Source: Bradyrhizobium sp. AUGA SZCCT0176 (GTDB lineage Bacteria; Pseudomonadota; Alphaproteobacteria; Rhizobiales; Xanthobacteraceae). From it: a stretch of 64,000 nucleotides of DNA. The position numbers and the translations under genes were made by a program. Positions 1-64,000 of the stretch are shown here, piece by piece (within the stretch, counting starts at the first letter, position 1; each line of letters opens with the position of its first letter). Location: contig NZ_JAFCMB010000017.1 of assembly GCF_018130145.1 (NCBI RefSeq), positions 62,001-126,000 of the forward strand, given 5' to 3'. A model generated the notes under the pieces. It was not told where the DNA came from and did no database searches. It saw only the letters and a list, made by a program, of their open reading frames with translations.

Positions 1-2
1 TC

Positions 3-1031
3 GTTCAGCGTAACGTCACGTGTGATAATGACGTCAGCATTCTGGTCGCGCGGATTTACGATCGGCTGCGCACGCCGTTCGATTGCAACGGCCATCGCCT
101 CTCCAGCGACGCCAGCATCGGCGTCGCAGTCGCGCCGCGTCACGGCTCCGATCTGTTTGCGCTGCTGAAGAGCGCTGATCTGGCGATGTATGCGGCGAAG
201 GCGGCGGGCCGCCGGACCTATCGCTTCTTCGAACCGACCATGGAAAAGCAGGCCAACCATCGCCGCGAGCTCGAGAGCGATATGCGCGCGGCGCTGGTCG
301 ATGGCGGATTCGAACTGCACTACCAGCCGCTGGTCGATTTGCGCAACGACGAGGTCAGGGGGTGCGAAGCGCTGCTGCGCTGGCGGCATCCGCTGCGCGG
401 CATGGTTTCGCCCGCCGATTTCATTCCCGTGGCCGAGGAGACCGGCCTGATCGAGGAGATCGGACAGTGGGTGCTGCGGACCGCCTGCGCCGAAGCGACC
501 ACCTGGCCCGCGCATGTGCGCGTCGCCGTCAACGTCTCGCCGGTCCAGTTCCGCTCGCAGTCGCTGTCACTGAAGGTCGCCGCCGTACTCGCCGACACCG
601 GGCTCGATCCGCGCCGGCTGGAGCTTGAGATCACCGAGGCGGTCTTGATCGCGGACGATGACGCCGCGCTTGTGGCGCTAAATCAATTGCGCGCGCTCGG
701 GGTTCACATCGCGCTCGACGATTTCGGAACCGGCTATTCCTCGCTGCAATATCTGCAGCGCTTCCCGTTCGACAAGATCAAGATCGACCGCAGCTTCGTC
801 AAGGAAGTCACCTGCAATTCGAGTTCGGCCTCCATCATCAAGGCGGTGGTGAGCATCGCGGCCGACCGCAACATGATCACGACGGCCGAAGGCGTCGAGA
901 CCTTGCAGCAGCGCGAAACCGTGCAGAATCTGGGCTGCACCCAGATGCAGGGATACCTGTTCAGCGCGGCGCGCCCGGCGCAGGAAATCCGCGCGCTGCT
1001 GGCCGCGTGCCCGGCCGCGGATGCGGCGTAA
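3..1031 (+). CDS. GGDEF-EAL protein (c-di-GMP phosphodiesterase), 5' end missing
   Basis: The reading frame is open from the left edge, so the N-terminus lies outside the window; 342 residues are visible. The first ~75 are the end of a GGDEF domain (ASIGVAVAP and the ADLAMYAAK block). An EAL domain follows with its motifs intact: EALLRWRHP, ELEITEAVL, the DDFGTGYSSL metal loop, the KIDRSFV lysine/aspartate and the AEGVET glutamate, ending with QGYLFSAARP. From the family, this domain hydrolyses cyclic di-GMP to pGpG in the cytoplasm. Whether the GGDEF half is active cannot be seen. It converges with the histidine kinase on the opposite strand, whose end lies 9 bp away. Confidence 0.9.
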   Translation, partial: VQRNVTCDNDVSILVARIYDRLRTPFDCNGHRLSSDASIGVAVAPRHGSDLFALLKSADLAMYAAKAAGRRTYRFFEPTMEKQANHRRELESDMRAALVDGGFELHYQPLVDLRNDEVRGCEALLRWRHPLRGMVSPADFIPVAEETGLIEEIGQWVLRTACAEATTWPAHVRVAVNVSPVQFRSQSLSLKVAAVLADTGLDPRRLELEITEAVLIADDDAALVALNQLRALGVHIALDDFGTGYSSLQYLQRFPFDKIKIDRSFVKEVTCNSSSASIIKAVVSIAADRNMITTAEGVETLQQRETVQNLGCTQMQGYLFSAARPAQEIRALLAACPAADAA

Positions 1032-1040
1032 CGACTGCCG

Positions 1041-3494
1041 CTACAGCCGCGCGTCTGAAATCGCCTTCCGCAGGATGCGCGACAGCGACTCGACCGAATA
1101 GGGTTTCTGGATCAGCTCGAAACCGCGATGGGCGTTTTCCGCCAGTACGTTGCTGTAACCGCTGGTCAGCACCACGGGCAGGCCCGGATAACGTTCGCGA
1201 ATGACGCCGGCGAGCTCGACCCCGTTCATGCCGGGCATGATGACGTCGGAGAATACCAGATCGGCGGCAAACTCGTCCTCCGCCAGGATCGCCAGCGCGG
1301 TGTCGGCATTGTCGGCGCGGCGCACCATGTAGCCGAGGTCCTCCAACAGCTCGGTGGAAAACTGTCCGACATCGTCATTGTCCTCGACCACGAGAACGCG
1401 GTAGCCGCGTCCGCGCGGGCCGGGCTCCTGGCCTGCGGCCGCGGCTTCCGCCGCCTGCGTCGGCATCGCGGCCTGCGGCAGGTAGATGGTGAAGGTCGCG
1501 CCCTGTCCGGGCTCGCTGATAACAGCGATGTCGCCGCCGGATTGTTTGGCAAAGCCGAAGGCCTGGCTGAGGCCGAGCCCGGTTCCCTTGCCGACTTCCT
1601 TGGTGGTGAAGAACGGTTCGAAGATCGCCTCGATGTGCTCGGGGGTGATACCGAGGCCGGTGTCGGTCATGGCGATGGCGACGAAGTCGCCGCTGCGCGC
1701 GCTCTGGGCACGCAGGGCAGGGATGGAATGGGCCTTCCTGACGCTGATCGCGAGCCGGCCTTCGCCCTCCATGGCGTCGCGCGCGTTGACCGCAAGATTG
1801 ATCAGCGCGGTCTCGAACTGCGCGATATCGGCAATCGCGAAGCAGTCGGGCGCGGAAATATCGACCTCGATCCTGATCCTTGGGCCGACTAGCGGACGAA
1901 CCAGCTGGGCGACGGCTTCGACCTGGGCGCCGACATCGAACACCTGGGGCTTGAGCGGCTGCCGGCGGGCGAACGCCAGCAATTGCGCGGTCAGTTTCGA
2001 GGCGCGTTCCACGGTATCGGAAATCGCATCGATGTAACGCCGGCGCCGCTCATCCGGCAGGTCGCGGCGGCGCAGGAAATCGGTGGCCGAGCGGATGATG
2101 GTCAGGAGATTGTTGAAATCGTGCGCGACGCCGCCGGTCAATTGGCCGACCGCTTCCATTTTCTGCGACTGCCGCAGCGCTTCCTCGCCCTTGCGGCGCT
2201 CGGTGATATCGATGGCTTCGGGAACCGCACCGATGACCGCGCCGTGCTGGTCGCGCAAGGGACGCATCGCGAAGTCGAAATAGCGCTCGCCGACCGGCAG
2301 ATGCAGCCGCATCTCGGTCTTCACCTCGTCGCCCCTCATGACCGCGACGAAGGCATTGCGGACGGCGTCGGGCATGCCCTCGGTGGCGCCAAACCACGGC
2401 GTTTCCCAGAACGGCTTGCCGATGACGTCGGCGGCGTCGGCGCGAATGCCGTCCAGCGCCGTCTTGTTGGCGTAGAGCACATCGCCATGTGGATTGAGCA
2501 GCGCCTGGTACTGATGGCTGGTCTCGAAAATCGCGCGCATCTGGGCTTCGTTGGATTCCAGTTGCGCCGTCCGCTCGGTAATCCGCAGTTCCAGGGTTTC
2601 GTTCAGCCTCCGCAGATCGCTTTCGGCCTGCTTGGCGGCGGTGATGTCGTGGGCGACGCCGATGAAGCCGATGTGGGTTCCGGTCGGGTCCCAGCGCGGC
2701 TGGGATTCCGACCTCAGCCAGCGCCATTCGCCGTCGGCGCGCTTGTAGCGGGCCTCCAGCACGAACGGCTTCAGTGAGGCCTCACCGGCGACCGATTCCT
2801 GCAGGATGCGCGGCAGATCGTCCGGATGCAGCACCTTGCGCCAGTCGAACCCGATCGCCTGTTCGAACGGCAACCCGAGGAAATCGACATAGGCCTGGTT
2901 GGCGAAAGAGCGCGTGCGGTCGAGCTTGGTGACCCAGATCGGGACGGGGGCGCTGTCGGCGATCAGGCGGAAGCGCTCCTCGCTTTCGCGCAGCGTTTCC
3001 TGGGCCAGCATTTGACCTGACACGTCGAGATCGGCGCCGACCAGGCGCAGCGCGCGACCGTCGCGGCCGCGCTCGATCTTGGCAACGACACGGATCCATC
3101 TGATGTCGCCGTCATTCGGCCGGATGATGCGGTATTCGGCCGAATAGTCCTGGCTCTCGCTCCGCAGCACGCCGAACAGATGTTTGATCGTCCGCTCGCG
3201 ATCTTCGGGGTGGATGCGGCTGACCCAGTCCCCATAGGTCTCGTTGGCCGCCTCAGGCGGCAGCCCGTGAACGAGGAGGTATTCCGGAGAGCGGTGGTTC
3301 TTGACGCCGTCGCGAAAATCGATTTCGAGGCCGCCGACACCGGCTATTCGCTGGATCCGCGCCAGCTCCGCCTCGCGTTCCTGCAGCGCGCGATGAGCCC
3401 GGTCGCGCTCGCGCGCGATTTCTTCGAGATGTTGACGCAGCCTTTCCGCAGCGGCTGCTTCAGGAAGTGGGTTGGAATGATCAGGAGGAGTCAT
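1041..3494 (-). CDS. PAS-rich hybrid sensor histidine kinase
   Basis: An 817-residue cytoplasmic hybrid kinase without membrane helices. In order: short coiled coil, three PAS domains (roughly residues 40-160, 165-295, 310-430, the last ending in DITERRK), a HisKA dimerisation domain with the phospho-acceptor histidine in GGVAHDFNNLL, a HATPase domain (NARDAM N-box, DTGLGI, GKGTGLGLS) and a C-terminal receiver with its aspartate in FSDVIMPG. It should sense a small ligand or redox cue through PAS and relay phosphate internally; the partner is not evident nearby. The ATG at 3494 is preferred because the PAS alignment begins soon after it; an in-frame TTG lies at 3539. The second hybrid kinase at 12482-14005 has the same core with one PAS domain. 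Confidence 0.88.
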   Translation of the reverse strand: MTPPDHSNPLPEAAAAERLRQHLEEIARERDRAHRALQEREAELARIQRIAGVGGLEIDFRDGVKNHRSPEYLLVHGLPPEAANETYGDWVSRIHPEDRERTIKHLFGVLRSESQDYSAEYRIIRPNDGDIRWIRVVAKIERGRDGRALRLVGADLDVSGQMLAQETLRESEERFRLIADSAPVPIWVTKLDRTRSFANQAYVDFLGLPFEQAIGFDWRKVLHPDDLPRILQESVAGEASLKPFVLEARYKRADGEWRWLRSESQPRWDPTGTHIGFIGVAHDITAAKQAESDLRRLNETLELRITERTAQLESNEAQMRAIFETSHQYQALLNPHGDVLYANKTALDGIRADAADVIGKPFWETPWFGATEGMPDAVRNAFVAVMRGDEVKTEMRLHLPVGERYFDFAMRPLRDQHGAVIGAVPEAIDITERRKGEEALRQSQKMEAVGQLTGGVAHDFNNLLTIIRSATDFLRRRDLPDERRRRYIDAISDTVERASKLTAQLLAFARRQPLKPQVFDVGAQVEAVAQLVRPLVGPRIRIEVDISAPDCFAIADIAQFETALINLAVNARDAMEGEGRLAISVRKAHSIPALRAQSARSGDFVAIAMTDTGLGITPEHIEAIFEPFFTTKEVGKGTGLGLSQAFGFAKQSGGDIAVISEPGQGATFTIYLPQAAMPTQAAEAAAAGQEPGPRGRGYRVLVVEDNDDVGQFSTELLEDLGYMVRRADNADTALAILAEDEFAADLVFSDVIMPGMNGVELAGVIRERYPGLPVVLTSGYSNVLAENAHRGFELIQKPYSVESLSRILRKAISDARL

Positions 3495-3561
3495 ACGCGC
3501 CCGCAAACCTCTTGCGGCACTCTCACACAAGAGGCGCAAGGTTTGCCAGCACCATTTGCTT

Positions 3562-4326
3562 TCATTTGCTCTTGGCGGGGGGCCGGCAATTATAGGCTCT
3601 GCGGAACCCGCCGGCCTGGGCGTCCTCTTCGGAGCAAAACCAACGGTCCGGATTGGTCAGTCCCGGATAGCTGCGGCAGGCCTGCAGATGATAGATGCCG
3701 AGATTGCCGGTGACGCGGGCCCGGACCGCGAACTTGCCTTTGATGCTGCAGCCGGACGGCATCACGAAATCCTCGGGGAATAGGGCCTCGCGAATCTGGC
3801 GGTCGCGGTCGGCGCGGCATGCGGCGCCCAGCAGCGTGCCGTCCTTCTGGCCGCGGCGGAAATCTTGCGGCGCTGCGAAACAGCCTTTCCAAAGTCCCTG
3901 ACGATCGTCCCTGGCGCGGGCCTCGTCGGTCTTGAAACGCCCGGTTGCGGAGGTGTCGATATTCAGGGCGAAGCCCTGGCGGACCAGCAACTGGCTGAGG
4001 CTGGTGGGGTCGCCCTCGATCTTGCACACGCCGAGGCGCCGCTTCTTGAAAGTGGGATCGACGCCGAGATCGTCGCAGCGGACCTGGCGGCCGCCGATCA
4101 GCTTGACCAGTTGATCGCGCGCCTCGATGCCGCAGGTCCAGCTGTCGGCGTGTTCGTCGATGCAGAGCTGATCGAACGCCGGGGCGTCGATCCCGTCGAG
4201 CCGGTAGGTAACGTTTCCCAGTTGAAGCGTGCCGCCATCCCTGACGGTCGCGGTGGCGGCCCAAGTTCGGGACGAAGAAAGTGAGACCAATAACAGCGCA
4301 ACAATCAGTACAACCCGTGACCGCAT
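3562..4326 (-). CDS. Secreted thermonuclease-like (SNase) protein
   Basis: 254 residues. The N-terminus (MRSRVVLIVALLLVSLSSS, cleavage near WAA) is a signal peptide, so the product is exported. A staphylococcal-nuclease fold follows, recognised from YRLDGIDAP, KKRRLGVC and LLVRQGFALN, then a Cys-containing C-terminal domain (CSIKGKF, CRSYPGL, WFCSEEDA, YNCRPP) found in rhizobial SNase-like proteins. The glutamate that normally follows GIDAP is Ala-Phe here, so the usual Arg/Glu/Arg site looks incomplete and nuclease activity is doubtful. The ATG at 4326 puts the signal peptide at the very N-terminus; an in-frame start at 4383 would add 19 residues. Neighbours give no functional hint. Confidence 0.75.
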   Translation of the reverse strand: MRSRVVLIVALLLVSLSSSRTWAATATVRDGGTLQLGNVTYRLDGIDAPAFDQLCIDEHADSWTCGIEARDQLVKLIGGRQVRCDDLGVDPTFKKRRLGVCKIEGDPTSLSQLLVRQGFALNIDTSATGRFKTDEARARDDRQGLWKGCFAAPQDFRRGQKDGTLLGAACRADRDRQIREALFPEDFVMPSGCSIKGKFAVRARVTGNLGIYHLQACRSYPGLTNPDRWFCSEEDAQAGGFRRAYNCRPPAKSK

Positions 4327-4406
4327 GTGTCTCACTTCAATTCTCTTTCGTATCCGCGCGAACCTTCTAGCACATGCCGGCATCCCGGAACCAAGGGCTG
4401 TCAGCG

Positions 4407-4967
4407 TTACGAGGTGTCACCATCCTTCAACGAAGCGATTTCTCTCGCCATATTTGCGCGGGCGCGCTGGTCGTATCGCGTTGCAAAATCGGGGTAGGGG
4501 AAGATGACGGGCCTTGCCATGAAGCGCCGGAGGACGTCGGACCGCCCGGACCGGTAGGCGGCATCCGGGACATGGGCAAATTCCTTGCGGATCGACGAGG
4601 CATAGGCGTCGTACCGGTCTGGTTCAGCCCCCAATATGCTGAGGTCAATCGAAATCAGAATAGCGCCGAGGCGGTCGCCGGGCGTGACGTGGTGGGATTT
4701 TGTGAGGCGGATCAGCCGGCCGACTTGTTCTCGGATATCCGATGAGACGGCTTGCTCGGCAAGCAGGGCGCTCTGTTCTTCATTGTCCGATTTTGTGGGG
4801 TCGTAAACCGCGTCGTGCCACCAGATGGTCTGAACGAGCAGATCACGCTCGGCCGCGGAAAGATTATCGACGGACGACAATAGGTCGAGGCAATCCTCGA
4901 TATGCGCCAGATTGTGATAGTGGCGGCCCGGAGCCGAATAGGCGGCGATCAATGCGTCGTTGGACAT
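4407..4967 (-). CDS. HD-domain metal-dependent phosphohydrolase-like protein (COG4339)
   Basis: 186 residues with the signature of the predicted HD-superfamily hydrolases of COG4339: HYHNLAHIEDCL near the N-terminus, WWHDAVYDP (the HD pair), and the SHH and ISIDLSILGA segments. Metal-dependent phosphohydrolase activity is inferred from the fold; the substrate is unknown. I chose the ATG at 4967, which places the conserved AAYSAPGRHYHN block at the N-terminus as in relatives; a GTG at 5057 would add 30 residues that look unconserved. Neither has a strong ribosome binding site. It converges with no neighbour and is followed on the same strand by the SNase-like gene. Confidence 0.75.
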   Translation of the reverse strand: MSNDALIAAYSAPGRHYHNLAHIEDCLDLLSSVDNLSAAERDLLVQTIWWHDAVYDPTKSDNEEQSALLAEQAVSSDIREQVGRLIRLTKSHHVTPGDRLGAILISIDLSILGAEPDRYDAYASSIRKEFAHVPDAAYRSGRSDVLRRFMARPVIFPYPDFATRYDQRARANMAREIASLKDGDTS

Positions 4968-5120
4968 CCACAAGATGTAATGCAATGCGGATGCGGCGGA
5001 AATGGCCGAGGCCGTGCGGCTCCATCCACAGGCGAGGGGCATCGCGTTATTCGCCACGCATGTTCATTGACTTCACGAGAACAAAATAGGAACATAACGC
5101 TCCGCCGTGAGATCAGCTCC

Positions 5121-5330
5121 ATGCCTTCTTCCTCCCAGCCAGCCACCGAACCGAATGACGAACTGGAAACGGCGGTGGATCAGGCCATTTCGGCCTGCGG
5201 CGGCGATATGCGCGCGACCATCCGTGCGCTGATCGTGGCCAACGAATATCTGGAGACCGAGGTCGGCGAACTGATGAAAGCGGTGTCGCACGCCTATACG
5301 CGCGGCCGGTTTCACAGCTATTCGGGCTGA
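5121..5330 (+). CDS. Small conserved hypothetical protein
   Basis: 69 residues, soluble, acidic N-terminal half, no signal peptide or membrane helix. The body (AVDQAISACGGDMRATIRALIVANEYLETEVGEL) looks helical, and the C-terminal SHAYTRGRFHSYSG resembles small proteins I associate with Bradyrhizobium genomes. Function unknown. The ATG at 5121 is preferred over a much longer extension back to 4902, which is Cys/Gly/Arg-rich and runs antisense to the upstream gene. It lies about 160 bp before pccA. Confidence 0.65.
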   Translation: MPSSSQPATEPNDELETAVDQAISACGGDMRATIRALIVANEYLETEVGELMKAVSHAYTRGRFHSYSG

Positions 5331-5492
5331 CTGGCTCCAGTGGACCGCGGCCTCAAGAAGCCGGCTTGAAACTGGACCGTTGCCTCGGTCGATTTTTGCT
5401 GTACGACGGGTTTGTTAGCCGCGTCCCCGCATGTCACATTGCGGGTGAGGATCCTGCCCCCAGCCTTAAAATAAAGCTCAAGCAAGAAGCAC

Positions 5493-7508
5493 ATGTTCAA
5501 ACGAATTCTGATCGCAAATCGCGGCGAGATCGCCTGCCGGGTCATCAAGACTGCGCGGCGCATGGGGATCGAAACGGTAGCCGTGTATTCCGAGGCCGAC
5601 CGTGATGCGGTCCATGTCGAAATGGCCGATGACGCGGTGCTGATCGGCCCGCCGGCCGCGTCCGAGAGTTACCTTGTGATCGAGAAGATCGTCGAGGCCT
5701 GCCGCAAGACCGGGGCGCAGGCCGTGCATCCCGGCTACGGCTTCCTGTCCGAGCGCGAATCCTTTCCGCGCGCGCTGGCCGAGGCGGGCGTCGTCTTCAT
5801 CGGTCCGAACCCCGGCGCCATCGCCGCGATGGGCGACAAGATCGAATCCAAGAAGGCCGCCGCCAAGGCCAAGGTCTCGACGGTGCCGGGACATCTCGGC
5901 GTCATCGAGGACGAAAAGCATGCGGTGAAGATCGCCGACGAGATCGGCTATCCCGTGATGATCAAGGCGTCCGCCGGCGGTGGCGGCAAGGGCATGCGCA
6001 TCGCGCATTCGAAATCCGAAGTCGCCGAAGGTTTCAATCTGGCCAAGGCCGAGGCCAAATCCTCGTTCGGCGATGACCGCGTCTTTATCGAGAAGTTCAT
6101 CGTCGATCCCCGCCACATCGAAATCCAGGTGCTCGGCGACAAGCATGGCAACGTGATCTATCTCGGCGAGCGCGAATGTTCGATCCAGCGCCGCAACCAG
6201 AAGGTCATCGAGGAGGCGCCGTCGCCGCTGCTCGACGAGACCACCCGCCGCAAGATGGGCGAGCAGGCGGTCTCATTGGCCAAGGCCGTGAATTATGATT
6301 CCGCCGGCACGGTGGAGTTCGTCGCCGGCCAGGACAAGAGCTTCTACTTCCTGGAAATGAATACCCGCCTGCAGGTCGAGCACCCCGTCACCGAACTGAT
6401 CACCGGCATCGATCTGGTCGAGCAGATGATCCGCTCCGCCGCCGGCGAAAAGCTTTCGATCGCGCAGAAAGATGTCACGCTGACCGGCTGGGCGGTGGAA
6501 TCGCGCGTCTATGCCGAAGACCCGTTCCGCAATTTCCTGCCCTCGATCGGCCGGCTGGTGAAATACCGCCCGCCCGCGGAAGCGAGCCATGACGGGATCA
6601 CGGTCCGCAACGACACCGGCGTGCAGGAGGGCGGCGAGATCTCGATCCATTACGATCCGATGATCGCCAAGCTGGTGACGCATGCGCCGTCGCGGGCGGC
6701 CGCGATCGAGGCGCAGTCGGCGGCGCTGGATTCGTTCTATATCGACGGCATCCGACACAACATTCCGTTCCTCTCCGCGCTGATGAGCCATCCGCGCTGG
6801 CGCGAGGGTAATTTGTCCACCGGCTTTATTGCCGAGGAGTTCCCGAAGGGTTTTGCGGCGCGGCCGCCCGAAGGCGAGATCGCGCGCCGGCTGGCGGCGG
6901 TCGGGGCTGCGATCGATCACGTGCTCGGCGAACGCAAGCGGCAGATCTCCGGCCAGTTGAACGGCCGGCTGGTGCAGCGCGAGCGCCGCCGCGCGGTGTG
7001 GCTCGATCGCGCGGAAATCGCGCTCGACGTTGCGCGCGAGGCCGACGGCATCGCGGTGCGCTTCATCGGCGCCGACGATCTGCCGGGCAATCCGCATCAA
7101 CTGGTCTCGAACTGGGCGCCGGGCGTGCCGGTCTGGCAGGGCACCATCGACGGCCATTATGTGGCGATGCAGGTGCGCGCGATCCCGAACGGCATCCGCC
7201 TGGCGCATCAGGGCTTTGAAGTCCCGGTCAACGTCTTCACCGAGAGCGAAGCGGCGGCCGCCCGGCTGATGCCGGTGACGTCGGCGGCCGATACCGGCAA
7301 GAAGCTGCTGTGCCCGATGCCCGGTCTCGTGGTGTCGATCGCGGTTGCCGAAGGGCAGGAGGTCAAGGCCGGCGAAACGCTGGCCGTGGTCGAGGCGATG
7401 AAGATGCAGAACGTGCTGCGCGCCGAACGCGACGGCACCGTGAAGAAGATTCACGCCGCCGCCGGCGCCACGCTCGCGGTGGACGCGCTGATTTTGGAGT
7501 TTGCTTGA
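5493..7508 (+). CDS. pccA: Propionyl-CoA carboxylase, biotin-containing alpha subunit
   Basis: 671 residues, the usual length for the fused biotin carboxylase/biotin carrier subunit. It opens with MFKRILIANRGEIACRVIKT, has the glycine-rich ATP-grasp loop SAGGGGKGMR, the carboxylase EMNTRLQVEHPVTE block, a linker/BT domain, and a C-terminal biotinyl domain with VEAMKMQN, placing the biotinylated lysine at K637. It carboxylates biotin with ATP and bicarbonate; the beta subunit that transfers CO2 to propionyl-CoA is not in the window. The acetyl-, propionyl- and methylcrotonyl-CoA members are close; PCC is chosen from the overall sequence and the typical rhizobial annotation. Propionyl-CoA synthetase is encoded at 43.6 kb. 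Confidence 0.88.
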   Translation: MFKRILIANRGEIACRVIKTARRMGIETVAVYSEADRDAVHVEMADDAVLIGPPAASESYLVIEKIVEACRKTGAQAVHPGYGFLSERESFPRALAEAGVVFIGPNPGAIAAMGDKIESKKAAAKAKVSTVPGHLGVIEDEKHAVKIADEIGYPVMIKASAGGGGKGMRIAHSKSEVAEGFNLAKAEAKSSFGDDRVFIEKFIVDPRHIEIQVLGDKHGNVIYLGERECSIQRRNQKVIEEAPSPLLDETTRRKMGEQAVSLAKAVNYDSAGTVEFVAGQDKSFYFLEMNTRLQVEHPVTELITGIDLVEQMIRSAAGEKLSIAQKDVTLTGWAVESRVYAEDPFRNFLPSIGRLVKYRPPAEASHDGITVRNDTGVQEGGEISIHYDPMIAKLVTHAPSRAAAIEAQSAALDSFYIDGIRHNIPFLSALMSHPRWREGNLSTGFIAEEFPKGFAARPPEGEIARRLAAVGAAIDHVLGERKRQISGQLNGRLVQRERRRAVWLDRAEIALDVAREADGIAVRFIGADDLPGNPHQLVSNWAPGVPVWQGTIDGHYVAMQVRAIPNGIRLAHQGFEVPVNVFTESEAAAARLMPVTSAADTGKKLLCPMPGLVVSIAVAEGQEVKAGETLAVVEAMKMQNVLRAERDGTVKKIHAAAGATLAVDALILEFA

Positions 7509-7509
7509 G

Positions 7510-7614
7510 CCGTCATTCCGGGATGGTCCGAAGGACCAGACCCGGAATCTCGAGATTCTCAGATGTGCAATTGCACATCCTAGTTCGATGCTGCGCATCG
7601 TCCCGGAATGACGG
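7510..7614. repeat. Mosaic palindromic repeat, family A, copy 1
   Basis: The outer arms CCGTCATTCCGGGA and TCCCGGAATGACGG are perfect inverted repeats. Inside are smaller hairpins: GGTCC-GAA-GGACC, GAATCTCGAGATTC, TGTGCAATTGCACA and CGATGCTGCGCATCG. A second copy lies at 45544-45650 with changed bases but the same pairing. It fills the space between pccA and the next gene and supplies a spurious ATG at 7608. Confidence 0.9.
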
Positions 7615-7631
7615 AAAGTAAGGAGCAGTCG

Positions 7632-8510
7632 ATGGCTTTCCAACAACGCCGCGCCGCATTGCGCGCCATCCTCAACGGATCGACCTGCATCCGCCCGGGT
7701 TCGGTTTACGATCCGGTTTCCGTCCGCATCGCCGAAGACCTGGGCTTTGAACTTGGCATGTTCGGCGGCTCGGTGGCCTCGCTGGCGGTGCTCGGCGATC
7801 CCGACATCACGCTGATCACGCTCACCGAGCTCGCCGAGCAGATGCGCCGGATGTCGCGCGCCGCTGCGTTGCCGGTGCTGGTCGACGCCGACCATGGTTA
7901 CGGCAACGCGCTCAATGTCCGGCGGACCGTGCAGGAACTGGAGACCGCGGGTGCTGCGGGCCTCACCATCGAGGACACGCTGCTGCCGCAGGCCTTCGGC
8001 GTCTCGGAGCCGCAACTGATCCCGCTCGAGGAGGGCGTCGGCAAGATGAAGGCGGCGCTGGACGGGCGCAGCGATCCCGCGCTGGTCATCATGGGCCGCA
8101 CCGGAACGCGCGGCGGCGGCCCGTCTGCGGCGAGCTTCGAGGAATGCCTGGTCCGCGCCAAGGCCTACAACGCCACCGGCGTCGATGCGCTGTTCTTCAC
8201 CGGGCTGACGACGCGCCGGGAAGTCGAGGCGATTGCAGCGGTGACGACGCTACCGATCGTGCTCGGCAACACCCAGGGCGAACTCGATGATCCGGCCTTT
8301 CTCAGTAGTCAGCGGGTGAAGATTGCGCTGCAGGGACACACGCCTTTCGCCGCCGCCACGCAGGCCGTCTACGAAACGCTGAAAGCACTGCGCGAGGGCA
8401 CCTCGCCGAAGAACCTCAAAGGCCTCGCATCAACTGAGTTGACCGGCCGGGCCATGCGCGAAGCCGATGTGAAGGCGCGCAGCGCCGAATTTCTCGGGCT
8501 GAAGAAATAG
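7632..8510 (+). CDS. Oxaloacetate decarboxylase-like enzyme, PEP mutase/isocitrate lyase superfamily
   Basis: 292 residues. The signature of the superfamily is clear: PGSVYDPVSVRIAEDLGFE, GGSVASLAVLGDPD, VDADHGYGNALNV (metal-binding Asp pair) and TIEDTLLPQAFG. These segments match the Pseudomonas PA4872-type oxaloacetate decarboxylase better than isocitrate lyase or methylisocitrate lyase, which carry a KKCGH loop absent here. The expected reaction is Mg-dependent conversion of oxaloacetate to pyruvate and CO2. The start at 7632 is supported by AAGGAG nine bases upstream; an earlier in-frame ATG at 7608 falls inside the palindromic repeat. The stop is directly followed by the acylphosphatase start, so the two are probably co-transcribed. 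Confidence 0.8.
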   Translation: MAFQQRRAALRAILNGSTCIRPGSVYDPVSVRIAEDLGFELGMFGGSVASLAVLGDPDITLITLTELAEQMRRMSRAAALPVLVDADHGYGNALNVRRTVQELETAGAAGLTIEDTLLPQAFGVSEPQLIPLEEGVGKMKAALDGRSDPALVIMGRTGTRGGGPSAASFEECLVRAKAYNATGVDALFFTGLTTRREVEAIAAVTTLPIVLGNTQGELDDPAFLSSQRVKIALQGHTPFAAATQAVYETLKALREGTSPKNLKGLASTELTGRAMREADVKARSAEFLGLKK

Positions 8511-8810
8511 ATGAGCGGCGCGATCCGCCACGTCACCGTTCGGGGCCGGGTACAAGGCGTCGGCTACCGTGCCTGGGTCGCGGACGAGGCGATGACACGT
8601 GATGTCGAGGGCTGGGTACGCAATCGCAGGGACGGCAGCGTCGAGGCGCTGTTCGCAGGGCCTGCGGACGTCGTCGCCGACATGATCGCAGCGTGCCGGC
8701 GCGGGCCGTCGATGGCGCGGGTCGACGCGGTAAGGGAAGAGGACGCTCATCCCGACGCGCTGAAGCTGCTGCGGCCGGGGGAGCGGTTTTCGGTGTTGCC
8801 GACGATCTGA
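8511..8810 (+). CDS. acyP: Acylphosphatase
   Basis: 99 residues, the normal size. The signature [14 protein letters not shown] and the [13 protein letters not shown] segment are intact, giving the catalytic arginine (R20) and asparagine (N38). It hydrolyses acyl phosphates such as carbamoyl or succinoyl phosphate in the cytoplasm. The ATG abuts the stop codon of the oxaloacetate decarboxylase-like gene, so translation is likely coupled. Confidence 0.93.
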
Positions 8811-8875
8811 CATTGGCGCGGATCAAGTTCGTTGCCATAGTCGCCACTGGCCGAAACCCGCCAACGAGGTGATCC

Positions 8876-9016
8876 ATGAAGCCGCCAACAACTGAACGCG
8901 ATTGCAGGCGTATCCATCATTCGCCGATGTTCTGGGTCGGCCTCGTGTTGTGCCTCGCCGCGATCGCGATCTATCTGTGGTCGGATGATCTGTCGTGGCG
9001 GCCGGGCCCGCGATAG
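8876..9016 (+). CDS. Small single-pass membrane protein
   Basis: 46 residues: a basic cytoplasmic-looking head (RDCRRIHHSP), one membrane helix (MFWVGLVLCLAAIAIYLW) and a short tail (SDDLSWRPGPR). GAGGTGATCC just before the ATG is a reasonable ribosome binding site. I associate very similar small proteins with RRIHHSPMFW and SDDLSWRP motifs with Bradyrhizobium genomes; function unknown. Confidence 0.7.
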   Translation: MKPPTTERDCRRIHHSPMFWVGLVLCLAAIAIYLWSDDLSWRPGPR

Positions 9017-9043
9017 CGAGGGGGAGTCCGGCCAAGCCCGGCT

Positions 9044-9865
9044 TCAGTGACCCTTGCCGGTGTAAAGTTGATACAGCGTGATGATGACTTCGAACGCAAT
9101 CAGCCCGACGATGATGAGTTCGAGGCGCAGGGTTCGGCGCGTGTCGATGATATCGGCAAGGGTGTTGGCCGTCTCCGCGACCACAGCAAGCTTCCGGTTG
9201 AGGGCATCGAGGCGCTCCTTGAGCTCGTATTCGTCTTCAAGCCGGGCGTAAAGCCGCTCGAGGTCGGGACGATCCCACAGCGCATCCGGCTTTTCTGCGA
9301 TCGCAACGCGGCCGGATACCCTGTGCTGGACCAGAAGGGCGCTTCCGATCAGCTGCATGACCCCTTTTCGATCACGGCGGGTTCGTCCGTGATCTGCCAG
9401 CTCCTTGGCAAACGGTTCGATGATCTCGAAGACCTTCGCCACTTCGCGTTCGTCGTGCGCCAGCACGACGCTCTTGGCCAGCACGTCGGCCACGACAAGA
9501 AGCCTTGCCGGCGACATGTCGCGCAACTGTATAGGGCCGCCGGACAGGACCTGATCCTCGGTCTCACCCTCACCGGCGAAGGCGAGAATGGCGGCTTCCT
9601 CTTCACGGCGCGCCAGTTTGCCGTCGATTCGGGGTTTCAGTGTTTCCAGGAAGCGGCTTTGTTCTTCCGACGCAAGGCCGATCAGCACCGCCACACCGTA
9701 GCGGAACAGAACCGCGACGCCGCTCGTGTCAACCCTGATCGCAAGCGGGATCGCCGAGAGCGCTTCCGTTTCGAAGCCGATCGTATTGATGCGGTCGCCA
9801 ACATGCAGCGCGTGCGCCGTGACCCGCGTCCCGATTTCAGCGGAAATGAATTCGGGTTTGGTCAT
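9044..9865 (-). CDS. RMD1/YagE family (DUF155) membrane protein
   Basis: 273 residues. The N-terminal half has the DUF155 pattern (VAVLFRYGVAVLIGLA, then LARREEEAAILAF). A helical region follows (DRPDLERLYARLEDEYELKERLDALNRKLAVVAETA), then one C-terminal membrane helix (LELIIVGLIAFEVIITLYQLY). Related yeast and mitochondrial proteins (RMD1, RMND1) act in mitochondrial translation or sporulation; the bacterial role is unknown. It is transcribed away from its small zinc-ribbon neighbour by only 76 bp on the same strand and may share a promoter with it. Confidence 0.8.
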   Translation of the reverse strand: MTKPEFISAEIGTRVTAHALHVGDRINTIGFETEALSAIPLAIRVDTSGVAVLFRYGVAVLIGLASEEQSRFLETLKPRIDGKLARREEEAAILAFAGEGETEDQVLSGGPIQLRDMSPARLLVVADVLAKSVVLAHDEREVAKVFEIIEPFAKELADHGRTRRDRKGVMQLIGSALLVQHRVSGRVAIAEKPDALWDRPDLERLYARLEDEYELKERLDALNRKLAVVAETANTLADIIDTRRTLRLELIIVGLIAFEVIITLYQLYTGKGH

Positions 9866-9941
9866 CTCGCCGTCTCCTCATGGCCGATGCTGGCCGGCGG
9901 AGATTACGCGCGTTCGATGACAGGCGCGATGCGATATCAGT

Positions 9942-10166
9942 CTATGCGGTCGCGCGAATCTGAGAGGGCGGCGCATCGATGTGCCGGTACTTGTGTTCCG
10001 ACGACATCACCAGCCGATAGGCTCTCAGCTTGGGATCCTGCCACATATCGAGAAGCTGGCCGCAGGTCGCGCATTCAACCCGACCCGGCCGTCCAATCGG
10101 TAAACTTGATTCAGCGACCTCGTAAGCCGATGTGCAGGATGGGCAGGTGAAATCTGATATTTTCAT
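9942..10166 (-). CDS. Small zinc-ribbon protein
   Basis: 74 residues with two CxxC pairs (CPSC and CATC) spaced as in MJ0042-type zinc ribbons, followed by a basic C-terminus without membrane helices. A structural zinc and a regulatory or assembly role are inferred from the fold only. The ATG at 10166 gives the shortest ribbon-first protein. Function unknown. Confidence 0.65.
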   Translation of the reverse strand: MKISDFTCPSCTSAYEVAESSLPIGRPGRVECATCGQLLDMWQDPKLRAYRLVMSSEHKYRHIDAPPSQIRATA

Positions 10167-10356
10167 TGGCGGAACCTATGGTGTTTCAGCAGAACGATTG
10201 TTCTGGATCAATGTGGCACCAGAAGGGTCCAGGCTGACGCGCGCCGCATATAATTTGTGCGCACGCGCTAAATCCGGTCGCTATGGCAGCGGGGCTGATA
10301 TGCAGAACTAATATGTGGACGGTCTCGTCGAAGACCTTGATCCGCAATCACGCGCG

Positions 10357-12309
10357 TTAATGCGCCAGCTTCCGTTCGACGGGCGCCAGTTCCGGATCGT
10401 GCTGGATCGACCCGGCCTCGACATAGCGCAGGACCGGCGATGAATAGACGAAGCTGCGATTGCGGCCGAGCCGCTTGGCTTCATAAAGCGCGGCGTCGGC
10501 TTCTCCGACCAACGCTGCTTCACCAGGCGTCGCGCGTGTCCTGGTGGCAATGCCGGCGCTGATGGTGACGAAGCCACGGTTGGCGGCGGTGTTGGGAAGG
10601 CCGAGGGCGCGCACGGTCAGCCGGATCGATTCGGCGACCTTCAATGCATCGTCTTCGGAAATGTTCGGCAGCACGACGGCGAATTCCTCGCCGCCATAGC
10701 GCGCGGAGAGGCCCGATGTATTCGAGGTCGCATCGCCGATGGCCCGGGCGACGGCCTGCAGGCAGCGATCGCCGGCCTGGTGTCCGTAGGTGTCGTTGTA
10801 ACCCTTGAAGTTGTCGATATCGAACAGCAGCACCGAGATCTCTTCGCAGGCTTCGTACTGACGCGCCAGAAAACCATCGAAGGTGCGGCGGTTGGTCAAT
10901 CCGGTCAGACCGTCGGTGGCCGCGAGCTGGGTCAGGCGGCGGTTGAGCAGGTTCAGCTCATCCTCCATCCGCTTGCGTTCCGTGATATCGCGCAGCACGC
11001 CGACAAACTCGGCCTCGGCGGGATTGTCGCGTTCCGATGCCTGCTTGAAGTTGCTTTCGACCCACACGATCGATCCGTCGGCACGGTAGGTCCGGAACTC
11101 GGCTGTGCTGATGGCGCCCGACCCGTTCAGCCGCGCGCTCGCGGCCATCAGGCCTTGCTTATCCTCGGGGTGAACCATGTCGAAGCAGGATTTGCCGACG
11201 AGGTCCTGCGGGCGAACGCCCAGCATCTGTTCGACAGAGTGGGACACATAACGAAGCGTGCCGCGGCCATTGAGCAGGATAACGACGTCGGCGATATTGT
11301 CCGCGAGCAGGCGATAATGCGACTCGCTCTGCCGCAGCGCGCGTTCGGTTTTGATCCGAAAATTGAACTGCGCCGAAAGCAATGCCGCGAGCAGGACGAT
11401 CATGCAGAGGAGGACCGTTGCCACCAGCGCGTCGGTGCGCAATGCCGTCGACCAGGCTGAGAGCAGCCAGTCCTCGGACATCGCCACCGTGATGATCAGC
11501 GGATATTGCGGCGTTCCCTCGTATCCGAAATATTTGACGACGCCATCGAACGGCGAGGTGATCTTGTAATACCCGACCGAGCTCAACTTGAGGTGTTTCG
11601 TAAACAAGTCCGTTTTGGAAAGGTCGGCACTCCTGTTCGAAAGCGGCCAGCGGGACAGGACGGCGCCGTCATTGCGCAGCAGGCTGATTCCGCCGTCGGG
11701 GCCGAGCTGGAATGCGCTGTAGAAGCCGCTGAAGTAATCGCTATCGATCGCGGCTGTCAGCACGCCGCCAAAGCTGCCGTCCTGCTTGGTGACACGCTTT
11801 GAGAGCAGGATGGTCGGTCGCCCGGTAAGGCGGGATTGAAACATTTCGCTGATACGAAGCGCCTTGCCGGCGGTGTCGCGATGGTAGGCGAAGTACGGCC
11901 GGTCGCCATTGTTGTAGCGCGGAGTCTCTGGCAGGGATGAGTAGCGCCAATTGCCGTTGGTATCGAGGACGCCGATTTCGCGTATTTGCGGCAGCGCGGC
12001 CACGGTGTCGGCCATGTATTTGTTGAACCGCTCCGGCAGGGGGCTTTGATACATGAGCAGGTCGACCATGCCACCCATCGCGATGTCGGCCGCCTGAATA
12101 GTGTGTGCGGCGTGTTCGGCGAGGGAATGGGCGAGGTTCTTGATGTCGGTGGAGCCGCGCGACAGCGCGGCCGACTTGGCCTCGAGCGCCTTCCAGACCA
12201 CGACGCCCAGAATGCAGGCCGTCATGACCAGCGCAAAGAAGACCACGACCATCCCCGGGGTGATCCGCCGCAGGAGGCCGCTTTGGTTTGCGAGGTGTCG
12301 ATCGGGCAT
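10357..12309 (-). CDS. Membrane diguanylate cyclase with Cache and PAS sensors
   Basis: 650 residues. A first membrane helix (residues ~20-42, MVVVFFALVMTACILGVVVW) leads to a periplasmic double-Cache-like sensor (includes YNNGDRPYFAYHRD and GRPTILLSKRV), then a second helix (LVATVLLCMIVLLAALLSA), a PAS domain (YRLLADNIADVVILL to DITERKR) and a GGDEF domain with RYGGEEF as the active-site loop and the DIDNFKGYNDTYGHQAGD substrate block. It should make cyclic di-GMP in response to an external ligand. No RxxD inhibitory site stands at the usual distance before GGEEF, so product feedback may be absent. The Cache ligand cannot be predicted. Confidence 0.9.
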   Translation of the reverse strand: MPDRHLANQSGLLRRITPGMVVVFFALVMTACILGVVVWKALEAKSAALSRGSTDIKNLAHSLAEHAAHTIQAADIAMGGMVDLLMYQSPLPERFNKYMADTVAALPQIREIGVLDTNGNWRYSSLPETPRYNNGDRPYFAYHRDTAGKALRISEMFQSRLTGRPTILLSKRVTKQDGSFGGVLTAAIDSDYFSGFYSAFQLGPDGGISLLRNDGAVLSRWPLSNRSADLSKTDLFTKHLKLSSVGYYKITSPFDGVVKYFGYEGTPQYPLIITVAMSEDWLLSAWSTALRTDALVATVLLCMIVLLAALLSAQFNFRIKTERALRQSESHYRLLADNIADVVILLNGRGTLRYVSHSVEQMLGVRPQDLVGKSCFDMVHPEDKQGLMAASARLNGSGAISTAEFRTYRADGSIVWVESNFKQASERDNPAEAEFVGVLRDITERKRMEDELNLLNRRLTQLAATDGLTGLTNRRTFDGFLARQYEACEEISVLLFDIDNFKGYNDTYGHQAGDRCLQAVARAIGDATSNTSGLSARYGGEEFAVVLPNISEDDALKVAESIRLTVRALGLPNTAANRGFVTISAGIATRTRATPGEAALVGEADAALYEAKRLGRNRSFVYSSPVLRYVEAGSIQHDPELAPVERKLAH

Positions 12310-12481
12310 CTTCCGCCTTGATGGGGGAGCGCCAAATCATTCTGATCGGCAAGCTGAATGCGTGGCCGGAATCTATCGGCCAATAGGTGGCGATGCGGTT
12401 AATGAATAGGTCAGGAGAACAACGGAGAAGCCGGCATTTCGGCCGGGATCCCGGTGGAACCCGGACGGCGCGTCCCGCCAG

Positions 12482-14005
12482 TCACCGCGGCAATTTTGCG
12501 ATTGCCTGGCTCAACTGATGGATTTCGTAGGGCTTGCGGAGAATGGGAAAATCGCCGCGCACGTTCAAGGCGGCATCGCTATAGCCGGTCGCGAGCAGAA
12601 TGGGCAGCTGGGGCCGCATCGCCTTGAGGCGGCGCGCCAGGCCGAGGCCGTCCATTTTGCCCGGCATCACGATGTCGGTGAATACGAGGTCGATCCCGTC
12701 GCGCTCGATCTCGCGCAGGGCGGCCTCGGCATTCTCTACCCTGCGGACGGTGTAGCCGAGTTGTTCGAGCAGGCTGGTGCTGACAGCGGCGACTTCCGGA
12801 TTGTCGTCGACCAGCAGCACGGTGCCGCTTCCACTGGATTCGGCAACGCTGACATCGTCAACCGCCAGGCCGCCATGCTGTCGCGGCAGCAGGATCGTGA
12901 TCTTGGTACCCTTGCCGAGTTCGCTGGCAACCCTGACCGTTCCGCCGGCCTGATGGACGAAACCGTGCACCTGCGAGAGACCCAATCCGGTGCCCTTGCC
13001 GATCGGTTTGGTCGTAAAAAAGGGATCGAATATCTTGCTCAGCACGTCAGGCGCGATGCCGGTGCCGGTATCCGTCACGGAGATGGCGACATAGTCGCCG
13101 CTATGGGCTTCCTCGCTCAGCCTGGTGTTATCGGCAGCAACCTTGATGATGCCTCCGTCGGACATGGCGTCGCGCGCGTTGATCACAAGATTGACCAGCG
13201 CGGTCTCGAGTTCGGCGATATCGACCATGACCGGCCAGACGCTGCGGTCGAGGTCGAATTGCAGTGTCACCGTGCCGCCGACGCCGGTGTGGAGAACATC
13301 GCGCACCGCCTTGATTCTTTCGGTGACATCGACCGTTTGCGGATTGACGCTTTGTCGCCTGGCGAATGTCAGCAGCTGGCTCGTCAGTGCGGCGCCGCGC
13401 TTTGTCGCCCCGTCGATAGCGGCTAGCGCGCGCTGCATCTTGGGATCGTCGGAGACTCCCTTCCGGAGCGTATGCAGGCTGCCGCTGACGATCATCAGGA
13501 GATTGTTGAAATCGTGCGCCACGCCGCCGGTCAGTTGGCCGAGCGCGTCCAGCTTCTGGGATTCCGCCAACTGCGCTTGCATCTGATCGAGCTTGAGCTG
13601 GGCCTCGCGGCGTTCGGAGATGTCGCGGGTAATCTTGGCAAAGCCGACCAGCCTGCCGTCCTCGTAGATCGGGTCGATGACAACGCTGGCCCAAAAGAAG
13701 GTGCCGTCCTTGCGGACGCGCCAGCCGTCCTCCTCATAGCGGCCGGTTTCGCGCGCGATGCGCAACGCGCGCGTCGGCTTGCCATTGGCGCGATCGGCAT
13801 CGGTGTAAAAAGCGGAGAAGTGCCGGCCCAGGATTTCCTCGGGTGCATAACCCTTGATGCGTTGAGCGCCGATGTTCCAGCTGGTGACGATGCCGGTAGG
13901 GTCGAGCATGTACAGCGCGTAGTCGGCGACCCCCTCGACCAGAAGCCGGAAACTGCGTTCGCTTTCGAACAGATCCCGCTGCTGTCGTTGGTCTTTTTCA
14001 GGCAT
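12482..14005 (-). CDS. PAS hybrid sensor histidine kinase
   Basis: 507 residues, soluble. One PAS domain (~16-135, RLLVEGVADYALYMLD to DISERRE), a HisKA domain with the histidine in GGVAHDFNNLL, a HATPase domain (NARDAM, DTGTGIAPD, GKGTGLGLSQ) and a C-terminal receiver with the phospho-Asp in FTDIVMPG. The PAS lacks the GRNCRFLQ cysteine motif of LOV photoreceptors. The ATG at 14005 is chosen because the PAS begins right after it; the open frame continues upstream to 14413 only through sequence antisense to the divergent regulator. It is divergent from the GbsR-like gene, with about 160 bp between the two start codons. Confidence 0.88.
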   Translation of the reverse strand: MPEKDQRQQRDLFESERSFRLLVEGVADYALYMLDPTGIVTSWNIGAQRIKGYAPEEILGRHFSAFYTDADRANGKPTRALRIARETGRYEEDGWRVRKDGTFFWASVVIDPIYEDGRLVGFAKITRDISERREAQLKLDQMQAQLAESQKLDALGQLTGGVAHDFNNLLMIVSGSLHTLRKGVSDDPKMQRALAAIDGATKRGAALTSQLLTFARRQSVNPQTVDVTERIKAVRDVLHTGVGGTVTLQFDLDRSVWPVMVDIAELETALVNLVINARDAMSDGGIIKVAADNTRLSEEAHSGDYVAISVTDTGTGIAPDVLSKIFDPFFTTKPIGKGTGLGLSQVHGFVHQAGGTVRVASELGKGTKITILLPRQHGGLAVDDVSVAESSGSGTVLLVDDNPEVAAVSTSLLEQLGYTVRRVENAEAALREIERDGIDLVFTDIVMPGKMDGLGLARRLKAMRPQLPILLATGYSDAALNVRGDFPILRKPYEIHQLSQAIAKLPR

Positions 14006-14157
14006 TTGAATCCCTAACCTAGTGGGCCGAAACGCGCGGGATGCCGGATGGTTCCGGCAATGGACAAGTTTTAGGCACATTTTAGCCGGGGCGCGATCGG
14101 GCAGGGCGCGGCTCGCTTTGGCGAAGGGGCTTGACGTCGATCCAGAAATGTCCGATG

Positions 14158-14175
14158 TTTCTGTAATGACAGAAA
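14158..14175. promoter_or_regulatory. Perfect inverted repeat over the regulator start codon (candidate operator)
   Basis: TTTCTGT, four bases, ACAGAAA: a perfect 7-bp dyad centred on the preferred ATG at 14166 of the GbsR/MarR-like gene. Dyads of this size and position are typical binding sites of winged-helix regulators that repress themselves, here by covering the translation start or the promoter. Binding is inferred, not shown. Confidence 0.45.
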
Positions 14176-14723
14176 TAACCGAAAAGAAGAAACTCCCGGC
14201 CGCCGTCGAGCGGTTCATCCTGCACTGGGGTGACATGGGGGACGAGTGGGGCGTCAACCGCTCGGTCAGCCAGATCCACGGCCTGCTGTACCTCGCCGAG
14301 GCGCCGATGACGGCCGAGGATATCGCCGAGACGCTCGGCATGGCCAGGTCCAACGTCTCCAACTCCATCAAGGAGCTGCTGTCCTGGAACCTGATCCGCC
14401 GGGTGCCGATCATGGGCGACCGCCGCGATCATTACGAGGCGGAGACCGATATCTGGGAAGTGGCGGCGCGGATCGCGTCCCGCCGCAAGGAGCGCGAGAT
14501 CGACCCTGCGGTCGATGCGCTGCGCGCCTGCGTTTCCGATGCCGCCGATGATCCGACCATCAGCGCGGTCGCGAGCAAGCGGCTGAGGGAGATGCTGGAA
14601 TTCACCGAGCTGGTCGACCGCTGGTACATGCAGATGCTGAAAGTGCCGCGGCCGAGATTGGTCGCCCTGATCAAGCTTGGCGAGAAGATCGTCAGCTTCC
14701 TGCCGATGGGAAAAACCAAATAG
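14166..14723 (+). CDS. GbsR/MarR-family transcriptional regulator
   Basis: 185 residues with the GbsR pattern: FILHWGDMGDEWGVNRSVSQIHGLLYL, then a winged helix (MTAEDIAETLGMARSNVSNSIKELLSWNLIRRV) and GDRRDHYEA. Relatives respond to small molecules and repress transport, lipid or envelope genes. The ATG at 14166 is used; an in-frame ATG at 14148 would add six residues and would put the 14158-14175 dyad inside the coding part. It lies 34 bp before the DUF4166 gene on the same strand, so the regulator probably controls the three-gene cluster. Confidence 0.82.
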   Translation: MTEITEKKKLPAAVERFILHWGDMGDEWGVNRSVSQIHGLLYLAEAPMTAEDIAETLGMARSNVSNSIKELLSWNLIRRVPIMGDRRDHYEAETDIWEVAARIASRRKEREIDPAVDALRACVSDAADDPTISAVASKRLREMLEFTELVDRWYMQMLKVPRPRLVALIKLGEKIVSFLPMGKTK

Positions 14724-14757
14724 GCAGCGAGTGGCGGGAGAGTAGCAGGAGCGTTCG

Positions 14758-15438
14758 ATGGCGTCAGCAATCAGGATCTCAAGACTTCCAGCGTCCCATC
14801 CGCATCACAAGCCTTCCAGCGACATTCTGCTCGACGATAACAGGTTCCATTCGCTGCTGTCCGATGCCGATTGGGGGCGATTGCCGCTGGCGATCTGGCG
14901 GCGCTTCTCCAAGCGCCACGTTGATGGTGCAACCGTCGTCTATGTCGGCGAGGTCGAGGAGGCCTATTTCAACAGGATTGGCTGGTGGCTCGCGCAGTTG
15001 GCGCGGCTGGTCGGCGGGCCGCTGCCGACCGGGGCCGAGACCGGCGTCCCGATGGTGGTGACGGTGACGGAGGACGCAGCGAGCGGCGGCCAGATCTGGA
15101 CCCGCATCTGCGCCCGCTCACACGGATTTCCGCAAGTCATTCACTCCTCCAAACGCTTCGCCGGGCCGACCGGGCTCGAGGAATATGTCGGCCACGGCAT
15201 CAGCATGGCGCTGCGGATCTTCGTCGAGCACGAAGCGCTGGTGTTTCGCAGTGTCGGTTACTCGTTCCATGTCGGGCCGCTGCGGCTGGCGTTGCCGGAT
15301 TGGCTGACGCCGGGCGATCTCACCGTAACCCATTCCGATCTCGGCGGCGGCACGTTCCGCTTCACGCTCGATATCGTTCATCCGCGCTTTGGCAGGCTCA
15401 TTCGTCAGTCCGCCGTGTTCCGGGAGGCCGCGTCATGA
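14758..15438 (+). CDS. DUF4166 domain protein
   Basis: 226 residues, mostly beta-rich. The DUF4166 pattern is visible: LPLAIWRRFSKRHV, VYVGEVEEAYFNRIGWWLAQLARLVGGPLP, then WTRICARSHGFPQVIHSSKRF and GTFRFTLDIVHPRFGRLIRQSAVF. Function unknown; relatives are found alone or fused to NAD(P)-dependent oxidoreductases, which fits the oxidoreductase that follows. AGGAG precedes the ATG at a normal distance. Its stop overlaps the next start by four bases (ATGA), implying coupled translation. Confidence 0.8.
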   Translation: MASAIRISRLPASHPHHKPSSDILLDDNRFHSLLSDADWGRLPLAIWRRFSKRHVDGATVVYVGEVEEAYFNRIGWWLAQLARLVGGPLPTGAETGVPMVVTVTEDAASGGQIWTRICARSHGFPQVIHSSKRFAGPTGLEEYVGHGISMALRIFVEHEALVFRSVGYSFHVGPLRLALPDWLTPGDLTVTHSDLGGGTFRFTLDIVHPRFGRLIRQSAVFREAAS

Positions 15439-16868
15439 CATCGTTGCTATGGACCCTGATCGCCATTCAGATCGTGATGGGCGTGTTCGACACGTTCTAT
15501 CACCATGAGCTGACCGAGCGGCTGGCCTGGCGCCCGTCGCAGCGCTACGAGCTGCAGCTCCACGGCGTGCGCAACATGATGTACGCGTTCCTGTTCCTGG
15601 TGCTCGGCTGGCTGGAAGTGTACGGCATTTTCGCGATGGCCATCATCGCGGTGCTGGTTGCGGAAGTCGTCATCACGCTGCTGGATTTCGTCGAGGAGGA
15701 CATGAGCCGGAAACTGCCGGCGAGCGAGCGCATCAACCACACGCTGCTGGCGATCAATTACGGCGCCATCCTGGTGTTGCTGCTGCCGGTCCTGATCGAC
15801 TGGGCAATGCAGCCGACCGGGGTCAAATCGGCCTACACGGGATGGCTCAGCATGACAGCGGCGGCGGCTGCCGTCGGCGCGGCGTTGTGCGGATTGCGGG
15901 ATTTTACCGCGGCCCGGCGTCTCGGGCGGATGACCAGCGCGCCTGCGGCTGGCCTCGTCGAGAAATTGCCTGATAGCCAGACCGTGCTCGTCACCGGCGC
16001 CACCGGCTTCATCGGCAGCCGCCTGGTTGCGAGCCTGACTGCGTCGGGCCATCAGGTGATTGCGCTGGTCCGTAACCCGGCGAAAGCGGAACTGCCGCCG
16101 CCGATCACCCTGATCACCAGCCTCGACCAGATTCCAGCGGATGCCAGAATCGACACCATCGTGAATCTCGCCGGAGAGCCGATCGGCAACGGGCTGTGGA
16201 CGGAGACAAAGCGCCGCAAGATCCTCGAATCCCGGATTCAGATGACCGGCGATGTCGTTGATTTGATTGGCCGTCTCGAGCGCAAGCCAACGGTGCTGGT
16301 GTCCGGCTCCGCGATCGGCTGGTACGGGCTGTGGCAGGATCAGGTGCTGACCGAGTCCGCCAAATCCCACGCCTGCTTCAGCCACGAATTGTGCGACGCT
16401 TGGGAAAACGCGGCGCGCCCGGCGGCTGACTATGGTGTGCGGGTCGTCCACTTACGGATCGGCCTCGTGATCGGCACCGACGGCGGGTTCATCACGCGGA
16501 TGCTGACGCCGTTCGAGTTCGGCCTCGGCGGGCCGCTCGGGTCAGGCAAGCAATGGATGTCCTGGATCGAGCGCGACGATCTCGTGCGCCTGATCGCCCA
16601 TGTGATCGCCAGCCCCGGCATCTCAGGGCCGATCAACGCGACAGCGCCGATCCCGGTCACCAATCTGAAGTTCACCGAAGAACTCAGCCGGCGGCTGCAT
16701 CGTCCGGCCGTGTTCCGGGTTCCGGATGCATTGCTGCGCCGGGTCGGCGGCGATTTTGCCAATGAGCTTCTGCTCGGAGGGCAGCGGGTGTTGCCCAACA
16801 AGGCGCTCAGCAACGGATTCAAGTTCCGCCACGAAACGCTGCGCAGCGCGTTCGAGGCGATCTTGTAA
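15435..16868 (+). CDS. Membrane-anchored TIGR01777-family NAD-dependent epimerase (fusion)
   Basis: 477 residues in two parts. The first ~165 form four or five membrane helices (e.g. LLWTLIAIQIVMGVFD, AMAIIAVLVAEVVITLLDF, AINYGAILVLLLPVLIDW). The rest is an extended short-chain dehydrogenase with the Rossmann motif VTGATGFIGSRL, NLAGEPIGNGLW, SGSAIGWYG and the C-terminal LPNKALSNGFKFRH typical of TIGR01777 (YfcH/SDR39U1). Usual family members are soluble and ~300 residues, so the N-terminal membrane module is an addition. Substrate unknown. The start is fixed by the ATGA overlap with the DUF4166 gene. An earlier in-frame start at 14985 lies inside that gene and is rejected. Confidence 0.85.
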   Translation: MTSLLWTLIAIQIVMGVFDTFYHHELTERLAWRPSQRYELQLHGVRNMMYAFLFLVLGWLEVYGIFAMAIIAVLVAEVVITLLDFVEEDMSRKLPASERINHTLLAINYGAILVLLLPVLIDWAMQPTGVKSAYTGWLSMTAAAAAVGAALCGLRDFTAARRLGRMTSAPAAGLVEKLPDSQTVLVTGATGFIGSRLVASLTASGHQVIALVRNPAKAELPPPITLITSLDQIPADARIDTIVNLAGEPIGNGLWTETKRRKILESRIQMTGDVVDLIGRLERKPTVLVSGSAIGWYGLWQDQVLTESAKSHACFSHELCDAWENAARPAADYGVRVVHLRIGLVIGTDGGFITRMLTPFEFGLGGPLGSGKQWMSWIERDDLVRLIAHVIASPGISGPINATAPIPVTNLKFTEELSRRLHRPAVFRVPDALLRRVGGDFANELLLGGQRVLPNKALSNGFKFRHETLRSAFEAIL

Positions 16869-16880
16869 ATGCGGGGATAC

Positions 16881-17747
16881 TCAGGTGCTTGCGCGGGAAA
16901 CCGTAACCACACTGCGAAACGTCGCCGCCAGCGTCCGCAGCGCGGTGAGTTTGACGGGATCACTGACCTTCGAGTGTAACATTACCTTTGACGTTCCAAG
17001 CCTTGGCAGCTTCTGCACCAAACCGATATCGACCAGCCCCGCCGGCGCGATTCTCCGGGCCAGCGGCGCGACCGCAAGCCCAGCCTGGGCCGCTGCGACC
17101 ACCGCCGTGACGCCGCCTCCGACAAACGCCTCGATCCAGGGGATGCCGGCCTTGTCGAGCGCGCGGACGGCGATCGCGCGGACGCCGCAGGGTGGTGCCA
17201 GCGTCGCCAGCTGCAGGGCATCACCGCGCGGCCAGACGAAGCGGGGCGCCGCGAACCAGCCGAACTCGTCTTCGGTCAGTTGCTCACCGCCGCGGCGGCT
17301 GCCTTCCTGCCGCACCACCACGGCGTCGAGTTCGCCGGCATCGTAAGCATCGAGCATCGCCCGCGAAAAACCGATCGTCACCGCGAGCGACATCTGCGAG
17401 GACATCGCATGCAGCCGCTCCAGCAGCGGCACCAGTTCCGCACCGGCGGCGTGATCGCTGATGCCGAGCGACAATTGCTGCCGCGCCGGCTTTTCGCCCG
17501 ACAGCGCGCGGTCATGCGCCTCCATCAGGACGCGGGCATGGTGCAGGAACGCCGTGCCATCGGCGGTGAGCGTCACCGCGCGCGGCGAGCGCTCGACCAG
17601 CCGCTTGCCGAGCACGCTTTCCAGCCGCTGCAGCTTCAGGCTGACCGCGGCCTGCGTGGTGCCGAGCGCCTCGGCGGCGCGGGTAAAACTCTGCAGCTCG
17701 GCGACCAGCAGGAAGGCCTGAACGGTGTCGATATCCAGCGTGCCCAT
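16881..17747 (-). CDS. LysR-family transcriptional regulator
   Basis: 288 residues. The N-terminal helix-turn-helix is standard (DTVQAFLLVAELQSFTRAAEALGTTQAAVSLKLQRLE, then GKRLVERSPRAVTLTADG), followed by a substrate-binding domain. The ATG at 17747 gives the usual distance to the HTH; an ATG at 17771 would add eight residues. It is divergent from the tautomerase gene, the classic LysR arrangement, so that gene is the likely target and the co-inducer may be its substrate. The end lies 12 bp from the end of the epimerase gene on the other strand. Confidence 0.9.
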   Translation of the reverse strand: MGTLDIDTVQAFLLVAELQSFTRAAEALGTTQAAVSLKLQRLESVLGKRLVERSPRAVTLTADGTAFLHHARVLMEAHDRALSGEKPARQQLSLGISDHAAGAELVPLLERLHAMSSQMSLAVTIGFSRAMLDAYDAGELDAVVVRQEGSRRGGEQLTEDEFGWFAAPRFVWPRGDALQLATLAPPCGVRAIAVRALDKAGIPWIEAFVGGGVTAVVAAAQAGLAVAPLARRIAPAGLVDIGLVQKLPRLGTSKVMLHSKVSDPVKLTALRTLAATFRSVVTVSRAST

Positions 17748-17760
17748 GGCATCATCACTA

Positions 17761-17815
17761 ATGGTTATCATTGTTATGAATAGAGATAAGATACCAAAAT
17801 GATGCTGATAAGTCT
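17761..17815. promoter_or_regulatory. Candidate LysR control region
   Basis: The divergent gap is AT-rich for this genome. TTATC at 17765-17769 faces GATAA at 17785-17789 (15 bases between), and a third TTATC on the minus strand lies within 17802-17812. Repeated half-sites of this kind are expected of a LysR tetramer, but the match is short and unproven. Confidence 0.3.
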
Positions 17816-17853
17816 AGGTATGGGGACGCAAACGCACACCAGGGAGAACCATC

Positions 17854-18282
17854 ATGCCGCTCATCACCGTCACCTATTCGAGCTTCCGCAAGGCGCCTTC
17901 ATTGAAGGCCGAAATCGCCACCGCCGTCAGTGATCTCACTGCGCGAATCCTGCGCAAGGATCCCAGGGTCACAGCGGTGATCGTCCGCGCGGTCGACGCC
18001 GCGGACTGGTTCGCCGGCGGAAAGTCGCTGGCCGAACAGAGCCTCGCCAGCTTCTGGCTCGACGTCCATGTCAGCGAGGGCACCAACACCAAGGACGAGA
18101 AGGCCGCCTATCTCGCCGCGGTGTTCCAGCGCATGGGCGAACTGCTCGGGCCGCTGCACCACGAGAGCTACGCGCATGTCGACGAGGTCAAGGGCGATGC
18201 TTACGGCTTTGGCGGGTTGACGCAGGAGCGGCGCTACATCGCCGGCAAGCTCGAGGTGCCGCCACAGCAGGAGGCGGCGTGA
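17854..18282 (+). CDS. Tautomerase-family protein
   Basis: 142 residues starting MPLITVTYSS, so removal of the initiator Met exposes the N-terminal proline that is the catalytic base of the 4-oxalocrotonate tautomerase superfamily. The length is about twice a 4-OT subunit, as in two-unit fused members; the second half (FWLDVHVSEGTNTKDEKAAYLAAVFQRMGELLG) has the same layout. Substrate unknown; dehalogenase or aromatic-degradation roles occur in relatives. AGGGAGAACC before the ATG is a good ribosome binding site. A divergent LysR gene probably regulates it. Confidence 0.85.
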   Translation: MPLITVTYSSFRKAPSLKAEIATAVSDLTARILRKDPRVTAVIVRAVDAADWFAGGKSLAEQSLASFWLDVHVSEGTNTKDEKAAYLAAVFQRMGELLGPLHHESYAHVDEVKGDAYGFGGLTQERRYIAGKLEVPPQQEAA

Positions 18283-18289
18283 ACCCATA

Positions 18290-18379
18290 GCGTTTTCGAG
18301 CGAAGTGGGTACCGGTTCGCATAGCAATCAAGTTTACGCAGATTGCGTAGACTTATCTGCGGTAGAAAACGCGTCAAAA
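18290..18379. repeat. GCGTTTTC dispersed repeat, family B, copy 1 (expanded)
   Basis: Outer arms GCGTTTTC and GAAAACGC with the family core GAGCGAAGTGGGTACCGGTT. Compared with the copies at 31591, 51200 and 51908, this one carries an insertion of about 40 bases between core and right arm. It sits between the tautomerase and lipB ends. Confidence 0.85.
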
Positions 18380-18390
18380 ATAAAACCGTC

Positions 18391-19119
18391 TTAGACAGTC
18401 GTTTCCGGCAGGCGGGCCTTGGTCGCGCCGAACACGTCCTCAAAGGCCTGCCGGAGCGCGACATCGACGTCTTCCATGGTCACGGGCAGTCCGAGATCGA
18501 CCAGCGAGGTGACGCCGTATCTGGCATCGGCGACGCCGCAGGGGATGATCGCGGAAAAATGCGACAGCTCCGGCTCGACATTGATGGCGATGCCATGGAA
18601 CGAGACCCAGCGCCGCAGCCGCACGCCGATCGCCGCGATCTTGTCCTCATGGCCGGGTCCCTTGTCCGGCCTGTTGACCCAGACCCCGACGCGGTCCTCT
18701 CGGCGTTCGCCGCGCACGTTGAAGGCGGCCAGCGTGCGGATGATCCATTCCTCCAGGCCGGCGACATAGGCCCGCACGTCCGGCCGCCGCCGCTTCAAAT
18801 CGAGCATCACATAGGCCACCCGCTGGCCGGGGCCGTGATAGGTGAGCTGGCCGCCGCGCCCGGTCTCATACATTGGAAAGCGCGGGTCCAGGAGATCGCC
18901 GGCCTTGCCGCTGGTTCCGGACGTGTAGAGCGGCGGATGTTCCAACAGCCACACCAGCTCGGGCGCTTGCCCGGCCGCGATCGCGGCCGCCCGGGCTTCC
19001 ATCTCGGCCACGGCGTCGGGGTAGGGCACCGCTTTGGCCGCAATCCGCCATTCGACATCGCTGCCATCAGGGGCTTGCGCGAAGGTCGTCAAATCAAGGC
19101 TTTGGCGGTCATTAACCAT
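18391..19119 (-). CDS. lipB: Octanoyltransferase (lipoate biosynthesis)
   Basis: 242 residues, normal for alphaproteobacteria. LipB hallmarks are intact: [25 protein letters not shown], the lysine in [10 protein letters not shown] (K160) and the catalytic cysteine in IIPCGV (C194). It moves the octanoyl chain from acyl carrier protein to the apo-E2/GcvH lysine, the first step of protein lipoylation. LipA is not in the window. It is divergent from the FliN-like gene, separated by 74 bp. Confidence 0.95.
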
Positions 19120-19193
19120 TGGCTAACCATAACGTGGTCAGGTGAAACCACCCAATTTAGTCCAAGATCTAGTCCAAGTTTGGCGGTTTCGTA

Positions 19194-19436
19194 GTGGCCA
19201 CCCTCGATAAAGTCAGCGTCGATCTCATGGTGGTGCTCGGCACCACCACGATGCCCATCCACCAGGTGATGCGGCTTTCCCGCGGCGCCATCATCGAACT
19301 GGACGCCACCGAGGCGGACGAGGTCAAGATCCTCGCCAACAACCTTCCGGTGGCTTCCGGCGTGGTCCTGGTCGATCGCAACCGGATCGCGGTCGAAGTC
19401 AAGCAAATGCTGCCGAAATTACCGGGTGTTAGGTAG
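19194..19436 (+). CDS. Single-domain FliN/SpoA-type protein
   Basis: 80 residues with a GTG start. The whole protein is one SpoA (surface presentation of antigens/FliN) domain: VDLMVVLGTTTMPIHQVMRLSRGAIIELDATEADEVKILANNLPVASGVVLVDRNRIAVEV. FliN forms the C-ring of the flagellar switch. This copy stands alone beside lipB, without other flagellar genes, and lacks the N-terminal extension that many FliN proteins have. It could be a true FliN at a detached locus or a paralogue; the sequence cannot tell. Confidence 0.85.
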   Translation: MATLDKVSVDLMVVLGTTTMPIHQVMRLSRGAIIELDATEADEVKILANNLPVASGVVLVDRNRIAVEVKQMLPKLPGVR

Positions 19437-19534
19437 TTAATCGGTCGCAAAACCGCCTTGTCCCTCCATCTCTGATTTGTTACATCGGCGCCGTTGATCC
19501 GGCAGGCCTTAAATCCTTCCAGCCGGTATCCCAA

Positions 19535-19619
19535 GCGCTCGTGGCGGAATTGGTAGACGCGCTGCCTTGAGGTGGCAGTGAGTAAAATCGTGGGGGTTCG
19601 AGTCCCTCCGAGCGCACCA
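19535..19619 (+). tRNA. tRNA-Leu(GAG)
   Basis: 85 bases including the encoded CCA. The acceptor stem GCGCTCG pairs with CGAGCGC; the anticodon arm CTGCC-TTGAGGT-GGCAG gives anticodon GAG (reads CUC/CUU); a variable arm typical of class II tRNA lies at about 19577-19592; the T arm is GGGGGTTCGAGTCCCTC. The D arm carries GGTAGACGC. Its 3' end is duplicated at 29771-29787, marking an integration site. Confidence 0.95.
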
Positions 19620-19620
19620 C
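19604..19620. other. Left attachment site candidate (tRNA 3' end)
   Basis: CCCTCCGAGCGCACCAC covers the T-arm end, acceptor strand and CCA of tRNA-Leu(GAG). The same 17 bases, with one mismatch (T for the second C of CCA), recur at 29771-29787 in the same orientation. tRNA 3' ends are the usual targets of tyrosine integrases, which rebuild the tRNA on one side. Confidence 0.6.
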
Positions 19621-19626
19621 GCCCAT

Positions 19627-19656
19627 GCCTAACTGATTAAAGTCAGGGCTTTTTTT
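19627..19656 (+). terminator. Weak terminator candidate after tRNA-Leu
   Basis: A short hairpin (CTGA-TTAAAG-TCAG, with GCC/GGC extending it imperfectly) is followed by a run of seven T. The stem is weak, but the T-tract and its place just after the tRNA fit intrinsic termination. Confidence 0.45.
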
Positions 19657-19819
19657 CAAGATCCGAGTTCCCACCCGATACCTGACTCCTACATGCTCGC
19701 GGTAGTAAAGCGCCAACGTGGAATGGTGGTCCCGGCAGGAGAGGAGTGATTCGACCCAGTTCCTTGGTGCGCACCGGCGCCGCGCCGCATGGCGAAACGA
19801 TTGGCGACAGCGCCCCCTG

Positions 19820-21955
19820 CTAGGGAAGGACGATCTGGTCGAAGTTTTCGATCGCGCCGCCGCCAGCGGATTCGAAGGCTTCATCGGTGCGCGTGGGCCG
19901 CCGTCTTGGCCTTCGCCCGGCGGGGCCAGCCAGCGGATCCGCGTTCGAAAGCGGACGTTCTTTGGCGCCGTTCGCGTCGGCAAAGAAGAACCGAAGGCCG
20001 GTCGCATCCTCGATTTCTGTAACGCGGCGCTGATAGGTCATGTAGGCGCCGAGCGGCAATTCCCGCACCGCCTCATCGAGGTCGGTGACGTCGATCAGAT
20101 TTTCCTGCGACAGCAGATAAGCGGTGGCGAAAAGCTGGCCATCGGGAGCGATGCCTGCGGCAATTTTCCAGAATTCGAGCGGGATTCTGTGGCCGCGATA
20201 TTTCGGATCGGAGTCCGAAAAGATCGGGCCGGTGAATACCTTAAGCGACAGATCATCGTCCGGATTCACATGTTCCAGAATGTAGTCTTCGAGGCCTGCC
20301 CACAGCCTTGAATCTTCTCCGATGTTCGTTGCCTTACCTTGGTTGAAGATGTCGCGCTGCGGCACGCAATTGGTGAACACGCAGGTGCCGTTGGCGGAGC
20401 GTACCGCTTCTTTCACCTTGTCGCCGTATTCCAAATCCTCGCGGCGGGTGAGGTGACCGCGATCCAGCTTGTTGCGGCGATAGTAGGTGTTGTCGATCTG
20501 GTGCTCGCGGTCGATCCTTGGATCGACCAGCCAATCGTCGGTACGTCCCGTGAGTTTGAAGCGGCCGGCTGCGGACAAGGTGGCCGCGGAGAAAAACGCA
20601 AGCCGGCGCTTCATGTTCATGACAACGCTAAAGTGCTCGTATTTGAGTTCGATCTGGGACTTGTTCTCCAGGAGCGGGGCGGCATTTCCAGCAATAGAAC
20701 CGTCGAGCCTTGGCAGGAAAACCTTGAAGTTGCCCAGCTTGGGGTCGTAGCCCTTGAGGTGCTTTCCCGTGAATGTCCGGTCAGCCGGCGCGTCGATCAC
20801 GTTGCCACGCTCGTCGCGCGTACCCTTTGGCTTGCTTGCTTCCGCGCCGAACGCTTCCACGCCGCTGCCGCCAAGCCGTACCTCGCCTGCATCGTTGATC
20901 TCAAGATGCACCGTAACGCTACGGCTCATGGCCGCCTCCTGTGGCTTGAGGTTGACGCCGCCGGCTGAGGGGGCTGGCCGAGGCGCGATGATGGGCTTGA
21001 TGAGTTCGTGATGGGGCAGCGCATCGCGCAGGGTCTGCACAATACGGGAGACGCGGACACCTTCATTGGCGACCCATTTGATGTCATCTTCCTTGTCGGT
21101 ATTTGGGTTGAAATCGCGACCGAGCACGGTCTGGATCTCGCCGTTTCGGCGCACGGGTACTCCGCTGTGGTGCAGGGCGACAACAAGCCAGTCATTGCTG
21201 AATACCGGAGAACCCGAAGAGCCCGACAAAGTGTCTGTGGAATACCAGATGAAGTCGTCGGTACGGCGCAGCAGCTGGTTTTCGCGCACGCAGACCTGCT
21301 TCAGCTGGCCTGCGGGGTGTTGCACGATGGTAAGCCATTCCCCTTCTGCGACTTTGCCTGTCACATCGATCAGCGCCAGGCTGCCGAATGTGTCGAGCGC
21401 CGTTGCGTGCGTAACATCGCGCGCCTCCACTGCCACGACGCTGAAGTCTAGCTTCTTGGATGTGAAGAACAGGTCATCCGGCTTGAGCCTGAATCGAACA
21501 GGCGTCAATTCACGTCCGTCGAGGCCGCGCTCATAGCGAAACTGTGCTTCAGCGGTACGCGCGGTCTGCGCATCTGGAAAGACGTGATTGTTGGTGATGA
21601 GTACGCGCGGGGCAATCAGGAAGCCGGTCGCGTAGCCTCCGCCCAAGGTTTCGAGACGAATGCGGCAGACCGAGCGGGCCGCGCTCACGCCCTTTTCGAG
21701 GTAGTTGATGTCCTGCAGCTCGTTGCCATTGATGATGCGCTCAAACGTTTCTTCGAGTTCGCGGTCGCTCAACTCGCCGGCCTGCTGGGTGTCCAGGAAA
21801 TTGCGGCGCTCACGCAGCACATTGTCAGGAGCGACATCCCGCGGCTTGGCGTCGCGGGACGCCACTATGGCGCCCATGTCGAGTCCTTGCGCACGAGCGC
21901 GAGTGGATTCGATTACCTGCAGCAATAGCGGAGGGATCGATCCCATGGCCCGCAT
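19820..21955 (-). CDS. V8/trypsin-like protease fused to a NucA-type DNA/RNA endonuclease
   Basis: 711 residues, no signal peptide, so probably cytoplasmic. Residues ~90-310 form a chymotrypsin-fold protease: His124 in LITNNHVF, Asp170 in KKLDFSVV, Ser247 in SGSSGSPVFS, closest in style to V8/glutamyl endopeptidases. Residues ~390-680 form a DNA/RNA non-specific endonuclease: the DRGH motif (catalytic His501), FTNCVPQRDIFNQG (metal-ligand Asn538) and a helix with Glu556. The tail (~680-711) is low-complexity. NucA-family enzymes are usually secreted; an internal one tied to a protease suggests a controlled toxic effector, for example a nuclease freed or activated by cleavage. That is inference. 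It is the island gene nearest tRNA-Leu, and a 408-bp gap separates it from the retron RT. Confidence 0.85.
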   Translation of the reverse strand: MRAMGSIPPLLLQVIESTRARAQGLDMGAIVASRDAKPRDVAPDNVLRERRNFLDTQQAGELSDRELEETFERIINGNELQDINYLEKGVSAARSVCRIRLETLGGGYATGFLIAPRVLITNNHVFPDAQTARTAEAQFRYERGLDGRELTPVRFRLKPDDLFFTSKKLDFSVVAVEARDVTHATALDTFGSLALIDVTGKVAEGEWLTIVQHPAGQLKQVCVRENQLLRRTDDFIWYSTDTLSGSSGSPVFSNDWLVVALHHSGVPVRRNGEIQTVLGRDFNPNTDKEDDIKWVANEGVRVSRIVQTLRDALPHHELIKPIIAPRPAPSAGGVNLKPQEAAMSRSVTVHLEINDAGEVRLGGSGVEAFGAEASKPKGTRDERGNVIDAPADRTFTGKHLKGYDPKLGNFKVFLPRLDGSIAGNAAPLLENKSQIELKYEHFSVVMNMKRRLAFFSAATLSAAGRFKLTGRTDDWLVDPRIDREHQIDNTYYRRNKLDRGHLTRREDLEYGDKVKEAVRSANGTCVFTNCVPQRDIFNQGKATNIGEDSRLWAGLEDYILEHVNPDDDLSLKVFTGPIFSDSDPKYRGHRIPLEFWKIAAGIAPDGQLFATAYLLSQENLIDVTDLDEAVRELPLGAYMTYQRRVTEIEDATGLRFFFADANGAKERPLSNADPLAGPAGRRPRRRPTRTDEAFESAGGGAIENFDQIVLP

Positions 21956-22363
21956 GTCCCCTTACGCAGCAGCCCGCGCTCTGGGCGGGCCTTCCAATTC
22001 TGCGTAACCTGACCCAATATAGCAATCTTAGATCGAATTCTCCAGAAGATTCTCTCATGGAGCGAGGGACAGGATGCCGCGGTGCTTCCGCTGAAATGGA
22101 TTGATTCTATCGTGTCTCCTGGCGCGAAGAGGAAATGCACTCCGCGTTGCCAGTCTATGCAGTTGTAGCGATGCCGAAGCCGATGCTGCTGAACGATAGC
22201 TGAAGTAGCCGCGGATCGAAAACGAACGGTTCGACCGCAGCCTAGGCTCCTGCATTTTTGACGGTCGGTCCGAAGGTGTCCCTAATGTGAAGAGCAGCCC
22301 TTTTGAGCGTTCCGGGTTCGTTGATCTTTCTCTAATTGGGATCGGCCCGGACCGGGCGGTGGT
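21956..22363. other. Non-coding gap inside the island
   Basis: No convincing gene on either strand. The only structured part is a GC hairpin next to the reverse transcriptase stop (22345-22357). The promoter of the protease-nuclease gene must lie here, reading leftward, but I see no clear -35/-10 pair. Confidence 0.5.
22345..22357 (-). terminator. GC hairpin after the reverse transcriptase gene
   Basis: GCCCGG-A-CCGGGC, 6 bases from the stop codon of the retron RT. No T-tract follows on the minus strand, so it may only stabilise the mRNA end. Confidence 0.3.
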
Positions 22364-24187
22364 TCAACGCTTCCACCATCGCCAGAAGTAGAGAAACAGC
22401 ATCGCGCCGGCGACCACGGCGCCGCCAGGCCTGATTGCGAGCGCGACGATCACTGCCAGCAGGATCACCAGCGCCGTGACGTACCACGGCTGTCTCTTTT
22501 TGGGCGTCGCCGGCCCCGCCGTGGGAGCCGCTGGCGGGCCGGCCGCGCGCGGCGCGCCCCACGGCGATGGGGTGACGTTGGGCGGGCGTGACAGGCCGGG
22601 CGTTGCGGTGCGCGCTTGTGCGGCCCGCTTCTTTTCTTCCTGTCGCGCCAGCGCAACCAACACCGGGTCCGGCGCTGGCGGCAGCTGCTCTGCGGGATTC
22701 CATTGCCGGCCGGGCGGTGTCTGGCCGGCGCTCGCGGCCTTGCGGAATGCGGCGCGGGTCGGGCGCCGTTCGGAGCGGGTGGGCGCGTACTGCGCGGCGA
22801 GGCGCTGCGCTCGCTGCAGCAAGGGCGTGCCACTCCCTGGATCGACCATCATGGCGAAATGGCCGAAGCCGAGCAGCGACCGGATCACGTCCTTGCCGGG
22901 GCCGAAGTGCTTGCCCGCGGGCCCGTGGCACTCGACCTGCTGCAGCACGGCGCGGTAACGGCGCAGCAGGTCGCGCGGCACGGTCACGGCCTCATTGACG
23001 GTGAGGCCGGTGACCTCCTGGCGCGTCGAGCGCCGCATCACGCGCGTCTTGTCCGGATGGACCTTGAACCCTTCGGTCTCGACAATGCCGTGCACCGCCT
23101 TGAGCAAGGTCCCGATCTTCTTCACCGCTTCGCCCGAGCCGGAGAAGGTCAGATCGTCGGCGTAGCGGCTGTAGACAAAATTGAGTGTGCGCGCGAGCCC
23201 CATGAGGCGCCGGTCGAGCTTGCGGCAGATCAGGTTGGTGATCGCCGGGCTCGTCGGCGCGCCCTGCGGCAGCAGCCGCGGGCCGTCGGCGATGAAGTGG
23301 CGCTCGCCGTCGAGCGTCACTTCATCGACAACAGGCTCGGTGCACAACAGCGCGAGCGGGATCGCGACCGCTTCAGCATAGCCCAGCGCCTCGAACAGAC
23401 CCTTGACGCGGGGGTAGGTCAGGGTCGGGAAGAAATCCTTGAGGTCGAGATTGATCACCACGTCGCGGCCGACATGGTTGCGCGCATTGGTCAGGATCGA
23501 GCGCTGTGGCGCAAAGCCGTGCGCGGCATCATGTAATGGCACTCGCGCGAGGATGTTGTCGAGCACCCAATACTGCGCGCGCTTGAGGCGCGGCATCGGC
23601 GCCGAGATCAACCGCTCGCCACCGCTCTTCTTGGGGATCGTGAAGCGCTGATAGTGATTGACCGACGCCACCTTTCTGTTGAATGCGAGGAAGCGCAGCT
23701 CGCCCAGCGGTACGCCCATCGCGTCAGCCAGCGCCTTGGCATCGGCGAGCAGCGGCAAGCCGTCGTGCAACGGCATGGTGGTCGTGCGGCTGTGAAGGCC
23801 GCGCGAGACGTCCTCGCCGAGGTAGAGCACATCGCGCTTGCGGCGTTCGTACCAGGCAAACGCCCGCGCTTGTCGCGCCTCGGCGTTGCAACGCTTCGTC
23901 TCCTGACGCCGCGCCATCGCCTCGGCCTTGCGGCGCTTATGCATTTCCTTCAGCGCCCGCTCGGGATCGCCGAGCGTGGCGTTCTGGCGCTGCAGTTCGG
24001 TGAGTTCGCGCATCGCTTCTGCACGGGCGCGGATCACGTCCGCGGCCGGCGCAGGCGCGTCTTCGCCGTCGGGCCAGAAACCGAGGCGGATCATCTCCTC
24101 GAGGATGACCTCGTCCTTTGATGACTGGCGGATGCGGTCGTAGAGTTCCTGGCGCGTCAGCGTGCCGGGAGCAACGGTCTCGTTCAC
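22364..24187 (-). CDS. Retron reverse transcriptase with N-terminal extension and two C-terminal membrane helices
   Basis: 607 residues. Retron hallmarks: NARNH at 234-238 (the NAxxH motif), LDLKDFF at 247-253 (catalytic D248), LLPQGAPTSPAITN at 305-318, YADD at 342-345, GFKVHPDKTRV at 373-383 and VTG at 392-394. It primes from and copies its own RNA to make msDNA; the structured RNA immediately upstream fits as template. About 150 residues before the RT domain are unusual, with a charged coiled-coil-like stretch (ELTELQRQNATLGDPERALK and on to ~105). After ~470 comes a Pro/Ala-rich linker, then two hydrophobic helices (568-586, 588-603), suggesting membrane attachment. The GTG/ATG choice is settled by ATG at 24187. 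Upstream on the same strand are the SWIM and WGR/HEAT genes. Confidence 0.92.
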   Translation of the reverse strand: MNETVAPGTLTRQELYDRIRQSSKDEVILEEMIRLGFWPDGEDAPAPAADVIRARAEAMRELTELQRQNATLGDPERALKEMHKRRKAEAMARRQETKRCNAEARQARAFAWYERRKRDVLYLGEDVSRGLHSRTTTMPLHDGLPLLADAKALADAMGVPLGELRFLAFNRKVASVNHYQRFTIPKKSGGERLISAPMPRLKRAQYWVLDNILARVPLHDAAHGFAPQRSILTNARNHVGRDVVINLDLKDFFPTLTYPRVKGLFEALGYAEAVAIPLALLCTEPVVDEVTLDGERHFIADGPRLLPQGAPTSPAITNLICRKLDRRLMGLARTLNFVYSRYADDLTFSGSGEAVKKIGTLLKAVHGIVETEGFKVHPDKTRVMRRSTRQEVTGLTVNEAVTVPRDLLRRYRAVLQQVECHGPAGKHFGPGKDVIRSLLGFGHFAMMVDPGSGTPLLQRAQRLAAQYAPTRSERRPTRAAFRKAASAGQTPPGRQWNPAEQLPPAPDPVLVALARQEEKKRAAQARTATPGLSRPPNVTPSPWGAPRAAGPPAAPTAGPATPKKRQPWYVTALVILLAVIVALAIRPGGAVVAGAMLFLYFWRWWKR

Positions 24188-24235
24188 GCGGCCGGCCCTC
24201 CGGTCAGGAGGACGGCGGCAGCCTTGCTGAGGGAG

Positions 24236-24473
24236 ATCGGAAAGGGCGCAGGCCGGGTTGCCTTCGTCTCATCTAAGAACTGGATCGATCCACTCGACGC
24301 CGGGGCGTCCACCCATACGCAATTGGGTTCAAAGAACCCAATCTGCGATTGCGTATGGGTGGACTGCCCCGGCCCAGTGAAGATCGGGCCAGTGACGCGT
24401 GCATAGTCATGGTGCAAGGACGGCGATACGCCGCCCGGGTTGCAAGGTCCTGACCAGCCTGCGCCCTTCCGAT
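24236..24473 (-). ncRNA. Retron ncRNA (msr-msd) candidate
   Basis: Lies between the SWIM and RT genes, in the place expected for a retron template RNA. The ends form the a1/a2 inverted repeat: GCCTGCGCCCTTCCGAT at 24457-24473 pairs with ATCGGAAAGGGCGCAGGC at 24236-24253 apart from one bulged base. After a1 (minus strand) come small hairpins GGTC-AG-GACC and GGCG-TAT-CGCC, fitting msr. Then a long hairpin occupies 24301-24371: about 30 paired bases (6 + 17 + 7) interrupted by a 1-base and a 7-base bulge, with a TTT loop, fitting msd. Exact RNA ends, the branching G and the reverse transcription stop cannot be set by eye. Confidence 0.8.
24301..24371 (-). repeat. Long msd-like hairpin
   Basis: On the minus strand the arms are CGGGGC, GTCCACCCATACGCAAT and TGGGTTC, paired with GAACCCA, ATTGCGTATGGGTGGAC and GCCCCG around a TTT loop. 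A single A and the 7 bases CGCAGAT are unpaired on the 5' side. Nothing else in the window forms so long a stem outside the dispersed repeat families. Confidence 0.9.
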
Positions 24474-24536
24474 TACAGTGATACGCGCATTGCCGTCTCC
24501 GGTTCAAGCCGGGTCTGATGGCAGCCTTCATGTCAC

Positions 24537-26204
24537 TCATGTGGCGTGTCCATCCTGGGCAACGCCCTCGACTTGCGCATGGAAGATCCGGCGCAACGCC
24601 AGCATGTGCTCGCAGGGGCCGCGCGCCATCTTGTTGTGGCCGTAGAAATGACAGCTGCATCGCGCCTCAACGAGACGGTCGTCGTCGTCGATGACGAGGC
24701 TCACCTGATCGGTACGGGCATTGTCGAGCACCGTGCCGTCGATGGCGCGAACGCCCTGGTTGCGATCAATGCTGCCGATCGTCACGAGGTTGGCGTTGAT
24801 CAGGCGGTCGGCCTTCTCCTCCTGCGGGCTCGCGAAGCGCAACTGGGCTGATGACAACGGCTCGCGCGTCAGTTCGCGCAGTCGGTAGAGCGACTTGTCG
24901 AGGTCGAACATGACGCGTCCGGCCTGGGTGTAGGCCGTCAGCGCGGCATGCACGAGCGTCTGGTCGACGCCGGTCTGCTGCGCCAGTTGAGCGGCGGTCG
25001 CCGCATGGGATTTGCCGAGCGCCGCGAAAATGCGTTGGGCGGTGTCGTTGTCGACCCTGTGGCGCGGCGCGAGCAGATCGAATTGCCCGGCGGACGACCA
25101 GTCGTTCGCTGTCCAGCCGGACAAGCCGAGCGTGAAGCGCAGACCGCCGAAATCGACCACGAAGAACGATGGCAGGCCGCTCTGAGTCAGATGGACCCGC
25201 ACCGACCGCGCCAGCGGCAGCGCCCGCCCGAGGATAGCAAGCCGCCGCCGGCCCCAGATGCGGATCTCGGCGGGGGACTTGCCGCGATAGATCGAGCGGC
25301 GGAAGGTGAGCCTGTCGTTCCACGGCTCGATGACCACCTCCACGGGCGCGTCCGGCCTCAGCACAAAGCGCAGCGAGCGCGGACCGGCCTTTTCCTTTTT
25401 CTGCGCGAGGCGGGTGAGAATATTGGCCATGTCTACCGGATGCAGGTCGAACACATGCGCCGGCAGGGTCATGGCGCTCGACACCTGCAGGAAGCCGCGC
25501 AGCCAACTGTCCGGCAGGTCGATCTTCTCCTCGCGGAAGTCGAGGTCGTCGCCGGTCTGCACCTCGAACCCGGAGGGATCGATGGTGAGCGTGGTGTCGC
25601 GATAGGAACGGATCTTCTGGAATTCGTCGTAGAGAGCGTGGCTGTAGTCGATGTTGGTGGTGCCGAACGCCATCTCGCCGAGGCTCTCGAACACGTCGTG
25701 GTCGCACGACAGCCGCCCGTAGCTCGATTCGTCGAGGCTGAAGCACTCGAAGAAGATCTCGTCCGGATGCACGGTGATAACCGGATCGAGCACGATCCAG
25801 GCGTCGCGGTTCTGCTTGTAGAGGTAGTTGAAATAGGCCTGCCGCGCCGCCCAGAACGGCTTCATGAGCCGATCGCGCTCGCGGTCGAGGCCACGGATGC
25901 GGTCCTGCAATTCCGCGATGCGCGGCTTGAGCGCGGCAGACTGCGCCGTAGCCTCGGCGAGGAAGTTGGCCTCGTTCTGCTTCAGCCACTCGAAGTAGGC
26001 GGTACGGTCGCGCGGCTTGAAGCGCAGGTCCGACACGACGACATGATGCAGTGCCGAGATCGCCTCGCGGAACGCGAGATGGCGCGCGACCTTGCCGGTG
26101 AAGAAGGTCGGCTGGCGCAGCGTATCGGGCGCGAAGGCGAACGACGACGAGGCGGCGTCGGACGAGGCACTGGTGCTGCCGAGAAATCGATATGCGAAAT
26201 TCAT
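24537..26204 (-). CDS. Winged-helix SWIM zinc-finger protein (retron-associated)
   Basis: 555 residues. Near the C-terminus is a SWIM finger, CxCx12CxH: C516, C518, C531, H533 (within CSCHFYGHNKMARGPCEH). Before it (~395-445) is a winged-helix-like segment (TAAQLAQQTGVDQTLVHAALTAYTQAGRVMFD). The first ~380 residues are unrecognised, with a charged coiled coil at ~95-130. This layout fits the WHSWIM accessory protein described for type XIII retrons; SWIM fingers bind nucleic acid or protein. Its ATG overlaps the stop of the WGR/HEAT gene by four bases (ATGA), so the two are made together. The retron RNA starts about 60 bp after its stop. Confidence 0.85.
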   Translation of the reverse strand: MNFAYRFLGSTSASSDAASSSFAFAPDTLRQPTFFTGKVARHLAFREAISALHHVVVSDLRFKPRDRTAYFEWLKQNEANFLAEATAQSAALKPRIAELQDRIRGLDRERDRLMKPFWAARQAYFNYLYKQNRDAWIVLDPVITVHPDEIFFECFSLDESSYGRLSCDHDVFESLGEMAFGTTNIDYSHALYDEFQKIRSYRDTTLTIDPSGFEVQTGDDLDFREEKIDLPDSWLRGFLQVSSAMTLPAHVFDLHPVDMANILTRLAQKKEKAGPRSLRFVLRPDAPVEVVIEPWNDRLTFRRSIYRGKSPAEIRIWGRRRLAILGRALPLARSVRVHLTQSGLPSFFVVDFGGLRFTLGLSGWTANDWSSAGQFDLLAPRHRVDNDTAQRIFAALGKSHAATAAQLAQQTGVDQTLVHAALTAYTQAGRVMFDLDKSLYRLRELTREPLSSAQLRFASPQEEKADRLINANLVTIGSIDRNQGVRAIDGTVLDNARTDQVSLVIDDDDRLVEARCSCHFYGHNKMARGPCEHMLALRRIFHAQVEGVAQDGHAT

Positions 26205-29200
26205 GCGGCGCTTCCGTTGCTTTGCGAGCCTCCGCCCGACGGCGTGCGGCCGGCGCGGGCCACGGTGACAGGCAGAGTGATATCCGGCCAGGCATGGGCT
26301 ATGTCGCGCAGGATCATCAGCGCCGGCGCCTTGTCGCGAAGGGTCACGCTAAGCGTGAAGTCGTGCAGCAACTGCGCGATATCAGCAGCGCGGTCCCTGT
26401 GCGCCAGCGCCTCGTTACGCAGTGCCGTGAAAATCCGGTCCTTGGCGATGCGCCCGCGGTTGATCTGCATCAGGATGATGCGGGCCTGGGTGAGGAACTT
26501 AGCGAAGATCGCCGCATCCGCCAGCGAATCGCCGGTTATCAGCTCGGTGACGAAGAGATGAAAGCTGCCGGAAGGGTGCTCCAGCACGCGCCCCAGCACC
26601 TCGGCGACATCGCCGTCGGCGAGGCTGCGCCGAAGCAGCAAGCGGGCGCCGTCCTGCACCGCCGGCACGGTCGAGTCCGCCATGACAGCCAGCGCCGCCG
26701 CCGGCAGCGCGTCGCTGGGCCATGCGGTGAGGCGGTTCACCGCGATCGCTCGTACATCGTCCCACTCGCTCTCGACGAGCAGCACGGCATTCTGCGGGTC
26801 GGCACGGAAGCGGGCCTCGTCGGCTGCAAACGCATGAAGCGTGAAGCGGCGCACGGCAGCCAACGAATGGTTGCCGAGGCGGGCAAGCTGGCGGACCGAG
26901 AAGCGCTGTGGGTCGCGGCTCTCCAGCAGCTTTGCGCCCATCATGCGCGCGCCGGCCGCGCGTGCCTGCAGCAGTCGCCAAAGCGTGCCGTCGTCAATGG
27001 CGGCCGCTGCCCCCGGCAGGGCATCTGCGAACAGTGTGACCATGTCGGCGGCACGGCCTTCGATCGGCTCGGCGCGGAAGAAGCCGGCCATCAGCATGTC
27101 GCGCAACCGGATGGCAAAATCGTCGTCGGTCGCCGCGAGGCGCGAGACCAGCGGCCGCGCAGCTGCTCGCAGCCCGGCATGGGCGCCCGTGGCCGCCAGC
27201 GTGATGCCGTCGCGATGATGTGCGAGGGCGGCGTCGTCGAGCCGTGCCAGCAGGATCATCGAGGCAATGCGGATTTCCGGTGCATCAGCCTGCAGGATTG
27301 CCTGCCAAAACGCTACCGGCAGGTCGCCAGGCCGCGTTGGAGTCACGGCGATGAGCTGGATGCTGGCCGCCTGCACGTCGGGACTGGCATGGCCGGTCAG
27401 GCTTTCGATCACCTCCGGTTGCAGCGGGCAGTCGCGATCGGGCCATAGCTGTGGCAGCAGCGCGAGGGCGGCAGTGAGGCCGGCGCGCAGCCCGTCGTCA
27501 AGTTCAGGCGGCAGCAGCGCGAGCCAGGCCGCGAACGCTTCCGTGGCGCGGGCGCGTTGGTCCCGCGAGGGCGCGCGGTCGCGCAACCAGCCGCGCGTCC
27601 GGCCTTGCACATGGTCGTGCGGGCTCGTCAGCGCGGTGCGTGCAAGGGCAGGGTCGGCCCACGGCCAGTCGGCGCGGTCGTCGATGGCGCGGATCGCCAG
27701 GTCGCGGAGTTCCTGCGCGGTCGCCTCGAGCAGCGCGGCGATCAACGCCGCCTCGGCCTTGCCGGCATCGATCAGCCGCCGCGCGATCGCGGCTGCGAGC
27801 GCATTGACCTCCGGATACGGCGAGGCCAGCAGGCCGCCGATCGCGGCCACGTCCATCGTATCAGGCCGTGGCGGGCCCTGCCGCAGCGCCTCGGCCGCGA
27901 AGCGCGCCGCTGCGTGATTGCGCGCCAATGTTGCGATGCGCAGCAGCCGCTGCGGCTGGGCATCCCATAGTGCGGGGAACGCTTCCTCGCGCTGTCCCGG
28001 CGCACGCACGCCGACGTGGCGATGCGTGAGCCCGTTGGGATTGAAGCGGCTGGTCTCGGCCGCTTCATGCAGCAGGTGGCTGACGCTCCAGACCCGGCTT
28101 AGTGCCTCGCTGGCAAGGGGGGTAAGTTGCCAGCGGCCGTCGATGAGGACGTGCGTGCTCCATGTTGCCGGCTTGATGCCGTCGGCGTCGGTGAAGGCAA
28201 GGAGGAGTTCGCTTGCCATCGCCGTGAAGGCGTCCTGTCCGAGCTCGGCGCGCTTGCGCAGCATGCGCCAGGCGCGCCGCTTGAAGTAGAGCAGGGTCTG
28301 GTCAGACAGCGCGATGCGCGGAGTTTCGCTCCGCAATTCCTCGCTGAGCTTCAGCGCCTGGCGCGAACCGGGCACCCAGACGCGGTCGTTATAGACGCGG
28401 TTGCGGCGGTACATCGGTGTCGCCAGCTCGAACTGCCGCGCCGTTGCGGCGAACAGCGGACCGTCGTCGGTGAGATCGGCATATTTGAACAGGCGCCGCA
28501 GCACCTGAACGTAGGGCGGGCGTGGACTCATCGCGCGCACCGCCGCGAGCAGCGCCTTGCGCGCCGCGCCGTCGGCGAGCGCGTGGTGGGCAAGAGCGAT
28601 GAGGAACTGATTGCCGAAGCCCGGATGTGCCGAGTTCGCCGCCAGCAGGGCCTGCAGCAGCCCCGCGCCGTCGCCGTTCGTCAGCGCCATCTCGATATCG
28701 CGTGTCGCCGCAGTGTCCGCGGTTCGCGGTAACGACAGGCGCGGCGGCGGTCGCCGCGCGCCCATCAGTTCGCTGGCGAGGGCATAGGCCGCGTAGTCGC
28801 GTGTCACCAAACTGACATTGACGTCGGCGCAGCTGCGTAGCAGATCGACGGCGTTCGCACCGCCACAGCGCGCCAGCGCATACACGAGGCTGTAACTTGC
28901 ATTCGCCGCGCCGATCTTCTCTGCGATGGCGGCGAGTTGAGGATAGGCGGGGGCCAGCCGGATCACGCCGAGGCGCCAGAACAGGCGGTCGCGTTCCTTG
29001 TCGGGCCACGCACTACGCGCACAGATCGCGAGCTTTTTGAGTAGCTCCGTGTCGCGTCCGTCGGCAGCGGCGCCTGTGTCGAGAACCGTCAGCGGTGGTG
29101 CGTCACCGTCGACGCGGCGATAACCGTCGTTGATCTTGGACACCACGACGCTGTCAAACAGCTTTTCGGCGTTCGAGCGGGTAACCGGAGACGAAGTCTT

Positions 29201-29356
29201 CGTTCCATCCCTTAGCGACGTGCCGCGACGGCCATATCTGAAATTGACGAGATAGCGTGCGTCGACGTCGCGTTCGAGATCGACCAGATCGACTTCATAG
29301 AGTTTGTCTGAACGGCCCTCCTTCATCCAGAGGCGAACGGAACGGACGACTTGCAT
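26201..29356 (-). CDS. WGR-domain HEAT/ARM-repeat protein (retron-associated)
   Basis: 1051 residues. The first ~80 resemble a WGR domain (VRLWMKEGRSDKLYEVDL, then YLVNFRYGRRGTSLRDGTKT and a basic helix), known from PARPs and MolR-like bacterial proteins as a nucleic-acid-binding module. The rest is helical and repetitive, Ala/Leu/Asp-rich, with HEAT/armadillo-like units (e.g. HASPDVQAASIQLIAVTPT, APEIRIASMILLARLDD, NHSLAAVRRFTLHAFAADE). In type XIII retrons an ARM-repeat protein accompanies RT and WHSWIM; this matches in order and size class. It is the first gene of the likely operon. The ATG at 29356 is preferred since the WGR begins there; an in-frame start at 29392 would add 12 residues. 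Confidence 0.85.
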   Translation of the reverse strand: MQVVRSVRLWMKEGRSDKLYEVDLVDLERDVDARYLVNFRYGRRGTSLRDGTKTSSPVTRSNAEKLFDSVVVSKINDGYRRVDGDAPPLTVLDTGAAADGRDTELLKKLAICARSAWPDKERDRLFWRLGVIRLAPAYPQLAAIAEKIGAANASYSLVYALARCGGANAVDLLRSCADVNVSLVTRDYAAYALASELMGARRPPPRLSLPRTADTAATRDIEMALTNGDGAGLLQALLAANSAHPGFGNQFLIALAHHALADGAARKALLAAVRAMSPRPPYVQVLRRLFKYADLTDDGPLFAATARQFELATPMYRRNRVYNDRVWVPGSRQALKLSEELRSETPRIALSDQTLLYFKRRAWRMLRKRAELGQDAFTAMASELLLAFTDADGIKPATWSTHVLIDGRWQLTPLASEALSRVWSVSHLLHEAAETSRFNPNGLTHRHVGVRAPGQREEAFPALWDAQPQRLLRIATLARNHAAARFAAEALRQGPPRPDTMDVAAIGGLLASPYPEVNALAAAIARRLIDAGKAEAALIAALLEATAQELRDLAIRAIDDRADWPWADPALARTALTSPHDHVQGRTRGWLRDRAPSRDQRARATEAFAAWLALLPPELDDGLRAGLTAALALLPQLWPDRDCPLQPEVIESLTGHASPDVQAASIQLIAVTPTRPGDLPVAFWQAILQADAPEIRIASMILLARLDDAALAHHRDGITLAATGAHAGLRAAARPLVSRLAATDDDFAIRLRDMLMAGFFRAEPIEGRAADMVTLFADALPGAAAAIDDGTLWRLLQARAAGARMMGAKLLESRDPQRFSVRQLARLGNHSLAAVRRFTLHAFAADEARFRADPQNAVLLVESEWDDVRAIAVNRLTAWPSDALPAAALAVMADSTVPAVQDGARLLLRRSLADGDVAEVLGRVLEHPSGSFHLFVTELITGDSLADAAIFAKFLTQARIILMQINRGRIAKDRIFTALRNEALAHRDRAADIAQLLHDFTLSVTLRDKAPALMILRDIAHAWPDITLPVTVARAGRTPSGGGSQSNGSAA

Positions 29357-29392
29357 GGACGACTCTGGAATGGCGGGCGGCCAACATGGCAA

Positions 29393-29994
29393 GCCGGGCG
29401 TGCCGCGTCAATGGCGGTTGGTGCAACGGAATATAGCGAAGCTGCAGGTTGCAAGCTGTGGAATGGCGACGTCGGTGGCCCATCGGCGATTTGCCGGGGC
29501 CGATCGACGGCATCGGTTTCCAGTCGGAAGGATTTTCGCCGATCTGAACCTGAGACAATTCATATCCAGCTTCACGTCGCGCGTCGATTGCAGAGGCGAA
29601 GGCCACGATGGCGGAGCGACCAGAAAGGGGAGCTTATCCTTATTGTTTGCTAAAGTACGGAGAAGCTGAGCCAGATGATATTAAGTGTGGAAATAGACGC
29701 TTTGATTTGATAGCTACGCTGGAGCTTGGGGAGTTCGCATAAGCGATTGAAATCGCAGTGAATGCGCCCGCCCTCCGAGCGCACTACAAAATCATGCAGT
29801 TTGGGCCCAACCCAATCGATTCGGTGGAAACACGTGATTCTTCTCAGTGCCACAGTGGCGAAACCGTTGGGAATCGCCGGGGCAGGCGGAAGTAGCCTTG
29901 CTGTTACACCGTTCGCGTAAAACAACAGGGCATCGCCGGCTACCCGGTCCGATGACCGTAATTCGGCACTTCCAAATCTATCCGGGGCACGTGA
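29393..29994. other. Gap holding the right island edge; no gene seen
   Basis: The first part should carry the promoter of the retron operon reading leftward; CTATAT on the minus strand near 29429-29434 could be a -10 box but has no well-spaced -35. The right attachment repeat is at 29771-29787. A long antisense frame through the region and the next gene is not credible as a protein. Confidence 0.5.
29771..29787. other. Right attachment site candidate
   Basis: CCCTCCGAGCGCACTAC repeats the 3' end of tRNA-Leu(GAG) at 19604-19620, identical for the first 14 bases and 16 of 17 overall, in the same orientation. Only the terminal piece is present, not another tRNA. Confidence 0.6.
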
Positions 29995-30381
29995 ATGATT
30001 TTCCTGGGCTACGCCTATCGATTCGTCTCCAACTTCGTGTTCCTGGCGCTGGTCTATTTCGCCCTTAACTTCCTGGACAAATATCCGCAGCGCGCGGTGG
30101 TGGCGATCCTCGTGCTGGTTTATGCCGCCATGCATGCCGCCTCGGCGTTGCGTTCGTTTTATTTCTTTCAGCGCATCGAGCGGCTGGAGATCGAGGCGCG
30201 GCGTCTGGCCAAGGTCGCCGCCGAGGGGCCGAGCTCGGCCGCTGCCGCCGCGGCCTCGCGCAAGCAGATCGTCACCGAGGTCAGCGGGCTTCGCCACGCC
30301 GGCGAGATCAAGGCCTATATCGACCTGCTGTTCCTTGCCCTCGTCATCCTGCTCTGCATCGCCAAGATCGTGACGAACTGA
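29995..30381 (+). CDS. Conserved membrane protein of unknown function
   Basis: 128 residues. Two N-terminal membrane helices (FVSNFVFLALVYFALNFL and AVVAILVLVYAAMHAASAL), a charged helical linker (FFQRIERLEIEARRLAKVAAEG, then Ala-rich), and a C-terminal helix (AYIDLLFLALVILLCIAKIV). No enzymatic motif. It is the first chromosomal gene right of the island repeat, so its promoter region may have been altered by the insertion. Confidence 0.7.
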   Translation: MIFLGYAYRFVSNFVFLALVYFALNFLDKYPQRAVVAILVLVYAAMHAASALRSFYFFQRIERLEIEARRLAKVAAEGPSSAAAAAASRKQIVTEVSGLRHAGEIKAYIDLLFLALVILLCIAKIVTN

Positions 30382-30449
30382 ACGAAAATTCGGCGCATTT
30401 TTTTTTGACTTTCTCGATCTGCGTCGCATGGTTGGCGGCAGCTTTGCCG

Positions 30450-30521
30450 CTATGCCATGCATGCGGGAAGCGCTGCGCGGCATAGAACTTGCTCCGCGCG
30501 AAGCGCGAGTCTGCGCGGAGC
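30450..30521. repeat. Two tandem hairpins before the deacetylase-like gene
   Basis: CTATGCC (30450) pairs with GGCATAG (30479-30485); just after, GCTCCGCGC (30491-30499) pairs with GCGCGGAGC (30513-30521). The second ends a dozen bases before the ribosome binding site of the next gene, so it may affect its translation, or it may be another dispersed repeat. Confidence 0.45.
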
Positions 30522-30548
30522 GCGACAATGCGAGGAGTTACCTGTCCG

Positions 30549-31583
30549 ATGCTGGCTGTCTATTCGGATGACAACGCGCTGCACGATCCCGATCATTTCA
30601 TCTCGCGCGGCGTGAAAATCGCGGTGCGGGAATCGCCCGAGCGGGCCAACCAATTGCTGGCCGCGTTGCGCGATGGCGCGCACGAGATCCGCACGCCGCG
30701 CGACTTTGGCCGCGACGCGCTGCTCAGCGTGCACGACCCGCGCTATATCCATTTCCTCGCCAATGCCTACGACAATTGGCAGACTTTGCCGCAGCCGCGC
30801 GGCCCGTTCGTGCTGGCCAACAGCTATGCCATGCGGCAGATGAAGACGCTGCCGACAAGTTTCGAAGGCCAGCTCGGCTTCTTCCTCTCGGGCAATTCGG
30901 TGCCGATCGGCCCGCAGAGCTGGCGCGCGATCGCCTCTTCGGCGAATTGCGCGCTGGAAGCGGCTGACGCCGTGCGCAGCGGCGCGTCCGAAAGCTACGC
31001 GCTGTGCCGACCGCCCGGCCACCACGCCTATGCCGATCTGGCCGGCGGCTATTGCTACCTGAACAACTCGGCGCTCGCGGCCCAGCATCTGCGCGGCCGG
31101 TTCGCCCGCGTCGCGGTGCTCGACGTCGACGTGCACCATGGCAACGGCACGCAGGGCATCTTCTGGGAACGCGGCGACGTCCTGACCGTCTCGATCCATG
31201 GCGATCCCAATACCGGCTATCCCTGGCAGGTCGGCTATGCCGGCGAGCGCGGCGAGGGTGAGGGGTTCGGCAAGAATCTCAATCTGCCGCTGCCGCTCGG
31301 CACCACTGACGAGCCCTATCTGGCAGCCCTGGACCACGCGCTCGCAGCTATCAGGGCGTTTCAGCCGGAAGCTTGCGTCGTGGCGCTCGGCCTCGATGCA
31401 TTCGAGGAAGATTCGTCGGAAATGATGCGGGTCACCACCGCGGGCTTCGGCGCCATAGGGGCGCGGATCGGGGCGCAAAAGCTGCCCAGCGTCATTATCC
31501 AGGAAGGCGGCTATGCCGTCGACGCCCTGCGCCGCAATCTCGGCAGTTTCCTCAACGGATTCCTGTCGGCCCGCGGCGGCTGA
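30549..31583 (+). CDS. Acetylpolyamine amidohydrolase / histone-deacetylase family enzyme
   Basis: 344 residues with the class II deacetylase fold. The active-site blocks are intact: RPPGHHAYADLAGGYCYLNN (catalytic His pair), VAVLDVDVHHGNGTQ (zinc ligands Asp and His), VALGLDAFEEDSSE (third zinc ligand Asp) and the QEGGYAVDALRRN end. Bacterial members deacetylate acetylated polyamines or other small amides rather than histones; the exact substrate is not deducible. AGGAG eleven bases upstream favours the ATG at 30549; an ATG at 30528 is possible. Confidence 0.9.
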   Translation: MLAVYSDDNALHDPDHFISRGVKIAVRESPERANQLLAALRDGAHEIRTPRDFGRDALLSVHDPRYIHFLANAYDNWQTLPQPRGPFVLANSYAMRQMKTLPTSFEGQLGFFLSGNSVPIGPQSWRAIASSANCALEAADAVRSGASESYALCRPPGHHAYADLAGGYCYLNNSALAAQHLRGRFARVAVLDVDVHHGNGTQGIFWERGDVLTVSIHGDPNTGYPWQVGYAGERGEGEGFGKNLNLPLPLGTTDEPYLAALDHALAAIRAFQPEACVVALGLDAFEEDSSEMMRVTTAGFGAIGARIGAQKLPSVIIQEGGYAVDALRRNLGSFLNGFLSARGG

Positions 31584-31590
31584 GGGCAGA

Positions 31591-31640
31591 GCGTTTTCCA
31601 GCGAAGTGGATACCGGTTCGCGTCAAGAAAACGCGTCAAA
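31591..31640. repeat. GCGTTTTC dispersed repeat, family B, copy 2
   Basis: GCGTTTTC arm, core AGCGAAGTGGATACCGGTTC, GAAAACGC arm. Shares all landmarks with the copies at 18290, 51200 and 51908. Confidence 0.88.
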
Positions 31641-31648
31641 TCAAGAAT

Positions 31649-31691
31649 CTAGAGCCCCGTTCCGATTCAATCGGAACGGAAAAGGCTCTAG
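31649..31691. repeat. Hairpin element linked to the family B repeat
   Basis: CTAGAGCC and CCGTTCCGATT pair with AATCGGAACGG and GGCTCTAG, one base in the loop and an AAAA bulge on one side. It adjoins the family B copy and could act as a transcription terminator for the deacetylase-like gene, though it lacks a T-tract. Confidence 0.75.
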
Positions 31692-31737
31692 GCACTTTGT
31701 TAACTGACTTGAGCCCGGCAATTGATACAACGGGGCC

Positions 31738-32922
31738 ATGCGCCTGCAATTGATTCGCCTTTATTTCTGCCTTGTCGTGCTCGCGCTTCCCGCGGGCGGG
31801 CCGCCGGCTTTGGCCATGGACGCGCTGCCGGCCTCAACGGCGGATGCGATGGCGCAGGCGGCCTCGCCGCAGGCGATCGCGGAATATCGCCGCAAGTTGA
31901 AAGAGTATCAGGCCGCGCGCGCGGCATTCGAGCAGGAAGCCGAACCCTACTGGACTGCGATTGCCGAAAAACGGCGCGGCCGCAACGCCAAGCGGCGCGA
32001 GCGCCAGGCCATCACGCTCGATGATTATGTGCTGACGCAGCCGCCGCTTTACGACGGGCCGAAGCGGCCGGTGGATCCGGAACCGCAAGACAGGCCCGAG
32101 CGCAAGCCGCTTCCGGTGGTCGCCGATTTCCTGCAAGCCGCCGCGGCGCACTTCCAGTTTACGCCGCAGCGGCCGGCCAGCGAGGTCGAGTTCAAGCGCG
32201 CCTATGGCCGCGTCGCATTGGCTTCCGGGCTGACCCGCGAGCAGATCGTGCGGGTCTATTCGTTCGAGACCGGCGGCAACGGCAATCACGACATGCAATC
32301 CGGATTGAGTTCCTCGCGCCCGGGCTCGCGCGCGATCTCGACGGCGGTTGGCTACAACCAGTTGCTCACCACCAACACCGTCTCGCTGCTCGCCGAACAG
32401 GGACATGACATCGTCAAGGCGTTGACGGAAAAGGCCTCCGGCTTGTCAGGACCGGCGCGCAAGGCGATGGATCACAAACTGGCGGTGTTGAAGCGGATGG
32501 TGGCGTTCGCGCGCTCGGTGCCGGTGCAATGGTCGGAGCACGAAAAGCTCGCCAACACGCCGCAGGGCTGGGGGGTCCACGCCATGGTGCTGGACATCGA
32601 CGTCGGCCCGCTGCTGCAGACCCACAAGCTGCTGACCTCGGTGCTGTTCGCGCGCGCCAAGGGCTATACCAGACCGCTCAGCGCCGCCGAACTCGAGATG
32701 ATGAACCTGACCGGCGACAGCACCGGTCTCGACATGGTGACGATGCCGCAGGCGATGCGCGAGCAGGTGCCGACCTCGAATTTCTTCCAGCGCGGTGGTT
32801 ACGAGCGCAACCCGGTCGCGATCCGCCACAACACGGTGGCAAAACTGCTTGCGATCACCGACGAGCGGATGGACGTCAACAGCAGCAAGCCAGGTGCGAA
32901 GGAACTGGCGGCGGCGTTTTAG
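31738..32922 (+). CDS. Secreted protein with a lytic-transglycosylase-like core (uncertain)
   Basis: 394 residues. A signal peptide (LIRLYFCLVVLALPAGGPPALA) directs export. A basic, Ala-rich helical part (~45-100) is followed by a region that reads like a degenerate SLT fold: REQIVRVYSFETGGNGNHDMQSGL then AISTAVGYNQLLTTNTVSLL, comparable to the catalytic Glu and the later GxMQL-type helix of lytic transglycosylases. Peptidoglycan cleavage is therefore a guess from pattern, not a firm call. The C-terminal 150 residues are unrecognised. It is a single gene between two dispersed repeats. Confidence 0.6.
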   Translation: MRLQLIRLYFCLVVLALPAGGPPALAMDALPASTADAMAQAASPQAIAEYRRKLKEYQAARAAFEQEAEPYWTAIAEKRRGRNAKRRERQAITLDDYVLTQPPLYDGPKRPVDPEPQDRPERKPLPVVADFLQAAAAHFQFTPQRPASEVEFKRAYGRVALASGLTREQIVRVYSFETGGNGNHDMQSGLSSSRPGSRAISTAVGYNQLLTTNTVSLLAEQGHDIVKALTEKASGLSGPARKAMDHKLAVLKRMVAFARSVPVQWSEHEKLANTPQGWGVHAMVLDIDVGPLLQTHKLLTSVLFARAKGYTRPLSAAELEMMNLTGDSTGLDMVTMPQAMREQVPTSNFFQRGGYERNPVAIRHNTVAKLLAITDERMDVNSSKPGAKELAAAF

Positions 32923-32934
32923 TAAAGCTTGCGA

Positions 32935-33058
32935 TGTCGTCGTCCCGGCGAACGCCGGGACCCATACGCCGAGTCCCATCGTTCGGGCAGGGCGTTAGAT
33001 ACCTTCCTTGAATTACTGGCGCCGCGGAGTATGGGTCCCGGCGTTCGCCGGGACGACA
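32935..33058. repeat. Palindromic repeat with TCCCGGCGAACGCCGGGA arms, family C
   Basis: The outer arms (32935-32967 and 33029-33058) are inverted copies through ACCCATAC/GTATGGGT, with three extra bases on the left. Each arm contains its own hairpin CCCGGCG-AA-CGCCGGG. Occupies the space between two convergent genes. Confidence 0.85.
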
Positions 33059-33074
33059 TAGGTGGGCTGAGCCC

Positions 33075-33380
33075 TCAATTCGCGCCGAACTTGAACTTGC
33101 CGTCGTCTTCGAGGTAGGGGCCGGTCCGCATGTAAAGCTGGCCGTTCTCGCCGACGAAGAACAGCGTGCCCTTCGGCACTTTCTTGGCGCCCTTCAGCAG
33201 CGTGCCGGCATTGCTGGTGCCCAACTTGTACGCAAGCGTCTTGCCGTCCTTGCCGTAGGCATAGCCCATGTCGGACTTCAGCTCCCAAGGCGTCGGTGCG
33301 GCGGCCTGTGCGAATGCTGACGACGTCAGCACGCCGAGCGCGGCCGCGATCAAAAAGGTTTTGGTTGAAATTCTCGTCAT
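33075..33380 (-). CDS. Small secreted protein of unknown function
   Basis: 101 residues. Signal peptide MTRISTKTFLIAAALGVLTS with cleavage after AFA, leaving a mature protein of ~80 residues (WELKSDMGYAYGKDGKTLAYKLG, then KKVPKGTLFFVGENGQLYMRTGPYLEDDGKFKFGAN). The start at 33380 is favoured by GGGAGG seven bases upstream; an ATG two codons earlier directly abuts that site. No family recognised with confidence. Confidence 0.72.
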   Translation of the reverse strand: MTRISTKTFLIAAALGVLTSSAFAQAAAPTPWELKSDMGYAYGKDGKTLAYKLGTSNAGTLLKGAKKVPKGTLFFVGENGQLYMRTGPYLEDDGKFKFGAN

Positions 33381-33581
33381 CGTCATCCCTCCCAGCGGCC
33401 AAATTGGCTTCCGTCCCATCTCATTGAACAAATCACGAACGTCATTATTCCGTCAATGGTACCTTTGCCGCATCACGCCTTCTCTGCGACTTTGTGATTT
33501 CCCGCCTTCGACTTCGCGACTATGTTCCGGTTTCCGGTTACACACGCGCTATTGCCAGAAACGTTTATAGGGATGATTCGG

Positions 33582-34061
33582 ATGAACCTCGTCGTGAAGA
33601 TCGGTTTTGGTGTTGCGCTGTCGTTCATGACGCTGGCCTCCGCGGTCCAGGCCGACGAATTCAAGCTCAGCAACAACCAGCGGATTGCCTGCAGCCGCGG
33701 CCTGAGCCCCGGCAAGCTCAACACCGCGACCTGCAGATCGTACGCGTATGTCTTCAACATCAAGACCTCGGAATATTTCCGCTGCCAGGTCACGCTGGCG
33801 CTGACGCGCGACAACAAGGAAGTCATCAACGTGCAGGCCGATGGCAACTGCGCCAAGAAGCCCCGCATCTTCGAGACCGATTCGAACTATTCGTTCGACG
33901 CCACCGAAACCGAACCGCCGAACACCAACTCGTTCTTCGGACCCGGCGGCTATGCGGTGTGGGCCAGCGACAACAATGCGCGCAAGGTGCGCGGCTGCAT
34001 CATCATCTCGTCCGGCCTCGGCTCCGACATCTCGAAATGTCTCGACATGAAGTTCGATTGA
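33582..34061 (+). CDS. Secreted protein of unknown function
   Basis: 159 residues. Signal peptide MNLVVKIGFGVALSFMTLAS, cleavage after VQA. The mature part has cysteines in CSRG, TCRS, RCQV, NCAKK, GCII and KCLD, six in all, so disulphides are likely. The ATG at 33582 has AGGG nine bases upstream; earlier ATGs at 33573 and 33522 are less well placed. Function unknown. Confidence 0.72.
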   Translation: MNLVVKIGFGVALSFMTLASAVQADEFKLSNNQRIACSRGLSPGKLNTATCRSYAYVFNIKTSEYFRCQVTLALTRDNKEVINVQADGNCAKKPRIFETDSNYSFDATETEPPNTNSFFGPGGYAVWASDNNARKVRGCIIISSGLGSDISKCLDMKFD

Positions 34062-34073
34062 TGGGCGGCGGGC

Positions 34074-34745
34074 GTGACAGCCGCCCCCTCCGCGCCGGGC
34101 TCGCCACCACCGCCCTGGCCGTTTCCTGAACGGCTTCCGTTTGAGGGGCGCGCGGTGTCCCTCGAACCGCTTCGCGTCGGACACGCGGACGAACTCTGGC
34201 ACGCCGCGCAGGGCGCCGACGCGTCCTTTGCCTATTTGCGTTACGGGCCGTTCGCGCAGCAGTGCGACTTGCTGGCGCTGGTCACCGAATTGGCCGGGCG
34301 GGCGGATCAGCCGTTCTGGGTGGTGCGGCCCAACAGCAGCGGCGTGGCTCAAGGCTGGCTATCGCTGTGCGATATCTACCCGGCCGAGGGGGCGATCGAA
34401 ATCGGGGCGATCTGGTTTTCGCCGCGGCTGCAGCGAACCCGGGCCGCGACCGAAGCGATCTTTCTCCTGATGCAATATGCGATGGAGGAATTGCAGTACC
34501 AGCGGCTGGTCTGGCGCTGCAACGCGGCAAACCAGGCGTCGCTGAACGCGGCGGCGCGCTACGGTTTTACGCCGGAGGGGACATGGCGTGGCTCGGCCCT
34601 CAGCAAGGGGCGTCGCTGCGACGTGGCGTGGCACTCGATCATCGCCGCCGAATGGCCGTCGCGCCGCGCCGCCATCGCCGCGTGGCTCGCGGACGGGAAT
34701 TTCGATGAACATGGCCGCGCGCGCATGCGGCTGGTTCATCCGTGA
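34074..34745 (+). CDS. GNAT-family N-acetyltransferase (RimJ/RimL-like)
   Basis: 223 residues with a GTG start 10 bp after the previous stop. The pattern FEGRAVSLEPLRVGHADELW, GAIEIGAIWFSPRLQRTRAATEAIFLLM, LVWRCNAANQASLNAAARYGFTPEGTWRG is that of RimJ/RimL-type acetyltransferases, which transfer acetyl from acetyl-CoA to N-terminal amines or small molecules. Substrate unknown. Related proteins are often annotated GNAT in rhizobia. Confidence 0.88.
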   Translation: MTAAPSAPGSPPPPWPFPERLPFEGRAVSLEPLRVGHADELWHAAQGADASFAYLRYGPFAQQCDLLALVTELAGRADQPFWVVRPNSSGVAQGWLSLCDIYPAEGAIEIGAIWFSPRLQRTRAATEAIFLLMQYAMEELQYQRLVWRCNAANQASLNAAARYGFTPEGTWRGSALSKGRRCDVAWHSIIAAEWPSRRAAIAAWLADGNFDEHGRARMRLVHP

Positions 34746-34789
34746 GCCAGTTCTTGATGAAGTTCGGCTGAGTCGGGCCGAACGATCCC

Positions 34790-36007
34790 TCACGGCTTTT
34801 GCCCGGAGGGGGATGGCAGCACGGGGGGCGAGCGGGCAAATTTCTTGACCCCGAGCGGCTTGCTGAACAGATAGCCCTGGACCAGATCGAAGCCCATGTC
34901 ATGCGCGGCGAGAAAATCGGTGCGGGTTTCGACCCCCTGGGCGATGGCGCGCGCACCATGGTCCTGCGCCAGCTCGACGATGTGGCGGCATACCGTCTGC
35001 TTCAAGCGGTCATCCGCGCAGCCGGTGACAAACTGATGATCGACTTTCAGCTCGACGAATGGAAAGTTCCGGAGCCCCAAGAGCGCCGGCCATTCCGGGC
35101 CGACATTGTCGACGGCAATCGCGATATTATGCAGGCGCACCTGTCTGGCGACGTCGATCACGAGATCCAGATTGTCCATCACCTCGGCGCTGTCGATCTC
35201 GATGATCAAACCGCCGAATGCGGGATGGTCGGGCATTCCGAGACACAGGTCGCGCACCGTCTCGCGGCCCCTTAAAAACGAAACCGGCAGGTTGATCGAG
35301 AGATCAACCGGACCTTGCTGCTCCAGAAGGTAATGCCAATCCTCGATCGCGCGGCCGATCACGAACTCGGACAGCGCGCGATAATGCGGATCCTTGTCGT
35401 CCGGAATGAAATACGCCGGTGGAACGACCCCCCAGGCGGGATGTCGCATCCGCACCAGCGCCTCCGCGCCGCTCGGAACCAGGGTGCGCGCATTGATCTT
35501 TTGCTGATACCACAATTCGAGCCACCCGGCCTTCAGCGCCTCGGCCACGTCCACCGCCGGGCTCGGCGCCGGTTCGGTGGGCAGCAGTGAAGCGACGCTG
35601 GCCCGCAACGTTCCGGCGCTGAAGGGCGTCGGCAGCGAGGGCAGCATCGCGATATCGTATTCCTCGGCAATTTGCCGAACCGCCTTTACCATAATCGAGT
35701 CCGGTGGACCGATGATGAGCACCTTGCCGCCGAAATTCTTCCGGACGAGAACTTCGAGAATTTCGCCGACCTCGGTCCCGTTGACGGACACGCCGAGCAC
35801 GACGAGGTCAGGCTGTTGTGCGTCAAGCACTCCCGACAATTCGCTTGCACAAGCGCATGCGCTGGTGATGAAGCCGAGCTCCTCGAGCGCGTCAGAGAGG
35901 AACAGCCGCAGGTGTTTCTTGGCGTCGGCCACGCAGGCGCGGGGCATCACCCTTCGCAGTCCGAAGCCACCGGTGCGCGCATGCGCGTTAGCATTGATCA
36001 GATTCAT
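34790..36007 (-). CDS. Degenerate receiver-EAL protein
   Basis: 405 residues. Residues ~25-135 fold like a CheY receiver, but the phospho-acceptor position is Gly (PDLVVLGVSVNG in place of LVLLD). The C-terminal ~250 form an EAL domain: GAEALVRMRHP, FVELKVDHQFV and IAQGVET are kept, but the usual ExTE is IEIDSAEV and the metal loop DDFGTG is VDNVGPEW. Catalysis is therefore unlikely; a c-di-GMP-binding or protein-binding role is more plausible. AGGGGG five bases before the ATG at 36007 supports the start. It is convergent with the acetyltransferase. Confidence 0.85.
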   Translation of the reverse strand: MNLINANAHARTGGFGLRRVMPRACVADAKKHLRLFLSDALEELGFITSACACASELSGVLDAQQPDLVVLGVSVNGTEVGEILEVLVRKNFGGKVLIIGPPDSIMVKAVRQIAEEYDIAMLPSLPTPFSAGTLRASVASLLPTEPAPSPAVDVAEALKAGWLELWYQQKINARTLVPSGAEALVRMRHPAWGVVPPAYFIPDDKDPHYRALSEFVIGRAIEDWHYLLEQQGPVDLSINLPVSFLRGRETVRDLCLGMPDHPAFGGLIIEIDSAEVMDNLDLVIDVARQVRLHNIAIAVDNVGPEWPALLGLRNFPFVELKVDHQFVTGCADDRLKQTVCRHIVELAQDHGARAIAQGVETRTDFLAAHDMGFDLVQGYLFSKPLGVKKFARSPPVLPSPSGQKP

Positions 36008-36365
36008 TCCGTCCCCCTGCACAGATATCGACGCTAGTCGTACATCCGCGCAGCGGCGCTAATCATGGAGTTTTAGGGACGCGGTGATGAATGCGCGGGT
36101 AAGGTTAAAGCCGCCAATGAAATTAGAATTGTAACGAAAGCGGCAAGTCATCTGGCTGTAACATGGCAACTCGGAAGCCCGATGGAGACCCATCCGTTTG
36201 TCGTTGCCGTCGTGGCGTGCGCTATGAACGGATGCGTGCATTTGTGCGCTGTTTCATTGCTGGACGCGCGTTAACGCCTGTGGTCGCTTGTCGGCGCGAC
36301 CACAGTTTATGTTCGCGCCGAACACAAGAATCGCTTCGACGTGCGGCGTCAGATGAACGCGATAG
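36008..36365. other. Intergenic region with one strong hairpin
   Basis: No gene supported. At 36278-36305, CTGTGGTCGC and GCGACCACAG form a perfect 10-bp stem with an 8-base loop. The remainder is AT-richer and should hold the promoter of the REC-EAL gene. Confidence 0.5.
36278..36305. terminator. Hairpin, possible terminator
   Basis: Perfect 10-bp stem CTGTGGTCGC / GCGACCACAG. On the plus strand it is followed by TTTATGTT, a poor T-tract; on the minus strand, where the TctC-like gene ends 60 bp upstream, there is none. Confidence 0.3.
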
Positions 36366-37373
36366 TCACTCCGGCTTGATGCCGGCGAACTTGGCCACCT
36401 TGCCCCACTTCTCGGTTTCCGCCAGCACGTAAGCTTGCATGTCCGCGGGCGACCCGCCGGCCGGCTCGGCGCCGAGCTTGCGCAGCCGCGCGATGCCGTC
36501 GTCGGTCTTGAGAAACTTGTCGACGCTGGCGTTGAGCCTGTCGATGATCTCCTTCGACGTCTTGGCCGGCGCACCGATGGTGAACCAGGATGCCGCCTCG
36601 TAACCGGGTACGCCGGCTTCCGCGATCGTCGGCAGATCCGGCAGGCCCGGCCAGCGCCTGGCAGAGGAGACCGCCAGTGGGCGGATCGAGTTGGATTCGG
36701 CGAACGGCTGCGAGGCCGGCAAATTGTCGATCGTCAGTTGCACGCGGCCGGCGATCAGGTCGGTCAGCGCCGGTGCGCTGCCCTTGTACGGCACATGGGT
36801 CATCTCGACGCCGGTCATCGACTTGAACAATTCGGTCGAGACATGCGCGGTGCTGCCGAGCCCCGGCGTGCCGTAGAACAACTCGCCCGGCTTCGATTTG
36901 GCATAGGCGATCAGCTCCGCGACCGATTTCACCGGCAGCGAATTGGTGACCGAACAAAGATTGGGTACCCGCGCGATGATGATGACCGGAGCGATATCCC
37001 TGGCCTGGTCGTAGTTCATGTTCTTGAACACGAACTGGTTGATGGCGTGTGTGCCTGGCGTTCCCACCACGAAGGTGTAACCGTCGGGCTCGGCCTTCGC
37101 GACGAATTCAGCCGCGATGTTGCCGCCGGCGCCGGTCTTGTTTTCGACGATGAATTGCTGGCCGAATTCCTCCGAGACTTTTGCCGCGACCACGCGCGCC
37201 AGGATGTCGGTGGTGCCGCCGGCCGCGAACGGCACGACCAGTTTGACCGGCCGTGTCGGCCATTGATCGGCGCCCGCCCGGCGCGGCAACAGCGATATAG
37301 CGCCAAAGGCAGCCGCGCCGGTCAGCACAGCGCGGCGGTTGAGGCGGTGCGGATGAATGATCTTCGAAGTCAT
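36366..37373 (-). CDS. Tripartite tricarboxylate transporter substrate-binding protein (TctC/Bug family)
   Basis: 335 residues. A twin-arginine-like N-terminus (HRLNRRAVLTGAAAFGAISLL) precedes the mature WPTRPVKLVVPFAAGGTTDILARV block that defines the family, with IVENKTGAGGNIAAEFVAKAEPDGYT, YGTPGLGSTAHVSTELF and VPYKGSAPALTDLIAGRVQ. It binds carboxylates in the periplasm. The membrane partners TctA/TctB are not adjacent, so it is one of the orphan Bug proteins common in this group. The ligand is unknown. Confidence 0.9.
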   Translation of the reverse strand: MTSKIIHPHRLNRRAVLTGAAAFGAISLLPRRAGADQWPTRPVKLVVPFAAGGTTDILARVVAAKVSEEFGQQFIVENKTGAGGNIAAEFVAKAEPDGYTFVVGTPGTHAINQFVFKNMNYDQARDIAPVIIIARVPNLCSVTNSLPVKSVAELIAYAKSKPGELFYGTPGLGSTAHVSTELFKSMTGVEMTHVPYKGSAPALTDLIAGRVQLTIDNLPASQPFAESNSIRPLAVSSARRWPGLPDLPTIAEAGVPGYEAASWFTIGAPAKTSKEIIDRLNASVDKFLKTDDGIARLRKLGAEPAGGSPADMQAYVLAETEKWGKVAKFAGIKPE

Positions 37374-37586
37374 GTCGGTCCCTCCAAAATTTCGGCGGAC
37401 CGTATTTGTTAATCGGCGCGACCACCACCCCCGTCGGCGTCATGCCTCGGGGTCTCCGGCATCATGGCGCAAAACCCGATCAGGGCGACGTCAGCGACCG
37501 CAGCGAGAAGCAGCAAGCTCAAAGAAATGACCGCGGCCCTTGGCAGGCCGCGGTCAAATGCAATCAAGCAATTGCAGGCTGCCGGC

Positions 37587-38561
37587 TTAGCCGCCGATGC
37601 CTTTTTCCTTGAAATACTTCAGCGCACCGGGATGGAACGGGATCGGCGAGCGGTCCTGCACCTGGTTGTCGAGCGAGAAGCTCTCGGCTTCCTTGTGCAC
37701 GGCAACGATGTCGGCCTTCTTCTCCACCAGCGTCTTGACGATCGTGTAGGCATCGTCGTTGCTCATCTTGTCGCCGGTCACGATCAGGTTCCAGACCTCG
37801 GTAATGGAATTGTCCTTGTCGTAGCCGGGATAGGAGCCCGCCTTGATCTTGCTCGACGTGTAGAGCTTGCCGTATTTGGCGTTCATCTTCTCGGCGAGAT
37901 CGCCGTGGTCGACCAGCTTCATCTTCAAGCCTGGCGTTGCCGCGAGATCGGTCACCGCCGCGGTCGGGATGCCGCCGACCCAGAAGAACGCGTCGATCTT
38001 GCGGTCCTTGATGGCGTTGACGGATTCGGCAACGCCGAGCCGCTCGCGCTTCATGTCCTTGTCCTTGTCGAGACCGGCGGCTTCGATGACGCGGAACGCC
38101 ATCACTTCGGTCGCGCCGCCCGGAGAACCCGTCGAGACGCGCTTGCCCTTGAGATCGGCCATGGTCGTGATGCCGGTACCTTCGACGGTCACCACATGCA
38201 TGCGGTTCGGATAGACCACGAGCAGCGCCTGCAGCGGCAGCTTGCCGCTCTTGAACTTGTCCTGGCCCTGCAGCGCGTCGAGCGCGGCATCGGCCATGGT
38301 GAAGCCCATCTCGCTCTGCCCGGTGCCGATCAGCTTGAGATTGTCGATCGAGCCGCCGGTGACTTCGGCCGTGGCCTGCACGTTGGGAAGGGTCTTTGAC
38401 AGCACGTTGGCGACGGCGCCGCCAAGCGGATAGTAGACGCCGCCGGTTCCGCCGGTGCCGATCGACATCGTTTTCTGCTGGGCGTGGACGATGCCGGCGA
38501 AGGCGAGTCCGGCCGCAACAGTCACAGCCAGGACGGCCACGGTCTTTTTCATTATTTTCAT
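37587..38561 (-). CDS. TAXI-type TRAP transporter solute-binding protein
   Basis: 324 residues with a signal peptide (TVAVLAVTVAAGLAFAGIVHA). The TAXI pattern follows: KTMSIGTGGTGGVYYPLGGAVANVLS, EVTGGSIDNLKLIGTGQSEMGFTMADAA, TGSPGGATEVMAFRVIEAAG and PGYDKDNSITEVWNLIV. It delivers a substrate, often glutamate or a dicarboxylate-like compound in characterised cases, to the fused permease encoded 31 bp upstream on the same strand. The pair forms one operon, permease first. Confidence 0.92.
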   Translation of the reverse strand: MKIMKKTVAVLAVTVAAGLAFAGIVHAQQKTMSIGTGGTGGVYYPLGGAVANVLSKTLPNVQATAEVTGGSIDNLKLIGTGQSEMGFTMADAALDALQGQDKFKSGKLPLQALLVVYPNRMHVVTVEGTGITTMADLKGKRVSTGSPGGATEVMAFRVIEAAGLDKDKDMKRERLGVAESVNAIKDRKIDAFFWVGGIPTAAVTDLAATPGLKMKLVDHGDLAEKMNAKYGKLYTSSKIKAGSYPGYDKDNSITEVWNLIVTGDKMSNDDAYTIVKTLVEKKADIVAVHKEAESFSLDNQVQDRSPIPFHPGALKYFKEKGIGG

Positions 38562-38592
38562 CTCAATTACTCCCTTGACCTTATTCTTGGAC

Positions 38593-40632
38593 TTAAGTTG
38601 TAAGCGCCGGTCGTTTCGGCGCCCGCGTTCTCGACTGCCACAGCAACACGCCGAAGCCGATGATCAGCCCGGGCACGTAAGTGTAGCTGATATCGCGGCC
38701 GATCATCCATTCGACGATCGCCTCGATCAAACTCGGAAATACCAGCAGCAATCCGGATAGCAGAAGCAGGCCTCCCTCGACCCGCGTATTTTGTCGCAGC
38801 GCCCAGTTCTGGGCAACTGAGGCCAGCGCCAGCAGTCCCAGAGTGGTCTTGATCGTGATTTCGAGGATGTCGAGCCATGATCCGCCCTTGGGGATCGAGA
38901 GCAGCAATCCGACGCCCTGCGGATCGAGCACGAACACGAACGGCACCAGGAACGCAGGCAAGGTGTATTTCCAGGACTGCAGCGTGGTCTTGTAGGGATC
39001 GCCGCCGGTGATGGCGGCGGCCGCAAACGGCGACAGAGCGGTCGGCGGCGACACCTCCGACAGCACGGCGTAATAGAAGATGAACATGTGCGCGGCGTAA
39101 TCGGGCACGCCGAGTTTGATCAGTGCCGGTGCGGCGATCACGGCGCAGATGATGTAGGAGGCGGTCACCGGCACCGCGAGCCCGATGATCCACACGATCA
39201 GCGAAGTGTAGATCGCCGTCAGCAGCAGGCTGCCGCCGGCATAGCTGATCACGATCGCCGAGAATTTGAGACCGAGACCGGTCAGCGTGACGATGCCGAC
39301 CACGATGCCGGCGCAGGCGCAGGTGGTCGCTGCGTTCAGCGCGCCGGTAGAGCCTTCCGCCAGCGCCTTGACCAGTTTGCTCGGCACCAGCGCGGTTTCC
39401 TTGCGCAGGAAGCTCAGCGCGAAGGTCACGACGATGGCGTAGAACACCGACAGCGACGGCGAATAGCCGATCACCATGAATACGACCACGGCGAGCAGCG
39501 AGATGAAATGAAAGCCGTAACGCCGGGTCATCTGCCCGAGCGACATCTCCGGCGTGAAGTTGACGTCCTTGGCGCCGAACTTCTTCGCGTCCAGTTCGAC
39601 CATGAACAGCAGCGACATGTAATAGAGACAGGTCGGAATCGTCGCCATCCAGATCACGTCGAGATAGCTGATCTTGAGAAACTCGGCGATCAGGAACGCC
39701 GCGGCGCCGAGCACCGGCGGCGACAGGATGGCGCCGAGGCCGCCGGCCGCCAGCAAACCGCCGGCGGCGTTTTTCTCAAAGCCGGCCTTGGCCAGCATCG
39801 GGGAGGCCACGGTGCCGATCATCACGGTGGTGGCGACGCCCGATCCGGAGGGGCCGCCGAGCAGGAACGAGGACAGCACGACGGTTCTGCCGGCGCTGTT
39901 CGCCTTGCCGCCCATCAGCGCCAGCGAGAAATCGATGAAGAACTTGCCGGCACCGGATTGCGCCAGGAACGCGCCATAGATCGTGAACAGGATGATCAGG
40001 GTCGCCGACACGTCGACCGCGACACCGAAAATACCTTCCAGGGTGATGAAGAGATGACCGACCAGCCGGGGCAGATCGTAGCCGCGATGGGTCCATGGCG
40101 CCGGCAGATGCGGTCCAAGCATCGCATAGGCGATAAACAATACGGCCACGACGGGCATGATCAGCCCGGTGGTGCGCCGCGTCGCCTCCAGCACGAGCAC
40201 GATGAAGACGACGCCGACGATGACGTCCCAGCGGTCGGGCGAGGTGGCGCGGTCGGTAAAGTCCTCGCCGCCCCAGAGCGCATAGACGATGGTCGCGACC
40301 GCAAAGATGCCCGGCACCACGTCCCACCAGCGCACCCGGTTGCGAAACCGCGTCGCCAGCGGAAACAGCAGGAAGCTCAGCACCAGCGTGAAGGCGACGT
40401 GGGTGTAGCGGAGCTCCTGGGTCGGAACGATCGCGTAGGCCGCATAGAGGTGGAACAGACTCATCACCACCGCAATGGTGGTCGAGATCCGCCCCGCCCA
40501 TCCCATCAGGCGGTTGGCCGCGCCTTCCTCGGCCTCGATGAACAATTCAGCCTTATGCAACGCTTCGTCGGACACGGCGATGACGTCGTCATTGGGCAAA
40601 GAATTGCCTGGTGGTTGACCCTGTGCGGCCAT
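38593..40632 (-). CDS. TRAP transporter permease, fused small and large subunits
   Basis: 679 residues with many membrane helices; TRAP 4TM/12TM fusion used with TAXI binding proteins. Characteristic parts include FVVLVLEATRRTTGL-like IVLVLEATRRTTGLIMPVVA, the MGGKANSAGRTVVLSSFLLGGPSGSGVATTVMIG glycine-rich loop and VTASYIICAVIAAPALIKLGVPDYAAHMFIFYYAVLSEVSPPTALSPFAAAAI near the end, each cited only as a landmark. It imports substrate with a sodium gradient. The ATG at 40632 has GGGGGA before it. It is divergent from the SDR gene, which may act on the imported compound. Confidence 0.92.
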   Translation of the reverse strand: MAAQGQPPGNSLPNDDVIAVSDEALHKAELFIEAEEGAANRLMGWAGRISTTIAVVMSLFHLYAAYAIVPTQELRYTHVAFTLVLSFLLFPLATRFRNRVRWWDVVPGIFAVATIVYALWGGEDFTDRATSPDRWDVIVGVVFIVLVLEATRRTTGLIMPVVAVLFIAYAMLGPHLPAPWTHRGYDLPRLVGHLFITLEGIFGVAVDVSATLIILFTIYGAFLAQSGAGKFFIDFSLALMGGKANSAGRTVVLSSFLLGGPSGSGVATTVMIGTVASPMLAKAGFEKNAAGGLLAAGGLGAILSPPVLGAAAFLIAEFLKISYLDVIWMATIPTCLYYMSLLFMVELDAKKFGAKDVNFTPEMSLGQMTRRYGFHFISLLAVVVFMVIGYSPSLSVFYAIVVTFALSFLRKETALVPSKLVKALAEGSTGALNAATTCACAGIVVGIVTLTGLGLKFSAIVISYAGGSLLLTAIYTSLIVWIIGLAVPVTASYIICAVIAAPALIKLGVPDYAAHMFIFYYAVLSEVSPPTALSPFAAAAITGGDPYKTTLQSWKYTLPAFLVPFVFVLDPQGVGLLLSIPKGGSWLDILEITIKTTLGLLALASVAQNWALRQNTRVEGGLLLLSGLLLVFPSLIEAIVEWMIGRDISYTYVPGLIIGFGVLLWQSRTRAPKRPALTT

Positions 40633-40852
40633 GCTTCCCCCGGAGCGCATTGATATCTCCCGGCTGGATCGCCGGGGCCTTTAACGGCGGCGCATTCATG
40701 CCGGTTTGGGGAGGCGTTGCAAGGGCATAAATCGAGAGATTTTGGGATGGTTACATCCATGCGAGGGTTGCATCGGCCGCCACGCGCTGGATGGGTTGAC
40801 CGCGGGCACATGCCCGTTCAACTTCCCGTCCAAATCAAGGGGAGAGAAGTCG

Positions 40853-41656
40853 ATGGAACGGCTCAAGGGCAAGACGGCGATGGTGGTCGGCGCGGGTTCG
40901 ATCGGGCCCGGCTGGGGCAACGGCAAGGCGACCGCGGTGACTTTTGCTCGCGAGGGTGCGCAGGTGTTCTGCGTCGATCGCAACGCGGCGGCGGCCGAAG
41001 AGACCGTGAAGATCATCACGGGCGAGGGCGGCAAGGCGGCGGCCTTCACCGCCGACGTCTCGCGCGCCGCCGAAGTCGAGGCGATGGTGGCGGCGTGCCT
41101 GAAGACCTATGGCCGTATCGATGTGCTCGACAACAATGTCGGCATTGCCGAGATGGGCAGCGTGGTCGAGACGACGGAGTCCGAATGGGACCGCGTGTTC
41201 GCGGTCAATCTCAAGAGCGCCTTCCTCGCCATGAAGCACGTTATTCCGGTGATGCAGAAGCAGGGCGGCGGCTCGATCATCAATATTTCGTCGATCGCCT
41301 CGATCCGTCACGTCGGCATTTCCTACGTCTCCTATGGGGCGTCGAAGGCGGCGATGAACCAGATGACGCGCACCACGGCGGTGCAGTTCGCAGCCGATCA
41401 TGTCCGGGTGAACTGCATTCTGCCGGGCTTGATGAAAACGCCGATGGTCGAGCACTCCGCAGGGCTTGCGGCGAGTTATGCCAAGGGCGATGTCGAGGCG
41501 ATGTGGCGGGCTAGGGATTCGCAAGTGCCGATGGGGCACATGGGCGACGCCTGGGATGTCGCCAATGCGGCGCTGTTTTTGGCTTCCGACGAATCCCGCT
41601 ACGTCACCGGGCTCGAACTCGTGGTCGATGGCGGGATGACGGCGAGGTCGGCATAA
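40853..41656 (+). CDS. Short-chain dehydrogenase/reductase
   Basis: 267 residues. Classical SDR: cofactor motif GAGSIGPGWGNGKA (a variant of GxxxGxG), acidic residue after beta-2 (CVDRN, favouring NAD), DNNVG in place of NNAG, and the catalytic set SSIAS...YVSYGASKAAMNQ (Ser, Tyr, Lys). It should oxidise or reduce a small alcohol/ketone; the substrate is unknown. AAGGGGAG before the ATG at 40853 is a strong ribosome binding site. The divergent TAXI-TRAP operon suggests the substrate may be imported by it. Confidence 0.9.
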   Translation: MERLKGKTAMVVGAGSIGPGWGNGKATAVTFAREGAQVFCVDRNAAAAEETVKIITGEGGKAAAFTADVSRAAEVEAMVAACLKTYGRIDVLDNNVGIAEMGSVVETTESEWDRVFAVNLKSAFLAMKHVIPVMQKQGGGSIINISSIASIRHVGISYVSYGASKAAMNQMTRTTAVQFAADHVRVNCILPGLMKTPMVEHSAGLAASYAKGDVEAMWRARDSQVPMGHMGDAWDVANAALFLASDESRYVTGLELVVDGGMTARSA

Positions 41657-41680
41657 GCCAAGCGCGGGTTCGGGCTCCCG

Positions 41681-42451
41681 CTACTGCGCCATCGCCAATA
41701 TGCCGCCGGCAAAGGAGTGCCACATCGGCGTCATGCTGATCGGCCAGTTCAGCAGCTTCACGGCGATCAGCGCGGCGCCGCCATAGATATAGACCGGATG
41801 CGGGCGGCCGCGCGTGCGCCAGTCGTGCACGACGGCAACAACGAGCAGCAGATAGGCGACGAAGGCCGGCGGGATGGTGACCGGCACCGGCGGCGGGCCG
41901 AGCGGCCCGGGAGGCGCCAGGAAGGTGAGAAACCAGCGCGCCACGGCTGCATCCAGCAGCGAAATGCCGGCCAGCAGCATCAGCCGCTTGTGGGTTTCGC
42001 CCCGGCGGATGTTCGCAATGGCCAGCGCGAACACCACCGCAAAGAAAACAATGCCGCTGAGCGGGACGATCGCAAACGCGATGCCTTCACTGGTCAGCCC
42101 CGCCGCCGCCGATCGCTTCATCGCGTTGACCGCAACCAGGAAGCCGAAAATCGTCATCGCGGTCGCCAGCGACACGCCGATCATTCCGATTGCGCGGTGC
42201 CGGGTGACATTTCCCGATGCGGCGAGCCAGGTCTGGAACGCAAAGTAGAGCGACCAGGCAAAAAACAGCAGGCCGTGAAAATGGACGACGGGCGAGGCTG
42301 ACAGCGATCGCGACATCATCGGGAGCCAATAGGTCGGGGCAAAGCCGAGAAACGCGACGGCCGTGCAGGCCAGCGCCATGTAGAAGTAAAAATAGCCGGT
42401 TTGGGAATACGCGATCGCGCGCGGCGGAGTCGTGTCGGTCAGGATGGTCAT
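41681..42451 (-). CDS. Multi-pass membrane protein of unknown function
   Basis: 256 residues with six or seven hydrophobic helices. Histidines and short motifs recur at helix ends (VVHFHGLLFFAWSLYFAFQTW, NVTRHRAIGMIGVS, ETHKRLMLLAGISLLDAAVARW), which could bind haem or metal, but I cannot assign a family. It converges with the SDR gene and is divergent from the TPR/LprI-like gene. Confidence 0.75.
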   Translation of the reverse strand: MTILTDTTPPRAIAYSQTGYFYFYMALACTAVAFLGFAPTYWLPMMSRSLSASPVVHFHGLLFFAWSLYFAFQTWLAASGNVTRHRAIGMIGVSLATAMTIFGFLVAVNAMKRSAAAGLTSEGIAFAIVPLSGIVFFAVVFALAIANIRRGETHKRLMLLAGISLLDAAVARWFLTFLAPPGPLGPPPVPVTIPPAFVAYLLLVVAVVHDWRTRGRPHPVYIYGGAALIAVKLLNWPISMTPMWHSFAGGILAMAQ

Positions 42452-42643
42452 GGATTTGAGTCGACCGGAAAGGGGAAAGGTTCAACGAAAATTCTTCAAT
42501 GGATAGACACACTTGCACGCGAAAAGCGCGGCTTCCCGGACGTCATGCTTCAGCCAAAATCGAAATTCGCGTTGGCCGCTGTCGGAAGCGCACCTCGCTT
42601 GCTAGGATTGTCCGTCGTCGAGAGCGTTTTTCCGGGTCTGTTG

Positions 42644-43411
42644 ATGCGAGGTTGTCCTATCATCCGCAATATTGTCGTCGCTTCCCTGCTGTGGACGGCG
42701 TTCGTGCAAGCCGCCTTTGCAACCGGCGCCGAGCCAGCCAGGGATCCGCAAGTCGATCCCGCGCCTTGCATTGCGGCGGCGGCGGCCAATGACGACGACA
42801 AGACCATCAGCATTTGCGGCGCGTTGATCGGCAACGAAAAGACCGCGAGGTCCGACCGCATCAAGGCATTGATCGCGCGTGGCGGCGCCAACGATCGCAA
42901 GGATCTGATCGACCGCGCCATTGCCGATTATGACGGCGTGCTGCGGCTCGATCCGGCGCTGGCCGATATCTTCAACGCGCGCGGCGAACTCTGGCGCAAG
43001 AAGGGTGACCGGCCGAGGGCATTGCAGGACTTCGGCGTGGCGATCAAGCTCAACCCGGAGCATCCCACCGCGCGCGGCAATTACAAATCGCTGGCGCAGG
43101 AACTCGAGCGTCTCGGCGCGCTGATGGCGGTCTACAACAGGCCGAGCTTCAACTGCGCCACCACGAAGCAGCCGGTGGAAAAGGCGATCTGCGCCAGTCC
43201 GGACCTTGCCAAGTTTGACCGCGAGATCAGTGCCGTGAATACCAAGGTGGTCCGCGATGCGAGTGCCGACAGCCCGCGCGCCCGTGCCCTGCAGCGTGAG
43301 CAGGATGATTTCGTCGCCCGCCGCAGCGCCGCCTTCGGCCAGCCGGGTTACGATTTGCGGAGGGCCATGAAGGAACGGCTCGACCAATTGCTGGCGATCG
43401 AGTCGCGCTGA
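42644..43411 (+). CDS. Secreted TPR protein with LprI-like C-terminus
   Basis: 255 residues. A signal peptide (IIRNIVVASLLWTAFVQAAFA) leads to two or three TPR units (RAIADYDGVLRLDPALADIF, RALQDFGVAIKLNPEHPTARG), then a lysozyme-inhibitor LprI-like segment (FNCATTKQPVEKAICASPDLAKFDREISAV with its two cysteines). LprI-type domains inhibit lysozymes or bind envelope partners; here the role is unproven. The ATG at 42644 starts the signal peptide; frames further upstream lack one. Confidence 0.75.
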   Translation: MRGCPIIRNIVVASLLWTAFVQAAFATGAEPARDPQVDPAPCIAAAAANDDDKTISICGALIGNEKTARSDRIKALIARGGANDRKDLIDRAIADYDGVLRLDPALADIFNARGELWRKKGDRPRALQDFGVAIKLNPEHPTARGNYKSLAQELERLGALMAVYNRPSFNCATTKQPVEKAICASPDLAKFDREISAVNTKVVRDASADSPRARALQREQDDFVARRSAAFGQPGYDLRRAMKERLDQLLAIESR

Positions 43412-43506
43412 ATGGTGGTCGGGCTTTAGCCGATCGCCAAGTTGTTCCGGCTTGATCTCGCGCCGCTTCCCGTGACAATGCGTGGCAAATATGATTGCCG
43501 CCCCGT

Positions 43507-43597
43507 CGTCATGGCCGGGCTTGTCCCGGCCATCCACGTCTTGCTTATCCAACTGGCAGCAAAGACGTGGATGCCCGGGACAAGCCCGGGCATGACG
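43507..43597. repeat. Palindromic repeat, family D
   Basis: CGTCATGGCCGGGCTTGTCC... on the left and ...CCCGGGCATGACG on the right are inverted copies extending through CATCCACGTCTT / AAGACGTGGATG. A fragment of the same style lies at 45685-45707. Confidence 0.85.
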
Positions 43598-43623
43598 AGT
43601 GGGTGGGCCACGGGAGAAACGCC

Positions 43624-45534
43624 ATGAACATCCACGGAAAGAGCCGGTACCACGAAATCCACGCCCGCTCGCTGAGGGATCCCGAAGGCTTTTGGGCCGA
43701 GGCTGCGCGCGAGATCGACTGGATCGAGGCCCCAAAGAAAATCTTCGATCCCACGATGGGACCCTACGGCCGCTGGTTCACGGATGGTGTCGTCAACACC
43801 TGCTACAACGCGCTCGACCGCCATGTCGCAGGCGGACGCGCCGATCAGGTGGCGCTGATCCACGACTCGCCGCTGACCAATACCGTTTCCAGATTCACCT
43901 ATGCGCAGATGCTGAAAGAGGTGCAGACGCTCGCGGCCGTCATGCAGGATTTCGGCGTCGCCAAGGGCGATCGCGTCATTCTCTATATGCCGATGGTGGC
44001 GGAGGCGGTGTTCGCGATGCTGGCCTGCGCGCGGATCGGCGCTGTTCATTCGGTGGTGTTCGGCGGTTTTGCGGCGAAAGAGCTCGCGAGCCGGATCGAG
44101 GACGCGAAGCCAAAACTGATCTTCTCGGCGAGCTGCGGTATCGAGCCCGGCCGCATCGTGCAATACAAGCCGCTGCTCGACGAGGCGATCCGGCTGTCGA
44201 GCGTCAAGCCGGAAACCTGCGTGATCCTGCAGCGGCCGCAACAGGCCTGCGAACTTAACGAGGGCCGCGACCACGACTGGGCGCAATTACGCAGCGCCGC
44301 GCTCGATGCCGGCAAGGCCGCGCCATGCGTGCCGGTCAAGGCGATCGATCCGCTGTACATCCTCTACACTTCAGGCACCACGGGGATTCCAAAGGGCGTC
44401 GTGCGCGACAATGGCGGGCATCTGGTCGCGCTGAAATGGTCGATGTTCAACCTCTACGGCGTCAAGCCCGGCGAGGTCTGGTGGTGCGGCTCCGACATCG
44501 GCTGGGTGGTCGGCCACAGCTACATCATCTACGGGCCGCTGATCCATGGCGCGACCTCGATTATGTACGAGGGCAAGCCGGTCGGCACGCCGGACGCCGG
44601 CGCGTTCTGGCGCGTGATCTCCGAGCACCAGGCGGTTGCTTTCTTCACCGCGCCGACCGCGTTCCGCGCCATCAAGAAGGAAGACCCTGATGGCACCTTC
44701 ATCCGGAAATACGACCTGTCGAAATTTCGCACGCTGTTTCTCGCCGGCGAACGCGCCGATCCGCCGACGGTGGAATGGGCGGAGCAGCAGCTGAAGGTGC
44801 CTGTCATCGATCACTGGTGGCAGACCGAGACCGGCTGGTGCATCGCCGGCAATCCGGTGGGGCTCGGCATGCTTCCTGTGAAGCATGGTTCGCCGACGGT
44901 ACCGATGCCGGGCTATCAGGTCGATGTGGTCGACGAGGCGGCAAGACCGGTGCCCGCGGGCACCATGGGCTCGATCGTCATCAAACTGCCGATGCCGCCG
45001 GCCTGCCTGCCGACGCTGTGGGAGCAGGAGGCGCGTTTCAAGGAAGCCTATCTCACCGAATTCCCCGGCTATTACAAAACCTCCGACGCCGGCTACAAGG
45101 ATGAAGACGGCTATGTGTTCGTGATGGGCCGCACCGACGACATCATCAACGTCGCCGGCCACCGGCTTTCCACCGGCGGCATGGAGGAAATCCTGGCCTC
45201 GCATCCCGACGTCGCCGAGTGTGCGGTGCTCGGCATCAAGGATGCGATCAAGGGCGAGGTGCCCTGCGGTTTCCTGGTGCTGAAGGCCGGCGTTTCGAAG
45301 GGCCCGGCGGAGGTCGAGAAAGAAGTCGTGGCGCTGGTGCGCGACAAGCTCGGCCCGGTCGCCGCCTTCAAGCTCGCGATCACGGTCGGCCGCCTGCCCA
45401 AAACCCGCTCCGGAAAGATTCTGCGCGGCACCATCAAGAAAATCGCCGACGGCGATGCCTGGACCATGCCGGCGACCATCGAGGATCCCAAGGTGCTCGA
45501 CGAAATCGGCGACGCGCTGAAGGGCAGGGTGTAG
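43624..45534 (+). CDS. prpE: Propionyl-CoA synthetase
   Basis: 636 residues, the length of PrpE-type acyl-CoA synthetases. Landmarks: an ACAS N-terminal domain (YHEIHARSLRDPEGFWAEAA), VVFGGFAAKELASRI, the AMP-binding loop YTSGTTGIPKGVVRDNGGH, SDIGWVVGHSYIIYGPL, WWQTETGW, the YKTSDAGYKDEDGYVFVMGRTDD hinge and the acylated-lysine motif PKTRSGKILRG. The combination and the missing acetyl-CoA-synthetase-specific aromatic pocket favour propionate. It forms propionyl-CoA, the substrate of the carboxylase subunit encoded at 5.5-7.5 kb. GGGAGAAACGCC before the ATG at 43624 sets the start. Confidence 0.87.
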   Translation: MNIHGKSRYHEIHARSLRDPEGFWAEAAREIDWIEAPKKIFDPTMGPYGRWFTDGVVNTCYNALDRHVAGGRADQVALIHDSPLTNTVSRFTYAQMLKEVQTLAAVMQDFGVAKGDRVILYMPMVAEAVFAMLACARIGAVHSVVFGGFAAKELASRIEDAKPKLIFSASCGIEPGRIVQYKPLLDEAIRLSSVKPETCVILQRPQQACELNEGRDHDWAQLRSAALDAGKAAPCVPVKAIDPLYILYTSGTTGIPKGVVRDNGGHLVALKWSMFNLYGVKPGEVWWCGSDIGWVVGHSYIIYGPLIHGATSIMYEGKPVGTPDAGAFWRVISEHQAVAFFTAPTAFRAIKKEDPDGTFIRKYDLSKFRTLFLAGERADPPTVEWAEQQLKVPVIDHWWQTETGWCIAGNPVGLGMLPVKHGSPTVPMPGYQVDVVDEAARPVPAGTMGSIVIKLPMPPACLPTLWEQEARFKEAYLTEFPGYYKTSDAGYKDEDGYVFVMGRTDDIINVAGHRLSTGGMEEILASHPDVAECAVLGIKDAIKGEVPCGFLVLKAGVSKGPAEVEKEVVALVRDKLGPVAAFKLAITVGRLPKTRSGKILRGTIKKIADGDAWTMPATIEDPKVLDEIGDALKGRV

Positions 45535-45543
45535 CTGCTAGCA

Positions 45544-45650
45544 CCGTCATTCCGGGATGGTGCGTTAGCACCAGACCTCAGGTGCGCAATTGCGCACCGG
45601 GGAATCTCGAGATTCCGGGTTCGATGCTGCGCATCGCCCCGGAATGACGG
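45544..45650. repeat. Mosaic palindromic repeat, family A, copy 2
   Basis: Same outer arms as copy 1 (CCGTCATTCCGGGA / CCCGGAATGACGG). Inner hairpins are GGTGC-GTTA-GCACC, GGTGCGCAATTGCGCACC, GAATCTCGAGATTC and CGATGCTGCGCATCG. Stem bases differ from copy 1 but pairing is preserved, and two modules are in the opposite order. Confidence 0.9.
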
Positions 45651-45684
45651 GTTTCATTCCAGCAAAATGCCTTGATTTCGATGG

Positions 45685-45707
45685 ATTGCCGGGTCAAGCC
45701 CGGCAAT
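45685..45707. repeat. Short hairpin fragment
   Basis: ATTGCCGGG-TCAAG-CCCGGCAAT, a 9-bp perfect stem before the lipoprotein gene, resembling part of the family D repeat. Confidence 0.6.
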
Positions 45708-45733
45708 GACGAAACCGGACCCATGGATCAGTC

Positions 45734-46003
45734 ATGCGACATAACCCCGCTCGACTTCTCATCGCCCTGCTACTCACCGCCCCGCTGCTCGCCGGCTGCC
45801 TGGAGAAGGGCCAGCCGACCATGGCCGATACCAGCGCCGACGACGATGCGTTCTGCCGCGCCAACAATGTTGCGCCGGGGTCGAACGACTACGTCATCTG
45901 CCGCAAGAACCGCGACGTGCAACGCGGCAATGCCAACGCCCGCACCGACCGTGCCCAGCGAAACCTCGCCGAGCAAATGCTGAACAATCCGACCAGGCCG
46001 TGA
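45734..46003 (+). CDS. Small lipoprotein
   Basis: 89 residues. A type II signal peptide ends in the lipobox LLAGC, so the mature protein starts at that cysteine and is lipid-anchored. The remainder is hydrophilic (DDDAFCRANNVAPGSNDYVICRKNRDVQRGNANARTDR) with two cysteines. Function unknown. The next gene starts 13 bp later, suggesting an operon. Confidence 0.78.
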   Translation: MRHNPARLLIALLLTAPLLAGCLEKGQPTMADTSADDDAFCRANNVAPGSNDYVICRKNRDVQRGNANARTDRAQRNLAEQMLNNPTRP

Positions 46004-46016
46004 TCAGGAGGTCATC

Positions 46017-46223
46017 ATGAACGAAGACGTTTTCAACACCAGCCTGCGCGGCTTTCTCAAGAAGGTCGGCATCACCTCGCAGCGCGAAATCGAAAAAGCG
46101 GTCCGCGACGCCGTCGCCAGCGGCCGCCTCAAGGGCAACGAAAAACTGCCGGCCAAAATGGTTCTGACCATTGGCGGCATCAGCCTCACGCACGAGATTA
46201 ACGACGAGATCGAATTGGGCTGA
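46017..46223 (+). CDS. DUF6494-family small protein
   Basis: 68 residues: MNEDVFNTSLRGFLKKVGIT, a helical basic part, then KMVLTIGGISLTHEINDEIELG. This matches my memory of DUF6494; no function is known. CAGGAGGTCATC before the ATG is a strong ribosome binding site. Confidence 0.75.
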   Translation: MNEDVFNTSLRGFLKKVGITSQREIEKAVRDAVASGRLKGNEKLPAKMVLTIGGISLTHEINDEIELG

Positions 46224-46230
46224 GCGAACG

Positions 46231-46371
46231 CCTTCCTTCCCCTCTCCCCTTGTGGGAGAGGGTGGCTGCGATGCGGAGCATCGCAGACGGGTGAGGAGTT
46301 GTCTCCGCGGATAGAAACCCCTCATCCGGCGCGCTTCGCGCGCCACCTTCTCCCACAAGGGGAGAAGGAAG
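46231..46371. repeat. CTCCCCTTGTGGGAG repeat, family E, copy 1
   Basis: Ends CCCCTCTCCCCTTGTGGGAG and CTCCCACAAGGGGAGAAGG are inverted copies; inside are GCGATGC-GGA-GCATCGC and GGCGCGC-TTC-GCGCGCC hairpins plus GGGTGAGGAG/CCCCTCATCC. The copy at 62269-62404 is the same element with its modules inverted. Confidence 0.9.
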
Positions 46372-46408
46372 AAAGAAGCACTTCAGCCTTTTTGGAAAGA
46401 CGTAATTC

Positions 46409-46627
46409 ATGGACATCAAGGTCAGGGATTCCAACGGCGCGCTGCTCGCCGAGGGCGACACCGTCACGCTGATCAAGGACCTGAAGCTGAAGGGCTCGTC
46501 CACCGTGCTGAAGCGCGGCACCGTGATCAAGAACATCCGCCTCACCGACAACGAAGACGAGATCGAAGGCCGCACCGACAAGGTCAAGGGGCTGGTGCTG
46601 CGCACGGAGTTCTTGAAGAAGGCGTGA
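46409..46627 (+). CDS. PhnA/YjdM C-terminal-domain protein
   Basis: 72 residues: VRDSNGALLAEGDTVTLIKDLKLKGSSTVLKRGTVIKNIRLTDNEDEIEGRTDKVKGLVLRTEFLKK matches the C-terminal PhnA domain (given here only as a landmark). The zinc-ribbon N-terminus found in E. coli YjdM/PhnA is absent, as in many rhizobial copies. The historical link to phosphonate use is weak; function unknown. Confidence 0.82.
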   Translation: MDIKVRDSNGALLAEGDTVTLIKDLKLKGSSTVLKRGTVIKNIRLTDNEDEIEGRTDKVKGLVLRTEFLKKA

Positions 46628-46697
46628 GGGGAGTTTGCCGCAGCGAGGCACGCAGCCAACTACCGCTCATTCTTCGAATCGATGTTATAAGAAACCC

Positions 46698-46958
46698 ATG
46701 GAACCGATTGCCATCAAACTGCTGGGCTTTGCCGCCGCAACGTGCACGACGCTCGCTTATGTCCCGCAATTCGTAAAAGTCTGGCGAACCCGCTCGACGG
46801 AGGACATTTCGCTCGGAATGTTTCTCGTCATGGTGGTCGGCATCCTGCTGTGGCTGGTGTACGGCCTGCTTTCCGGAGATGGGCCGTTGATCGTCGCCAA
46901 TGCCATCACGATCGTGCTGGCCGGCGGAGTTTTGTTCATGAAACTGAAATACGGTTGA
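46698..46958 (+). CDS. SemiSWEET-family sugar transporter
   Basis: 86 residues with three membrane helices and one PQ-loop: AATCTTLAYVPQFVKVWRT, DISLGMFLVMVVGILLWLVYGLL, GPLIVANAITIVLAGGVLF. SemiSWEETs dimerise to move sugars such as sucrose across the inner membrane. The ATG at 46698 begins the first helix; an in-frame start at 46635 lacks support. Confidence 0.9.
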   Translation: MEPIAIKLLGFAAATCTTLAYVPQFVKVWRTRSTEDISLGMFLVMVVGILLWLVYGLLSGDGPLIVANAITIVLAGGVLFMKLKYG

Positions 46959-46996
46959 GCACCTAGGCATTGAAATACAAAAGCCTGCCAATACAA

Positions 46997-47024
46997 AAAC
47001 GCGGCAGGTTGCCCCGCCGCGTTT
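46997..47024 (-). terminator. Terminator for trcR
   Basis: AAACGCGGC and GCCGCGTTT pair with a 10-base loop. Read on the minus strand the stem runs directly into TTTTTGT, a proper T-tract, about 30 bp after the trcR stop. On the plus strand it may also stop SemiSWEET transcription. Confidence 0.8.
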
Positions 47025-47052
47025 GAAATCCCGTAACCGGAATACGGGAAAC

Positions 47053-47751
47053 CTATTCCTCTTCGTCGTCCTGCTTCTTGCCGCCGATCCCCTTCAACTT
47101 CGCAAACACCGCATCCACGTTGAGGTCGTCGCGCTGCTTTTCGGTCGGCTCGAATTCCGGCTCCTTCTTGGTGGTCTCGGAGGCCGGCAGCAGGGTGGCG
47201 CCGCCGTAGGCCGCGGGGACCGGCTTTTCCTTGGCGGCGCGCTGCACCTCGAAATCGAGCTCGATCTGCGAGCACAGGCCCAATGTCACCGGGTCCATCG
47301 GGGTCAGGGTCGAGGCGTTCCAATGGGTGCGGTCGCGGACTGAGGCAATGGTGGTCTTGGTGGTGCCGACCAGGCGCATGATCTGGGCGTCCTTCAGCTC
47401 GGGATGGTTGCGCACCAGCCAAAGGATCGCGCTCGGCCGCTCATGGCGGCGCGACACCGGGGTGTAGCGCGGGCCCTTTTTCTTGGCCGCCGGGGGCAGG
47501 GTAACCTTGCTCTCGCCGAGCTTGAGGCGGTAATTCGGGTCCTTTTCGCCCCTTTCGATCTCGTCGCGGCTCAATTGGCCGGTCGAAATCGGGTCCATGC
47601 CCTTGATGCCCTGCGCCGCGTCGCCGTCGGCGATGGCGCGGACCTCCAGGGGGTGCATTTTGGTGAAATCGGCCACCTGGTCGAAGGTCAGCGCGGTATT
47701 ATCAACCAGCCACACGGCAGTCGCCTTTGGCATCAGCGGTGCATTGCTCAT
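47053..47751 (-). CDS. trcR: Cell-cycle transcriptional regulator TrcR (DUF1013)
   Basis: 232 residues. MSNAPLMPKATAVWLVDNTALTFDQVADFTKMHPLEVRAIADG is the DUF1013 start (landmark), followed by helix-turn-helix-like ERPSAILWLVRNHPELKDAQIMRLVGTTKTTI and an acidic tail ending DDEEE. TrcR is a conserved alphaproteobacterial regulator of cell-cycle genes, binding RNA polymerase at many promoters. The ATG at 47751 has AAGGAG eight bases upstream. It ends at a clear terminator. Confidence 0.9.
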   Translation of the reverse strand: MSNAPLMPKATAVWLVDNTALTFDQVADFTKMHPLEVRAIADGDAAQGIKGMDPISTGQLSRDEIERGEKDPNYRLKLGESKVTLPPAAKKKGPRYTPVSRRHERPSAILWLVRNHPELKDAQIMRLVGTTKTTIASVRDRTHWNASTLTPMDPVTLGLCSQIELDFEVQRAAKEKPVPAAYGGATLLPASETTKKEPEFEPTEKQRDDLNVDAVFAKLKGIGGKKQDDEEE

Positions 47752-47970
47752 GGCAAATCTCCTTTGTGCCTCGCCCACCTCTTTTGGAGGCGAAGTCTGC
47801 GGTCATCGGGGATGACGGGAATTCCGGGCCTATATACCCCTTGAGGGCCTATTGGCGCAATGGCCTGCTAAAGTGCCTTGACAGCGCCCAAAAGCAGCCC
47901 CAAGTCCTTATACGAATTGGCCGTTCCCCGCCCACTGGCGAGGGGTGATTCGGTCCCTGAGATAGCCCCC

Positions 47971-48948
47971 ATGTCTTCCTTGTCAGCGTCAGCCAAACCC
48001 GACCTGAAAATCGTGCTTTGTTCCCCCCGCGGCTTCTGTGCCGGCGTGGTACGGGCAATCGACACCGTCGAGCGGGCGCTCGCGATCTATGGCGCCCCCG
48101 TCTATGTCCGCCACGAGATCGTGCATAACCGCTATGTCGTGGACAGCCTGAGGACCAAGGGCGCGATCTTTGTCGAGGAACTGGCCGAAATTCCCGACAA
48201 TACCAACGCACCGGTGGTGTTCTCCGCCCACGGCGTGCCGAAGTCGGTTCCGGCGGACGCCCGCGCGCGCAATTTTTTCTCGCTGGATGCCACCTGCCCG
48301 CTGGTCACCAAGGTGCATCGCGAGGCCGCGATCCATTTCAAGCGCGGCCGTGAAATCCTGCTGATCGGGCATTCCCATCATCCGGAAGTGGTCGGCACGC
48401 TCGGCCAGTTGCCGCCGGGCGCGGTGACGCTGATCGAGACCAACGAAGACGCCAAGACGTTCACGCCGAAGAACCCGGACAACCTTGCCTTCGTGACCCA
48501 GACGACGCTGTCGATCGACGACACCGCCGAGATCGTCGCGATGCTGAAGGAGCGTTTCCCGAACATCTCCGGCCCGCACAAGGAAGACATCTGCTACGCC
48601 ACCACCAACCGCCAGCTTGCGGTGAAGAAGGTGGCGCCGGTGGTTGACGCCCTGATCGTGGTCGGTGCGCCGAACTCGTCGAACTCGCAGCGCCTGCGCG
48701 AAGTCGCCGAGCGCGAGGGCTGCCCGGTCTCGGTGCTGGCGCAGCGCGCCAGCGATCTCGACTGGTCGCGGTTCGAAGGCATCAAGAGCCTCGGCATCAC
48801 GGCGGGCGCCTCCGCGCCGGAAGTGATCGTCGAGGAGATCATGGGCGCGTTCGCCGAGCGCTATACGCTGCATGTGGAGACGGTCTCGGCCGCGGAAGAA
48901 AACGAATTCTTCCCGCTGCCGCGTTCGCTGCGGCCCGACGCAGCTTAG
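47971..48948 (+). CDS. ispH: 4-hydroxy-3-methylbut-2-enyl diphosphate reductase
   Basis: 325 residues. The three iron-sulphur cysteines are present: C23 in PRGFCAGV, C109 in DATCPLV, C208 in [11 protein letters not shown]; the catalytic EIVHN, SAHGV and TTLS segments are intact. It performs the last step of the MEP pathway, giving IPP and DMAPP. The ATG at 47971 gives the usual N-terminus; an in-frame ATG at 47878 would add 31 residues. thrB and rnhA follow closely on the same strand. Confidence 0.96.
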
Positions 48949-48960
48949 GGCGCGTCTGCC

Positions 48961-49941
48961 ATGGCGGTTTACACGGACGTTGCCGCCGAAGACCTCGCGG
49001 AGTTCATCAAGAGTTACGATATCGGCGAATTGCTCTCCTACAAGGGCATCGCCGAAGGCGTCGAGAATTCCAACTTCCTGATGCACACCAGCAAGGGCGC
49101 CTACATCCTCACGCTGTATGAAAAGCGCGTGGCGGTGGACGATCTGCCTTACTTCCTGTCGCTGATGGCGCATCTGGCCGAGCGCGGCGTGCATTGCCCG
49201 CAGCCGGCGAAAAACCGCCAGGGCGAAGTCTACAGCCATCTCGTCGGGCGGCCAGCTGCGATCATCAATTTCCTCGAAGGCATGTGGCCGCGGCGGCCCA
49301 ACGCCGCGCATTGCAGCGGCGTCGGCGGGGCGCTCGCCAAAATGCATCTGGCGGGCGGCGACTTTCCGATGTTCCGGAAAAATCCGCTGTCGGTCGAGGG
49401 ATGGCGGCCGCTGTTCGACCTGTCGGCGCCGCGTGCCGACAGCGTGCAGCCGGGCTTGGGCGATTTCATCGCCCGCGAACTCGATCACCTCGAGGCGAAC
49501 TGGCCAAAGGATCTGCCGCTCGGCGTCATCCATGGCGATCTCTTCAACGACAACGTCTTCTTCCTCGGCGACAAGCTGTCCGGGCTGATCGACTTCCCGT
49601 TTTCCTGCAACGATATCCTGGCCTACGACGTCGCGATCTGCCTCAACGCGTGGTGCTTCGAGCCGGATCATTCCTTCAACGTCACCAAGGCGCGGGCGCT
49701 GCTCGGCGCCTATGGCCGCGAACGGAAATTGTCCGATGCCGAGCAGGATGCGCTGCCGCTATTGGCGCGCGGCTCCGCGCTGCGCTTTTTGCTGACGCGT
49801 CTGGTCGATTTCCTCGACGTGCCGCCAGGCGCGCTGGTGAAGCCGAAAGACCCGCTCGAATATGTCCGCAAGCTGCGCTTCCACCAGAGCGTCCAGTCCG
49901 CGCGCGATTACGGCCTGATGCAGGCGGGATGCGCCGCGTGA
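48961..49941 (+). CDS. thrB: Homoserine kinase
   Basis: 326 residues of the choline-kinase-like (type II) homoserine kinase used by alphaproteobacteria: [39 protein letters not shown], the Brenner-type catalytic motif [13 protein letters not shown] and [10 protein letters not shown] for metal binding. It phosphorylates L-homoserine in threonine synthesis. It starts 12 bp after ispH and its stop overlaps the rnhA GTG start by four bases. Confidence 0.95.
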
Positions 49942-50393
49942 GCGATTCCAAGCCGCATGTCACGGTATTCACCGACGGCGCCTGCTCGGGCAATCCCGGC
50001 CCCGGCGGCTGGGGTGCGATCCTGAAATTCGGCGACACCGAAAAGGAATTGAAGGGCGGCGAAGCGCACACCACCAACAACCGCATGGAATTGATGGCGG
50101 CGATCTCGGCGCTGGAAGCGCTGAAGAAAGCCTGCGTCGTCGACCTCACCACCGACAGCCAATATGTGCGCAAGGGGATCACGGAGTGGATCCACGGCTG
50201 GAAGCGCAACGGCTGGCGCACGTCCGACAAGAAGCCGGTCAAGAATGTCGACCTGTGGCAGCGCCTCGACGCGGCGCTGAAGGCGCATGAGGTGCGCTGG
50301 CACTGGATCAAGGGCCACGCCGGTCACGACGAGAACGAACGCGCCGATCAGCTGGCCCGCGACGGCGTCGCGATGGCACGGTTGAAGGCGTAG
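49938..50393 (+). CDS. rnhA: Ribonuclease HI
   Basis: 151 residues, standard size. The four metal-binding acids are in place: D13 ([17 protein letters not shown]), E51 (NNRMELMAA), D73 ([10 protein letters not shown]) and D136 (NERADQLAR), with the general-base histidine H127 in KGHAGHDEN. It degrades RNA in RNA:DNA hybrids. The GTG at 49938 forms GTGA with the thrB stop; an ATG at 49929 is an alternative. Confidence 0.96.
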
Positions 50394-50427
50394 GCTGACG
50401 CGCCACGCGATGCCGCGATAACCACAG

Positions 50428-50534
50428 CTGTCATCACCCGCGAAAGCGGGTGATCCAGTATTCCAGAGACGATTGAGATAAAGCCGAGAGGCCGCGGCGT
50501 ACTGGGTCGCCCGGTCAAAGCCGGGCGATGACAG
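50428..50534. repeat. Palindromic repeat, family F
   Basis: CTGTCATC ... ATCCAGTA on the left mirrors TACTGGGT ... GATGACAG on the right; each arm has its own hairpin (CACCCGC-GAAA-GCGGGTG; CGCCCGG-TCAAAG-CCGGGCG). Confidence 0.85.
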
Positions 50535-50560
50535 TTGTATGTGTGGCTACACCATCAACC

Positions 50561-50671
50561 CGTCATTGCGAGCAAAGCGAAGGCAATCCATAGAGCGGTA
50601 AAGCAAGTATGGATTGCTTCGTCGCTTTGCTTCCTTGCGCAAACGCTTTGCGTTTGTCGCAGGCAATGACG
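50561..50671. repeat. Palindromic repeat, family G
   Basis: CGTCATTGCGAGCAAAGCGA at the left end and GCAATGACG at the right end, with GGCAATCCAT facing ATGGATTGCT inside. Lies directly after family F in the rnhA/peroxiredoxin gap, so that 284-bp space is nearly all repeat. Confidence 0.85.
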
Positions 50672-50677
50672 AATAAC

Positions 50678-51163
50678 TTACAGCTGCCCCAACAGCGTAT
50701 CGCCGCCGGAAACCTCGACCTTGCCGGGCGCCGGCTCGAGGTTGAGCTTCTTGACCACGCCGTCTTCTACCAGCATCGAATATCGCTTGGAGCGGATGCC
50801 GAGGCCGTTGCCGGACGCGTCGAGCTCCATGCCGATCGCCTTGGTGAAGTCGGCATTGCCGTCGGCGAGGAATGTGGCTTCGTCGCGCTGGTCGGTGTCG
50901 CGCTTCCAGGCGTTCATCACGAAGGCGTCGTTGACGGAGACGATCGCGATGGTGTTCACGCCCTTGTCCTTGATGGCGTAGGCGTTGAGGAAGATGCTCG
51001 GCAGATGCATCTTGTGGCAGGTGCCGGTATAGGCGCCGGGCACCGCGAACAGCGCGACCTTCTTGCCCTTGAAAATATCGTCGGTGGTTTTGACCTGCGG
51101 CCCTTCCGCCGTCATCACGCGAAACTTGGCTTCCGGCAGCTTGTCGCCAACTTGGATCGTCAT
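50678..51163 (-). CDS. Peroxiredoxin (Prx5/AhpE-like)
   Basis: 161 residues. The peroxidatic motif PxxxTxxC is present as PGAYTGTC (P42, T46, C49), and VNDAFVMNAWKRD is the usual Prx5 arginine/Trp helix. It reduces hydroperoxides with a thiol donor. The Pro between the Thr and Cys in most relatives is Gly here. The ATG at 51163 with GGGAG upstream is better than a TTG two codons earlier. Confidence 0.92.
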   Translation of the reverse strand: MTIQVGDKLPEAKFRVMTAEGPQVKTTDDIFKGKKVALFAVPGAYTGTCHKMHLPSIFLNAYAIKDKGVNTIAIVSVNDAFVMNAWKRDTDQRDEATFLADGNADFTKAIGMELDASGNGLGIRSKRYSMLVEDGVVKKLNLEPAPGKVEVSGGDTLLGQL

Positions 51164-51199
51164 CGTCAATTCTCCCTCAATGAGCGGATGTGTCTTATA

Positions 51200-51250
51200 G
51201 CGTTTTCGAGCGAAGTGGGTACCGGTTCGCGTGAAGAAAACGCGTCAAAA
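51200..51250. repeat. GCGTTTTC dispersed repeat, family B, copy 3
   Basis: GCGTTTTC arm, core GAGCGAAGTGGGTACCGGTT, GAAAACGC arm. Nearly identical to copy 4 at 51908, and the two flank the DUF924 gene in the same orientation. Confidence 0.9.
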
Positions 51251-51332
51251 CAAGACTAACCTTTGCGGATGACCGGCACAATATTCGGTGTCCCGGAAAC
51301 GGCAATGCCGCCGTGCCTTCACTGTTCTGTCA

Positions 51333-51887
51333 TCAGCCGGTAAAGCCGCCGGCGTCGAGGAATGCCTGTTCTTCAGGCGTCGTTTCGCGCCCCAGGATGC
51401 GGTTACGGTGCGGAAAGCGCCCAAACCGGCGGATGATGTCGGCGTGATGCTCGGCGTATTCCCTGTTTTCGGTATTGGCCGTGCCGCTGAACAATTCGAT
51501 GCAGCGCAGCTGGTCGGGCAAATGTTCCGAATGCATGAACGGCAGATAGAGGAATTCGAGCAACGCCGGGTCGATGCGCTTGTCGGTGCCCCGGTCGATG
51601 GCGCGGGCGGCGACGTCGCGCGCCAGCCTGTCGCTCGCATAGGTCAGTGCGTCACCACGAAACATGTTGCGGGGAAACTGGTCGAGCACGATGGTGAGCG
51701 CCAGCGCGCCGTCATCGCTGGCTTCCCAGGCCGACAACTCGCCTGCGGCCGCCTTCCGCCACAGCTCGAGATACCGCTGACGCACTTCGGCGTCGAACGC
51801 GTCGTCGCGCTTGTACCAGCGGTCGTGGCCGGCTTCGCGCCAGAATCCGAGGATGTCAGCCGGCACAGGCTCGCGAGCGTCAGACAT
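51333..51887 (-). CDS. DUF924 family protein
   Basis: 184 residues with the DUF924 pattern: ILGFWREAGHDRWYKRDDAFDAEVRQRY, LALTIVLDQFPRNMFRGDALTYASD and LYLPFMHSEHLPDQLRCIELF (landmarks). Mostly helical, TPR-like fold in known structures, function unknown. It lies between two direct copies of the family B repeat. Confidence 0.9.
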   Translation of the reverse strand: MSDAREPVPADILGFWREAGHDRWYKRDDAFDAEVRQRYLELWRKAAAGELSAWEASDDGALALTIVLDQFPRNMFRGDALTYASDRLARDVAARAIDRGTDKRIDPALLEFLYLPFMHSEHLPDQLRCIELFSGTANTENREYAEHHADIIRRFGRFPHRNRILGRETTPEEQAFLDAGGFTG

Positions 51888-51907
51888 GATCGGACGCTCG
51901 CGCTAGA

Positions 51908-51958
51908 GCGTTTTCAAGCGAAGTGGGTACCGGTTCGCGTGAAGAAAACGCGTCAAAA
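51908..51958. repeat. GCGTTTTC dispersed repeat, family B, copy 4
   Basis: GCGTTTTC arm, core AAGCGAAGTGGGTACCGGTT, GAAAACGC arm. Sits between the fadD stop and the DUF924 start. Confidence 0.9.
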
Positions 51959-51978
51959 TAAAAAGATAGCATTGGCCT

Positions 51979-53661
51979 TCAGGCCGCGGCCTTCTTTTCG
52001 TCGCGCAGTTCGCGGCGCAGGATCTTGCCGACATTGGTCTTGGGCAGGTCGGTTCTGAACTCGATCTGCTTTGGGACCTTGTAGGCGGTCAGCTGCGTGC
52101 CGCAGAACTTGATGACGTCCTCGGCCGTCAGGTTCGGGTCCTTCTTGACGATGAAGGCCTTGACCGCTTCGCCTGACTTGGAGTCCTGGACGCCGATCAC
52201 GGCGCATTCCAGCACACCCGGATGGCTGGCGATCACTTCCTCGATCTCGTTCGGATAGACGTTGAAGCCGGAGACCAGGATCATGTCCTTCTTGCGGTCG
52301 ACGATCTTGGTGTAGCCGTCCGGCGTCATCACGCCGATGTCGCCGGTGCGGAAGAAGCCGTCCGCCGTCATGACGTTCGCGGTCTCTTCCGGTCGGTTCC
52401 AGTAGCCGGCCATCACCTGCGGACCCTTGGCGCAGATCTCGCCGGCTTCGCCGAGCGGCACTTCATTGCCGTCGTCGTCGCGGATCGAGAGGTAGGTCGA
52501 GGGCACGGGAATGCCGATCGAACCGGAGAACTTGTCGGTGTCGGCCGGGTTGCAGGTCAGCGTCGGCGAGGTTTCCGACAGGCCGTAGCCTTCCGACAGC
52601 GCGCAGCCAGTGACCTTGAGCCATTTCTCGGCCACGGCCTTTTGCGTCGCCATGCCGCCGCCGAACGAGGTCTTCAGCTTGGAGAAATCGACCTTCTCGA
52701 AACCGGGCGAGTTCAGCAGGCCGTTATACAGCGTGTTGACCGCCGGGAAGCTGTTGACCTGGTATTTCATCAGCTCCTTGATGAAGCCCTGCATGTCGCG
52801 CGGGTTCGGGATCAACAGATTGACGCCGCCGGCCCGCACCCCGAGCAGGAAGCACGCCGTCAGCGCGAAGATGTGATAGAGCGGCAGCGCGCAGACGATG
52901 AACAGTTCGTCGACATGCGGCGGCTTCTTCAGCGCCGGCTGCAGCCAAGCGTCGTTCTGCAGCACGTTGGCGAGGATGTTGCGGTGGAGCAGCGTCGCGC
53001 CCTTGGAAACGCCTGTGGTGCCGCCGGTATATTGCAGGAAGGCGACGTCATCGCGGCTGAGCTGCGGCTTGTTGAGCTTCATGCCGCGGCCGGCGGCCAG
53101 CGCGTCGTTGAACGAAACCGCGCCCGGGATCGACCAAGCCGGCACCATCTTCTTCACCTTGCGGACCACCAGATTGACGATCACGCCCTTGAAGCCGAGC
53201 AGGTCGCCCATGCTGCCGACGATCACATGCTTGACCGCGGTCCTGGCGATCACCTGCTGCACCGTGGTGGCGAAATTCTCCAGCACCACGATCGCCTCGG
53301 CGCCGGAATCCTTGAGCTGATGTTCGAGCTCGCGCGGGGTGTAGAGCGGGTTGACGTTCACCACCGCATAGCCGGCGCGCAGTACGGCGGCGGTCGAGAC
53401 CGGATACTGCAGCACGTTCGGCATCATCAGCGCGACGCGGGCGCCCTTTTGCAGGCCCTTGCTCTGCAGATAGGCGCCAAGGGCAGCCGACATCTGGTCG
53501 AGGTCGCGGTAGCTGATCGACTTGTCCATGCAGATGAACGCCTTGCGGTCGGCGAACTTCTTGAAGCTCTCTTCCAGCAACTCGACGAGCGACGAGTACT
53601 GATTGACGTCGATATCGGCGGGCACGCCGGCCGGATATTGCTTGAGCCAGATCCGCTCCAT
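51979..53661 (-). CDS. fadD: Long-chain fatty-acid-CoA ligase
   Basis: 560 residues, typical for FadD. AMP-binding loop YTGGTTGVSKGATL, GYGLSETSP, GEICAKGPQVMAGYWNRPEE, FFRTGDIGVMTPDGY and the DRKKDMILVSGFNVYPNEIE signature are intact, with the C-terminal lysine in TNVGKILRRELRDEK. It activates long-chain fatty acids to CoA thioesters at the inner membrane. No other beta-oxidation gene is adjacent. Confidence 0.93.
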   Translation of the reverse strand: MERIWLKQYPAGVPADIDVNQYSSLVELLEESFKKFADRKAFICMDKSISYRDLDQMSAALGAYLQSKGLQKGARVALMMPNVLQYPVSTAAVLRAGYAVVNVNPLYTPRELEHQLKDSGAEAIVVLENFATTVQQVIARTAVKHVIVGSMGDLLGFKGVIVNLVVRKVKKMVPAWSIPGAVSFNDALAAGRGMKLNKPQLSRDDVAFLQYTGGTTGVSKGATLLHRNILANVLQNDAWLQPALKKPPHVDELFIVCALPLYHIFALTACFLLGVRAGGVNLLIPNPRDMQGFIKELMKYQVNSFPAVNTLYNGLLNSPGFEKVDFSKLKTSFGGGMATQKAVAEKWLKVTGCALSEGYGLSETSPTLTCNPADTDKFSGSIGIPVPSTYLSIRDDDGNEVPLGEAGEICAKGPQVMAGYWNRPEETANVMTADGFFRTGDIGVMTPDGYTKIVDRKKDMILVSGFNVYPNEIEEVIASHPGVLECAVIGVQDSKSGEAVKAFIVKKDPNLTAEDVIKFCGTQLTAYKVPKQIEFRTDLPKTNVGKILRRELRDEKKAAA

Positions 53662-53844
53662 GGTATTTCCCCTCTGGTTAGTTCCCGATTTCTCGAATTC
53701 TTGGGCCGGGATGCCTTGTTTTGGGCAGTATTGAGAATGCCGCCGCCGATGGCAAGCGGCTGCGCGCTATCGACGCATTGGGAATCGACAAGTCCACGTC
53801 CGGAACGGGCGAAAACCGTCTGATTGCGGGGCCTTGCGGGCCCG

Positions 53845-55320
53845 TTAACCAGCCGGTTTGGATTCGCTCTTAGGTTTTGCGGCGGCCTTGGGCTTGGCGG
53901 GCTTCGCGGCCGGCTTATCGCCCGAAGCGGCAGGCTTCTCGGCCGGCCTGGCGGCGGGCTTGGCAGCTGCGGCAGGCTTTACAGCTGCCACAGGCTTGGC
54001 GGCGGCAGCAGGCTTTGCGGCGGCGGTGTCCGGTTTGACATTCGCGTGCCGGGCCGCGGCCGGCTTGGGCGCGGGTTTTGCGTCGGATTTGGCGGCGGTC
54101 TTGGCATCAGTCTTGGGCTTATCCGCGTCCGGCTTCTTCGCAGCGACCGCGACCTTCGATTTCTTGCCGCGCCGCGTGGTCTGCTTTTGATCATCCGCGG
54201 CCACTGCGGCAATCAGCTCCGGACCGGTCTTCTTCGGGCCGGTATAGACCACCATGGGCTCGCCAGCCGTGTACGCCGTCGCGAGCAATTCCGATGGCTT
54301 TGCCGTCGGCGCCTGCAGTCCGGCGGAAAAGAACGCCAGCGCCGGGCTTTCACCACTGGCGGCGGCCAGCGTCGTGTCCGCATCCTCGTCGGTGGCGGGT
54401 CGTTTGCGCCTGCCGTTGCACATCTCCTCGCGCAGGTTCGGCGGCGTGGCGTCGATCGGCACCAGATTGTCGACGGTGCCGAGCGAGGGTCGCAACCATC
54501 CCAGCCCGTTGCTGGCAAAGCCGCGCTCCAAGAGCTGGGCGGCGCGCACCGCGCGCGCCTGGCCGGAGGTCGAGCCGAGCACGACCGCGATCAGCCGCTT
54601 GCCGTCGCGTGTCGCCGAGGCCACCAGATTGTATCCGGACGCGCAGATGAAGCCGGTCTTGAAGCCGTCGGCGCCGGCATAGCGGCCGATCAGCTTGTTG
54701 AAATTGTTGGTGGTGCGGCGGCCGAAACGGATCGCCGGGATGTGCATGAAATATTCGTATTCGGGCAGATCGCGAATCACGGCACGCGCCAAAATCGCAA
54801 GATCGCGCGCCGAGGTGATCTGGCCATCGGCGGGCAGGCCGTTCGGATTGACGTAGCTCGTCTGCGTCATGCCGAGCCGCTGCGCGGTCGCGTTCATCAT
54901 CCCCGAGAAGCCGTCGACGGAGCCGCCGACGCCTTCGGCGAGCACCACGGCCATGTCGTTGGCCGACTTCACCATCACCATCGCCAGCGCGTTTTCGACG
55001 GTGACTTGCGTGCCCGGCTTGAAGCCCATCTTCGACGGCGACTGCGATGCCGCCACCGGCGAAACCGTCAGCACGCTGTCTAGGCGCAGGCGTCCTTCCT
55101 TGACGGCTTTGAGCGTGACGTAAGCCGTCATGATCTTGGTCACCGAGGCCGGATACCAGGGCATCGTCGCATTTTCGGCCTGCAACACCTTGCCGGTTTC
55201 GGCTTCGACCACCAGCAACGCCTCGGCGTGCGCGGCGCGGGGCGTTGCCACCGCAAGCGCGGCGACGAGCAGGATCAGGTTCAACAATGGATGGCGAAGC
55301 AGCGGGCGAAGAAAATGCAC
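53845..55320 (-). CDS. D-alanyl-D-alanine carboxypeptidase with Lys/Ala/Pro-rich tail
   Basis: 491 residues. Signal peptide (NLILLVAALAVATPRAAHA); penicillin-binding motifs S59-V-T-K62, S119-A-N121 and K221-T-G223. It trims the terminal D-Ala of peptidoglycan stem peptides in the periplasm. After the catalytic and following domain, about 110 C-terminal residues (~380-491) consist almost only of Lys, Ala and Pro in AKP/AAKP repeats, like histone H1 tails. Alphaproteobacterial relatives often end in a SPOR domain or membrane anchor; neither is seen. The tail may bind polyanions or peptidoglycan. Confidence 0.92.
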   Translation of the reverse strand: MHFLRPLLRHPLLNLILLVAALAVATPRAAHAEALLVVEAETGKVLQAENATMPWYPASVTKIMTAYVTLKAVKEGRLRLDSVLTVSPVAASQSPSKMGFKPGTQVTVENALAMVMVKSANDMAVVLAEGVGGSVDGFSGMMNATAQRLGMTQTSYVNPNGLPADGQITSARDLAILARAVIRDLPEYEYFMHIPAIRFGRRTTNNFNKLIGRYAGADGFKTGFICASGYNLVASATRDGKRLIAVVLGSTSGQARAVRAAQLLERGFASNGLGWLRPSLGTVDNLVPIDATPPNLREEMCNGRRKRPATDEDADTTLAAASGESPALAFFSAGLQAPTAKPSELLATAYTAGEPMVVYTGPKKTGPELIAAVAADDQKQTTRRGKKSKVAVAAKKPDADKPKTDAKTAAKSDAKPAPKPAAARHANVKPDTAAAKPAAAAKPVAAVKPAAAAKPAARPAEKPAASGDKPAAKPAKPKAAAKPKSESKPAG

Positions 55321-55546
55321 TTTTGCGTTCCGGTCCTTTGAGACCCGCCTTCGAAAAAGGAGGTCCTGAAATCTGACGTTCGGGTTTCAAGCGTGCGATC
55401 TTGAAACCAAATTTGCGCCGTCGCTCACGGCGGCTGCAAACCTATACCGGCTTGTTGATCGAGAACAGAGGCCGGGCAATTAAATCGTGGACGAAAAGGC
55501 GCAATTTCGCCGATAATTCAATGCGGGATGGCGGCGCAGGGGCGGG

Positions 55547-57325
55547 CTATTGTGTCTCAATGCTGGCCCGCGCGTCGGCCTGCACCATGAACTGCGCCCG
55601 CGCGAGTTCCGCAAAGCGGCCGCCTTTGGCCACCAGTTCATCGAAAGTTCCACTTTCGATCACGTGGCCGTTGTCGAACACCAGGATGCGCGTCGCGTTG
55701 CGGATGGTCGAAAGCCGGTGCGCGATCACGAAGGTCGTGCGGCCCTTCATCACTTCGTCGAGAGCGGCGTTGACTTTTGCCTCGGTGACCGCGTCGAGCG
55801 CGCTGGTGGCCTCGTCGAGGATCAGGATCGGCGGGTCCTTCAACAGCGCGCGCGCGATCGACAGCCGTTGCCGTTCGCCGCCGGACAGCATGCGGCCGCG
55901 CTCGCCGGCATGGGTCTCGAATTTCTTGTCGCTGCGTTCGATAAATTCGAGCGCCTGCGCCCGCGACGCCGCGATGCGCATTTCCTCTTCGGTGGCGTCC
56001 GGTTTGCCGACGCGCAGATTGTCGGCGAGCGAGCGGTTGAACAGCAGGGCCTCCTGGAACACCACGCCGATATTCCGCCGCAGCGCGGTCAGCTTCAGGC
56101 CGCGGATATCCATGCCGTCAATTTTGATGATGCCGGACTGCGGATCGAACGCGCGATGCAACAGCGCGATCGCGGTCGATTTGCCGGCGCCGGTCGGGCC
56201 GACCAGCGCGATGGTCTGGCCGGGCAAAGCGGTGAAGGAAAGATCCTCGATCGCGGGCCGCTTGCCGTCATAGGAGAACGAGACGTCGTTGAATTCGATC
56301 AGGCCGGAGAGCCGCCCGGTGTCCATTGCGCCGGGCCGGTCGCGCACCGCGGGCACGGCGTCCAGCACGTCGAAGAATTCCTGCAAGCGCGGCGCTTCCA
56401 TGAACACGCTGTTGATGAAGCTCACCACCTGTTCGAGCTTCTGGATCAGCATGGTCGCGAAGCTCACGAACATCACGATCTCGCCGACGGTCGTCAGCCC
56501 CTGCTCGTGCAGCACGATGCCGATGGTGAAGATCGCGAGCACGGTGATGGTGGTGGAGGCGCGGGTGATCACGGTGACCAGCGCCCACCAGCCGAGCACC
56601 GGCATCTGCACCGCGAGCAGCTTGTCGGCGACATAGCGCAGGCCCTGCACCTCGGCATCGATGCGCACGAAGCTCTGCACCAGCGCGACGTTGCCGAGCG
56701 CGTCGGAAGCGCGCGCGGAGAGGTCCGAGTAATGCTCCTCGACCTCGCTCTGCATGCCATAGGTCTTGCGCACCACCAGCGTGGTCAGCACCGTGAACAC
56801 CACGCACAGCAGGAACAACAGGATCGCCAGCCGCCAGTTGATGTAGAGCGACAACGGCAGCAGCACCACCAGCGACATGATCGCGGCAAAATGCTCGCGG
56901 AAGAATCCGAGCCAGAGCCGCCACAGCGAGTCGGTACCGTTCAGCATCACCTTCATCAACCGCCCGGAATGGGTGCCGGTGTGGAAGGTCAGTGGCAGCT
57001 GCATGATGTGTTCGAAATAGTCGGTCAGCACCGCCTGGCGCTGGCGGTGCGCCAGCTTGTCGGCGTGCAGCGCCACCGCGGCGCTGCAGTTGATGGTGAA
57101 CAGTCCGAACGCCACCCAGGCCGCCAGCAGCGGCCAGGCTCCTGACGACGACAGCGGACCCGGCGCCGGCTTGCCGGAGAGCACGTCGATGATCTTGCCG
57201 AACAGCACGGGCTCGGCGAATTGCGCGCCGGCCAGCAGCAGATTGGCGCCGGCCAGAATCCAGCCCAGCCGCGCCTCTTTGCCGAGCAGCTCGAGCACGC
57301 GGGTGTAAAGGCGAATCATGGACAT
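55547..57325 (-). CDS. ndvA: Cyclic beta-1,2-glucan ABC exporter
   Basis: 592 residues: an exporter half-transporter with six membrane helices (residues ~20-310) and a nucleotide-binding domain with Walker A GPTGAGKS (376-383), signature LSGGERQR (480-487) and Walker B LILDEA (501-506). The N-terminus [20 protein letters not shown] and [20 protein letters not shown] are characteristic of NdvA/ChvA, which export cyclic glucans needed for osmoadaptation and plant interaction in rhizobia. The glucan synthase NdvB is not in the window. Start may be the ATG at 57325 or the one two codons later. Confidence 0.9.
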
Positions 57326-57418
57326 GCCGCAAGCACTGGAGGGGGCAACGGGGCGATCGGTCGAGCCGCATTCTAATCAGGGATCGCCGCCGAGAACCAG
57401 CGTCCGCGCGACTTTTAC

Positions 57419-58483
57419 TCAATTGATCAGCCGGCCGTTGACGGGGGGCAGGAACTGGTCGTCGAAAATGTCCGCTGCTACCGGCCGCTTCTGGAATTTG
57501 AAGCCTTCCGCGAGCTGATCGATCGACCGCTCGAACCTCGCACTATCGATGCCGCCGATGCCGTTGCGCCTGACCTCGCCGGTCAGGATATTGTCGCGCA
57601 GGATGGCGCTCAGCCGTTCGAGCTCCAGATCGCGCGAGCCGCCGTCCATGCGGTTGACGATCTCGGTCACTGCGGCCGCGGGGTCCTTGACGGCCAGGTG
57701 CGTGCCGCCGATCACCGCCCGCACAAATCCCTTCACGGCTTCCGGCTTGGCCGCCGCCAGCGCCGGGTTGACGACAATGGCGAAACCATAGGCGTCGCAG
57801 CCATAGTCGGCGAATTTCAATACCGCCAGATCGTCGGCCGGCACGCCACGGTCTTTCAGGTTGATCGCCGACAGATAGGAAAATCCGGTGACGGCATCGA
57901 TCTGGCCCGCCGACAGCATCGGCTCGCGCACCGCGGCGCTGATATTGCTTTGTTTGACGCTCGCGATCTTGATGCCGTTCTGCTTCGCCACCGCCGGCCA
58001 TAGGCGGATCGAAAGATCGCCCTCGGCGACGCCGAGATTCTTGCCTTCGATGTCCGACAGCGCCCGGACGCCGCGGCTCTTGCGGGCGATGATGGCGTAG
58101 GGTGCCTTGTTGAACAGCACGAACACCGCCTTGACCGGCGGGACGCCCTGCTTGTCCTTGTCGCGAAAGCGCACCAGCGCGTTGATGTCGACCAGCGCGA
58201 AATCGCTGGTGCCCGCTGCGACGCGCGCGATCGCATCCGGCGATCCGCTGGCGATGTTGATGGTGACGGCGAGCCCCTCGGCGGTGAACAGGCCGCCGGT
58301 GGCCGCCATCACGAACGGCGCGTCCGTCGCATCGATCGGCCGGTCGAGCGAGAACTGGATCGCGAGCGGCGGCCGTGGTTCGTCCGCGGCAAGGCTCGGC
58401 CCCGCACCAAAGCAGGCCACTCCGCAAAGGCCTGCAAGCGAGGCCAGCATCGAGCGAAGGGCGTTGGTTCGGCGTGCACGCAT
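57419..58483 (-). CDS. ABC transporter substrate-binding protein (NMT1/SsuA-like)
   Basis: 354 residues with a signal peptide (SLAGLCGVACFGAGPSLAA). The body follows the NMT1/THI5-like fold: MAATGGLFTAEGLAVTINIASGSPDAIARVAAGTSDFALVDINALV and PYAIIARKSRGVRALSDIEGKNLGVAEGD (landmarks). Such proteins bind sulphonates, nitrate, taurine or pyrimidine precursors. No permease or ATPase is adjacent, so the ligand is open. Confidence 0.87.
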   Translation of the reverse strand: MRARRTNALRSMLASLAGLCGVACFGAGPSLAADEPRPPLAIQFSLDRPIDATDAPFVMAATGGLFTAEGLAVTINIASGSPDAIARVAAGTSDFALVDINALVRFRDKDKQGVPPVKAVFVLFNKAPYAIIARKSRGVRALSDIEGKNLGVAEGDLSIRLWPAVAKQNGIKIASVKQSNISAAVREPMLSAGQIDAVTGFSYLSAINLKDRGVPADDLAVLKFADYGCDAYGFAIVVNPALAAAKPEAVKGFVRAVIGGTHLAVKDPAAAVTEIVNRMDGGSRDLELERLSAILRDNILTGEVRRNGIGGIDSARFERSIDQLAEGFKFQKRPVAADIFDDQFLPPVNGRLIN

Positions 58484-58741
58484 AGAGCTTACGTCACTGG
58501 GAGATGGGACACGTTGCCGCGTGGGCCAAGATTGTTGGATCGCAGGTCTGTTTCAGGACAAGAACACCGGCATTACAAGCCTTAAACGCAGGCATTCTGT
58601 CGCATCCAACGTGAACGGGCGATGACTGCCACGATTTGGCCAGAGATCGTTCAGCTTGCATTTGGTTTGGGGAACCTAATATCCGCTCGGTGGTTAGCAA
58701 TTCGAGGCCTGTCAGGCCAAGCTCCCACGGAGGATATTGAG

Positions 58742-59170
58742 ATGTTTGCACGATCAGGAGTGTTTTCATCGATCGGCCGCGCCGGCGCGGTGGCGACGGT
58801 TGTCGCGGTAGCCCTGACGGCCTACCAGCCGTCGGCAGCTTTCGCCGGCTCCGCGCCCGCCAAGGGCGTAACGGCCACGACCGGCACCAGCGACGCGACC
58901 GACTTCAGCTCGCGCGGCAGGAGATATTATGGCGGCGGCGGCGCTGCGGCGGCTGCGGCCTTCGCCGGCATCGTCGGCACCGGTATCGCGATTGCGGCCA
59001 CCCAGAACCGCCGAGCTTATTACGGTGACAGCTATGGTTACTACGACGGCGGCCCGGCCTATTACGCTGCTCCCCCGGCCTATTACGGCGGCGGCCCGTA
59101 CTACGGCGGTGGCTATTACGGCGGCGGTAACCAGTACTATGGCGGCTACAAGAATCCCAACGCCTGGTAA
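58742..59170 (+). CDS. Gly/Tyr-rich secreted protein
   Basis: 142 residues. Signal-peptide-like start (GAVATVVAVALTAYQPSAAFA), a Gly/Ala hydrophobic stretch (GGGGAAAAAAFAGIVGTGIAIAA) that could be a membrane or glycine-zipper helix, then a C-terminus of YYGGG/YGGGY repeats. Such proteins are common in Bradyrhizobium envelopes; function unknown. GGAGG precedes the ATG at 58742, and a strong terminator follows the gene. Confidence 0.8.
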   Translation: MFARSGVFSSIGRAGAVATVVAVALTAYQPSAAFAGSAPAKGVTATTGTSDATDFSSRGRRYYGGGGAAAAAAFAGIVGTGIAIAATQNRRAYYGDSYGYYDGGPAYYAAPPAYYGGGPYYGGGYYGGGNQYYGGYKNPNAW

Positions 59171-59220
59171 TTCCAACGCCTTGTAATTGCGCGCGTTGCT
59201 AAGGCCGCTGTTAAACACGA

Positions 59221-59254
59221 ATCCACCGGCCGCATCCGGCCGGTGGATTTTTTT
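59221..59254 (+). terminator. Strong intrinsic terminator
   Basis: ATCCACCGGCC and GGCCGGTGGAT form a perfect 11-bp stem with a 6-base loop, followed by a T-tract (59248-59254). It ends the Gly/Tyr-rich gene. Confidence 0.92.
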
Positions 59255-59309
59255 GGTTGTCAAGCCGGCCGTTAACACGCTGGCCACGGCTTTCGATTAG
59301 GTTTGAGGG

Positions 59310-59753
59310 ATGAGTGATTCGCTCGAACGGCTCTATCAGGCGGTGCTCGCGGCCAGGGATCTCGATCCCGCAATTTCGCGAACGGCGCGGCTGTTTCAGC
59401 GCGGCCCGGCCAAGATGGCCAAGAAGCTGGCCGAGGAAGCCATCGAAGTCGTGATCGACGCCGTCAACGGCGATACCGATGCGGTGGTCCGCGAGAGTGC
59501 TGATCTTCTCTACAACCTGACCGTTCTGTGGGCGGCCGCCGGCGTCAAGCCCGAGGATGTCTGGCGCGAGATGGCGCGGCGCGAGCTGATGCTCGGCATC
59601 GCCGAGAAGCTGCCGAAATCGACGGTCAAGGCGCCCAAAGCGATTCCTGACAAGGAGGCCTCCGCCAAGGCGTTACCCAAAGCGGTGACACCACCTGCGG
59701 TTCGGCGGCGAATTGTCGCGCTGGAAGGCCGCAGCCTGCGAAAGCGGCACTAA
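59310..59753 (+). CDS. HisE-like phosphoribosyl-ATP diphosphatase
   Basis: 147 residues. The first ~95 match HisE/MazG-type pyrophosphohydrolases: RTARLFQRGPAKMAKKLAEEAIEVVIDAV then VRESADLLYNLTVLWAAAGV, with the EExxE...ExxD metal residues. A basic Lys/Pro-rich tail (KSTVKAPKAIPDKEASAKALP) is extra. HisE hydrolyses PR-ATP in histidine synthesis, but no his gene is nearby, so it may be a second copy acting on another nucleotide. Confidence 0.75.
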   Translation: MSDSLERLYQAVLAARDLDPAISRTARLFQRGPAKMAKKLAEEAIEVVIDAVNGDTDAVVRESADLLYNLTVLWAAAGVKPEDVWREMARRELMLGIAEKLPKSTVKAPKAIPDKEASAKALPKAVTPPAVRRRIVALEGRSLRKRH

Positions 59754-59816
59754 ATCTTCCAAAATTCAGTCGTTTGCCGGCATGGACAAATCCGCTCCAT
59801 GATGGTTCATGCGGCC

Positions 59817-60398
59817 ATGCTTAAACGATCTTACGACTGGTTCATCGGCGCCGCCGACAAGCCCTACGCGCTCTGGATTTTGGCGGCGGTATCGTTCGCT
59901 GAAAGCTCCTTCTTCCCGATCCCTCCCGACGTCATGCTGCTGCCGATGTCGCTGGCGCGGCCGAAGCGGGCATGGTGGTTCGCGACCGTGTGCACGATCG
60001 CCTCGGTGGCCGGCGGCGTGGTCGGATATGCGATCGGCGCGTTGCTCTACGACTCGGTCGGGCAGTGGCTGATCAACGTCTATGGTCTCAGCGGCAAGGT
60101 CGAGGCGTTCCGGCAGTCCTATGCCGAATGGGGCGCGCTGATCATTATCGGCAAGGGGCTGACCCCGATCCCCTACAAGCTTGTCACGATCACGTCAGGG
60201 TTCGCCGGCTACAATATCTGGCTGTTCATCCTGTGCTCGATCATCGCGCGGGGCGGCCGGTTCTTCGTGGTCGCGATCCTGCTCAACCGTTACGGCGACC
60301 TCATTCGCAGCGAGCTGGAAAAGCGCCTCGGCCTCTGGGTTGCGATCGGCGCCGCGGTGCTGGTGCTCGGGTTCGTCATTGCGGTCAAATTGGTCTGA
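59817..60398 (+). CDS. DedA/YqaA-family membrane protein
   Basis: 193 residues with about four to five membrane helices. The family signature is clear: AAVSFAESSFFPIPPDVMLLPMSLARP and the GKGLTPIPYKLVTITSGFAGYN loop, with RGGRFFVVA near the end. DedA proteins act in lipid (undecaprenyl phosphate) translocation and envelope integrity. The ATG at 59817 gives the usual N-terminus; ATGs at 59799 and 59802 are alternatives. Confidence 0.85.
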   Translation: MLKRSYDWFIGAADKPYALWILAAVSFAESSFFPIPPDVMLLPMSLARPKRAWWFATVCTIASVAGGVVGYAIGALLYDSVGQWLINVYGLSGKVEAFRQSYAEWGALIIIGKGLTPIPYKLVTITSGFAGYNIWLFILCSIIARGGRFFVVAILLNRYGDLIRSELEKRLGLWVAIGAAVLVLGFVIAVKLV

Positions 60399-60466
60399 CC
60401 TGCGCGCGGGGCGCTGTGCCGGCCCAAAGGCTTCAGAACACGCCCGCTTCGGGCTACGCTCGCTCC

Positions 60467-61066
60467 ATGCCTGATCGAATCGGCCATCTTTTCAAGTCAT
60501 TCGGGACGGCGTTCGCGGTCGCTTGCCTCGCGCTGTCGATGCTGGCGCTCGCCTCGGACGCCGGCTGGTCGCAAGGCGCGCCCCAGCCCTCGCTCGGCGT
60601 GCAGTCACCGGCCCAGCAGCCGGTGCCGCAAGGACCGGCGCCGCAGCAGATCGAACCGCCGCCGCAGCCGGAAAATCCCGGCCTGATCAACGAAATCGGC
60701 AAGCTGCTCGAGAAATCCAAATCGATCCTGCCGAGCCTGAAGAGCCCGGGCGAGACCGACCCCAACACCCGCGCCAAGGATACTGAAAAGGATGCTGCAA
60801 AGGATACCGGCGACAGCCGGTCGAACCTGGCGCTTCCGTCGATCATGGTCACAGGACGCGCGGCCTGCCTGGTGTCGGCCAATGGCGCGCCGGACTGCAA
60901 GGCGGGGGCCGACAAGCTGTGCCAGACCAAGGGTTACAGGGAAGGCAAGAGCCTCGACACCGACGCGGCGGAGAAATGCTCGCCGAAAGTGTTCATCCCG
61001 GGCCGCAAGCGCGAACCGGGCGACTGCAAGACCGAAAATTACGTGACGCGCGCGATATGCCAATAG
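60467..61066 (+). CDS. Periplasmic Pro-rich protein of unknown function
   Basis: 199 residues. Signal peptide (FGTAFAVACLALSMLALASDA), a Pro/Gln-rich linker (QQPVPQGPAPQQIEPPPQPE), then a C-terminal domain with six cysteines (AACLVSANGAPDCKAGADKLCQTKGY, EKCSPKV, GDCKTEN, AICQ), probably disulphide-bonded. No family assigned. It starts 69 bp after the DedA-like gene and may share its transcript. Confidence 0.72.
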   Translation: MPDRIGHLFKSFGTAFAVACLALSMLALASDAGWSQGAPQPSLGVQSPAQQPVPQGPAPQQIEPPPQPENPGLINEIGKLLEKSKSILPSLKSPGETDPNTRAKDTEKDAAKDTGDSRSNLALPSIMVTGRAACLVSANGAPDCKAGADKLCQTKGYREGKSLDTDAAEKCSPKVFIPGRKREPGDCKTENYVTRAICQ

Positions 61067-61293
61067 CGTATGATGCGGACCCGCAGGGCCGCGTCAGCGC
61101 AAAGCGGGCGCCGGTTTTCCCTCGGGACAAACTCGGGAGCGTTTGCCCGGAGATCATGCGCAAAAAAATAGCGCCAAAACGCAATACTTGACACTGGAAA
61201 GATTGCCTTGTTGGTATGACGTCTGGCATCTCTTGAGACACCTCTCGGGTCATGCCCATGCCAGTTCCGGAACACGCATAAGGATTGCTTCGA

Positions 61294-62262
61294 ATGTCCA
61301 TGCCTGCCTTGTTCAAGGGCCGTCTGTCGATCCCCGTCATCGCTGCGCCGCTGTTCATCATTTCCGTGCCTGATCTCGTGATCGCGCAGTGCAAGGCGGG
61401 TGTGGTCGGATCGTTTCCGGCGCTGAACGCGCGGCCGCCGGCGCTGCTCGACGAATGGCTGGCGCGGATCAAGGAAGAACTCGCGGCGCACGACAAGGCG
61501 CACCCGGAAGCGCCCTCGGCGCCGTTCGCGGTGAATCAGATCGTGCACAAGTCGAACAACCGGCTCGATCAGGATCTGGCGCTTTGCGAAAAGCACAAGG
61601 TGCCGATGATGATCACCTCGCTCGGTGCGCGCGAAGAGCTCAACCAGGCCGCGCATGGCTGGGGCTGCATCGTGTTCCACGACGTCATCAACCAGAAATT
61701 CGCGCACAAGGCGGTTGAGAAGGGCGCCGATGGCCTGGTCCTGGTGTCGGCGGGCGCCGGCGGCCATGCCGGCGAAATCTCGCCATTGGCCTTCGTGGCC
61801 GAGACCAGGCAATGGTTCGACGGTCCGATCGCGTTGTCGGGCGCGATTGCCAACGGCCGGGCCATTCGCGCGGCACGCATACTGGGTGCCGACTTCGCCT
61901 ATATCGGCTCGGCCTTCATCGCCACGGCGGAGGCCAATGCGGTGGAAGGCTACAAGCAGATGATCACGGCCTCAGGCGCGGAAGACATCGTCTATTCCAA
62001 CCTGTTCACCGGCGTGCACGGCAACTATCTGAAGCCGTCGATCGTCGCCGCCGGCATGGATCCCGACAATCTGCCGACCTCGGATCCGTCCAAGATGAGT
62101 TTCGGCACGGATGCTTCGGGTGAGCGCGCCAAGCCGAAGGCCTGGAAGGAAATCTGGGGCAGTGGCCAAGGCGTCGGCAGCGTGGAAAAAATTCTGCCAG
62201 CGGCCGAACTGATCGCAAGGTTCAAGAAGGAATACGCCGAAGCAATCGATCCGCCGCTGTGA
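61294..62262 (+). CDS. Nitronate monooxygenase family flavoprotein
   Basis: 322 residues. FMN-dependent NMO pattern: PVIAAPLFIISVPDLVIAQC, GVVGSFPALNARPPALLDEWL, LVLVSAGAGGHAGEISPLAFV and GAIANGRAIRAARILGADFAYIGSAFIAT (landmarks). It oxidises nitronates or nitroalkanes; many members have unknown physiological substrates. AAGGA nine bases before the ATG at 61294 supports the start; a TTG lies three codons earlier. Confidence 0.87.
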   Translation: MSMPALFKGRLSIPVIAAPLFIISVPDLVIAQCKAGVVGSFPALNARPPALLDEWLARIKEELAAHDKAHPEAPSAPFAVNQIVHKSNNRLDQDLALCEKHKVPMMITSLGAREELNQAAHGWGCIVFHDVINQKFAHKAVEKGADGLVLVSAGAGGHAGEISPLAFVAETRQWFDGPIALSGAIANGRAIRAARILGADFAYIGSAFIATAEANAVEGYKQMITASGAEDIVYSNLFTGVHGNYLKPSIVAAGMDPDNLPTSDPSKMSFGTDASGERAKPKAWKEIWGSGQGVGSVEKILPAAELIARFKKEYAEAIDPPL

Positions 62263-62268
62263 TTTTTT

Positions 62269-62404
62269 CTTCCTTCTCCCCTTGTGGGAGAAGGTGCCTT
62301 CGCGAGAGCGAAGGCGGATGAGGGCTCTATCCGCGGAGAGAACCCCTCACCCGTCCGCGATGCTGCGCATCGCGTCCACCCTCTCCCACAAGGGGAGAGG
62401 GAAG
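62269..62404. repeat. CTCCCCTTGTGGGAG repeat, family E, copy 2
   Basis: Ends CTTCTCCCCTTGTGGGAGAA and CTCTCCCACAAGGGGAGAGG mirror each other; inside are CCTTCGC-GAGA-GCGAAGG and CGCGATGC-TGC-GCATCGCG hairpins. Same element as 46231-46371 in the reverse order. Fills the gap between two convergent genes. Confidence 0.9.
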
Positions 62405-62435
62405 AAGGCGACGCGCTATCGCCGACGCGCGACCA

Positions 62436-63920
62436 TCACACGTTCAGATTCATCCACACCGCCTTCGGCTCGGTAAAATTCTCGATCGCGGCCGAGCCGT
62501 GTTCCCGGCCGAAACCGGAATCGCGCACGCCGCCCCATGGCAAGCGCACGTCGGTATAGCCATAGGTGTTGATCCAGACCGTTCCGGCCTTTGCATTCTT
62601 CGCGAAACGCTGCACCCGCCCGATGTCGCGGCTCCACACCCCGGCCGCGAGGCTGTAGGCGGTGCCGTTGGCGATCCGCAGCGCATCGGCTTCATCTCTG
62701 AACTTGATGACGCTGACCACCGGGCCGAAAATTTCCTCCTGCGAGATGCGCATCTCGTGTTCGACATTGGCGAACACGGCGGGGCTGATGAAATAGCCGC
62801 TGGTGCCGACGCGTGTCCCGCCGGTGGTCAGCAGCGCGCCTTCCTGCTGGCCGATATCGACATAATCGAGGATGCTCTTCATCTGCTTTTCGGAAATCAC
62901 CGGACCCAGCGCCGTGGCGCGATCACCGGGATCGCCGATGCGGATCGACTGGGCGCGTTGCGTCAGCCGTTCGACCACTTCATCGTAGACTTTCTCATGG
63001 ACCAGCACGCGGGAGCCTGCCGAGCACACCTGCCCGGCGTTGAAGAAGATTCCTGAAGCCGCCGCCTTGCTGGCGGCCTCGATATCGGCGTCGTCGAAGA
63101 TCACGTTGGCGGACTTGCCGCCGAGTTCGAGCGATACCCGTTTGAAGTTGCCGGCCGCACCGCGCAGGATGCCGCGGCCGACGCCTGGCGAGCCCGTGAA
63201 CGTGACCTTGTCGACATCAGGATGATTGACCAAGGCGTCGCCGACGACACGGCCGGGGCCGGTCACGATGTTGAGCACGCCCGGCGGCAGGCCGGCTTCC
63301 AGCGCCAGTTCGCCGATCCGCAGCGCCGACAGCGAGGTCAGTTCGGCGGGCTTCATCACGATGGTGCAGCCGCAGGCGAGCGCGGGCGCCAGTTTCCACA
63401 TCCCGATCATCAGCGGAAAATTCCAGGGAACGATCGCAGCGACCACGCCGACCGGCTCGCGCACCGTGTAGGTCAGCGCATCGTCCCGCGTCGAGACCAC
63501 CTCGCCGTGGATCTTGTCGGCCCAGCCCGCGTAGTAGGTCAGCGTGTCGATGGCGGCCGGAAGGTCCTGCCGCAGCACGCCTGAGATCGGCTTGCCGGCA
63601 TCCAGGCTTTCGAGTGCTGCGATTTCGTCCGAATGCTTCTTCATCAGTTCTGCAAGACGGAGCAGGATCTGCCCGCGCTCGGAGGCGCGCATGCTGCGCC
63701 AGGGGCCTTCGAAGGCCCGGCGGGCCGCGGCGACGGCGCGATCGACGTCGGCCTCGTTGCCTTCGGCCACGGTGGCAATGACCTGTTCGGTGGCTGGATT
63801 GAGCGTCTTGAAGGTGCGCCCGGAGATCGAAGGCACGTGCTGGCCGTCGATCAGCAGCAACCGGGGCCTGGCGGCCGCGATCGCAGGCGCCGTCGCAGTG
63901 TAATCATATGCAATGGACAT
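62436..63920 (-). CDS. NAD-dependent aldehyde dehydrogenase
   Basis: 494 residues. Catalytic set intact: VPWNFPLMIGMWKLAPALACG, the glutamate in SLELGGKSANVIFDDAD and the nucleophile in FFNAGQVCSAGSRV, with QEEIFGPVVSVIKF. Betaine/aldehyde dehydrogenase-like; substrate uncertain. GGAGG seven bases before the ATG at 63920 sets the start. A gene beginning at 63991 on the other strand may be its regulator. Confidence 0.9.
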   Translation of the reverse strand: MSIAYDYTATAPAIAAARPRLLLIDGQHVPSISGRTFKTLNPATEQVIATVAEGNEADVDRAVAAARRAFEGPWRSMRASERGQILLRLAELMKKHSDEIAALESLDAGKPISGVLRQDLPAAIDTLTYYAGWADKIHGEVVSTRDDALTYTVREPVGVVAAIVPWNFPLMIGMWKLAPALACGCTIVMKPAELTSLSALRIGELALEAGLPPGVLNIVTGPGRVVGDALVNHPDVDKVTFTGSPGVGRGILRGAAGNFKRVSLELGGKSANVIFDDADIEAASKAAASGIFFNAGQVCSAGSRVLVHEKVYDEVVERLTQRAQSIRIGDPGDRATALGPVISEKQMKSILDYVDIGQQEGALLTTGGTRVGTSGYFISPAVFANVEHEMRISQEEIFGPVVSVIKFRDEADALRIANGTAYSLAAGVWSRDIGRVQRFAKNAKAGTVWINTYGYTDVRLPWGGVRDSGFGREHGSAAIENFTEPKAVWMNLNV

Positions 63921-63979
63921 CATATTTCCTCCGTTTCTGTATCCCAAACTAGGAGGATATTTGGCGCAGTAAATATGAT
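63919..63979. promoter_or_regulatory. Candidate divergent control region
   Basis: ATCATATTT (63919-63927) and AAATATGAT (63971-63979) are perfect 9-bp inverted repeats 43 bases apart in an AT-rich gap between divergent starts. This could be a regulator site, but the left arm overlaps the first codon of the aldehyde dehydrogenase. Confidence 0.3.
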
Positions 63980-63990
63980 ATGATCTGCCT

Positions 63991-64000
63991 ATGGACCGCG
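63991..64000 (+). CDS. Start of a divergent gene, truncated by the window edge
   Basis: ATG GAC CGC at the last bases of the window, 70 bp from and divergent to the aldehyde dehydrogenase start, is placed like a regulator gene (for example LysR). Only three codons are visible, so this is a guess from layout. Confidence 0.25.

What the first reader, a model, noticed from the sequence alone, without database searches (positions are those of the whole stretch)
22364..29356. Complete type XIII-like retron: WGR/HEAT protein, WHSWIM protein, ncRNA, RT
Seen: an RT with NARNH (NAxxH), LDLKDFF, YADD and VTG; a structured RNA directly upstream; a protein with winged-helix and SWIM finger; a long HEAT/ARM-like protein; all on one strand with a 4-bp gene overlap. 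Known: published retron classification describes a class (type XIII as I recall it) whose accessories are ARM-repeat and WHSWIM proteins, and retrons defend against phages by abortive infection. Inference: this locus is an intact member, to my knowledge with few experimentally studied relatives.
Basis: partly seen in the sequence, partly recalled or inferred. Interest (0 to 1): 0.92.

Follow-up and report, generated by a model that had tools for sequence, protein, structure and literature searches.

The report
Type XIII retron with hidden DNA clamp
A soil bacterium carries a complete retron, a probable virus-defence unit that copies a small RNA into DNA, and one of its helper proteins is predicted to contain a ring-clamp fold like the one that holds DNA polymerases on DNA, which suggests how this little-studied kind of retron might work.

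Summary
The finding is right. Window 22364-29356 (minus strand, a Bradyrhizobium-type genome) is an intact type XIII retron: WGR/HEAT protein, SWIM protein, ncRNA, RT. Each protein's best PADLOC model is its type XIII one (834, 745, 595 bits). The RNA lies between SWIM and RT; 41 of 55 consensus pairs show compensatory change. It is a new member of a known kind.

Four things go beyond the finding. (1) The predicted SWIM protein contains a whole PCNA-type sliding-clamp fold (about residues 34-366; Z 19.8 over 233 of 245 PCNA residues) with a helical insert; sequence comparison does not show it. (2) The RNA core is 184-188 nt in 72 of 81 copies from several phyla, although its hairpin sequence is freely replaced. 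(3) Six of 73 loci carry two or three RNAs. (4) In six cyanobacterial genomes the parts lie on different contigs, yet all four are found (one RT has a stop codon). The RT has a predicted membrane hairpin at its end; relatives have a hydrophobic stretch or, mostly, a short hydrophobic tip.

msDNA production, phage defence and clamp function are inferred, not shown. The locus lies in a ~10.2-kb island at tRNA-Leu; a close relative has the empty site.

The parts
26201..29356 (-). WGR + HEAT-solenoid protein (WGR_XIII), 1051 aa; fastest-evolving part
   Evidence: PADLOC WGR_XIII 833.6 bits; AF2 model pLDDT 87.0, pTM 0.63; WGR Pfam hit in 23 of 36 aligned members
29117..29356 (-). WGR domain (about residues 1-80)
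   Evidence: strand pattern of the model; Pfam WGR in relatives
24537..26204 (-). SWIM_XIII protein, 555 aa; slowest-evolving part
   Evidence: PADLOC SWIM_XIII 745.3 bits; alignment A2
25107..26105 (-). predicted PCNA-type sliding-clamp fold (about residues 34-366) with a helical, probably coiled-coil, insert (about residues 68-131)
   Evidence: Foldseek PDB, VIA Z 19.8, Foldseek BFVD; no support by sequence profile
24876..25052 (-). winged-helix region (about residues 385-443)
   Evidence: weak Pfam HTH_65 and DprA_WH matches, helices in the model
24594..24692 (-). SWIM zinc finger (residues 505-537; C516, C518, C531, H533 invariant in 35 sequences)
   Evidence: Pfam PF04434; invariant columns
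24239..24470 (-). ncRNA from outer arm a1 (24457-24470) to outer arm a2 (24239-24253)
   Evidence: arm positions, fold z -11.07 for 24237-24472
24261..24447 (-). conserved ncRNA core, 187 nt, from CCUUGCA (putative branch G at 24443) to CGAAGG
   Evidence: covariance model R1, 194.9 bits, E 4.4e-52; the window is one of the sequences the model was built from
24299..24373 (-). inner (putative msd) hairpin: sequence variable, length nearly constant
22364..24187 (-). retron reverse transcriptase, 607 aa, with a conserved N-terminal extension of about 130-140 aa relative to Ec86 RT
   Evidence: PADLOC RT_XIII 595.3 bits; Ec86 match starts at residue 142 of the query and 15 of the chain
22367..22501 (-). 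predicted C-terminal membrane hairpin of the RT (about residues 563-607)
   Evidence: 19-residue hydropathy mean 2.54, the highest in the protein; no dedicated membrane predictor was run
19604..19620 (.). direct repeat, left end of the island, overlapping the 3' end of tRNA-Leu (19535-19619, +)
   Evidence: blastn against the empty site in G012, sequences, tRNA
29771..29787 (.). direct repeat, right end of the island (one mismatch to the left copy)

Best explanation
An intact type XIII retron. The RT copies the inner part of the structured RNA into a hairpin DNA (msDNA) of nearly fixed length. The two accessory proteins, a clamp-fold/winged-helix/SWIM protein and a WGR/HEAT protein, are predicted DNA binders that form a complex with RT and msDNA. 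While the msDNA is intact they are held inactive; a phage activity that binds, cuts or displaces the msDNA would release or re-arm them, and they would then grip DNA and stop replication, killing or arresting the infected cell. Shown here: the genes, the RNA and its conserved structure and length, co-occurrence of all four parts, and (by prediction) the folds. Inferred: msDNA synthesis, complex formation, trigger, toxicity, phage defence, and any contact between the RT tail and the clamp or the membrane.
For: Type-specific protein models; retron RT relatives; RNA covariation; the same RNA complete in 73 of 80 related loci, and next to the RT also where the RT stands in front of WGR in Campylobacterota; all four parts found in 7 of 7 SWIM-bearing cyanobacterial genomes examined, on different contigs in 6; PCNA-type fold in the SWIM model; no catalytic domain recognised with confidence in either accessory.
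Against: No experiment. The clamp fold rests on one AF2 prediction (mean pLDDT 73.7, pTM 0.66) and has no sequence-profile support. The fold search barely tested the C-terminal part of the SWIM protein (note), so a further domain there is not excluded. The SWIM protein has kin without an RT in Streptomyces, so its base function need not be retron-linked. In one of the scattered cyanobacterial genomes (G356) the RT has an in-frame stop at codon 63 of the match. No phage or trigger is known. The very high conservation of the SWIM protein would be unusual for a defence effector.
Confidence: 0.62

Rival explanations
1. Standard tripartite retron in which the WGR/HEAT protein alone is the toxic effector and also the trigger-facing part, while SWIM with RT-msDNA is its inhibitor.
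For: WGR diverges fastest: mean identity of the best local match to the window 25.9% (44 loci) against 53.6% for SWIM (48) and 49.8% for RT (36) in loci outside Alphaproteobacteria, as expected for a part in an arms race.
Against: No toxic domain was recognised in it; long solenoids diverge fast anyway.
Confidence: 0.3
2. Not mainly a defence system: a chromosomally kept DNA-maintenance or stress module that uses msDNA as a structural cofactor.
For: One set of all four parts in each of 7 cyanobacterial genomes examined, although on different contigs in 6 (one of the RTs has a stop codon); exceptionally conserved SWIM protein (mean column identity 66% in 35 sequences); no match among 50,697 phage records and 3 records with a match, one of them full-length, among 72,556 plasmid records.
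Against: Patchy distribution (7 of 297 genomes of the order, the window's own included), location in a tRNA island with an empty site in a close relative, and membership of a family proposed as defence-linked.
Confidence: 0.2
3. The RT is a group II intron or diversity-generating element RT and the RNA is an intron fragment or target repeat.
For: RVT_1 domain present.
Against: Retron models lead by hundreds of bits; group II maturase model far below its cut-off; retron NAxxH and VTG motifs; RNA has the retron layout. DGRs were not tested.
Confidence: 0.01
4. The locus is a decaying, inactive copy.
For: Some relatives are broken in their assemblies (RT in pieces in L006 and L019; stop codon in the RT of G356).
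Against: Here all three frames are open and the invariant residues and RNA pairs are kept; Bradyrhizobium relatives hold the same site.
Confidence: 0.03

Closest known systems
Type XIII retrons (PADLOC RT_XIII / SWIM_XIII / WGR_XIII; classification of Mestre et al. 2020, recalled, paper not held)
   Same: All three proteins; gene order WGR-SWIM-ncRNA-RT as in most of the 80 loci
   Different: Nothing that takes it out of the type. The strongly hydrophobic C-terminal stretch of the RT is shared with the usable alphaproteobacterial loci and 5 other proteobacterial ones; none of the usable loci outside Proteobacteria has it
PCNA / sliding clamps
   Same: Predicted fold of SWIM residues 34-366 matches nearly the whole PCNA chain (Z 19.8)
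   Different: No sequence similarity detected; helical insert; fused to winged helix and SWIM finger; ring formation unknown
Streptomyces SWIM zinc-finger protein beside a DUF6493 protein (L093)
   Same: Homologous over most of the clamp region, winged helix and SWIM (residues 138-548; hhalign probability 99.6, E 8.4e-25)
   Different: No RT annotated in its stretch and no ncRNA match; only 77 residues before the matched part against 137 here, so the helical insert is probably absent; its neighbour is not detectably related to WGR/HEAT
Retron Ec86 (Eco1) RT
   Same: Closest solved RT, 144.7 bits
   Different: Match covers only query residues 142-468, so the N- and C-terminal extensions have no counterpart in it; other effectors (recalled)

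Membership tests
Retron | RT of the retron group | tested here: met
   PADLOC RT_XIII 595 bits; nearest solved chains are retron RTs; no tree was built
Retron | NAxxH and VTG motifs (recalled) with a YxDD active site | tested here: met
   invariant in the 36 RTs aligned (window and 35 of the 66 loci listed)
Retron | msr-msd RNA beside the RT with outer a1/a2 arms and an inner hairpin | tested here: met
   the outer arm is the least conserved helix across phyla (76.6% of cells paired)
Retron | msDNA with a 2'-5' branch | not testable with these tools
   needs isolation of msDNA
Type XIII retron | SWIM_XIII accessory | tested here: met
   745.3 bits
Type XIII retron | WGR or HEAT-ARM accessory | tested here: met
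   WGR_XIII 833.6 bits; HEAT-ARM_XIII models 31-59 bits
Type XIII retron | anti-phage activity | not testable with these tools
PCNA / sliding clamp (SWIM residues 34-366) | two-domain clamp fold | tested here: met
   in a predicted model only:
PCNA / sliding clamp (SWIM residues 34-366) | sequence similarity to PCNA | tested here: not met
So a PCNA-like fold is claimed, not PCNA membership
PCNA / sliding clamp (SWIM residues 34-366) | ring oligomer around DNA | not testable with these tools
   no complex prediction; basic residues R46, K197, R199, R319-R321 and R327, conserved in 35 of 35 sequences, lie in or beside helices that would line the ring only if the model holds; the helix at 256-268 has none
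Group II intron RT | scores above the group II maturase cut-off | tested here: not met
   60.7 bits against 300
Diversity-generating retroelement | template/variable repeat pair and DGR RT | not tested
   no search for it was made

The most novel reading that the evidence does not exclude
Type XIII retrons are clamp-based immune complexes: the SWIM protein forms a PCNA-like ring or partial ring that grips the fixed-length msDNA hairpin, the RT docks on it by a C-terminal peptide of the clamp-binding kind (or is held at the membrane by a hairpin), and freed clamps jam phage or host replication. Tandem ncRNAs with replaced hairpins would give one RT a set of different msDNA baits.
Probability: 0.25. 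Interest if true: 0.9.

Novelty: new member of a known kind. Interest (0 to 1): 0.6.

Why it matters
In the library held here, the searches for 'retron' with 'type XIII' gave one paper, which only names such a retron, and those for retron+SWIM+WGR, 'WHSWIM', and 'SWIM zinc finger'+'sliding clamp' gave none; most subscription papers are not held, so a described mechanism elsewhere is not excluded. A clamp fold in the most conserved protein, a msDNA template of locked length and co-occurrence of all four parts even when unlinked give direct tests: structure of the SWIM protein, hairpin-length changes, RT-tail deletions. If the clamp is real, retrons would join DNA-clamp biology and immunity in a way that I did not find in these searches.

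Tried and rejected
Group II or DGR origin: group II rejected; DGR not tested. Sequence support for the clamp: looked for with hhalign, a PDB profile search and Pfam and not found. Solved relatives of the WGR/HEAT protein: HEAT solenoids and designed repeat proteins, nothing specific in the rows shown. Link of WGR/HEAT to the Streptomyces DUF6493 protein: none. Faster change of the hairpin than of the rest of the RNA: clear between the three tandem copies of L072, but not in L033 (11 of 80 against 9 of 107) nor among 12 Bradyrhizobium orthologues (10 of 80 variable columns against 15 of 107), so it is not general; L042, L053, L062 and L064 were only aligned and looked at. Opposite-strand matches of the RNA model at positions 55-168 are read as the self-complementary hairpin, and three weak opposite-strand matches (15-19 bits) and one in the own genome (23.1 bits) as chance. 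The RT tail as a universal docking device: 4 of 65 usable RTs, three of them cyanobacterial, have no tail. NUC gene 19820-21955 as a fourth part: no match among the ORFs of the DNA held for the 80 related loci. Core lengths: the set had been picked with a length limit, so the length claim rests on the motif scan without a limit and on the covariance-model matches. Paper search for retron with PCNA or sliding clamp: 877 papers hold two of the three terms and only 25 were listed; the two that hold all three name retron once each; so absence is not shown. Paper search for several ncRNAs or msDNAs in one retron: two papers listed, neither holding 'retron'.
Full report
WHAT IS THERE. The window lies in a 7.79-Mb genome. 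Its closest loci by SWIM protein are 11 Bradyrhizobium loci (91-96% identity), and two genomes listed as of the same genus hold contigs of the same length as two of these, so the genus is taken to be Bradyrhizobium. On the minus strand, in order of transcription, stand WGR/HEAT (26201-29356), SWIM (24537-26204, overlapping by 4 bp), a 349-nt gap with the RNA, and the RT (22364-24187). PADLOC gives WGR_XIII 833.6 bits, SWIM_XIII 745.3 bits and RT_XIII 595.3 bits; the next RT model has 327.5 bits. The RT's best solved relatives are retron RTs (Ec86 144.7, Ec67 128.6, Kva2 80.9 bits), with group II at 42.7 bits. No retron RT tree was built and DGRs were not tested.

RELATIVES. A scan of genome contigs with the SWIM protein found 248 pattern matches, 212 of them encoding a relative; the best 80 loci were kept. 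With the window proteins as queries (BLASTP, E 1e-5), an RT ORF lies in 68 of 80 loci and a WGR ORF in 76 of 80. Of the 12 without an RT ORF, 6 are cyanobacterial (L052, L057, L059, L061, L064, L075) and 6 are loci of Campylobacterota and Saprospiraceae cut by a contig end (L038, L044, L049, L054, L062, L066); in L049 an RT fragment was found at the contig start. In Campylobacterota (L035, L036, L043, L046) the RT stands before WGR, and the RNA stands before the RT there too. Mean identity to the window outside Alphaproteobacteria: SWIM 53.6% (48 loci), RT 49.8% (36), WGR 25.9% (44); these are best local matches and so differ in length. SWIM_XIII was found in 7 of 297 genomes of the order and WGR_XIII in 5 of 60 near relatives, the window's own genome counted in both, and one of the five (G031) very weak.

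THE RNA. In 31 aligned RNAs RNAalifold predicts 55 pairs, 41 with two-sided compensatory change. Counting that structure gives 91.8% paired cells (shuffles 73.6%, slid versions 36.7-45.8%) and a covariation score of 0.472 (0.158 in shuffles), 0 of 500 shuffles reaching either; the structure came from the same alignment, which favours it, and the outer arm is the weakest helix (76.6%). In the window, outer arms 24457-24470 and 24239-24253 close the element, and a 4-bp helix CCUU/AAGG stands next to a conserved G (24443), the likely branch G by analogy with other retrons (recalled). A covariance model (R1) finds complete RNAs in 73 of the 80 loci and a cut-off one in L060; L038, L044, L049, L054, L061 and L079 have none. 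Of 81 complete copies in these loci 72 are 184-188 nt; 8, all from Saprospiraceae (L042, L053, L062, L066), are 206-210 nt, and one copy in L064 is 227 nt. The model was built from copies of the common length, which favours it somewhat. In a motif scan without a length limit, 48 of 61 gaps hold the two end motifs in order, and 47 of these 48 have a pair at 180-182 nt (40 at 181; the exception is L076). The spacers on either side range over 27-299 nt before the first copy and 16-226 nt after the last (50 loci). Whether other retron types hold their length as strictly was not tested.

SEVERAL RNAs IN ONE LOCUS. Six of 73 loci have more than one copy: L033 two, L042 three, L053 two, L062 two, L064 two, L072 three. 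In L072 the copies differ at 35, 17 and 30 of 80 hairpin positions but at only 3, 4 and 3 of 107 others, and each still folds into a long hairpin. L033 shows no such bias (11 of 80, 9 of 107), nor do 12 Bradyrhizobium orthologues (10 of 80, 15 of 107). The window genome has one RNA; a second weak match (23.1 bits) is taken as chance.

THE SWIM PROTEIN. An AF2 model from 35 sequences (mean pLDDT 73.7, pTM 0.66) was compared with the PDB: the 50 Foldseek rows shown are PCNA-type clamps, alone or in complexes (best E 7.2e-10; 460 matches at E 0.001 or better). VIA-align gives Z 19.8, rmsd 2.8, 233 residues aligned of 245, model 35..365 against chain 1..244 for the first row; the 50 rows shown are PCNA, alone or in complexes, and 555 of 997 chains reach Z 8. 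Among viral models 29 of the 50 rows shown are named as clamps or polymerase processivity subunits; the others are unnamed, uncharacterised or otherwise labelled. Between the first helix and the next strand sits a helical, probably coiled-coil insert (helices 68-88 and 93-131), modelled with lower confidence. No sequence method supports the clamp. A Streptomyces SWIM protein with no RT annotated near it is homologous from residue 138 on, and has only 77 residues before that. The C-terminal part of the model was barely tested by the fold search.

THE RT TAIL. Of 65 usable RTs (window plus 64 loci; L006, L009, L010 and L019 dropped as broken or cut), 34 have a strongly hydrophobic stretch in the tail (19-residue mean above 1.6), 27 a tail without it and 4 no tail. 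The 34 are 29 alphaproteobacterial RTs and 5 from other Proteobacteria (L037, L045, L055, L071, L081). In the window the stretch reads as a membrane hairpin; no membrane predictor was run. Of the 27, 21 carry in their last nine residues two hydrophobic residues, any residue, two hydrophobic residues (such as WWKLF, ILDMF); 1000 rounds of shuffled tails gave 0.3 on average and at most 3, but the sequences are related, so this is not a probability. The pattern recalls clamp-binding peptides (PIP box, QLxLF; both recalled), which would fit the clamp fold; the swap with a membrane stretch points instead to the membrane. Neither is tested, and the 4 RTs without a tail show that it is not needed everywhere.

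UNLINKED RETRONS. Six cyanobacterial loci without a nearby RT, with L070 as a linked comparison, were traced to their genomes. Each of the 7 genomes has one strong RT_XIII match (630-680 bits), one SWIM, one WGR (in two pieces in G358; weaker HEAT-type matches besides) and one RNA (two in G355). In G356 the RT match has an in-frame stop at codon 63; in the other six no stop lies before the end of the RT. G361 has all parts on one contig. In the other six they lie on two to four contigs; in G357 the RT lies at 11.1-12.5 kb of an 82.6-kb contig, SWIM and RNA at 46.1-50.2 kb of a 69.4-kb contig, and WGR at 35.4-38.3 kb of a third whose length was not shown. These are draft assemblies, and some separations, as in G355 where the RT is at a contig end, may be contig breaks. 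The genomes were chosen because they have the SWIM protein. Finding all four parts each time argues that they work together.

THE ISLAND. Relative G012 lacks the locus: window 18399-19620 and 29771-31585 match G012 at 97.9% and 92.9%, and there they abut with a 17-nt overlap. The overlap is a direct repeat with one mismatch at 19604-19620 and 29771-29787, at the 3' end of tRNA-Leu. The insert is about 10.2 kb and also holds a trypsin-like/non-specific endonuclease gene (19820-21955). No integrase was noticed among its ORFs, but no dedicated search was made. Bradyrhizobium loci L005-L008 have the retron beside the same lipB neighbourhood, and L005 has it beside the same tRNA.

PAPERS. PMC11953036: one passage read, naming a type XIII retron in Variovorax by PADLOC. 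PMC12548924 and PMC12262390: searched for terms only; 'XIII' does not occur in either main text. Others were seen only as listings and abstract starts. For retron with PCNA or sliding clamp, 25 of 877 papers holding two of three terms were listed, so absence is not shown. 'WHSWIM' and 'SWIM zinc finger' with 'sliding clamp' gave no paper. The classification paper of Mestre et al. was not held and is recalled. Most subscription papers are not held.

VERDICT. A sound finding and a new member of a known kind; its value lies in the family-level features seen on the way, above all the predicted clamp.

Noticed in passing
window 19820-21955 (-): Trypsin-like peptidase fused to a DNA/RNA non-specific endonuclease, in the same island as the retron; its protease part weakly matches the protease part of type XI retron proteins (24.4 bits). 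No match in the DNA held for the 80 related loci.
   Followed up: partly
L002:457-2256 (-): A second retron-like RT in the same genome, 599 aa, whose C-terminal part looks like a Toprim domain (by eye, type I-C-like); not scanned with family models.
   Followed up: no
L003:1369-2127 (+): A short RT-like protein (252 aa, RVT_1 47.8 bits) of unknown kind in the same genome.
   Followed up: no
L093:11770-16009 (+): RT-less pair of a SWIM protein (homologue of SWIM_XIII) and a DUF6493 protein on a Streptomyces plasmid; a possible ancestor-like module.
   Followed up: partly
L079:8001-11052 (+): Type XIII-like genes where SWIM and RT are almost adjacent and no ncRNA is found in the locus.
   Followed up: no
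L042, L053, L062, L066: Saprospiraceae ncRNAs are about 20 nt longer (206-210 nt) than nearly all others but almost constant among themselves: a second length class.
   Followed up: partly
G355-G360 (cyanobacteria): Type XIII retron parts on different contigs, one set per genome; the RT of G356 has an in-frame stop.
   Followed up: partly
window 16867-18398: A second stretch (LysR-type gene and a small ORF) in which window and relative G012 do not align although both sides do.
   Followed up: no
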